DNA of 32,871 bases from an uncultured Clostridia bacterium. Lineage in GTDB: Bacteria > Bacillota > Clostridia > Christensenellales > Aristaeellaceae. Below, in pieces: positions 1-32,871 of this stretch. Position numbers and translations under genes: made by a program. Position 1 is the first letter of the stretch. Each line of letters begins with the position of its first letter. The stretch is taken from NCBI GenBank assembly GCA_946615495.1, contig CAMOHY010000002.1, positions 1-32,871 on the forward strand, given 5' to 3'. The notes under the pieces are model-generated. The model was not told the origin of the DNA. It did no database searches and saw only the letters and a list, made by a program, of their open reading frames with translations.

Positions 1-952
1 TGCCAAAATAGGGCGCCACCTTGCTGGGCTCCATCACCACTTCGCCCAGCAGCAGGGTGCCGGGACACACGATTTCGCACACCATGCGCATCATGCGGAC
101 CAGCGTGTGCACCTGCTTTAAATTCCGGCAGGAGGTGCCCAAGGCCTTCCAAATGTAGGGCACCGCGTCCAGGCGGATCACGTCCACGCCCCGGTTGCAC
201 AAATGGAGCATGTTTTCCGTCATATCGTTGAACACCACAGGATTGGCGTAATTCAGGTCCCACTGGTAGGGATAAAAGGTGGTCATGACCACCTTTTTCG
301 CCTCTTCGCACCAGGTGAAATTGCCCGGCGCGGTGGTGGGAAACACCTGGGGCATGGTCTGCTCATAGGCGTTGGGAATATCCCAGCTGTCATAAAAGAA
401 ATAGCGCTGCTGATACTCCGCCTCCCCCGCGCGGGCCCGGCGGGCCCATTCATGGTCCTCGCTGGTATGGTTCATCACAAAATCCAGGCAAAGGGCGATG
501 TTTCTTTGGTGGCACTGGGCGGCCAGGGCGTACAGGTCCTCCATCGTGCCCAATTCCGGCTGCACCCGGCCAAAATTGCTCACCGCGTAGCCGCCGTCGC
601 TGCGGCCGGCGGGGCTTTCCAGCAGGGGCATGAGGTGCAGGTAATTGACCCCGCAGTCCGCGATATAATCCAACTTTTCCTGCACGCCTTTTAAGGTGCC
701 CGCAAAGGCGTTCACATACATCAGCATGCCCACCAGCTCATGGCCCTTGTACCAGTCGGGATAGGTTTCCCGCTCCCGGTCCAGCGCCTTTAGGTCCTCT
801 GCCCGCTCCTGCCACAGGCGGTAGAGCATGCCGGTAAAATATTCATAAGCGCGCATATCGTTATGGTACAGCTCGCAGTACAGCCATTTCAGCTCGTCGG
901 CGTGGCGGCGGAAGCGGTTTTCAAATTCCGGGTTCCAGGGGGCCTGGCTCAT
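1..952 (-). CDS. Amylosucrase (GH13_4), 3' end cut by the window edge
   Basis: Reverse-strand translation from ATG at 952: MSQAPWNPEFENRFRRHADELKWLYCELYHNDMRAYEYF...LMYVNAFAGTLKGVQEKLDYIADCGVNYLHLMPLLESPAGRSDGGYAVSNFGRVQPELGTMEDL...NHTSEDHEWARR...WDLNYANPVVFNDM...GVDVIRLDAVPYIWK; matches recalled amylosucrase motifs. Absent from the ORF track because it is open at the window edge. Confidence 0.9.
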   Translation of the reverse strand, partial: MSQAPWNPEFENRFRRHADELKWLYCELYHNDMRAYEYFTGMLYRLWQERAEDLKALDRERETYPDWYKGHELVGMLMYVNAFAGTLKGVQEKLDYIADCGVNYLHLMPLLESPAGRSDGGYAVSNFGRVQPELGTMEDLYALAAQCHQRNIALCLDFVMNHTSEDHEWARRARAGEAEYQQRYFFYDSWDIPNAYEQTMPQVFPTTAPGNFTWCEEAKKVVMTTFYPYQWDLNYANPVVFNDMTENMLHLCNRGVDVIRLDAVPYIWKALGTSCRNLKQVHTLVRMMRMVCEIVCPGTLLLGEVVMEPSKVAPYFG

Positions 953-1022
953 AGGATTCCCTCCCATATCGTTTTTTCGGCTGTGTGAAAAAAAAGAAAC
1001 GCCCTTCACGGTTCTGATTTCG

Positions 1023-1051
1023 ATTATAGCATTCCCAAAGAAAAAAAGCAA
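1023..1051 (-). promoter_or_regulatory. Sigma-A type promoter for the amylosucrase gene
   Basis: On the - strand: TTGCTT (1051-1046), 17-nt spacer, TATAAT (1028-1023), about 70 nt upstream of the ATG. Confidence 0.75.
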
Positions 1052-1068
1052 TCAACCGGTGACAACGC

Positions 1069-1129
1069 AAAAAAGCCCGGAGCTTTGACGGAAATATCCT
1101 TTGTTTCCGCCCGCGTCCGGGATTTTTTT
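1069..1129. terminator. Putative bidirectional terminator
   Basis: aaaaaagcCCGGA ... TCCGGgattttttt with an inner CGGAAA/TTTCCG hairpin; A-run and T-run flank the stem. Confidence 0.55.
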
Positions 1130-1143
1130 CTCTGCTTTGCCAA

Positions 1144-1257
1144 TCAGAAAAGGCCCAGAGCAGCCACCAGGGTAGACCCGATCATCAGCAGCGCCAGCAC
1201 CACGCAAATGACCCGAATCCAGAACTTTTTCCTCTCCTGCTGTTTCTTGGTAGACAT
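1144..1257 (-). CDS. 37-aa membrane mini-protein, Prli42-like
   Basis: MSTKKQQERKKFWIRVICVVLALLMIGSTLVAALGLF*: Lys-rich N-terminus plus one TM helix ending in a STLVAALGLF tail. Below the ORF-track length cutoff; RBS-like GGAGGAAGAAAA upstream. Confidence 0.65.
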   Translation of the reverse strand: MSTKKQQERKKFWIRVICVVLALLMIGSTLVAALGLF

Positions 1258-1283
1258 TTTTCTTCCTCCTCCATATTGCGCGC

Positions 1284-1532
1284 TTACGCCTGCTGCGCCT
1301 GATAGGCCTCGATGGCGTGGGACAATTGATCCGGGCAGGACGTGTTGCCCCGGCAGGGAATGCCCCGCAGCAGTTCCTTCACCTCATCCGCTTTCCTTCC
1401 CACCACCATTTTAGCCAGGCCCTGGGTGTTGCCCCGGCAGCCGTTATGGATGGTGCAGGCGGTAATGATGCCGTTTTCGATTTCCAAATCGATCTGGGTA
1501 GAGCAGGTGCCCTTGGTCTTATACTGAAACAT
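1284..1532 (-). CDS. TSCPD domain-containing protein (TIGR03905-like), 82 aa
   Basis: MFQYKTKGTCSTQIDLEIENGIITACTIHNGCRGNTQGLAKMVVGRKADEVKELLRGIPCRGNTSCPDQLSHAIEAYQAQQA; start trimmed to the internal Met after GAAGGAGGAAGAAAAGGAA. Confidence 0.85.
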   Translation of the reverse strand: MFQYKTKGTCSTQIDLEIENGIITACTIHNGCRGNTQGLAKMVVGRKADEVKELLRGIPCRGNTSCPDQLSHAIEAYQAQQA

Positions 1533-1647
1533 TTCCTTTTCTTCCTCCTTCAAGGCCGCGCGGCGCCCGGCATGGCGCCGCCCTTTCCGCAAATCAAGGC
1601 GCCCTCCGCGTTTTCCTCCGCCTCCGCGGCGGAACGGACCCATTATA

Positions 1648-2214
1648 TCACAGCCGGGGGTCCTCCCGCAAGATGGCATACAGGGCCACATCCACATACC
1701 GGCCCTTATTTTTTATTCTTTTGCGCAGCGTGCCCTCATACTGCATGCCCACATGGGCCATCACCCGGCCGGAGGCGGGATTATCCACCTCGTGCTGGGC
1801 CTCGATGCGGTTTAGGCGCAGCCGTTCAAACCCAAAGGCCACCACCTGGCGCAGCGCCTCGGTCATGATGCCCCGGTTCCAGTAATCCCGGCTCAGGCTG
1901 TAGCCCACCTCGGCGCTCTGATGGTCCAGGTTCACCCACATGAAGCCGATGGTGCCGATCATCCGCCCCGAATCCTTGAGGGTAATGGCAAAGGAGCTGG
2001 GCTGGCCCCGCCGGTACTGGCGCAGGGCCCCGCGCAGGAACTGGCGGGATTCGCCCAGGCTCCGGTGCGTATCCCACAGCACATGGCGGCTCACCTCCGG
2101 GTCCTGGGCGTAGGCGAACAGGTCCCGCGCGTCGCTCATGCGCATGGGGCGGAGAATGAGCCGCTCCGTTTCCAAAGTGGGCAGATGGGAAAAAATTCCC
2201 TGAAAAAACAGCAT
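1648..2214 (-). CDS. GNAT family N-acetyltransferase (RimJ/RimL type)
   Basis: LETERLILRPMRMSDARDLFAYAQDPEVSRHVLW...GTIGFMWVNLDHQSAEVGYSLSRDYWNRGIMTEALRQVVAFGFERLRLNRIEAQHEVDNPASGRVMAHVGMQYEGTLR. Confidence 0.9.
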   Translation of the reverse strand: MLFFQGIFSHLPTLETERLILRPMRMSDARDLFAYAQDPEVSRHVLWDTHRSLGESRQFLRGALRQYRRGQPSSFAITLKDSGRMIGTIGFMWVNLDHQSAEVGYSLSRDYWNRGIMTEALRQVVAFGFERLRLNRIEAQHEVDNPASGRVMAHVGMQYEGTLRKRIKNKGRYVDVALYAILREDPRL

Positions 2215-2238
2215 AATGATCGTTACTGTCCTTTTTTG

Positions 2239-2388
2239 TTATGCTTGCGTAAAGAAAGGCGCCATTTCGTTCCGGCCGGCATCCTGGTGCGGCCCGAAAA
2301 TGAGCAGCGCCGTGCCCAGGGCCAGCATGAGAATAAAAAGTAATAGAATGAGCCGGTATACCGGATGTTTTTCTTTTTTCGCGCTCAT
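2239..2388 (-). CDS. Small single-TM protein, 49 aa, unknown function
   Basis: MSAKKEKHPVYRLILLLFILMLALGTALLIFGPHQDAGRNEMAPFFTQA with RBS AAAAGGAGGGAAAA immediately upstream of the internal Met. Confidence 0.6.
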   Translation of the reverse strand: MSAKKEKHPVYRLILLLFILMLALGTALLIFGPHQDAGRNEMAPFFTQA

Positions 2389-2548
2389 TTTTCCCTCCTT
2401 TTGCCGCGGACTCATTCCGCCGGCAGCTGGGAAATCATCTGGCCCACCCTGGCCAGGCACCGGAACAGACGGAAGGGGCCTTCAGCAGCGCTTTTTCCAT
2501 TGCGGCGAAGCCTCCTTCATGGATATCAAACGGGCAATGAACGAAACA

Positions 2549-3349
2549 TCACAAGTCAATGCCGGGCAGCGCCGTCACCGTGCGCACAAAAGCGCCGTTC
2601 AGGCGGCGCATCAGGGCCACCTGAGGCACGTTCCGGCGGAAAATGTGGGTATACATGGTGTTCACGCCCCGCTCCCGCAGCAAAGCGGAGGCGGCCCCGA
2701 TCAAGTTTTTGGCCATGCCCTGGCGGCGGTAATCGGACCGGGTATAGATCATGAGCAGCGTGGCCGAGCTGCCCGCGCCGGTGAGCACCGCTTCGCACAC
2801 GGGCTGGCCGCCCCGGTAAAAGCCCAGGGCCATAAAGTGCTGCTGCTGCTGCCAAAGCTGCAAATAATCCCGCGTGATGGGCTGAATGCGCTGGGCGTTT
2901 ATCCGGTTCAAAAAAGCGTTCTGGCTGGCCTCATCCTGCAAGGGAACGGAGGCAAAGGTCATGCCCATAGGGGCCTGGGGCACGCCGGGCGGGGGCAGGA
3001 AGCGAAACATATCCTCCCCGTCGTCGTTGCGCAGGCCGCAGGATTCGTAAAAGCGCAGCATTTCCAGGTTTTCCGGCGGCACCTGGGCGTACAGCCGGGC
3101 GGGCAGCTCCGGCGTCTGCGCCCGCAATTGCTCCGCCCGCGCCAGCAGCGCGCCGAACATCAGCGCGCGGGCCGTGGGCTGGCAATCGATCTGCAAAAAC
3201 AGATGGTTGGGCCGCTCCGGATACAATTGGCCCTGAAAAAACTGCATCACATAGCCGGTGCCCAGCTGAATCTGCTGATCGTTGGACACGAAAAACACAT
3301 TTTCGGGCGCAATGCCCTGAAACGCTGCTTGCGGATGGGTGATTCGCAT
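2549..3349 (-). CDS. GNAT family N-acetyltransferase, 266 aa
   Basis: C-terminal GNAT core: VCEAVLTGAGSSATLLMIYTRSDYRRQGMAKNLIGAASALLRERGVNTMYTHIFRRN. Confidence 0.75.
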   Translation of the reverse strand: MRITHPQAAFQGIAPENVFFVSNDQQIQLGTGYVMQFFQGQLYPERPNHLFLQIDCQPTARALMFGALLARAEQLRAQTPELPARLYAQVPPENLEMLRFYESCGLRNDDGEDMFRFLPPPGVPQAPMGMTFASVPLQDEASQNAFLNRINAQRIQPITRDYLQLWQQQQHFMALGFYRGGQPVCEAVLTGAGSSATLLMIYTRSDYRRQGMAKNLIGAASALLRERGVNTMYTHIFRRNVPQVALMRRLNGAFVRTVTALPGIDL

Positions 3350-3413
3350 ATATTTCCCCTTGCTTCAGTCGTGTTATGAATACCGGTATTCGTCCCCTCA
3401 AAGCGGCTGCCGC

Positions 3414-4862
3414 TTATTGCCATTCCACCTTGGCGTAATTGCTGCTGGGCGTTAAATCGTACACCACCCGGCACACGTTCTTCTGGTCCCTGAGAATCAG
3501 GTCCACCACGTTTTCCATGGCGTCGTAGGGCAGGCGGGCGGCGTAGGCCTGGCTGCGCTCGCTGGCGTGCACCGCCCGCAGGATGACGACGGATTTTTCC
3601 TCATCCCCCGGCAGCGGCAAAAGCAGGGCAAAATACTGCCACAGGCGCTTCACCGCCGGCGTATGCTGCATTTCCGTGCGGAACACGGCGTCCGCCGCCC
3701 GCAGGGTTTCCAGCCTTTCCTCCGTTACTTCGCCCAGGATGCGCAGGGCCAGGCCGCTGCCAGGGAAAGGCTGGCGGGAGATCAGATCGGACGGCAATCC
3801 CAAATAATCCCCGATTCGCCGGATTTCATCCTTGAACAGCTCCCGCACCGGCTCAATCACCGGGGCGCCGCCCAGGGCGGGCTGGGTGGCGCTGTTGCCG
3901 AACATCACGTCGTTATAGGTCGTGCCCCGGATGAGCGCGCTGATGGGCCCGATTTTTTCTTCCTCTTCCCGCAGAATCCGGCGGATAAGGCTGCCAATGA
4001 CCCGCCGCTTTTCCTCCGCGTCCCGCACGCCCCGCAGGGCTTCAAGAAACCGGGCCTGAGCGTCCACCCGGATAATATCCATGCCGATGGAATCCCGGTA
4101 GAAGGCGATAAAATCGTCCCCCTCCCGCTCCCGCAGCAATCCGGTATCCACAAATATACATTTGAGCTGGCTTCCCAGCGCCTTGAAGGCCAGCAGGGCG
4201 CTGACGCCGCTGTCCAGCCCGCCCGTCATGGCGCATACGGCCCGGCCGCCGCCCACCACCCGGCGGATTTCCTCCACCGCGCGGGTGACAAAGGCGTCGT
4301 CGTCCCACCAGGCGGTGCAGCCGCATATATTCAAGGCAAAATTCCGCAGTATCTGGGAGCCGTCCGGGTCGTTTTGCTCCAGCTGCAATTGAACGCCAAA
4401 AAGCGGCAGGCTGTCGTGGGCAAAGCCGATCACCGCGTCCTGGGCGCTGCACAGCGCGTCCACATGCTCCGGCAGGTGGAATTCCCGCACGCAGGCCAGC
4501 ATTCTTTCCCCGTCATCAATGCCCTCCAGCAAGGGGGACTGCCGGTAGGAAACGGGCATGACCGCGCTTTGGAACACGATGTCCCCCGCGCTGCCGGACA
4601 AAAGGCTCAGCATCAGCCCCGCCGCGTCGCCCAGCGCCAGCACGGGCATGCCGGACTGAAGGATGCGCTCATCCAGCCCGGAGGGATTCCTGCCCTCCGC
4701 GCCTCCGGCCAGCAGCAGGCCCAAAGGCTCCTGCGCCTGAACCTCCTCCAGGGAAGTCTGGCCCGGAACGATTTTACACAGCACGCGCTCAGAACGCAGC
4801 TTGCGCGTCACAGCCCGGCTGGCCGCATCGTCAAAATTCAGCACCAGTACCATATCGCGCAC
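3414..4862 (-). CDS. GMP synthase-like protein (GATase-like + ATP-PPase), divergent
   Basis: ATP-PPase core CAMTGGLDSGVSALLAFKALGSQLKCIFVDTGLLRE...RGTTYNDV...EPVRELFKDEIRRIGDYLGLPSDLISRQPFPGSGLALRILGEVTEERLETLRAADAVF...VCRVVYDLTPSSNYAKVEWQ. Probable GTG start at 4862. Confidence 0.85.
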   Translation of the reverse strand: MRDMVLVLNFDDAASRAVTRKLRSERVLCKIVPGQTSLEEVQAQEPLGLLLAGGAEGRNPSGLDERILQSGMPVLALGDAAGLMLSLLSGSAGDIVFQSAVMPVSYRQSPLLEGIDDGERMLACVREFHLPEHVDALCSAQDAVIGFAHDSLPLFGVQLQLEQNDPDGSQILRNFALNICGCTAWWDDDAFVTRAVEEIRRVVGGGRAVCAMTGGLDSGVSALLAFKALGSQLKCIFVDTGLLREREGDDFIAFYRDSIGMDIIRVDAQARFLEALRGVRDAEEKRRVIGSLIRRILREEEEKIGPISALIRGTTYNDVMFGNSATQPALGGAPVIEPVRELFKDEIRRIGDYLGLPSDLISRQPFPGSGLALRILGEVTEERLETLRAADAVFRTEMQHTPAVKRLWQYFALLLPLPGDEEKSVVILRAVHASERSQAYAARLPYDAMENVVDLILRDQKNVCRVVYDLTPSSNYAKVEWQ

Positions 4863-4956
4863 CGACAGTCAACTCCTTCCCAGCGGAATATCCATTTACT
4901 ATTCGACGGGCAGCGGAAAAAATCCTGCATAGGCGCTTTGGAAGCGCCAAAACCGC

Positions 4957-5910
4957 TCAATTTTCCTGTGCTTCTCTTTCCCGCGCTTCTTCTATCATAC
5001 GCCGCAGGGCCTGGCGTGTTTCCAGGTTGGCGATGCCGTTTTGCGCAATGCCAAAGCGGCGCTGCACCGTCTTGACGCACTCGGTGGTGATGGCCCCGTA
5101 CTTGCCGGTGGTATACCTTTCCTCCAGCAGCCCGGCCTGCACCAATTCCCTTTGCAGTTCCACCACCTTGGGCCCTTCATGGCCGAATTTCAGGGTGATA
5201 TCCGCCAGGTCATACACGGTGCCGTAGCCCAGAATGCGCCAGTAATCCAGGGCGTAGCTGTTGCGCTCCACGCTCTGGGGCGCGGGCTTGGTCACGTTGT
5301 TGCCTTCAATGACGTGCACGCGCACCTTGCCCTGTTCATCGTATGCGCAGTATTCCACCATGGCCACGTGGCTGGTGTCGCCGCTGGAATTGTCGGTCAA
5401 AAACACCCAATCGCCCGGCTGGGGGATATAGCTGTTTTTTTCCACCGCCTGGCCGCTTTCCTTCCACCATTGGCTGCCGTAGCCCGGCACCACGCCGATG
5501 CGGGCCACATAGCGCCCCTGGGAAAGAAACCAATCCCGGCCCACGTTGGTGCCGCTGTAATTGGGGTACACGCGGTTCAGCAGCCGGATGCCGTGCTGCT
5601 TATCCACTTGGTTCACGCACCAGCACTGAAACTCCGCGCACCATTCCGCGGTGGGATAGCCCGCCCAGGTGCCGTATTTGGTCACGCCGCTTCTTTCCTC
5701 CGTGTAGCCGATTTCCTGCCGGGCCGTATCCAGCAGCCACAGCACATAATCCGGCACGGCGTACCGCGGCAGAATCAGGGTTTCCCCCTCCTCCAGCGAA
5801 ACGCCCGCTTCATAGGCGGAAAAGCTTTTCCCTTCCTCCGCCCGCGCCAGGGCGGGCAAAAGCAGCGCCAGGCAAAGGGCCAGCGCCGTCCATTTCTGTT
5901 TCCGTTCCAT
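4957..5910 (-). CDS. Secreted CHAP-domain amidase with C-terminal peptidoglycan-binding domain
   Basis: Signal peptide MERKQKWTALALCLALLLPALARA; CHAP-like YPTAEWCAEFQCWCVNQV...PQPGDWVFLTDNSSGDTSHVAMVEYC; PG-binding GHEGPKVVELQRELVQAGLLEERYTTGKYGAITTECVKTVQRRFGIAQNGIANLETRQAL. RBS GGAGGGGTG upstream of MERK. Confidence 0.8.
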   Translation of the reverse strand: MERKQKWTALALCLALLLPALARAEEGKSFSAYEAGVSLEEGETLILPRYAVPDYVLWLLDTARQEIGYTEERSGVTKYGTWAGYPTAEWCAEFQCWCVNQVDKQHGIRLLNRVYPNYSGTNVGRDWFLSQGRYVARIGVVPGYGSQWWKESGQAVEKNSYIPQPGDWVFLTDNSSGDTSHVAMVEYCAYDEQGKVRVHVIEGNNVTKPAPQSVERNSYALDYWRILGYGTVYDLADITLKFGHEGPKVVELQRELVQAGLLEERYTTGKYGAITTECVKTVQRRFGIAQNGIANLETRQALRRMIEEAREREAQEN

Positions 5911-6014
5911 GGGTAACACCCCTCCAGTGCAGATAGGAAAACCGTTCCCCGCGTAGAAGCGGGGGCCGGAAAACTGGCTTCCAGCCCCCGAAAGGGATTT
6001 GGGTTATGCCGGCG

Positions 6015-9000
6015 TCAGGCGTTGCCGCCCTCGCCGTTATCGTCATAAAGGTCCTTGTTCCGTTCCGTGCGGCGCACGCGCTTGCGCGCAGGAGCCTGGG
6101 GAGCCTCCGGCTCCGCCGGGAAATCCTCCAGGTCCAGCTTGGCTACCTTGATATTCAGGTTGAGCCGCTGGGCGTTGGGGTCCACGGGCGCGGGCTTGAA
6201 GGCCTGGGTATCGCTGGCCAGGGCGTCCATATCCTCCTTGGTCATTCCATTGAACAGCGATTGATTGCCGTACACCTGGGTCTGCTGCAAGGGCTGATAG
6301 ACGTTATTCTGCCGCCGGGGCTGATAGGCCTGGGTTTCCTGCCGCACAGGCTGGAAGGCCTGGGTTTCGCCCGCGCCGGGCTGAGCCTGCGGGGGTTGCT
6401 GGGCAGGCTGCGCAGTCCTGGGCCGGTACACGCCGGTGTTTTGGATGTTTGCGGCGGCGGTGGGCCGGGGCGACGCGCCCTGGGGCGGCATGAACGGCGC
6501 GGACTGGTTGGGATAGGACGCGCGGTTCACGCCCTGATTGGGATTATTCTGAGCCGCCCGCATATGAGGCTGCTGCGCCGCCGCGCTGCGGGCCTGACGC
6601 GCCTGCTGGGCGCGCTGGGCCTGACGCCGCTTTTCGGTTTGCTTGCGCACGGTGTAAGCGTAGTAAGCGCCGCCGCCGCCCAGCACGGCCAATCCCAGCA
6701 GCACCCACGGCCAGGGCGAGCCGCCCTGCTGCACGTTGGTTTCCGGCTGAACGGGATTATCCTGGGGCCCCACGGGAGCAATTTCCGGGGTGGGGCTGGG
6801 GGTCGCAGTCGGAACGGGCGTTTCGGTGGGCAGGCGTTCCGGGTCGGGCGTAGGCGTTACGAAGGGATTAAAGGGCTCGTAGGACGCGCTGAGCGCCGGG
6901 TTTTGCCACACCGTCTGGTTGTAATCCTCCACCGGCTGAATCTGGCTGCTGGTAGCGCCGGAGGAGGTGTTGTTGCTGTTTGCGTTTAAGTACTCGCTGC
7001 TCTGCAGGAAGGTGGAAAGCTCGCCCAGCGGCAGCACACGGAAGTAATCGCTGCGGATATAGCCTTCGTTGCCGCCCTGGCTCACATGGTACCAGGTGCC
7101 CTCGTCGTTGGTGACGGTGCCCAGCACCAGGGCGAACGCGTAATTATCCAGCAGGCGGATGGCGTTGTCCTTTTTCGTGGTAGGCTCGGACCGCAGGTTC
7201 ACCCGGCCGCTGTTGCTCTGCACATGGCCGTAGCTGCTCAGGCTTTCCTGGGTCAAGGGTTCGGGCGTGGGGGCGGGAGAGGGCGTAGGCGTGCCGCCCA
7301 TCAGGCTTTCTTCGTAGGCGGCCACCTCCTCCTGGCTCATCATGCGCAGCTGGTCCTGGCGGATATAGCCCCACATGCCGTTATACTGCACCAAATGCCA
7401 GGCCGCGTTGCCCGCGTACTGCTGGCCGCGCACATTGGCCACGGCCATATAGGGAAGCAGCATGATGATTTCGCCGTTGGTATCCGGGAAATTGCGCATG
7501 GGCACGCCTTCGCCCAAGGTCATAGCGTAGCCCTCGGCCTGCTCCGGCACGGCGGTGGCGGTGGCAGCCGGCGTGGTCTGAATCTGCTCCAGATAGGGCC
7601 GGGCCTCCTCGCTGGTGATGGACTGGATGGAGGATTGCAGGATAAAGCCCAAATTGCCGCTGCTCACGGACTGAACGAAGGCCCAGGGCACATTGTCCAC
7701 ATAGGTCTGGCTCTGCACGAAAAGCAGGGAATCGGGAGGCAGCATTTCCAAAATGGTATCGTCGGTCTGGCTCACGCCGGTGCGCAAGGCCGCCTGGCCG
7801 CTGGTGAGGGCATAGCCCTTATAGGGCAGGGGCGTTTCGGTGGGCGCCTCGGTGGGAATCAGGGTGGGTTCGGCGGTGGGCTCCTGGGTGGGCTCCTGCG
7901 TAGGTTCCGCAGTGGGCTCCTGGGTGGGCTCCTGGGTGGGTTCCGCAGTGGGCGCCTGGGTGGCGGCGGGCTGCTGGGTGGGCATGGGCGAGGAAAGCTG
8001 CGCCTGAATTTCTTCGCTTTCCGCTTCGCTGGCCACCTCCACGTAATCGGCCATCAGGAAGCCGTCGGTGCCGCTGACGCGGACGGAGTACCACTTTTCG
8101 CCGTTGATGGTCTGGGAGGAGAAAACCCATACGCGGGTGTTCTTCTTCAATTCGGAAATTCTCTCCCCGCTGCGGTCCGCGCTCCTGCGGAAATTCACCG
8201 CCGCGGTGGTCTTGGCCCAGCGGTCAATGGGCGCGCCGTCGGGAATGGCGGTGGGCGCTGCCGTGGGCTCCTGGGTGGGGGCCATGGTGTAGCCGAACAG
8301 GGCGGCCAATTCCGCTTCATTCAGGAAGCGCACCACGGATTCGTTCATGTAGCCCATCACGCCGTTGATCTCCACGGCGTACCATACCTTGCCGTCGCTG
8401 ACCAGCTGGCCCAGGGCGTGGCCCAGGTCGCCGCTGTTGGCCATGCCCACGATGTTGTCCTCCGCCGTGGTGGGGGTGGAGCGCACGCGCACGCCGGTGC
8501 CGGTGGGATAGAAATAGGCGTCCAGGGCCGTTTCAAAGGTAGGAGGCTGGGGAGCGGGGGTGGCGGTGGCCAGGGATACATACCGGAACACCACGGTATC
8601 CGGGGTCAGCTGGCCGTTTTCATTCAGGAACACATTGGCGCTTCCGCTGCCCTCCAGGGTATAGTTTTCTTCCAGGTTATCGGGCCGGGCGTCGATGGTG
8701 TTGCTGCCCACATAGCACAAATACTGCTGGGGAGAGGCCACCTCCCGCCCGGTTTGGGCGTCCTGATAGAGAACGGTTACATAGCCGTTCACTTCGTTGC
8801 GGAATTTGAACACCACTTCGGCGGGCTCGGCGTTGCCGTTGCTGTCCACCGTCACATCCACTTCCGCCTCGGAGGCCAATTCATATCCCAGGGTAGAATC
8901 CACCTGGTCCCAATCCAGCCGCACGGTGTTCTTCTGGCCCTCCACGCAGGTGGCCGTATAGGAATAGAAAGCTTCGCCGTCCGGATTCACATATTTTACG

Positions 9001-11768
9001 TTGACCAGCGCCACCTTGGGCGCGGGCGCTTCGGGGGCGTAGCGGTAGGTGAACACGGCATCCACGGGGAAAGCGCCGAATTCATCCACGTGCACGCTCA
9101 CGCTGTCCGGGCCGGTGAGCTGCCAATCCGCCTGCAAATCGGCAGGATCGGGGAAAATTACGCTGTCGCCCGGCTCGCACCACACCTGGGTGGGAGAGGC
9201 CACGTCGTTGCCCTCCTGGTCCACATATTTCACGTTGACCAGCGCCGGCTGGATCACCGGGGCTTCGGTGGGCGCTTCGGTGGGTTCCTGGGTGGGTTCC
9301 TCCGTCGGTTCTTCCGTCGGCTCCTGCGTGGGCTCCTCCGTCGGTTCTTCCGTCGGCTCCTGGGTAGGCTCCTCCGTCGGCGCTTCGGCAGACTGCGTGT
9401 AACGGTACAGGAACACGATCTCCGTCACGTCGCAGTGGCCCGCGGCGTCCACGAATACCTCCACCGTAGGTTCGCTGACCAGCACGTAATTTTCCAGCAG
9501 GTCATAGGGCTCGGCGCTGACGGAGGTGGTCACCCCCGCCTCCGCCCGGATGGAGCCGGCGGTGGCCACGTCCATGCCGCTTTCCTCATCCAAATAGCGG
9601 ATGGGCAGCGTTACCGGACCGGCGATGCGGTATTCATAAACAAAGGTAATTTCGCTGGGATGGGCGCCGTCGGCGTCCACCGTCACATCCTGGAAGGCGG
9701 GGCTGCCCTCGATCAGAACGTAGTTTTCCGGCAGGTCCTGAGGCTGGGGGAAGACCACGAAGCTGCCCCCCTCCAGGGTCTGCTGGGTATCGGCGGCCAA
9801 AGCGCTGCCCTGGGCGTCGGTGTAGTGCACGGTCACGGCGGCGGGCTTCACCCTGCGGTTGTACACGAAGGTGACTTCGCTGACGCTGCCGCCGTCCAGG
9901 CTCACGGTCAAGGGATAGGAAACGGGCTGGGAAAGCTCATAATCCTCCGCGGAAATGGGGGCGTTGGGCAAAATCTCATGGTCCCCTTCCCCAAAGGTCT
10001 GCACGGTGTCGGCGGCGATGGTTTCGCCCCGCTCGTCCACGTAATGAATGGTCACATCCACCGGCTGCACCAGCCGCTGGTAGGTAAAGGTGATTTCGGC
10101 GGGGTTGGCCCCGTTCACATCCACGATCACGGCCACGGCGCCCTCGGAGGTGAGCGCGTACTCATCCTGGGGAATCAAGTCCTCCGGCCCCACCTGGCGG
10201 ATGCCGGGCTCCACGGTAACGAAGGAATCGGGCGCGATGGACGTGCCCGTTTCATCCACATAATGCAGCGTCACCACGGCGGCCTTGGCCACCCGCTGAT
10301 AGGTGAAGGTAACCTCCGCGGGGGACGCGCCTTCGGCGGTGACATACACTTCATAAGAGGAAGGCCCGGTGATGAGGTATTCATCCGGCGCGATGGCCGC
10401 GGCGGGATACACAATGTTGGAGCCGGGCTGGGCGATAAACGCCGTGTCCTGGGCCAGGGGCGCGCCGTTTTCATCCACGTAGTGCAGCGGAATTTCCACC
10501 GGCAGCACCTGGAGCTTATACAGGAAGGTGATTTCGCTGGGCACAGCGCCGTCCAGCGTCACGTTCACGGGCAGGGAATCCGGCCCGTCCAGGGCGTAGC
10601 GGTCAATGGTTTCGGCATACAGGGTATGGGCGCCGCCCTCCAGGGTGAGCTGGGCGTCGGGCAAAAGGGAAGCGCCGTTTTCGTCCACATAGTGCACCGT
10701 CACAGTGGCCGGAGGCACATAGCGGGTATAGGTAAAGGTGATTTCGCTGGGCGCAGCGCCGTTTTCATCCACGGTGACCAGAACGGTGGTGCTGCCCGAA
10801 GCGGTATACTGGTCAATATTGGCGGCGCTGACGGGATGTTCGCCCGCGTCAAAGGTATAAATCACATCGTTAAGCAGCGGCAGGCCGTTTTCATCCACAT
10901 AGTGCACCGTCACGTTGGCGGAGGAAACCAGGCGGGAATACACAAAGGTCACTTCATTGGGCAGGGCCCCGGAGGCGTCCACGATGATCTGATATTCCTC
11001 CATGCCCTGCAGGGTGTAGCCCTCCAGCGCCGGGGCGCTGACGGTGGAAGCGCCCTCCTGGAAGGAAAGCACCTGGTCCGCCATCAGGGGGATACCGTTT
11101 ACATCCGTGTAATGCACCGTCACATCGGCGGAAACCTGGGCCCGGAGATAGGCAAAGGTGATATCGCTGGGGAAAGCGCCGGAGGCGTCCACGGTAACGG
11201 AAAAAGCGCCGGGGCTGAACAGCTCATAGCCGGGAATTTGCTCCGCGGAAACGGTGTGCACGCCCTCCTCCAGGGTGAGCACCCGGTCCTCCAGCAGCAT
11301 TTGGCCGTATTCATCGGTATAATGCACCGTCACCTGAGCGGGCTGGGGCGCGGCGTCCTGCAAGGGAGAGTAAGACAAATACAGGTAATAAACGCCCTGG
11401 TATTCCCCATTGGCGTTAAAAGCGTGAATTTCCACGGGCACAGCGTTCAGGCTGCCCATAGCGTCCTGAACATTCGCAAGGGTTTCCCCCTGGCCGGGCA
11501 TAAAGCTGCTCAGGCCGCCGGTCAGGTCGCTGATATTCAGGGTCAGGCCGTCCAGCGGCGCGTCTAAGGGCAGGGTGATCCAAAAGCGGTTTTCGCCCAT
11601 ATCGGCGGATACGGGCACGGCCATATCGCTCAGGCGCACATTGCCCACGCCGTCCGTCCACTGCACAGAAATACTCATATCCTGCGCGCTGGCAGCCAGC
11701 GCGCCTACTGGCAGCATCAGCCAGGAAAGAACCAGGAGCCAGGCAACAAAGCGGTTGATTCCCTTCAT
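6015..11768 (-). CDS. Giant surface protein (~1917 aa): signal peptide, ~12 MucBP-like repeats, PTE linkers, ~5 SH3-like domains, TM helix, cytoplasmic tail
   Basis: Signal MKGINRFVAWLLVLSWLMLPVGALAASA; repeats of the type PATVTVHYVDENGASLLPDAQLTLEGGAHTL...VPSEITFLY; SH3-like GRVNLRSEPTTKKDNAIRLLDN...GTWYHVSQGGNEGYIRSDYF; TM PWPWVLLGLAVLGGGGAYYAYTVRKQTEKRR. RBS GAAGGAGGC before ATG 11768; the track's upstream Met at 11849 lies inside the promoter. Confidence 0.85.
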   Translation of the reverse strand: MKGINRFVAWLLVLSWLMLPVGALAASAQDMSISVQWTDGVGNVRLSDMAVPVSADMGENRFWITLPLDAPLDGLTLNISDLTGGLSSFMPGQGETLANVQDAMGSLNAVPVEIHAFNANGEYQGVYYLYLSYSPLQDAAPQPAQVTVHYTDEYGQMLLEDRVLTLEEGVHTVSAEQIPGYELFSPGAFSVTVDASGAFPSDITFAYLRAQVSADVTVHYTDVNGIPLMADQVLSFQEGASTVSAPALEGYTLQGMEEYQIIVDASGALPNEVTFVYSRLVSSANVTVHYVDENGLPLLNDVIYTFDAGEHPVSAANIDQYTASGSTTVLVTVDENGAAPSEITFTYTRYVPPATVTVHYVDENGASLLPDAQLTLEGGAHTLYAETIDRYALDGPDSLPVNVTLDGAVPSEITFLYKLQVLPVEIPLHYVDENGAPLAQDTAFIAQPGSNIVYPAAAIAPDEYLITGPSSYEVYVTAEGASPAEVTFTYQRVAKAAVVTLHYVDETGTSIAPDSFVTVEPGIRQVGPEDLIPQDEYALTSEGAVAVIVDVNGANPAEITFTYQRLVQPVDVTIHYVDERGETIAADTVQTFGEGDHEILPNAPISAEDYELSQPVSYPLTVSLDGGSVSEVTFVYNRRVKPAAVTVHYTDAQGSALAADTQQTLEGGSFVVFPQPQDLPENYVLIEGSPAFQDVTVDADGAHPSEITFVYEYRIAGPVTLPIRYLDEESGMDVATAGSIRAEAGVTTSVSAEPYDLLENYVLVSEPTVEVFVDAAGHCDVTEIVFLYRYTQSAEAPTEEPTQEPTEEPTEEPTQEPTEEPTEEPTQEPTEAPTEAPVIQPALVNVKYVDQEGNDVASPTQVWCEPGDSVIFPDPADLQADWQLTGPDSVSVHVDEFGAFPVDAVFTYRYAPEAPAPKVALVNVKYVNPDGEAFYSYTATCVEGQKNTVRLDWDQVDSTLGYELASEAEVDVTVDSNGNAEPAEVVFKFRNEVNGYVTVLYQDAQTGREVASPQQYLCYVGSNTIDARPDNLEENYTLEGSGSANVFLNENGQLTPDTVVFRYVSLATATPAPQPPTFETALDAYFYPTGTGVRVRSTPTTAEDNIVGMANSGDLGHALGQLVSDGKVWYAVEINGVMGYMNESVVRFLNEAELAALFGYTMAPTQEPTAAPTAIPDGAPIDRWAKTTAAVNFRRSADRSGERISELKKNTRVWVFSSQTINGEKWYSVRVSGTDGFLMADYVEVASEAESEEIQAQLSSPMPTQQPAATQAPTAEPTQEPTQEPTAEPTQEPTQEPTAEPTLIPTEAPTETPLPYKGYALTSGQAALRTGVSQTDDTILEMLPPDSLLFVQSQTYVDNVPWAFVQSVSSGNLGFILQSSIQSITSEEARPYLEQIQTTPAATATAVPEQAEGYAMTLGEGVPMRNFPDTNGEIIMLLPYMAVANVRGQQYAGNAAWHLVQYNGMWGYIRQDQLRMMSQEEVAAYEESLMGGTPTPSPAPTPEPLTQESLSSYGHVQSNSGRVNLRSEPTTKKDNAIRLLDNYAFALVLGTVTNDEGTWYHVSQGGNEGYIRSDYFRVLPLGELSTFLQSSEYLNANSNNTSSGATSSQIQPVEDYNQTVWQNPALSASYEPFNPFVTPTPDPERLPTETPVPTATPSPTPEIAPVGPQDNPVQPETNVQQGGSPWPWVLLGLAVLGGGGAYYAYTVRKQTEKRRQAQRAQQARQARSAAAQQPHMRAAQNNPNQGVNRASYPNQSAPFMPPQGASPRPTAAANIQNTGVYRPRTAQPAQQPPQAQPGAGETQAFQPVRQETQAYQPRRQNNVYQPLQQTQVYGNQSLFNGMTKEDMDALASDTQAFKPAPVDPNAQRLNLNIKVAKLDLEDFPAEPEAPQAPARKRVRRTERNKDLYDDNGEGGNA
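7838..7968. repeat. In-frame low-complexity PT(E/A/Q) linker repeat
   Basis: Encodes APTAEPTQEPTQEPTAEPTQEPTQEPTAEPTLIPTEAPTETP; 12-bp DNA periodicity (tcctgggtgggc). Confidence 0.8.
9260..9385. repeat. In-frame low-complexity EEPTQEPT linker repeat
   Basis: Encodes APTEEPTQEPTEEPTEEPTQEPTEEPTEEPTQEPTEAPTEAP. Confidence 0.8.
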
Positions 11769-11820
11769 AAATAACGATGCCTCCTTCGGAATCCATCGAA
11801 TAATGGTGAAAACTATTTCA

Positions 11821-11849
11821 ATTGTATTACAAAACTTTAACAATGTCAA
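11821..11849 (-). promoter_or_regulatory. Strong sigma-A promoter for the giant MucBP/SH3 gene
   Basis: TTGACA (11849-11844), 17-nt spacer, TACAAT (11826-11821) on the - strand, about 50 nt upstream of the start. Confidence 0.8.
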
Positions 11850-11976
11850 TGCTTCCCCTTATGAAATCCCTGGATTCCGCGGATATTTCCGACAATTCGC
11901 CAGCAGGAGCGGGCAGGATTTGCGGAATGAACGAAGAATATACAGTTCGTTGAAACAGCGCAGGGAGGAATGAACC

Positions 11977-12600
11977 ATGAAAGACGAAGCATTGCGGGAG
12001 CGTTTTTTATCCAGCGAGGAAATTTACCCCGGAAAGATCATTCGGGTGGAAAAATGGCAGGTGGAGCTGCCCAACGGGGAAAAGGCCCTGCGGGAAGTGG
12101 TGCGCCATAACGGCGCTTCCGCCATTGTGCCGGTGGACGGTGAAGGCCAGGTGACGCTGGTAAGGCAGCACCGGGTGGCCATTGACCGCTGCACCTGGGA
12201 AATTCCCGCGGGCAAGCTGGATTCCCCGGCGGAGGACCCCTTCAGCGCCGCCCAGCGCGAGCTGGAGGAAGAAACGGGTCTCCAGGCCGCCCATTGGCAA
12301 AAGCTCACCTGTATTTACACCACCCCCGGCTTCTGCAACGAGCAGATTTCCATTTATCTGGCCACCGGCCTGAGCCAGCACCCCGCCCACCCCGACGCGG
12401 ACGAATTCCTGTTTTTGACCAAGATGCCCTTGCGCCGGGCGGTGGAAATGTGCATGGCGGGCGAAATCCGCGATGGCAAAACGGTGATCGGCCTGCTGAT
12501 GGCCAACCAGGCCCTGCACGCTCAGGAAGCGCCGTTTTTGAACGCCGCTGCATCCATACAACGCTTTACTGGCACTTCTTCTTCCCGCGAGGCAAAATAA
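11977..12600 (+). CDS. NUDIX hydrolase (ADP-ribose pyrophosphatase type)
   Basis: Nudix box GKLDSPAEDPFSAAQRELEEETGLQA; RBS GGGAGGAATGAACC. Confidence 0.92.
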   Translation: MKDEALRERFLSSEEIYPGKIIRVEKWQVELPNGEKALREVVRHNGASAIVPVDGEGQVTLVRQHRVAIDRCTWEIPAGKLDSPAEDPFSAAQRELEEETGLQAAHWQKLTCIYTTPGFCNEQISIYLATGLSQHPAHPDADEFLFLTKMPLRRAVEMCMAGEIRDGKTVIGLLMANQALHAQEAPFLNAAASIQRFTGTSSSREAK

Positions 12601-12618
12601 TTTTCCGCTTTTCCGGAT

Positions 12619-12662
12619 AAAAAAAGGGTTTCTGCGCTCTTTGCGTACGGAAACCCTTTTTT
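12619..12662. terminator. Bidirectional Rho-independent terminator between convergent NUDIX gene and rsmI
   Basis: aaaaaaaGGGTTTC tgcgctctttgcgtacg GAAACCCtttttt. Confidence 0.85.
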
Positions 12663-12676
12663 ATACCTTTTTGTAT

Positions 12677-13531
12677 TTATATGTTTATATATTCTTTTAC
12701 CTTCAGCGACGCCGCGTAAACGGCGTTTTTCTTTTCGCCCTGGGCGGTTAAGCGGGCCACGGCGTCCCGCATGGACCAGCCCTGCAAAAGCAGATCAAAC
12801 AGCCGGGCCTCCAGGGACGCGTTGACGGCGGGCTTTTCCTCCGGCAGCGACACCGCCCGCAAATCCGCCACCACACAGTATTCGCCTTTTTCGCTTTTTT
12901 CGTTGGCCTCCAGGGCGGCAAGAACGGCTTCCGGCGTGCCCCGCAGGGTCAATTCATGCAGCTTGGTCAAATCGCAGCTGACGGACAGCGCTGCCCCCGG
13001 CAGCGCGTCCCGGATGGCGGCCACCAGGGCCTTTACCCGGTGGGGCGATTCATGGAACACCGCGCCCTCGGATTTTCGGCCAATATCCATTAGTTTTTCT
13101 TTCAATTCCGTATTCCCGCGGGGCAGAAAGCCGTAAAAGGTAAAGGAAGAAAAATCGAATCCGCTCACCGCCACCGCCGCGGCAAAGGCCGTTGGCCCGG
13201 CCACCGCCAGCACCTCAATGCCCTTTTCCGCCGCCGCGCGCACCAATTCCGTGCCGGGGTCGGAAATGGCGGGCATGCCCGCGTCCGTCACCACCGCCAC
13301 GTCCATATCCTCCGTTAGCATGCGTTCCACAATTTCCGCCGCCCGTCCCCGCTCGTTGTGCTGGTGGCAGGAGACCAGCGGCGTATCGATGCCGAAATGG
13401 GTAGTCAGCTTCCGGGTCACGCGGGTATCCTCCGCCGCGATGAGGGAAACGCTTTTCAAGGTTTCAACCGCCCGCGGGCTCATATCGCCCAGGTTGCCGA
13501 TGGGCGTCGCCACCACATACAGCCTGCTCAT
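12677..13531 (-). CDS. rsmI: 16S rRNA (cytidine(1402)-2'-O)-methyltransferase
   Basis: MSRLYVVATPIGNLGDMSPRAVETLKSVSLIAAEDTRVTRKLTTHFGIDTPLVSCHQHNE...VAVVTDAGMPAISDPGTELVRAA...FYGFLPR. Confidence 0.95.
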   Translation of the reverse strand: MSRLYVVATPIGNLGDMSPRAVETLKSVSLIAAEDTRVTRKLTTHFGIDTPLVSCHQHNERGRAAEIVERMLTEDMDVAVVTDAGMPAISDPGTELVRAAAEKGIEVLAVAGPTAFAAAVAVSGFDFSSFTFYGFLPRGNTELKEKLMDIGRKSEGAVFHESPHRVKALVAAIRDALPGAALSVSCDLTKLHELTLRGTPEAVLAALEANEKSEKGEYCVVADLRAVSLPEEKPAVNASLEARLFDLLLQGWSMRDAVARLTAQGEKKNAVYAASLKVKEYINI

Positions 13532-14460
13532 AGCTTGGCCCATCCTTTCTCAAACACCCTTAGCGTGGCGCTGTGGGCGCGGGGATTTTCCTCCAATTCT
13601 TCCTTGCCCGCCTTGATGGCGCCGCCCACGGCCCGGCCCACGGGCTTTTTGCCGCAGACGCAGATGGGCGCCTTGGGGGGGCAGGTGCAGGGGTTCTGCA
13701 TTTTCCGGAAGGCCAGCTTCACGATGCGGTCCTCCGCGGAATGGAAGGTGATAACGCACAGCCGCCCGCCGGGCACAAGCAAATCCACCCAATCGTTCAG
13801 CGCTTTTTCCAAGGGAGCCAATTCATCGTTCACCGCGATGCGCACGGCCTGGAAGGTGCGCCGGGCGGGGTGGCCCTCCTCCTTCCGGCGCACGGCCTTG
13901 GGAATGGCCGCGTCCACCACGGCCACCAGGTCCTGGGTGGTGCGAAGCGGCTTTTCCCGCCGCTTTTCCACCAAAATCTGGGCAATGCGGGCGGCCCATT
14001 TTTCATCGCCCCAATCCCGCAGGGCCTGGCAGAAATCGCGCTCGGAAACGGTGTTCACGTAGTCCGCCGCGGTCATGCCCTGGCTTGCGTCCATACGCAT
14101 ATCCAAGGGCGCGTCCTCATGGTAGGAAAAGCCGCGCTCCGGGGTGTCGATCTGGTAGGAGGACACGCCCAGGTCCAGCAAGCCGCCATTCAGCCTGATA
14201 TCCGGCAGCAGCGCCTTTACATCGTGAAAATTGCCGTGCACCGCATGAAAGCCGGGATAGCCGCCCAGCCGCTCCTGGGCCGCGGCGATGGCGGCCCCGT
14301 CCCGGTCGATGCCGTACAGCGCGCCCTCCCCCATCGCCCGCAGAATCGCTTCGCTGTGGCCGCCGCCGCCCAGAGTGCCGTCGGCAAACACCTGGCCGGG
14401 CTGGGGCTGCAAATATTCAAGCACCTCCCGCAGCAGCACGGGAATATGATGAAACGCCAT
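13528..14460 (-). CDS. rsmH: 16S rRNA (cytosine(1402)-N4)-methyltransferase
   Basis: MAFHHIPVLLREVLEYLQPQPGQVFADGTLGGGGHSEAIL...GLLDLGVSSYQIDTPERGFSYHEDAPLDMRMD...LVPGGRLCVITFHSAEDRIVKLAFR. Confidence 0.96.
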   Translation of the reverse strand: MAFHHIPVLLREVLEYLQPQPGQVFADGTLGGGGHSEAILRAMGEGALYGIDRDGAAIAAAQERLGGYPGFHAVHGNFHDVKALLPDIRLNGGLLDLGVSSYQIDTPERGFSYHEDAPLDMRMDASQGMTAADYVNTVSERDFCQALRDWGDEKWAARIAQILVEKRREKPLRTTQDLVAVVDAAIPKAVRRKEEGHPARRTFQAVRIAVNDELAPLEKALNDWVDLLVPGGRLCVITFHSAEDRIVKLAFRKMQNPCTCPPKAPICVCGKKPVGRAVGGAIKAGKEELEENPRAHSATLRVFEKGWAKL

Positions 14461-14510
14461 GAACCGCACCTGCCAAAACAAAAATAATTGAAGAAAGCTT
14501 CTTCCCTTCC

Positions 14511-14539
14511 ATTATAGAGCAAAAGAAATGCCGCCGCAA
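14511..14539 (-). promoter_or_regulatory. Sigma-A promoter for rsmH-rsmI
   Basis: TTGCGG (14539-14534), 17-nt spacer, TATAAT (14516-14511) on the - strand. Confidence 0.65.
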
Positions 14540-14585
14540 GGATTTCTTTTTTGCGGCAGGCAAACACGGCTTTTTCTTTTTCTCT

Positions 14586-15065
14586 TTACAGCAAATGATA
14601 ATACGGGCATATGTTTTCGTAATGCCCGTCCTTCATGCGGAAGCCGCCGGGAATGGTGCCCAGCTGGCGGAAGCCCAGCCGTTCGTACAGGTGCCGGGCG
14701 TGAACGTTGCTTTCCACCACGGCGTTGAACTGCAGGATAGCAAAGCCCAATTCCCGGCCTTTTTTCAGGCAGTCCTTCACCAGCATTTCCCCGATATGCC
14801 TGCCCCGGCGGGCGGAGGCCACGGCGTAGCTGGCGTTGCAGATATGGCCGCAGCGGCCCACGTTGTTGGGATGAAGAATATACAGGCCGCAAACAGCGCC
14901 TTCCTCCTCCGCGACGCCGGTATAGCTTTGGGCGGCGAAAAAGTCCGCGCCGGTTTCACGCGTCAAAAATTCTTCCTGAGGGAAGGCCACGCCCTCTTCC
15001 ACCACTTCGTTCCAAATGGCGGTCATGGCGTCCAAATCCGCCTCCCGATACTTTCTTACGATCAC
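14586..15065 (-). CDS. GNAT family N-acetyltransferase
   Basis: MIVRKYREADLDAMTAIWNEVVEEGVAFPQE...NASYAVASARRGRHIGEMLVKDCLKKGRELGFAILQFNAVVESNVHARHLYERLGFRQLGTIPGGF. Confidence 0.92.
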   Translation of the reverse strand: MIVRKYREADLDAMTAIWNEVVEEGVAFPQEEFLTRETGADFFAAQSYTGVAEEEGAVCGLYILHPNNVGRCGHICNASYAVASARRGRHIGEMLVKDCLKKGRELGFAILQFNAVVESNVHARHLYERLGFRQLGTIPGGFRMKDGHYENICPYYHLL

Positions 15066-15712
15066 GCCGTCCCCTCCTCTCCTTCCTGTAAATACTGCCT
15101 GATGAGCGGATAGATGGCGCGATAGCCTTCTTCCTTGATGTGCATCCCTTCGATGGTGTATTCCGCCTTCAATCTGCCCTGTTCATCCTTGAGCGGCGCG
15201 TTCACATCAATGAACCGCGCGCCCTTTTCCGCCGCCAGCTTTTCCACCGCCCCGTTGGCGCGGTTGATTTTTTCGTTGGTGCGTATTTTCAGGCAGGGCT
15301 TCATTTCCTCCGCCGCCGCCTCATAATTGATGGGATAATAGGCCATCAAATAAATGCGGCAACGGGGATTTTTTTCCTTCACCCGGTCCAGTATCTGCCC
15401 GTAAAGCGCCATGATATCCTCAATCGGGGTCTGGGCGCTGCTCAGGTCGTTGGTGCCGATATTGATAAACAGCCGGGAGGGGGCCAGGGCCAGAATGCAG
15501 GTTTCAATATTGTCCATCAGCTCCTGGGTGATAAAGCCGCCCACGCCGCGATTGTACACGGTGACGCCCAAGCCGTCCTCCGCCACAAATTTTTCGATGG
15601 GGAACATTTCCATCAGCGACGACCCCGCAAACACTGTTTGGCCCGGCTGGCAAGCCTTGTTCATTTCCGCGTACCGCTTGATTTTCTCTTCTTTCGTCAT
15701 GCACACGTTCAC
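15062..15712 (-). CDS. SGNH/GDSL-type hydrolase
   Basis: TVFAGSSLMEMFPIEKF...VYNRGVGGFITQELMDNIETCILALAPSRLFINIGTNDLSS...GMHIKEEGYRAIYPLI; overlaps the next GNAT by 4 nt. The start may be MTKEEK (15700). Confidence 0.85.
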   Translation of the reverse strand: MNVCMTKEEKIKRYAEMNKACQPGQTVFAGSSLMEMFPIEKFVAEDGLGVTVYNRGVGGFITQELMDNIETCILALAPSRLFINIGTNDLSSAQTPIEDIMALYGQILDRVKEKNPRCRIYLMAYYPINYEAAAEEMKPCLKIRTNEKINRANGAVEKLAAEKGARFIDVNAPLKDEQGRLKAEYTIEGMHIKEEGYRAIYPLIRQYLQEGEEGTA

Positions 15713-15737
15713 TTTTCCCCTTTTCTTCCGCGGTTAA

Positions 15738-15773
15738 GCCGGCGGCGCGTCCACCCAGGGGCACGCCGCCGGC
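15738..15773. terminator. Strong intergenic hairpin, possible terminator
   Basis: 10-bp perfect stem GCCGGCGGCG / CGCCGCCGGC with flanking cttttc on the + side. Confidence 0.4.
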
Positions 15774-15782
15774 GGCTTTTCG

Positions 15783-16115
15783 TTACTGTATGAAATCCTT
15801 GCGCATGGGGGTAAAGGTATCCAGAAGGACGCCCGCCTCCAGGCAAACCGTGCCGTGGGGCAAATCAGGCGGCACCACAATGGAGTCCCCCGGCCCCAAT
15901 TCCACCGGCTCTCCCTCCACCGTGTACTGGAATTTGCCGGAAAGCACATAGGTGCACTGGGTGTGGGGATGGGTGTGCACAGCGCCCACCGCGCCCTTTT
16001 CAAACACTACCTCCACCGTCATCAAATCCTCGCTGTAGGCCAGCACCCGGCGCTGCACGCCGCCGCCCAGGTCCTTCAAGGGCTTTTCCGCCCGGATCGC
16101 TACGTGACCCTTCAT
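15783..16115 (-). CDS. Cupin-domain protein
   Basis: MKGHVAIRAEKPLKDLGGGVQRRVLAYSEDLMTVEVVFEKGAVGAVHTHPHTQCTYVLSGKFQYTVEGEPVELGPGDSIVVPPDLPHGTVCLEAG; RBS AGGAGG upstream of the chosen Met. Confidence 0.88.
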   Translation of the reverse strand: MKGHVAIRAEKPLKDLGGGVQRRVLAYSEDLMTVEVVFEKGAVGAVHTHPHTQCTYVLSGKFQYTVEGEPVELGPGDSIVVPPDLPHGTVCLEAGVLLDTFTPMRKDFIQ

Positions 16116-16140
16116 AGCTGTCATTCCTCCTGTTCTTCTT

Positions 16141-16299
16141 TTATACGCATAAAACCATATGAGCAGCAACACCGAAAATCTTTTCCACGCGGCGTCTTTC
16201 CCTTCGGGAGCCGCCGGCCACGCGCTTCTCCCGGCCTCCCAAGTCCGTATTGATGTCCAAGGAAAGCTGACCGACGATCATGATATCCACATTTTTCAT
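16141..16299 (-). pseudogene. Truncated N-terminal fragment of a PfkB-family sugar kinase (52 aa)
   Basis: RBS CAGGAGG then MKNVDIMIVGQLSLDINTDLGGREKRVAGGS..., resembling the PfkB start (xVIGxLxxDI...GGS); the remainder, RREGKTPRGKD-like/RRERRRVEKIFGVAAHMVLCV*, no longer looks PfkB-like. Confidence 0.5.
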
Positions 16300-16330
16300 A
16301 CCGTTTTCCTCCTGTTTAAGGAAGCATTAT

Positions 16331-17545
16331 TCAACGGGCTTCATTGTTCTTTGCCACGCGCTGGGCCCAAATCAGCACCAGAGTGCCGGCCAAACTTAAA
16401 ACGGCCCAGGAAACGAACACCGCCGCCCAGCCGAACTGGTCCGACAGGAACCCGGCGAAGGCGCCGGAAAAGGAGCTGCCCACGTAGATCATGGCATCCA
16501 ACAGGCCCGCCGCCAAGGCTACCCGGTTGAGGGAGCTGTACTGCATGGGCATGATGGTGGTAAGCAGCGGGTTCAGGCCGTAGGTCATGGCGGAGATGCC
16601 CACCAGCACGATCACGAAGGGCCACAGGCTGCCAAGCGTCGCGGGCAGCGCCGCGCACAGCACGGTGCAAACGGCATACAGGATAATAGAGGAAAGATAG
16701 GAATTGTTTCCGCTGCGCTTATAGGCAGCTTGGCCCAGGCGGATGCCCAGGAAGTTGACGGCGGGGATAATGAGGATGATGCCCACGGCGCTGCTCAGAT
16801 CAATGCCCTGGGTGTCCATCAGCAGCTTGGCGGCCCAATTGGTGATGCCGTCCCGCACGTAGCCGTTGGCAATACAGGTAATCAGCAGCAGGATCAAATT
16901 GGTGCGAAGCAGCAGATGGCTGATCGGGGCCTGCCTCTCGGAAGCTGCTCCTTCCATGGGCTGCGCATCATAATCCACCGGCATCCGCTTCATAAAAAGG
17001 ATGCAAGGAACGGCAATTCCCGCCGTGACCAAGCCGGACACCAGGAACGCGATCCGCCAGGAAAGCAGGCTGGTGAGCAGCCCCGACAGCGCCCAGGCGA
17101 TCAAGTAGCCAAAGATCAGGGTCAGGGACATAAAGAAGGCGGCGTGATCCCGCACCTTGTCCCTGAAATGCACAGCCAGAATGCGCACGATGGGGGTCCA
17201 GATCAGGGACTGCAAAAGCCCGTTCACGAACCACAGCGCCACCAGCAGCGGGAAATAGGGGCAGAAGGAGAACAGCACGTTCACCAGGGCGGACCCCAGC
17301 AGGCCAATGAGCATGAGCCGGGGCCCCGGCTGACGGTCCGCCAGCAGCCCGGACAATACCTGGCCCGCCGCATAGGGAATGGCAAAGAAGGTGGGCAGCA
17401 GGCCCACCTGGGCGGTGCTGACGGAAAAGGTTTTGGCGATGGCGTCCAGGGAGGGCGACAGATTGCAGCGGGAAATATACGCCGCCGTATACGCGAGGAA
17501 GCAGGCAATCAGCAGGGACAATTCGGTTTTGGTGTAGCGTTTCAT
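16331..17545 (-). CDS. MFS transporter (sugar-phosphate/OPA-like)
   Basis: MKRYTKTELSLLIACFLAYTAAYISRCNLSPSLDAIAKTFSVSTAQVGLLPTFFAIPYAAGQVLSGLLADRQPGPRLMLIG..., many TM helices. Confidence 0.85.
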   Translation of the reverse strand: MKRYTKTELSLLIACFLAYTAAYISRCNLSPSLDAIAKTFSVSTAQVGLLPTFFAIPYAAGQVLSGLLADRQPGPRLMLIGLLGSALVNVLFSFCPYFPLLVALWFVNGLLQSLIWTPIVRILAVHFRDKVRDHAAFFMSLTLIFGYLIAWALSGLLTSLLSWRIAFLVSGLVTAGIAVPCILFMKRMPVDYDAQPMEGAASERQAPISHLLLRTNLILLLITCIANGYVRDGITNWAAKLLMDTQGIDLSSAVGIILIIPAVNFLGIRLGQAAYKRSGNNSYLSSIILYAVCTVLCAALPATLGSLWPFVIVLVGISAMTYGLNPLLTTIMPMQYSSLNRVALAAGLLDAMIYVGSSFSGAFAGFLSDQFGWAAVFVSWAVLSLAGTLVLIWAQRVAKNNEAR

Positions 17546-17581
17546 AGCGTTTGAATCCTTTTTTATTGGTAAAGGGAGGCT

Positions 17582-19117
17582 TTACTCCATATAATACACC
17601 TTCAGCTTTGCCATATCTTCGTCGCTGAGCGCCCTGCGGTACAGGCACACATCGTCCAGAACGCCGGGAAGCTGCTGGCCGGGGCCCTGCGCGTCGTCCC
17701 GGCCCAGGAAAAGCCGGGGAGTTTGCCCGTTCAAAAACAGCTGTTTTCCAGGAAGCTGCTGGCGGAGGAACGGCTCAAAATTCATGGAGAATCCTGTGGC
17801 GCCGGTTTCCGCATCATAGGATATTGCCAGGAACATCCACACCCCTTCCCGCTGGGGCGGCAGGCCGATTTCCATGTTTTTGGTTTTTTCCGCGTCCAGG
17901 GTTCTTACCGTCAGCACCAAGTGGTCTTCTCCCGTCGCTACCACATAGAGCCAGGACGCCGGATTTTCCGGGCAATGGACCCCCATAATGGGCATCCTGC
18001 CTTCCACCGCGTTCAGCTTGACCCATGCGGTAAGGGAAAAGCTTTCGCTTGCCGCCGGACAGGGCATGGACAGCGATCCATCGTCAAAGCGCATCCCGTG
18101 GCCCCGCACGCCGTCCACCAGGTACAATTTGCCCTGCTGTTCCGCGCCCTCCGGCAAAGCATCGATGCACTCAAAGGGCAGATAGAGCGCGGGCTCCAGC
18201 CCCGAAAGCTGCTGCAAAAAGCGTCCCGTTTCCGGCTTGGGCTGGGGCTCCTTGCGTTCCAAGGGAAGTCCCTGTGGCCGGGGCAGATTTTCCGGCACGT
18301 CGGCAAACAAGCCCCCAGGCACCCGGCTGTTCCAGGTATCGGGAATTTCCAGGCCCAGAGCATGCAGGATGGCCGGGGCGGTGTCCCGCACCAGCATATC
18401 ATGCAGCTCCACGTGCTGCGCGCCGCCGCCCGCGGCATAAAAGCACACATATTTTTCCGCGTCGCTGTCCCCGCCGTGGCTGCCCCGTCCATTGGCATCC
18501 GGCGGGGTGCCGCCGTGATCGGCTTCCACAATCATCATCGTGTCGTCCAGCCAGCCCCGTTTTTCTATGGCGGATACGATTTTGCCGATGTACTCGTCGT
18601 TTTTACTAATCATTGCCAGGTGTTCGGGCGTGCCGTAGCCGTGGGCGTGGCCCTCGTGATCCACGCTGTCAAAATGAAAATACATCAAAGTGAAATCATG
18701 ATGGTTGATATATTCGATGGCGGGCTCCACCAAGTCACAGTCCTTGGCGTGATATTTATAAACACCCAAGCCATCCTCGATGATGCCGAAGTTCACGTTG
18801 TTCCAGTCGCAAAAGGAGGCCAATTCCGCTTTGGGCCGATGCTCCCGGACCACCCGGAACACGGAGGGATAGGGCGAATCCACCGGATAGGGCTTTTTGC
18901 CCGTTGCCCAGTTGGTCAGCCCGTGGCGGCGGCAGTCCACGCCGTGCAGCATGCTGCCCCAGCACTCGGCGCTGATGGTGGGCATTTCCGTCAGGGTCCG
19001 GCGGCTGACGGCTCCCTTTTTGAAAATGCGGTCTATGTTGGGGGTAGGCGTCTGTTCAAAGAATGTGCCCGCCCCATCCACGCCAAACAATACAACCCGT
19101 TTCGCCCAAGCTTTCAT
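17582..19117 (-). CDS. Alkaline-phosphatase-superfamily phosphodiesterase/sulfatase-like enzyme with C-terminal LamG-like domain, cytoplasmic
   Basis: VVLFGVDGAGTFFEQTPTPNIDRI...EMPTISAECWGSMLHG...YFHFDSVDHEGHAHGYGT...MMIVEADHGGTPPDANGRGSHGG; C-terminus SFSLTAWVKLNAVEG...LFLGRDDAQGPGQQLPGVLDDVCLYRRALSDEDMAKL. Confidence 0.82.
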   Translation of the reverse strand: MKAWAKRVVLFGVDGAGTFFEQTPTPNIDRIFKKGAVSRRTLTEMPTISAECWGSMLHGVDCRRHGLTNWATGKKPYPVDSPYPSVFRVVREHRPKAELASFCDWNNVNFGIIEDGLGVYKYHAKDCDLVEPAIEYINHHDFTLMYFHFDSVDHEGHAHGYGTPEHLAMISKNDEYIGKIVSAIEKRGWLDDTMMIVEADHGGTPPDANGRGSHGGDSDAEKYVCFYAAGGGAQHVELHDMLVRDTAPAILHALGLEIPDTWNSRVPGGLFADVPENLPRPQGLPLERKEPQPKPETGRFLQQLSGLEPALYLPFECIDALPEGAEQQGKLYLVDGVRGHGMRFDDGSLSMPCPAASESFSLTAWVKLNAVEGRMPIMGVHCPENPASWLYVVATGEDHLVLTVRTLDAEKTKNMEIGLPPQREGVWMFLAISYDAETGATGFSMNFEPFLRQQLPGKQLFLNGQTPRLFLGRDDAQGPGQQLPGVLDDVCLYRRALSDEDMAKLKVYYME

Positions 19118-19153
19118 CGCTTCATATCTCCTGTCTTTCCATATTGAAACATT

Positions 19154-19858
19154 TCATTCCCGGCCCATTGCCTTTCGGATTCCAAGCGCCAGGGACGCGC
19201 TGCGGGTGGTGATATTCAAAAGGTCCTTTGCCATGAATTCCTTGAGCGGCGCTTCCTCGTTGAGCGTCCACAGGGACAGGGCCGCCTTCCGCTCGCGCAT
19301 TTTTTCAATCAATTCATCCGGCATATATTTATACGGGGCGTTCAGCGCTTCCGCTCCCAGCCCGCGAAGGCGGGCTGAGACCGCGTCCGCGTTTGCCAGC
19401 AAAAAGGCGGTTTGGCTCCATCGATCCGGCGGCTCTTTTTTCGACAAATCCCGCACCAATTCCTCCGAATTCAGAAAAATACGGCTGCGGCGGGCAATTT
19501 CCGGTTTTTCCGCCAGCAAAGCCGTATCCACCGAGCCGGAAAAAATCAGCTGGTCCGGCCCAATACCGCATTTTTCCGCCAGCTTCAGCGTGGGCAGCAG
19601 GGCCCCGTATTCCTTCAAATCGCAGTTGACGGCAATGCCGCTCTTTTGAATCAGCCCAAACGCGTCCTCCACCGGCGTCAAGCCGGAAAAAAGCGCCGGC
19701 AGATCGTGGGTAAGCCACAATCTGCCCTGCGCGTCCATACGAATATCGATTTCCACGCAGTCCGCCCCCAGGGCAACGCCCGTTTCGATGGACGCGATGG
19801 AGTTATCCGGCGTACCTTCGCAGCCGGAGTGGGCGGTAATCATGATCTTTCGGCTCAT
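19154..19858 (-). CDS. Glycerophosphodiester phosphodiesterase
   Basis: MSRKIMITAHSGCEGTPDNSIASIETGVALGADCVEIDIRMDAQGRLWLTHD...; start trimmed to the Met after GGGGAGGAAAGCGC. Confidence 0.85.
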   Translation of the reverse strand: MSRKIMITAHSGCEGTPDNSIASIETGVALGADCVEIDIRMDAQGRLWLTHDLPALFSGLTPVEDAFGLIQKSGIAVNCDLKEYGALLPTLKLAEKCGIGPDQLIFSGSVDTALLAEKPEIARRSRIFLNSEELVRDLSKKEPPDRWSQTAFLLANADAVSARLRGLGAEALNAPYKYMPDELIEKMRERKAALSLWTLNEEAPLKEFMAKDLLNITTRSASLALGIRKAMGRE

Positions 19859-19902
19859 GCGCTTTCCTCCCCTATCGATCGTTTTTTGGAATCTTTTTAT
19901 CC

Positions 19903-20183
19903 CTTGACAGCGCCGGTCATGGCGCTTTCCTCCACCTCCGGGGGTCTTCTGCTCCACGAAGGTTTTAATCAGAATCACGTAATAAGAGGAAATCAGGGAG
20001 GGCAGGATATACACCAGGAAGTTATTCAGCAGCCCGTAGAACCGGAAAATCAGGTGCGTGGGAATCATGCCGCCCGCCACATAGCCGGTAATAATCAGCA
20101 TGCGGTACAGGAATTTCCGGCGGGGCATTTCCTCCTTGGAAAAAAGATGCCCCAGCAGCATGCAGCACAGCACCGTGCCCGTT
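19903..20183 (-). pseudogene. Decayed carbohydrate ABC transporter permease (CUT1) with frameshift and internal deletion
   Basis: VLCCMLLGHLFSKEEMPRRKFLYRMLIITGYVAGGMIPTHLIFRFYGLLNNFLVYILPSLISSYYVILIKTFVEQ, then a shift to another frame reading RPPEVEESA-MTGAVKG*. PPEVEESA is an EAA-loop start and MTGAVKG* a typical C-terminus of this family. Confidence 0.7.
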
Positions 20184-20316
20184 ACCCGTTAGCGCGGCCC
20201 CACACCTGATCCTGCACGATCAGCATCCCTGACTTTTTGAGCTGCTTGCCCAATTCCTTGACGTCATAACACACCAGCCGGTTGTTGATATCCACATTTG
20301 TGCGGCGGTTAAAATG
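20182..20316 (-). pseudogene. Fragment of a VirB4/TraE-type conjugation ATPase
   Basis: HFNRRTNVDINNRLVCYDVKELGKQLKKSGMLIVQDQVWGRANG*, resembling the xFNHRTNVDxxNRLVCxDIKELGKQLKKxGMLxVQDQVWxR segment of ICE-borne VirB4-like ATPases. Confidence 0.65.
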
Positions 20317-20444
20317 TATCTTATGTGTGTGCTGGATAGACGGGACGTTTTACCATTTGAAGATGCAGCCTTTTTCATGCCGCTCCATTCCATCAGCGCT
20401 CATCGTTCAAATGCGCGGCAGGCGGGACGGTATTATTTTCAGGA

Positions 20445-21200
20445 TTAATTTAACTGATACTGCAGCGGCTGCAAAATATCCGCGATCAAACGCGCGTCGC
20501 GGATGATGGTTTCCGGGTCGAACCGGGGGGAGGGACCGGACACGCTGACCGCGGCGATGACCTGGCCGCTGGTGCTGAACACGGGCACCGCCACGCAGCG
20601 GATGCCGAATTCATGCTCCATGTTGTCCACGGCATAGCCGTTCTGGCGCACCTCCTCCATCTGCTGGCGCAGGGCGGCGGCGTCGGTGAGGGTGCAGCCG
20701 GTAAAGGCCCGCTTGGGCGCGGCCAGCACGGCCTCCATTTCTTCCGGCGGCAGGTGGGCCAGCATGGCTTTGCCCAGGCCCGTGCAGTACAAGGGGGCCC
20801 GCTCGCCCAAAATATTGCGGGTCTGCTGCTGCATGGAGGGGTAGGCAGCCTCGATATACAGCACCTCCCGCTCATCCAGGATGCCGAAATAGCACACCTC
20901 CTTGGTTTCGCGGGCGATGCGGGTGAGATAGGGCAGGAACATATCCCGCAGCCCATGGTGGCTGGACACGATGTAGGCCAGGTGCAGCACCTTGAGCCCC
21001 AGGGCGTACTTGCTGTTTTCCGGATTTTTGATGAGATACCCGCATCTTTGGAAGGTGCTCAGGATGTTGTACACCGTGCTTTTTTGAAGGCCCAGCATCC
21101 GGGATATTTCAGAAATGCCCAGTTCGGGCTTATCCACGGAAAAGCATTCCAGCACGGAAAGCGCCTTGGCCAGAGATTTTACTGTGCTGTTTTCCGTCAT
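20445..21200 (-). CDS. IclR family transcriptional regulator
   Basis: MTENSTVKSLAKALSVLECFSVDKPELGISEISRMLGLQKSTVYNILSTFQRCGYLIKNPENSKYALGLKVLHLA...GERAPLYCTGLGKAMLAHLP. Confidence 0.95.
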   Translation of the reverse strand: MTENSTVKSLAKALSVLECFSVDKPELGISEISRMLGLQKSTVYNILSTFQRCGYLIKNPENSKYALGLKVLHLAYIVSSHHGLRDMFLPYLTRIARETKEVCYFGILDEREVLYIEAAYPSMQQQTRNILGERAPLYCTGLGKAMLAHLPPEEMEAVLAAPKRAFTGCTLTDAAALRQQMEEVRQNGYAVDNMEHEFGIRCVAVPVFSTSGQVIAAVSVSGPSPRFDPETIIRDARLIADILQPLQYQLN

Positions 21201-21236
21201 GGGCTTTCCCTCCTCTGCCCGCGCGTTTGGCGGCCA

Positions 21237-22157
21237 TTATTTCAGCAGCGTTTCGCGCAGGAAATCCGCCGCCCGCTGCATCTGGCGCACCTCCTCCTGG
21301 AAGGTGGGCGTAAGCCCTTCGGCGGGCGACACGCGGGTGAACGGGCTGGTAAAGTTCTTTTCGATCTGCCACTGATGATACTTGGCGTTGGCGGGGTAAT
21401 ACTGCCGCTCAATCTGGGAAAACGCCGTCAAAAAGCCCTGGAGGGTTTCCGCCTTTTGGGAATCGGTATCCCAGCAGGCCGTAAGAGCGCGGTACAGGTC
21501 CATATGAAAATTCATCATCACGCCGGAAAAGCCCGCCGCCCCCGCCCGCAGGGAGGAAAGGAGGGTGGTGGTGTTGGCGTTGTACAGGCGGAAGGAGGTG
21601 CCGCGGAGCACGTCCAGCCGCTTTTGAATAAGCTCGATATCGCAGCAAGTGTCCTTCATGAAGGCGAAGCGCCCTGTTCCGGCGCACCATTCCAGCTCCT
21701 CCAAGGTTATAAGCCGCTTGAAGGGATAGGGGCATTCATAAAAGCCCAGGGGCATATCCTGGGGCGCCGCCTCCAGAATGCGCCGCACCATGGGCAGCAT
21801 GGAAGCCTGCTGCCGCCCGGCAGGCACCAGGCGGTTGGTAATCAGGATCAGGGCGTCCGGCCCGGCGGAGGCGATCTCCTTCAGCTCCGCAATCTGGTCC
21901 TCCGCGCCCCAGGCCGTATGGCCGGAAGCGATCACCGGCACATGGGCATGGCTTTTTACGAACCGCACCAGCTCCACCCGCTCCTTGAGGCTCAGGAAAA
22001 AAATTTCGCTGGATTGGCAGGCGGCAAAAAGCCCCTCCGCCCCGTTTTCCTCATACCAGGCGATCAGCCTTTCCAAAGAAGGATAATCGATTTCTCCCTC
22101 CTGGGTGAAGGGAGTAAGCATCACGGGCCAAAGCCCTTTTTCGCTGTGGGTGGACAT
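21237..22157 (-). CDS. Dihydrodipicolinate synthase / N-acetylneuraminate lyase family protein
   Basis: MSTHSEKGLWPVMLTPFTQEGEIDYPSLERLIAWYEENGAEGLFAACQSSEIFFLSLKERVELVRFVKSHA...PLGFYECPYPFKRLI...FAFMKDTCCDIELIQKRL. Confidence 0.88.
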   Translation of the reverse strand: MSTHSEKGLWPVMLTPFTQEGEIDYPSLERLIAWYEENGAEGLFAACQSSEIFFLSLKERVELVRFVKSHAHVPVIASGHTAWGAEDQIAELKEIASAGPDALILITNRLVPAGRQQASMLPMVRRILEAAPQDMPLGFYECPYPFKRLITLEELEWCAGTGRFAFMKDTCCDIELIQKRLDVLRGTSFRLYNANTTTLLSSLRAGAAGFSGVMMNFHMDLYRALTACWDTDSQKAETLQGFLTAFSQIERQYYPANAKYHQWQIEKNFTSPFTRVSPAEGLTPTFQEEVRQMQRAADFLRETLLK

Positions 22158-22197
22158 GGAGCATATCTCCTTCCGGGATATCAAAATTTTTGAAAAC

Positions 22198-22216
22198 CGT
22201 TCCGTAATACTGAACA
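22198..22216. promoter_or_regulatory. Candidate operator copy 1 (probably IclR)
   Basis: CGTTCCgtaatacTGAACA, immediately downstream of the -10 of the - strand promoter. Confidence 0.6.
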
Positions 22217-22222
22217 CATTTT

Positions 22223-22251
22223 ATAATATGCCATTCTTCATCGTCTGTCAA
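22223..22251 (-). promoter_or_regulatory. Sigma-A promoter for the DHDPS-like gene and iclR
   Basis: TTGACA (22251-22246), 17-nt spacer, TATTAT (22228-22223) on the - strand. Confidence 0.75.
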
Positions 22252-22291
22252 TAGGATTTCATTTATTTTTTTGCAAAATTTTTTGCCGGTA

Positions 22292-22321
22292 TTGACAAAT
22301 CTATCCCATCCATGATACAAT
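22292..22321 (+). promoter_or_regulatory. Sigma-A promoter for the catabolic/transport operon
   Basis: TTGACA (22292-22297), 18-nt spacer, TACAAT (22316-22321). Confidence 0.75.
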
Positions 22322-22328
22322 AATTGCG

Positions 22329-22355
22329 ATGAACGTCGTTCATTTATACTGAACG
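22329..22355. promoter_or_regulatory. Candidate operator copy 2 (probably IclR), three half-sites
   Basis: ATGAACGtCGTTCAtttatacTGAACG: contains a perfect 7-1-7 palindrome and CGTTCA-N7-TGAACG, 15/19 identical to copy 1. Confidence 0.6.
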
Positions 22356-22443
22356 ATTGATTGGCCGTCGCTGCAAAACGATTCTTTACTAACATATAGA
22401 AGCAACCCGAATCTTCATTCTTGTTGAAAAAGGAGCGGCTGTT

Positions 22444-23493
22444 ATGCTTGCATTGAAATCTCACCGCCTGATTATGGACCAGGAAATCACCGTGGCCTGC
22501 CACGCCTCCACCGTGCTGCCGCTGGAAAACGGCCATGTGCTGGTGGCCTGGTTTGGCGGCAGCCACGAACACAACGACGATGTGAGCATTTATTTGGCGG
22601 AAAAGGACGAAAAGGGCTTTGGCGCGCCCCGGCTCATGGCCTCCACCCTGGAGCCCCATTGGAACCCCGTCCTTTATCAGCACGCCGGCGGCCGCATCCA
22701 GCTTTTCTACAAGGTGGGCCGGGAAATCCGGGATTGGCGCACCTACACGCGGGAATCTGACGACCTGGGCAGAACCTGGACGCCCACCGCGGAGCTGGTT
22801 CCCGGCGATGTGAGCGGCGGCCGGGGCCCCGTGCGCAATAAGCCTATCCAATTAAAGAATGGCCGCATCCTCGCTCCCGCCTCCATTGAGCGGGGGCTGT
22901 GGGTGTGCTTTATGGATATTTCCGACGACGGCGGCAGGACCTGGAAGCGCTCCAACATCATCGAGGCCCAGGGCACCCATCATTTGGACGAAGGCCTGAA
23001 ATACTGGCAGGAAAAAATGCTCCAGGCTAAGCAAGCAGGCGCGCCCATGGACCGCAGCCAGCTTCCCCCCGAATACCGCCATGGCCGGGGCGTGATTCAG
23101 CCCACGCTGTGGGAGGATGAGGAAGGGGTGCACGCCCTGCTGCGCAGCGGCGAAGGCTTCATTTACCGCACCGATTCCGCCGACCAAGGGGACACTTGGT
23201 GCGAAGCCTACCCCATCCAGGTGCCCAATAATAACAGCGGCATCGATTTAACGCGCCTGGAGGACGGCACCCTGCTGCTGGCCTACAACCCCATCGGCCA
23301 AAGCTTCGGCCTGCGTTCGCCCATTTCTCTGGCCGCGTCGCGGGACAATGGGCGCGCCTGGGAAAAGCTGTGCGACCTGGAAACGGAGCCGGGCGAATTT
23401 TCCTATCCCGCTATCGTGTCCCGCGGCGGGAAGATATTCCTTACCTATACCTGGAAGCGGAAAAACATCGCCTATTGGGAATTTGAATGGTGA
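22444..23493 (+). CDS. BNR_2 sialidase-fold protein (exo-sialidase-like or related lyase/hydrolase), no signal peptide
   Basis: HASTVLPLENGHVLVAWFGGSHEHNDDVSIYLAEKDEKGFGAPRLM...SDDLGRTWTPT...SDDGGRTWKRSNII...SRDNGRAWEKL. Confidence 0.82.
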   Translation: MLALKSHRLIMDQEITVACHASTVLPLENGHVLVAWFGGSHEHNDDVSIYLAEKDEKGFGAPRLMASTLEPHWNPVLYQHAGGRIQLFYKVGREIRDWRTYTRESDDLGRTWTPTAELVPGDVSGGRGPVRNKPIQLKNGRILAPASIERGLWVCFMDISDDGGRTWKRSNIIEAQGTHHLDEGLKYWQEKMLQAKQAGAPMDRSQLPPEYRHGRGVIQPTLWEDEEGVHALLRSGEGFIYRTDSADQGDTWCEAYPIQVPNNNSGIDLTRLEDGTLLLAYNPIGQSFGLRSPISLAASRDNGRAWEKLCDLETEPGEFSYPAIVSRGGKIFLTYTWKRKNIAYWEFEW

Positions 23494-23519
23494 CAGGACG
23501 CAAGGAGAGGAGAAAAGCT

Positions 23520-24473
23520 ATGTCCACGGTCAAGAAAGCCGCTGTGAAAAGAGGCTCGCTGGGCGAACGCATCGTTCGGGCCATCCGGCGGGACAAGTGG
23601 CTGTTTCTCATCATGCTGCTGCCCACAGCCTACTACCTTTTGTTCTGCTATTATCCCATGTACGGCGTGGTGCTGGCGTTCAAGAATTTTAAGCCCAAGC
23701 TGGGCATCATCGGCAGCCCCTGGGCCAGCCAGAACGGCATGAAATATATCAACATGATTATTCGTGACCAATATTTCTGGCGGGTATTCTTTAACACCAT
23801 CATCCTGAACCTGCTCAACCTGGCCATCACCTTCCCCGCGCCCATCATCCTGGCGCTGCTGCTCAACGAGGTGGGCAGCAAATGGTACAAAAAAAGCGTG
23901 CAGACCATCACGTACCTGCCCCATTTTCTCTCCGCGGTGGTTATCGTGGGCATGCTCAACGACCTGTTCAATTCCACCGGCCTGGTGAACACCCTTATCA
24001 CCTCCATGGGCGGGGACAAGATTCCCTTCCTCACCTCGGCCAAGTGGTTCCGCCCGCTGTATATCGGCTCCAACCTGTGGCAGGGCGTGGGCTGGGATTC
24101 CATCATCTTCCTGGCCGCCCTGTCCAGCCTGGATATGGAATTGTACGAGGCCGCCCGCATCGACGGCGCCGGGCGCTGGAAGCAAACGCTGCATATCACC
24201 CTGCCCGGCATTCTGCCCACCATCGTCATCATGCTCATCCTGGCCATGGGCCGCATCATGAGCGTATCCTTCCAGAAAATCTGGCTGATGATGAACGGCG
24301 GCAACCAGCAGGTGGCGGATGTGATTTCCACCTACGTTTACCAGCGCGGCATCATCAATTCCGATTTCAGCTACGCCACGGGCGTGAACCTGTTCCAGTC
24401 CCTGGTTTCTCTCTTCTTTGTGCTCATTACCAACGCCATTTCCAAGCGGGCCACCGAAACGTCGCTGTGGTGA
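23520..24473 (+). CDS. Carbohydrate ABC transporter permease (LplB/UgpA-like)
   Basis: DKWLFLIMLLPTAYYLLFCYYPMYGVVLAFKNFKP...LYEAARIDGAGRWKQTLHITLPGILPTIVIMLILAMGRIMSVSFQKIWLM. Confidence 0.93.
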   Translation: MSTVKKAAVKRGSLGERIVRAIRRDKWLFLIMLLPTAYYLLFCYYPMYGVVLAFKNFKPKLGIIGSPWASQNGMKYINMIIRDQYFWRVFFNTIILNLLNLAITFPAPIILALLLNEVGSKWYKKSVQTITYLPHFLSAVVIVGMLNDLFNSTGLVNTLITSMGGDKIPFLTSAKWFRPLYIGSNLWQGVGWDSIIFLAALSSLDMELYEAARIDGAGRWKQTLHITLPGILPTIVIMLILAMGRIMSVSFQKIWLMMNGGNQQVADVISTYVYQRGIINSDFSYATGVNLFQSLVSLFFVLITNAISKRATETSLW

Positions 24474-24480
24474 GAGGAGG

Positions 24481-25413
24481 ATGAACAAAATGACAGCTCT
24501 TCCCCAGAAGCGCCCTTCGTCCCGCCCAACCGCCATTCGGGAGGGCGGAATCGCCAGAACGCTTTTCCAGGCGGTGAATTACTCCGTATTGTTCCTGCTC
24601 ATGCTCGTTACCCTGTATCCCTTGTATCTGACGGTTATCACCTCGCTGAGCAACGGCATGGACGTGATGCGCGGCGTGGTGCGCTGGCGCCCCGTAAACG
24701 CCACCCTGGCCACCTATAAGCAGATTTTCAAGGGCGACATCATGATCTATATGCGCAATTCCGTGTTTTACACGGTGGCGGGCACGCTGGTGAACATGGT
24801 GATGAGCTGCCTGTGCGCTTATCCCCTCACCCGGCGCACCTTCTGCGCCCGCAAGCTTTTTACCGCCATGGTAACGGTCACGCTGTTCTTTTCCGGCGGC
24901 ATGGTGCCCATGTACCTGACGGTGAAGCAGTTTGGCATGATGGATACCATCTGGGCCCTGATCCTGCCCGCCGCCATTTCCACCTATAATATGATTATCA
25001 TCCGCACCGCCTTTGCCTCCATTCCCGAATCGCTCATCGAATCGGCCCAGCTGGACGGCGCCAACGACCTGAAAATCCTATTCAGCATCGTCATTCCCCT
25101 GAGCAAAGCCACCCTGTCCACCATGGTGCTCTTTTACGCGGTGAGCCATTGGAATTCCTACTTTGACGCCATGATGTACATCCGCACCAAATCCCTTTAT
25201 CCGCTCCAGATTCACCTGCGCAACCTGCTGGTGGCGGGCGTGGCCAACGAGGATTTGGTGCAGGCCACGGGCACCGGCGAAGCCTTCGCCGTCACGGAAA
25301 GGACCATGCGGTCCGCCACCATCGTGGTATCCACCCTGCCCATCCTCATCGTGTATCCCTTCGTGCAGCGCTATTTCGTCACCGGGGTCATGATCGGCTC
25401 GGTCAAGGGATAA
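24481..25413 (+). CDS. Carbohydrate ABC transporter permease (LplC/UgpE-like)
   Basis: LYPLYLTVITSLSNG...FFSGGMVPMYLTVKQFGMMDTIWALILPAAISTYNMIIIRTAFASIPESLIESAQLDGANDLKILFSIVIPLSKATLSTMVLFYAVSHWNSYFDAMMYI...GVMIGSVKG. Confidence 0.94.
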   Translation: MNKMTALPQKRPSSRPTAIREGGIARTLFQAVNYSVLFLLMLVTLYPLYLTVITSLSNGMDVMRGVVRWRPVNATLATYKQIFKGDIMIYMRNSVFYTVAGTLVNMVMSCLCAYPLTRRTFCARKLFTAMVTVTLFFSGGMVPMYLTVKQFGMMDTIWALILPAAISTYNMIIIRTAFASIPESLIESAQLDGANDLKILFSIVIPLSKATLSTMVLFYAVSHWNSYFDAMMYIRTKSLYPLQIHLRNLLVAGVANEDLVQATGTGEAFAVTERTMRSATIVVSTLPILIVYPFVQRYFVTGVMIGSVKG

Positions 25414-25484
25414 AGCCCCGCTTCCCATCCTGTATTTTTCCGCGTCAAGGCGCGGATAAATGATAACAAAAAGGAGGAACCCCC

Positions 25485-27050
25485 ATGAAAAAGGCCTTGT
25501 CTATGCTGCTTGTGCTGTGCATGCTGCTTGCGGCGCTTCCCACTGCGCTGGCGGAGAATCCCTCCACCTGGCTGTGCGATACGCTGACGGAAATCACCAT
25601 CATGCGCGGCGAAAACGCCATGCAGCCCATCAAAACCGATACCCTGAAATTGCAGACCATTGAAGAATTGCTCAATGTGAAGCTGGTTGTGGAAGCGCCT
25701 CCCGCCGCCAGCTACAACGACCAGAAGAGCACCCGCATCGCCTCCGACGATATGCCGGACATCATGCTGGTGAGCACCTCCGACGTGCGCACCTATGCCC
25801 GCGACGATATGTTCGTCAACCTGTCCGAGCATCGGGACGAATTGCCCCACCTCTTTGCCCTGCTGGACGCCAACGAAAGCCTGGGCATGCTCACCGTGGA
25901 CGGCGATTTCTACAGCGCTCCCACCCTGCAGCGGGATAACCCCGACCTGCGCCGCTCCGGCAGCCTGCTGAACTTCCGCACGGACCTGCTGGCAAAGTAC
26001 GGCCTGGAAGTGCCCGCCACCTTTGAGGATTTGTATCAGGCCATGAAGACTATCAAGGAAAACGAGCCCGACATGGTGGGCCTGACCTGCCGCAGCGGGA
26101 CCCGCAAGTTCATGGACCGCGTGGCGTATCCTCTGGGCGCCGGCTCCGCCATGTACTATGACGCCGATCAGGGCGGCAAGTGGGTTTACGGCCCCGCCAG
26201 CGAAAACTTCAAGCTGGTGCTGGAATACCTGAACAAGCTCTATTCCGAAGGCCTGCTGGACGCCGACTACGCCACCAACTCCAAGGATCAGTGGGCTGAA
26301 AAGCTGTCCAACGGCACCGCCATGGCTACCATTGACAACGATGGCGTGGTGCGCAATTACAACGCCGCCCTGGCCGCCGTTGATCCCTCCTTCAAGCTGG
26401 AAGTGATCCCCGTTCCCGTCAACGCCCTGGGCGAACAGCGCATTGAATTCTACGATAAGAACTGGACCGACCAGAACTGGGTCATCGCCACCTCCAGCGA
26501 CAAGATCGACCTGTGCCTCAAGTTCCTGGATTGGTGCTATTCCGACGAAGGCGCCCTGACCAACGGCTACGGCAAGGAAGGCGTGTCCTACGACCTCGTG
26601 GACGGCAATCCCATCGTGAAGCCCGAACTGCTGGAGCAGTACGCCGCCAACGCCGCCAACGCTTCCTATGATATCCAGACCGCGCTGGGCGTAGGCCTCA
26701 ACGACGTATCCCCCTATGTGGACGCCGGCTGCCAGTACCAGATGGAAATCTACCTGATGGGCGATGAGGAAGCCCAGGCCGCCTACCGCGAAATGGTGGC
26801 CGGTATCGCCACCATGCCCGGCACCCGCGAGCCCGTTATCACCCCGCCCCTCACCGAAGAGCAGACCGAACGCTACAACGAACTGCTGCTCGCCGTTGAA
26901 AACCTGGTCTACCAGGAAGTGGACAAGTACATCACCGGTGAAGAGCCCCTGGAAAATTACGATAAGGTGATCGAGGCCGCCAAGGCCGCCGGCGCCACCG
27001 AAATGGAAGAAATCTACAACGCTGCCTGGAACGCTGCCCTGGGCAAGTAA
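25485..27050 (+). CDS. Extracellular sugar-binding protein (family 1 SBP)
   Basis: Signal peptide MKKALSMLLVLCMLLAALPTALA; DIMLVSTSDVRTYARDDMFVNLSEHRDELPHLFALLD...; sits directly after two permeases; RBS AAAAAGGAGGAACCCCC. Confidence 0.88.
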   Translation: MKKALSMLLVLCMLLAALPTALAENPSTWLCDTLTEITIMRGENAMQPIKTDTLKLQTIEELLNVKLVVEAPPAASYNDQKSTRIASDDMPDIMLVSTSDVRTYARDDMFVNLSEHRDELPHLFALLDANESLGMLTVDGDFYSAPTLQRDNPDLRRSGSLLNFRTDLLAKYGLEVPATFEDLYQAMKTIKENEPDMVGLTCRSGTRKFMDRVAYPLGAGSAMYYDADQGGKWVYGPASENFKLVLEYLNKLYSEGLLDADYATNSKDQWAEKLSNGTAMATIDNDGVVRNYNAALAAVDPSFKLEVIPVPVNALGEQRIEFYDKNWTDQNWVIATSSDKIDLCLKFLDWCYSDEGALTNGYGKEGVSYDLVDGNPIVKPELLEQYAANAANASYDIQTALGVGLNDVSPYVDAGCQYQMEIYLMGDEEAQAAYREMVAGIATMPGTREPVITPPLTEEQTERYNELLLAVENLVYQEVDKYITGEEPLENYDKVIEAAKAAGATEMEEIYNAAWNAALGK

Positions 27051-27070
27051 GCCTCGCAGAATATATGAGG

Positions 27071-27098
27071 GGGCGGCTCTGCTTTCGCAGAGCCGCCC
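27071..27098 (+). promoter_or_regulatory. Perfect 12-bp intercistronic RNA hairpin after the SBP gene
   Basis: GGGCGGCTCTGC tttc GCAGAGCCGCCC, no T-run following. Confidence 0.75.
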
Positions 27099-27163
27099 GA
27101 CTGTCGGCAAACCCCAGGAAAGTATGAAAAGGCCGCAGCCCTTTCATCAACAATCCGCAGGAC

Positions 27164-27211
27164 CGGCTTTGCCATCGAAAGCCTGAAAGCAGCCTTTCGA
27201 TGGCAAAGCCG
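27164..27211 (+). promoter_or_regulatory. Perfect 18-bp inverted repeat upstream of the GH gene RBS
   Basis: CGGCTTTGCCATCGAAAG cctgaaagcagc CTTTCGATGGCAAAGCCG. Confidence 0.8.
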
Positions 27212-27245
27212 TCTCCCATTTCAAGGAAACGGAGGTAACGCGTTT

Positions 27246-29750
27246 ATGGGTGAAAACCGTCATCTGCTGCCCTTCCTGTGGCTGCACGGGGAGGATGATG
27301 AAACGCTGCGCCGGGGCGTAAGGGAAATTGCCCAGTCCGGCTGCGGCGCGCTGTGCGCCGAATCCCGCACCCATCCGGATTTTCTGGGGCCCTCCTGGTG
27401 GCATGAAATGGGCGTGCTGCTGGACGCCTGCAAGGAATGGGGCATGAAATTTTATCTGCTGGACGACGTGCATTTTCCCTCCGGCACCGCCAACGGCGTG
27501 GCCGCCGGCACGCCCTGGCAGCGGATGATGATGAAGGAAACCCATGTGGACGTGAAGGGCCCCCGGAAGGGCGGGCGGCTGCTGGCGTGGCCCGATGGGA
27601 TGAAGGCCATGCCGGTGGCGGTGGTGGCCGGGCGCAAGCTTACAAGCGGCAACCGGGTGGAAAGCTTTGTGGACCTGGGCGGCTTTGCCGTTTCCGATTT
27701 GACGGACCTGACGGACCGGGTGCGGGACGGCCTGCTTGCCTGGGATGTGCCGGAGGGCGATTGGCGCGTTTTCCTGCTCACGGCGGAATACGTCAGCGAG
27801 CGCAACCCGCCCCAGCAGTTTTTAAATCCTCTTCTGCCCGACGCGGGCCGCCTGATGATTGAAACGGTGTACCAGCCCCACGCGGAGTTTTTCGGGGCCG
27901 AGGCGGGCAATACGTTTTTGGGCTTTTTCTCCGATGAGCCTGCCCTGCGGGCGGGCCGGGGCTCCCACGCCGTGCTGGGCGAATTTCCCCAATTGCCCAT
28001 TCCCTGGCGGCTGGATATGCCGGAAATTCTGTCGCAAAGGCTGGGGCAAAACGCCCGCGCCCTCCTGCCCGGCTTATGGTACGATATTGGGCGGGAAACG
28101 CACCGCGTCCGCTACGCCCTCATGGACACAGTGAGCGAGCTGTACGGCAAAAATTATTCCCAGCCCATCGGCGCCTGGTGCCGGGAGCGGGGCCTGGAAT
28201 ACATTGGCCATGTAATTGAGCAGAACAACGCCCACAGCCGCCTGGGCCAAGGCGCGGGCCACTTTTTCCGCGCCATCAGCGGGCAGACCATGGCGGGCAT
28301 GGACTTTGTGCTCCATGAGCTTAAACCGGAATTTTACGGCGGGCACCACGCCTGGCACTCCCAGGATTTTGAGGCGGAGGACGATTTTTTCCGCTTCATG
28401 CTGCCGCAGATGACCCTGTCCGCCGCCGCCCTGGACCCCAACAAGCGCGGCCGCGCCCTGTGCGAAATCTTCGGGGCCTACGGCTGGCAGGAGGACGTGG
28501 GCGAAATGCGGTATCTGGCCCATCTGCTTTTATCCAGGGGCATCAACTACTTTACGCCCCACGCCTTTTCCTTAAAGCCCGCCCCGGACCCGGATTCGCC
28601 CCCTCACTTTGGGGATATTCATCCGCTGGCGTTCTTTATCGCCCGGCTGTTTGGGCAAATGGAGCGCACGGCGGCCCTCATTGACGGCGGAAGCCACGCA
28701 GCCCCCGTGGGCGTGCTGTACTACGCCGAGGGCGAATGGGGCAGCGGCAGCGGCGTAATGAAGACCCAGCGCATCGTGCGCGCCTTGAACGAAAAGCAGA
28801 TGGAATGCGAAGTGGCGCCCATTGACCTGCTGGCGCCGGGGCGCTATGAGGCCCTGCTCATTCCCGCCTCCCCCCGGTGGCCCGAAAAGCTGTTTGAAAA
28901 GCTTTCGGCGCTTCGCGCCGGGGGCTGCCGCGTGGCCTTTGTGGACGCCCTTCCCTCCGGCTACTGCGACCGGGAAGGCGTGCCGCCCCAGGAATATGAG
29001 GTGGTGCCGCTGTCCGGCGCCGCCGCCTGGTGCGCTTCTATCGTGTCCCCGGCGGTTTCGCCGTTTTCGGACGCGCCGCTCATCCACGCCTATCCCTACG
29101 ATGGGCCAAAGGGCAGGCTGGTGCTGTTTTTTAACGAAAGCGACCGGGAAACGCTCTCCTTTTCCGGCCTGGTGCGGGGCGTTTCCTCCCCTGTGCTTTA
29201 CGATCCGGAGGCCGGCGACTGCTTCCTGCCGGAGGGAAAAGAAACGGCGGAGGGCTTTGCCCTCACCCTGACCCTGGACCCTGGGCAATTGCTAATTTTC
29301 TCCTCCCCCAACGCTTCCTGGCCCGCCGCCCGGCCCAAGGCCGCGCTCAAGCCGGGCGAAGCCCTGTCCCCCCGCTGGCGCGTTTCCTTCCCTCAGGACA
29401 GCGCCATGGCCGCCTTTGAAACGGACGCGCCCTTTGATTTAACCTCCCGCTGGCCCCGGTTTTCCGGCACTGCCCGGTATGAAGCGGAGGCGGACCTGCC
29501 CGCGGCGGAGGGGCTGTTGCTTGATCCCATGTACGGCGCGGTGCGCCTGTGGGTGGATGGAAGGGAAGCGGGCGTGCGCGTATCCCCGCCCTACCGTTTT
29601 CCCGTAACCATTCCCGCGGGGCGGCATCTGCTCCGCATCGAATGCACCAACGCCCCTGTTTTCCGCTGGCGGGACCCCTTGTCCGTTCACGGCTGGCTGC
29701 CGCCCACGGGCCTTACCGGCCCCATCCGCCTCATGCAAAGGGAGAAATGA
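27246..29750 (+). CDS. Large glycoside hydrolase, GH106 (alpha-L-rhamnosidase)-like, cytoplasmic
   Basis: CGALCAESRTHPDFLGPSWWHEMGVLLDACKEWGMKFYLLDDVHFPSGTANG...TFLGFFSDEPALRAG...GLEYIGHVIEQNNAHSRLGQGAGHFFRAISGQTMAGMDFVLHEL...YFTPHAFSLKPAPDPDSPPHF; RBS GGAGGTAACGCGTTT. Confidence 0.6.
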   Translation: MGENRHLLPFLWLHGEDDETLRRGVREIAQSGCGALCAESRTHPDFLGPSWWHEMGVLLDACKEWGMKFYLLDDVHFPSGTANGVAAGTPWQRMMMKETHVDVKGPRKGGRLLAWPDGMKAMPVAVVAGRKLTSGNRVESFVDLGGFAVSDLTDLTDRVRDGLLAWDVPEGDWRVFLLTAEYVSERNPPQQFLNPLLPDAGRLMIETVYQPHAEFFGAEAGNTFLGFFSDEPALRAGRGSHAVLGEFPQLPIPWRLDMPEILSQRLGQNARALLPGLWYDIGRETHRVRYALMDTVSELYGKNYSQPIGAWCRERGLEYIGHVIEQNNAHSRLGQGAGHFFRAISGQTMAGMDFVLHELKPEFYGGHHAWHSQDFEAEDDFFRFMLPQMTLSAAALDPNKRGRALCEIFGAYGWQEDVGEMRYLAHLLLSRGINYFTPHAFSLKPAPDPDSPPHFGDIHPLAFFIARLFGQMERTAALIDGGSHAAPVGVLYYAEGEWGSGSGVMKTQRIVRALNEKQMECEVAPIDLLAPGRYEALLIPASPRWPEKLFEKLSALRAGGCRVAFVDALPSGYCDREGVPPQEYEVVPLSGAAAWCASIVSPAVSPFSDAPLIHAYPYDGPKGRLVLFFNESDRETLSFSGLVRGVSSPVLYDPEAGDCFLPEGKETAEGFALTLTLDPGQLLIFSSPNASWPAARPKAALKPGEALSPRWRVSFPQDSAMAAFETDAPFDLTSRWPRFSGTARYEAEADLPAAEGLLLDPMYGAVRLWVDGREAGVRVSPPYRFPVTIPAGRHLLRIECTNAPVFRWRDPLSVHGWLPPTGLTGPIRLMQREK

Positions 29751-29753
29751 AGC

Positions 29754-31538
29754 ATGGAAGAAATCATTCGCGTCACCGACCGCCGCCGGGCGGACATTCG
29801 CTTTCAGGACGGCGCGCTGCCCCATCTGTGCGGCGTAAAAAGCTTCCAAATTATGCGGGCCAACCGGAAAATGCCGGAGGACGCCGAGGGCTTTGGCTGG
29901 ACCTATAACCACGCCGCCATGCTGTGCCACGCCTTCGGCCGCTTTTACTGCCAATTCCTTTCCAATCCGGTGAGCGAGCATGAAACGCCGGGCCACACCC
30001 TGCTGTGCGACAGCGAGGACGGAGCGCATTGGTCCCGTCCCCGCGTGCTGTTCCCGGAAATCGAAATCGACACCGCGCCTTATCTTGGCCCCCGCACGCC
30101 CCAGCTTCTGCCCCGGATGCTCACCGTGCCCCATCAGCGAATGGGCTTTTACATGGGGCGAAACGGCGTGCTGCTCACCCTGTCCTTTTACGGCCTGGTG
30201 CACGACCGGCATCAGAGCGCGCCCTGCGACGGCTGGGGCGTCGGCCGGGCAGCGCGCCGCATTTTCCCGGATGGCAGCCTGGGCGATATCTATTTCCTGC
30301 TCTATAATGAGCCCGCCGGCTTTACGGAAAAAAACGTGGACGCTTTCCCGCCCTATGAAAAAAGTCCGGACGGCGCCTTCGTGGACGCCTGCCGGGAGCT
30401 GCTTTCAAACGGCGCGGCCATGCGCCAAATGTACGAAGAGCAGCGGTTTGACAAAAAGCTGTTTCCCCGGCCCGGCGCCCAGGCCTTCTGCTTTTACACG
30501 GTGGAGGGGCAGCACATGGTGGGCGTTTACAAGCGAAGCCTGGCCTCCCTGTCCCACGACGGGGGCAAAACCTGGACCGACCCCGCCCCCCAGCCCTCCA
30601 TTCACACCATGACGGGCAAGGTGTGGGGCCAGCGCACCTCCGACGGGCGCTTTACCCTGATGTACAACCCCACCACCGACGGCCAGCACCGCTGGCCCAT
30701 CGCCGCCGTTACCGGGGAGGACGGGCATACCTTCTCCCATTTGTCCGCCGTCACCGGCGATATGAGCCCCCAGCGTTACGGCGGCATCGATAAAAACCTG
30801 GGCCCGCAGTACATGCGCGGCATTGCCGAGTGCAACCCCCAAACGCCGGATGGCGACGTATGGCTGGCCTACAGCAACAACAAAGAGGATATTTGGGTCA
30901 GCCGCATCCCGGTGCCGCTGAGTGCCGAGGGCTCGCGGGAGGGCAGCCTGGATTTGTCCTCCGGCTCCTTCCCCGCCGCGCTGGGCGTTTATTCTCCCGC
31001 CTGGGCCCCGGTGACGATGGAAAACGGCGCCGTAACGCTCCGGGACCGGGACCCCTACGACCGGGCCGCCGTCGAAGTGGGCGTGGGCCAGGCCGAAAGC
31101 GGCAGCGTACACGCCGCCCTGTCGGTGGACGCAGTGGCGGAATGCGGCAGCGTGACTCTGGAAATGCAGGACGACGCGGGCCGCACCCCCATTCAGCTCA
31201 TTTTCCGGCCGGACGGCAAAGTGTACCTGCGCAATGACGGCCGCATCGACCCCTGGCTTCCCTGGCGTTCCGGCGAAGTGATCCATCTGGACATTGCCTT
31301 CGACGCCGCGGCCTGCCGCACGGTTTTGACCCTGAACGGCGCAGAAAAAAAGCAGGCCTTTAACGCCAGCGTGAATGAAATCGCCCGGCTGCGCCTGCTC
31401 ACCAAGCAGCATATTCCCTGCCTTTCCACCCTGGATTCCTGCGGCAAATACGGCCAAAAGGATCAGGTGCTGCCCGGCTGCGAAGAAAAAACGGAAGAGA
31501 CCCGCGTCCGGCTGCTGGCGCTGTCCTGGAAAGGCTAA
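29754..31538 (+). CDS. Sialidase-fold (BNR/Asp-box) protein with C-terminal LamG-like region, no signal peptide
   Basis: Asp-box-like LLCDSEDGAHWSRP and SLASLSHDGGKTWTDP; WGQRTSDGRFTLMYNPTTDGQHRWPIAAVTGEDGHTFSHL; C-terminal beta-rich IQLIFRPDGKVYLRNDG...VLTLNGAEKKQAFNAS. Confidence 0.7.
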   Translation: MEEIIRVTDRRRADIRFQDGALPHLCGVKSFQIMRANRKMPEDAEGFGWTYNHAAMLCHAFGRFYCQFLSNPVSEHETPGHTLLCDSEDGAHWSRPRVLFPEIEIDTAPYLGPRTPQLLPRMLTVPHQRMGFYMGRNGVLLTLSFYGLVHDRHQSAPCDGWGVGRAARRIFPDGSLGDIYFLLYNEPAGFTEKNVDAFPPYEKSPDGAFVDACRELLSNGAAMRQMYEEQRFDKKLFPRPGAQAFCFYTVEGQHMVGVYKRSLASLSHDGGKTWTDPAPQPSIHTMTGKVWGQRTSDGRFTLMYNPTTDGQHRWPIAAVTGEDGHTFSHLSAVTGDMSPQRYGGIDKNLGPQYMRGIAECNPQTPDGDVWLAYSNNKEDIWVSRIPVPLSAEGSREGSLDLSSGSFPAALGVYSPAWAPVTMENGAVTLRDRDPYDRAAVEVGVGQAESGSVHAALSVDAVAECGSVTLEMQDDAGRTPIQLIFRPDGKVYLRNDGRIDPWLPWRSGEVIHLDIAFDAAACRTVLTLNGAEKKQAFNASVNEIARLRLLTKQHIPCLSTLDSCGKYGQKDQVLPGCEEKTEETRVRLLALSWKG

Positions 31539-31595
31539 TACCAAGGCTGCCCATACTAATACTGTTACCGAATAAAAAAAGAATTTCTGGGAGAA

Positions 31596-32156
31596 TCAAT
31601 CATATAGAACCACGTATTGCTCCAACATGATTTCCCGAATGGCATCTTCTGCCTTCTTTCCGGTGTTGTTGTATATATGGCCTTGATTTTCCGGCATAGC
31701 TTCCAGTTTCTTTTTCAGGAACAGCGCCCTGCCGATCATATCAACATCGCCGCGTTTTCGTATGCGTTGTTCTATTTCATCTGCGTCGGCTGTCAGCACG
31801 ATATAATACAGAGACGCCTGATTTTTTTCTGCCAGTTCCCTGACGCGGACAAGCTCGTCTTCGATCACATAGTCGATCACGACATCCAGATGATCCTGAA
31901 GCGCTCTCTGGGCTGTGGCAATGATGCAGTCCCAGTTGAACCGCAGAATATCATCCCACAGAACCTGATTAGAAGCCTGTCCGTCCACAAAGAAGTCCCC
32001 TTTCTCTTCGGGTTCCACGAAACCTCTGTGGAAATCGTCCCCGTGGATGACATAAACTGTTTTGTGATCCTGCTCAACAAGATATCTGGCATAAGCATCC
32101 GCAAGTGTGGATTTTCCACTGCCGCACGGGCCGGAAATAAAGATGATTTTCGGCAT
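31596..32156 (-). CDS. P-loop small-molecule kinase-like / AAA-type ATP-binding protein
   Basis: MPKIIFISGPCGSGKSTLADAYARYLVEQDHKTVYVIHGDDFHRGFVEP (Walker A GPCGSGKST)...YYIVLTADADEIEQRIRKRG. Confidence 0.8.
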   Translation of the reverse strand: MPKIIFISGPCGSGKSTLADAYARYLVEQDHKTVYVIHGDDFHRGFVEPEEKGDFFVDGQASNQVLWDDILRFNWDCIIATAQRALQDHLDVVIDYVIEDELVRVRELAEKNQASLYYIVLTADADEIEQRIRKRGDVDMIGRALFLKKKLEAMPENQGHIYNNTGKKAEDAIREIMLEQYVVLYD

Positions 32157-32222
32157 ACAGAGCAACCTCACATTCATCGTCCATTCGATAGAAAACAGTT
32201 CCATTCAGGCACAGAGAGGGGA

Positions 32223-32753
32223 TCACCTATACAGCTTTTTGGAAAAGAACAGGATCAGATCGTCATCAACGGTGCAAACCGTTTCGTATTGGACACATTG
32301 CTTGCCTTGATACCAGACGCCGGAACCGTCCGGAATATATCCTCGTTTGACGTACATCCGCTGCGCAGCGCCATAGCTGTCACACAGTCCAACGCCAAGG
32401 CAGACAGTATCCGCATACTGACTTGCGATCTGCTCCGCCACATCCATCAATCTGTTTCCTATACCTCTTCTCTGATATTTTTTCAACACGTTAAAATCAA
32501 CGATGATTGGCCAGCCCTTCTCCTTGAACGGGCCGTCATTCGCATGCAGATACACATATACATACCCCGCAAGGCATCCCTGGAATACAGCAGTCAGGGC
32601 AACGCATTTGCCCTCAGTCTGATCTTTCAGCCTCGTCCTATATCCAGAAATTTCAGGATGCCATCCCTGGGCTGTAAATTCATCTGTAAATACCTGGGCA
32701 TCCGCATCTTCCATATTACGGATGATTAGATTCTCATCTTCATAATAAACCAT
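32223..32753 (-). CDS. GNAT family N-acetyltransferase
   Basis: LIIRNMEDADAQVFTDEFTAQGW...PIIVDFNVLKKYQRRGIGNRLMDVAEQIASQYADTVCLGVGLCDSYGAAQRMYVKRGYIPDGSGVWY. Confidence 0.9.
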   Translation of the reverse strand: MVYYEDENLIIRNMEDADAQVFTDEFTAQGWHPEISGYRTRLKDQTEGKCVALTAVFQGCLAGYVYVYLHANDGPFKEKGWPIIVDFNVLKKYQRRGIGNRLMDVAEQIASQYADTVCLGVGLCDSYGAAQRMYVKRGYIPDGSGVWYQGKQCVQYETVCTVDDDLILFFSKKLYR

Positions 32754-32871
32754 GGCGTTGTTTTCCTCCTCAGCAAAGGAACCTGTTTGTCAAACAGATT
32801 TCATTTTATCCCAGTTTCCGGCACACATACAAAAGGTGATTGGTATGGCCAAGAAGCTCCCGTTTTTCTGA

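Follow-up and report, generated by a model that had tools for sequence, protein, structure and literature searches.

Two predicted three-box operators of an IclR-family regulator in the divergent promoter region of a sugar-acid-type locus from uncultured Clostridia

Two similar palindromic elements, one beside each of two divergent promoters, lie in a carbohydrate locus of an uncultured Clostridia bacterium, and the question that they raise is which regulator would read them and whether it would do so equally at both promoters. The window, that is, the whole stretch of 32,871 nucleotides that was analysed, carries an aldolase gene and an IclR-family gene on the minus strand and an uptake/hydrolase operon on the plus strand. 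The elements are predicted here to be operators of this IclR protein, which, when bound, would repress both promoters, more tightly at the transporter side; the probability given to this reading is about 0.88. The genes concerned are the following.

16331..20173, minus strand: GDPD-like protein, phosphodiesterase-like protein with a LamG domain and MFS transporter, putative members of the operon
20445..21200, minus strand: iclR, predicted regulator of both operators, with HTH_IclR and IclR_C domains and the recognition helix LQKSTVYNIL
21237..22157, minus strand: aldolase of the DHDPS/N-acetylneuraminate-lyase family, first gene of the minus operon, with its presumed ATG at 22157 behind AAGGAG
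22444..23493, plus strand: BNR_2 sialidase-like protein, first gene of the plus operon, with a 5' leader of about 116 nt
23487..27050, plus strand: two ABC permeases (23487-24473 and 24418-25413) and a solute-binding protein (25485-27050) for sugar uptake, arranged divergently in orthologues too
27246..31538, plus strand: weak GH106-like protein (27246-29750) and BT_1020-like protein (29754-31538), presumably co-transcribed

Direct reading of the intergenic region gave the 19-mers CGTTCCGTAATACTGAACA (22198-22216) and CGTTCATTTATACTGAACG (22337-22355), identical at 15 of 19 positions and both with a 6-7-6 layout, together with a 15-bp perfect palindrome, ATGAACGtCGTTCAT (22329-22343), in the plus copy, in full agreement with the preliminary description. 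That description had also given the plus copy alone a third half-site. The half-site is there, but its restriction to one copy does not hold: when the two regions are aligned, the minus copy carries a degenerate third box, TTGAAAA (22190-22196, TTGAAAAcCGTTCCG), at the same spacing as in the plus copy. The repeated unit is 27 bp long and comprises three boxes, nnGAAC-N3-GTTC-N9-GAACn. Both units have plus-strand orientation, are identical at 19 of 27 positions and are spaced 139 bp apart. Boxes A and C are separated by 20 bp, equal to two helical turns, with box B reversed in between, and the three GAAC-type boxes share one face of the helix. The elements and their promoters are as follows, the scores in bits being those of the matrix described below.

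22329..22355, plus strand: three-box operator of the transporter side, ATGAACGtCGTTCATttatacTGAACG, with a perfect A box; 31.6 bits
22331-22334 (A, GAAC), 22338-22341 (B, GTTC) and 22351-22354 (C, GAAC): boxes of the transporter side, at about +1 to +27 of the plus promoter
22190..22216, plus strand: three-box operator of the aldolase/iclR side, TTGAAAAcCGTTCCGtaatacTGAACA; 30.6 bits
22192-22195 (A, degenerate GAAA), 22199-22202 (B, GTTC) and 22212-22215 (C, GAAC): boxes of the aldolase/iclR side
22292..22321, plus strand: sigma-70-type promoter TTGACA-18-TACAAT of the BNR/ABC-transporter operon; the -10 ends 7 nt before the operator
22223..22251, minus strand: sigma-70-type promoter TTGACA-17-TATTAT of the aldolase-iclR operon; the -10 ends 6 nt before the operator

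Palindromes may arise by chance in AT-rich intergenic DNA, and the short pattern gives this explanation some room: CGTTC-N9-GAACG with up to two mismatches occurs 14 times in the window, no more often than chance predicts (13.3), its best matches being the two elements themselves, with 0 and 1 mismatch. The short palindrome is therefore unconvincing by itself, and the case rests on the longer unit and its conservation. A position weight matrix trained on 30 sites, all of them taken from 20 iclR loci outside the window, ranked these two sites first and second over the 33 kb scanned (31.6 and 30.6 bits). They are followed by their own reverse-overlapping readings, and the next non-overlapping place reaches 10.8 bits; the maximum in 100 simulated windows (first-order Markov) was 16.5 bits. 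When each locus was left out in turn, 52 sites above 20 bits were located in 27 orthologous loci. Forty-six of them, in 23 loci, lie within 450 bp upstream of the iclR or the aldolase gene and the remaining six within about 400 bp downstream of iclR; no site above 20 bits was present elsewhere in the 296 kb of orthologous loci, and 1.48 Mb of simulated DNA contained none. An origin by chance, already refuted by the orthologous loci and opposed by the simulations, has a practically negligible probability.

The 27 loci were retrieved with the IclR protein and cover identities from 84 to 39%. A site above 20 bits flanks iclR or the neighbouring operon in 23 of them; four (L016, L019, L020 and L021) are without a strong site, and in L016 the aldolase gene was matched only in part. 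Loss of the CGTTC/GAACG half-sites in orthologues had been named beforehand as the observation that would speak against an operator, and the comparison, once run, found these half-sites conserved. Most of the loci L007-L019 retain the aldolase-iclR pair with a divergent ABC/solute-binding operon, and the site accompanies iclR where the gene order has changed: the arrangement is divergent in Paenibacillus (L023) and co-directional in L024-L027 and L033, and the neighbours are others in L028-L032. In two loci the divergent operon opens with a gene (L007:3719-4849 and L008:3716-4792) whose product is unlike the BNR protein of the window (no tblastn match), yet the operator before it is conserved: the gene has been exchanged and the switch has stayed in place.

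A class-wide search of 391 genomes by pattern only, with the spacer WWTA, returned seven sites in five other genomes, and the reversed control pattern returned none. Five of the seven, in three genomes, adjoin an iclR. The G671 match (L038/L045) is located inside an open reading frame and was taken as chance. The site of G431 precedes a set of genes, YhcH-like and cytidylyltransferase genes among them, the only iclR of that genome being on another contig. There (L046, contig C113, 2930-5466) an operator of this type precedes genes for a 405-aa protein, a YhcH/YjgK protein and a cytidylyltransferase-family protein, possibly a second type of regulon for this IclR group. An order-wide search with the spacer AWTA, a form that does not cover the window's own site, found none in 396 genomes; the type is rare in the order. 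Among 29 genomes of the genus that were searched, an iclR match was obtained in two, this genome and one in which the identity is just 30%, and other Clostridia MAGs hold copies of iclR 65-84% identical with the same gene pair. The distribution of the locus is patchy, and its spread was possibly horizontal.

Three-box sites are familiar in the IclR family. Suvorova and Gelfand (2021) defined motifs of group 1, GTT-11-AAC being one of its subtypes, and of group 2, and for 32 orthologous groups (199 regulators) they predicted sites of three boxes in which both groups are combined, citing PcaU, PobR and HmgR; the GTT-11-AAC subtype is frequent in regulons for sugar acids and over-represented in Firmicutes (PMC8222616). 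The type of switch is thus already described. Boxes B and C have the group 1 spacing, GTT-N11-AAC, in both CGTTCATTTATACTGAACG and CGTTCCGTAATACTGAACA, and boxes A and B the group 2 spacing, AAC-N3-GTT, with the middle box shared, perfectly in the plus copy and with one mismatch (AAA for AAC) in the minus copy; conservation near orthologous regulator genes extends to the 23 of 27 loci given above. A fourth box D, paired with C at group 2 spacing, was rejected, no such box being conserved, as judged by eye, in the flanks of the aligned sites. The boxes alternate in direction as in the sites of the survey, but their core is GAAC, preceded by T or, in a sister clade, by A, and not GRAAC/GRAMC. 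PcaU and PobR of Acinetobacter and HmgR of Pseudomonas, also of the IclR family, likewise combine a palindrome with an external direct half-site; however, their core is GTTCG-N5-CGMAC, their operons degrade aromatic compounds, and here there are two full sites, each at +1 to +27 of its promoter. KdgR, the 2-keto-3-deoxygluconate repressor of Enterobacteria, resembles the present case in family and in the sugar-acid type of locus, whereas its sites are two-box A/T-rich palindromes in the grouping of PMC8222616 and the window protein scores below the KdgR cut-off.

The linked protein, of 251 aa, belongs to the IclR family by its matches to PF09339 (4e-15) and PF01614 (2e-45), with 1mkm and 8eju as PDB relatives. 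The best-scoring specific model, TIGR02431 (pcaR_pcaU; PcaR/PcaU/PobR), gives 186.1 bits, below its cut-off of 284.75, and the KdgR model NF011671 gives 156 bits against a cut-off of 275, so that the protein is a member of neither. In the assembly, which is 66% complete, it is the only match to PF01614 (IclR_C). The box pattern, with at most one mismatch over the 12 box positions, occurs there at five places. Two are these operators; the others are C1:12933, inside an open reading frame, C73:7000, between convergent reading-frame ends and nearly identical at C126 and C237, and C177:952. No further operator of a wider regulon was found in this assembly. Across the loci the base before GAAC is T with the recognition helix KST and A with KSN (13:3 versus 0:10; Fisher 1e-4), a value that overstates the association because it reflects one or two changes on the tree; locus L042 departs from the rule, and the co-variation should be taken as consistent support and not as strong proof.

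An operator of another, unlinked regulator, for example of the LacI or GntR type, with the proximity of iclR reflecting shared regulation only, would agree with the G431 site on a different contig from its iclR, and the incomplete assembly could be missing such a gene. It is nevertheless very improbable, since the site tracks iclR through varied gene contexts, both published IclR spacings fit and the helix co-varies with the site. The earlier proposal of an IclR operator gains from the conserved half-sites, the linkage to iclR through rearrangements, the pattern-only search and the helix co-variation. Both elements are very probably, as far as sequence can tell, operators of the linked IclR (20445-21200).

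How the bound protein would act is suggested by the position of the sites. Both promoters, and an element just downstream of each -10, are as first described, with gaps of 6-7 nt; the hexamers are TTGACA at 22251..22246 and TATTAT at 22228..22223 on the minus strand, and TTGACA at 22292-22297 and TACAAT at 22316-22321 on the plus strand. The aldolase/iclR-side operator, like that of the transporter side, covers about +1 to +27 of its promoter, its C box being closest to the -10. On the transporter side TTGACA is perfect in 11 of 12 orthologous promoters (12 of 13 with the window), and in 10 of these orthologues a gap of 5-10 nt separates the end of the -10 from the operator; on the aldolase side the placement is equivalent in 10 of 11 orthologous copies, with TTGACA perfect in 11 of 12 when the window is counted. 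The exceptions are L014, where neither side has a recognisable promoter, and L019, with a longer gap of 17 nt. Locus L014 has near-identical three-box sites (4784-4818 and 4991-5017) 199 bp apart with all boxes intact, without a recognisable sigma-70 promoter before them, and its transporter is downstream of iclR, a different gene order. Looping of the DNA between paired sites is not supported, the spacings of 139 to 216 bp showing no constant helical phase across loci.

Positions +1 to +27 are the classic place of a repressor, and sites that begin 6-7 nt past the predicted -10 would overlap the start, as expected for a repressor that regulates itself. Occlusion or blocking of RNA polymerase is hence the best reading of operators so placed: bound IclR would most likely block the polymerase at both promoters and keep both the aldolase-iclR operon, to which its own gene belongs, and the divergent uptake/hydrolase operon repressed until it is released by an inducer, probably one of the sugar acids of the pathway. 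Binding, repression, induction and the difference in strength are predicted from sequence, conservation, position, linkage and co-variation. The main rival is a dual role like that of PcaU, in which the protein would activate the catabolic operon with inducer and repress it without, the third box being needed for activation. In its favour, pcaR_pcaU is the NCBIfam model to which the protein comes closest (186 bits, below cut-off), and PcaU binding needs a third box (PMC8222616). Both operators, however, are downstream of the -10 and over the predicted start, and the near-consensus hexamers at both promoters would make an activator unnecessary; a dual role is accordingly judged unlikely.

If IclR is a repressor at both promoters, the two sites may still differ in strength. 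On the transporter side 10 of 12 copies have GAAC as their box A, versus one of 12 copies on the aldolase/iclR side, some of the latter having been placed from weaker matches. Box C is perfect in every copy on both sides, and box B in 8 of 12 on the aldolase/iclR side. The A-box match is higher on the transporter side in nine of ten informative loci (sign test p = 0.02, a value that ignores relatedness). The rearranged loci show no uniform pattern, though A is kept in most. The degeneracy of A in 11 of 12 aldolase/iclR-side copies, set against C perfect in 12 of 12 and B in 8 of 12, would suit a functional unit formed by the 19-bp palindrome (B and C) alone with an incidental A box, but this is rather unlikely in view of the GAAC kept in 10 of 12 transporter-side copies and of its retention in most rearranged loci. 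The different occupancy anticipated on the plus side is favoured by this difference between sides, which suggests that transport is more tightly controlled than iclR; an intact A box would mean tighter repression at the transporter side than at the autoregulated one. More tentatively, and with odds somewhat below even, the third box could serve as a promoter-specific gain setting, a three-box site for transport and effectively a two-box site for the regulator's own operon, possibly with two modes of dimer assembly and with promoters that open at different inducer levels.

The genes point to a class of substrate. The best PDB match of the aldolase is N-acetylneuraminate lyase (2e-13). The protein at 29754-31538 (Pfam BT_1020-like) matches residues 28-569, the N-terminal part, of PDB 5MQR, a BT_1020-like beta propeller with a sialidase-like CBM (8e-114); inspection of the protein by eye showed no obvious signal peptide. 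The substrates of BT_1020 are side chains of rhamnogalacturonan-II bearing the 2-keto-3-deoxy acid Dha, and the protein may mark a rhamnogalacturonan-II-type use of sugar acids. In this polysaccharide, Kdo and Dha occur in chains C and D together with a terminal rhamnose or arabinose (PMC12282258). The locus may plausibly serve to import and degrade oligosaccharides that contain 2-keto-3-deoxy acids, and one of these acids may be the inducer. An Rfam scan of the window matched no RNA element, hence no known riboswitch is present in the leaders. Elsewhere in the window, at 2216-11567, plus-strand reading frames of 387, 502, 291, 327 and 1493 aa, all without a Pfam match, are overlapped on the minus strand by one of 1944 aa (6015-11849); they could be unrecognised genes or unreal frames.

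These results provide an undescribed sugar-acid locus of uncultured gut and rumen Clostridia with a predicted operator, regulator and local regulon, and add a well-conserved family to the predicted three-box sites. The function of the third box was left by the 2021 survey to experiment, by footprinting and SPR (PMC8222616). An intact and a decayed third box paired in one intergenic region form a clean natural system for that function and, if the box does set the gain of each promoter, the alternative-dimerisation proposal of 2021 (PMC8222616) would become directly testable at a single locus.
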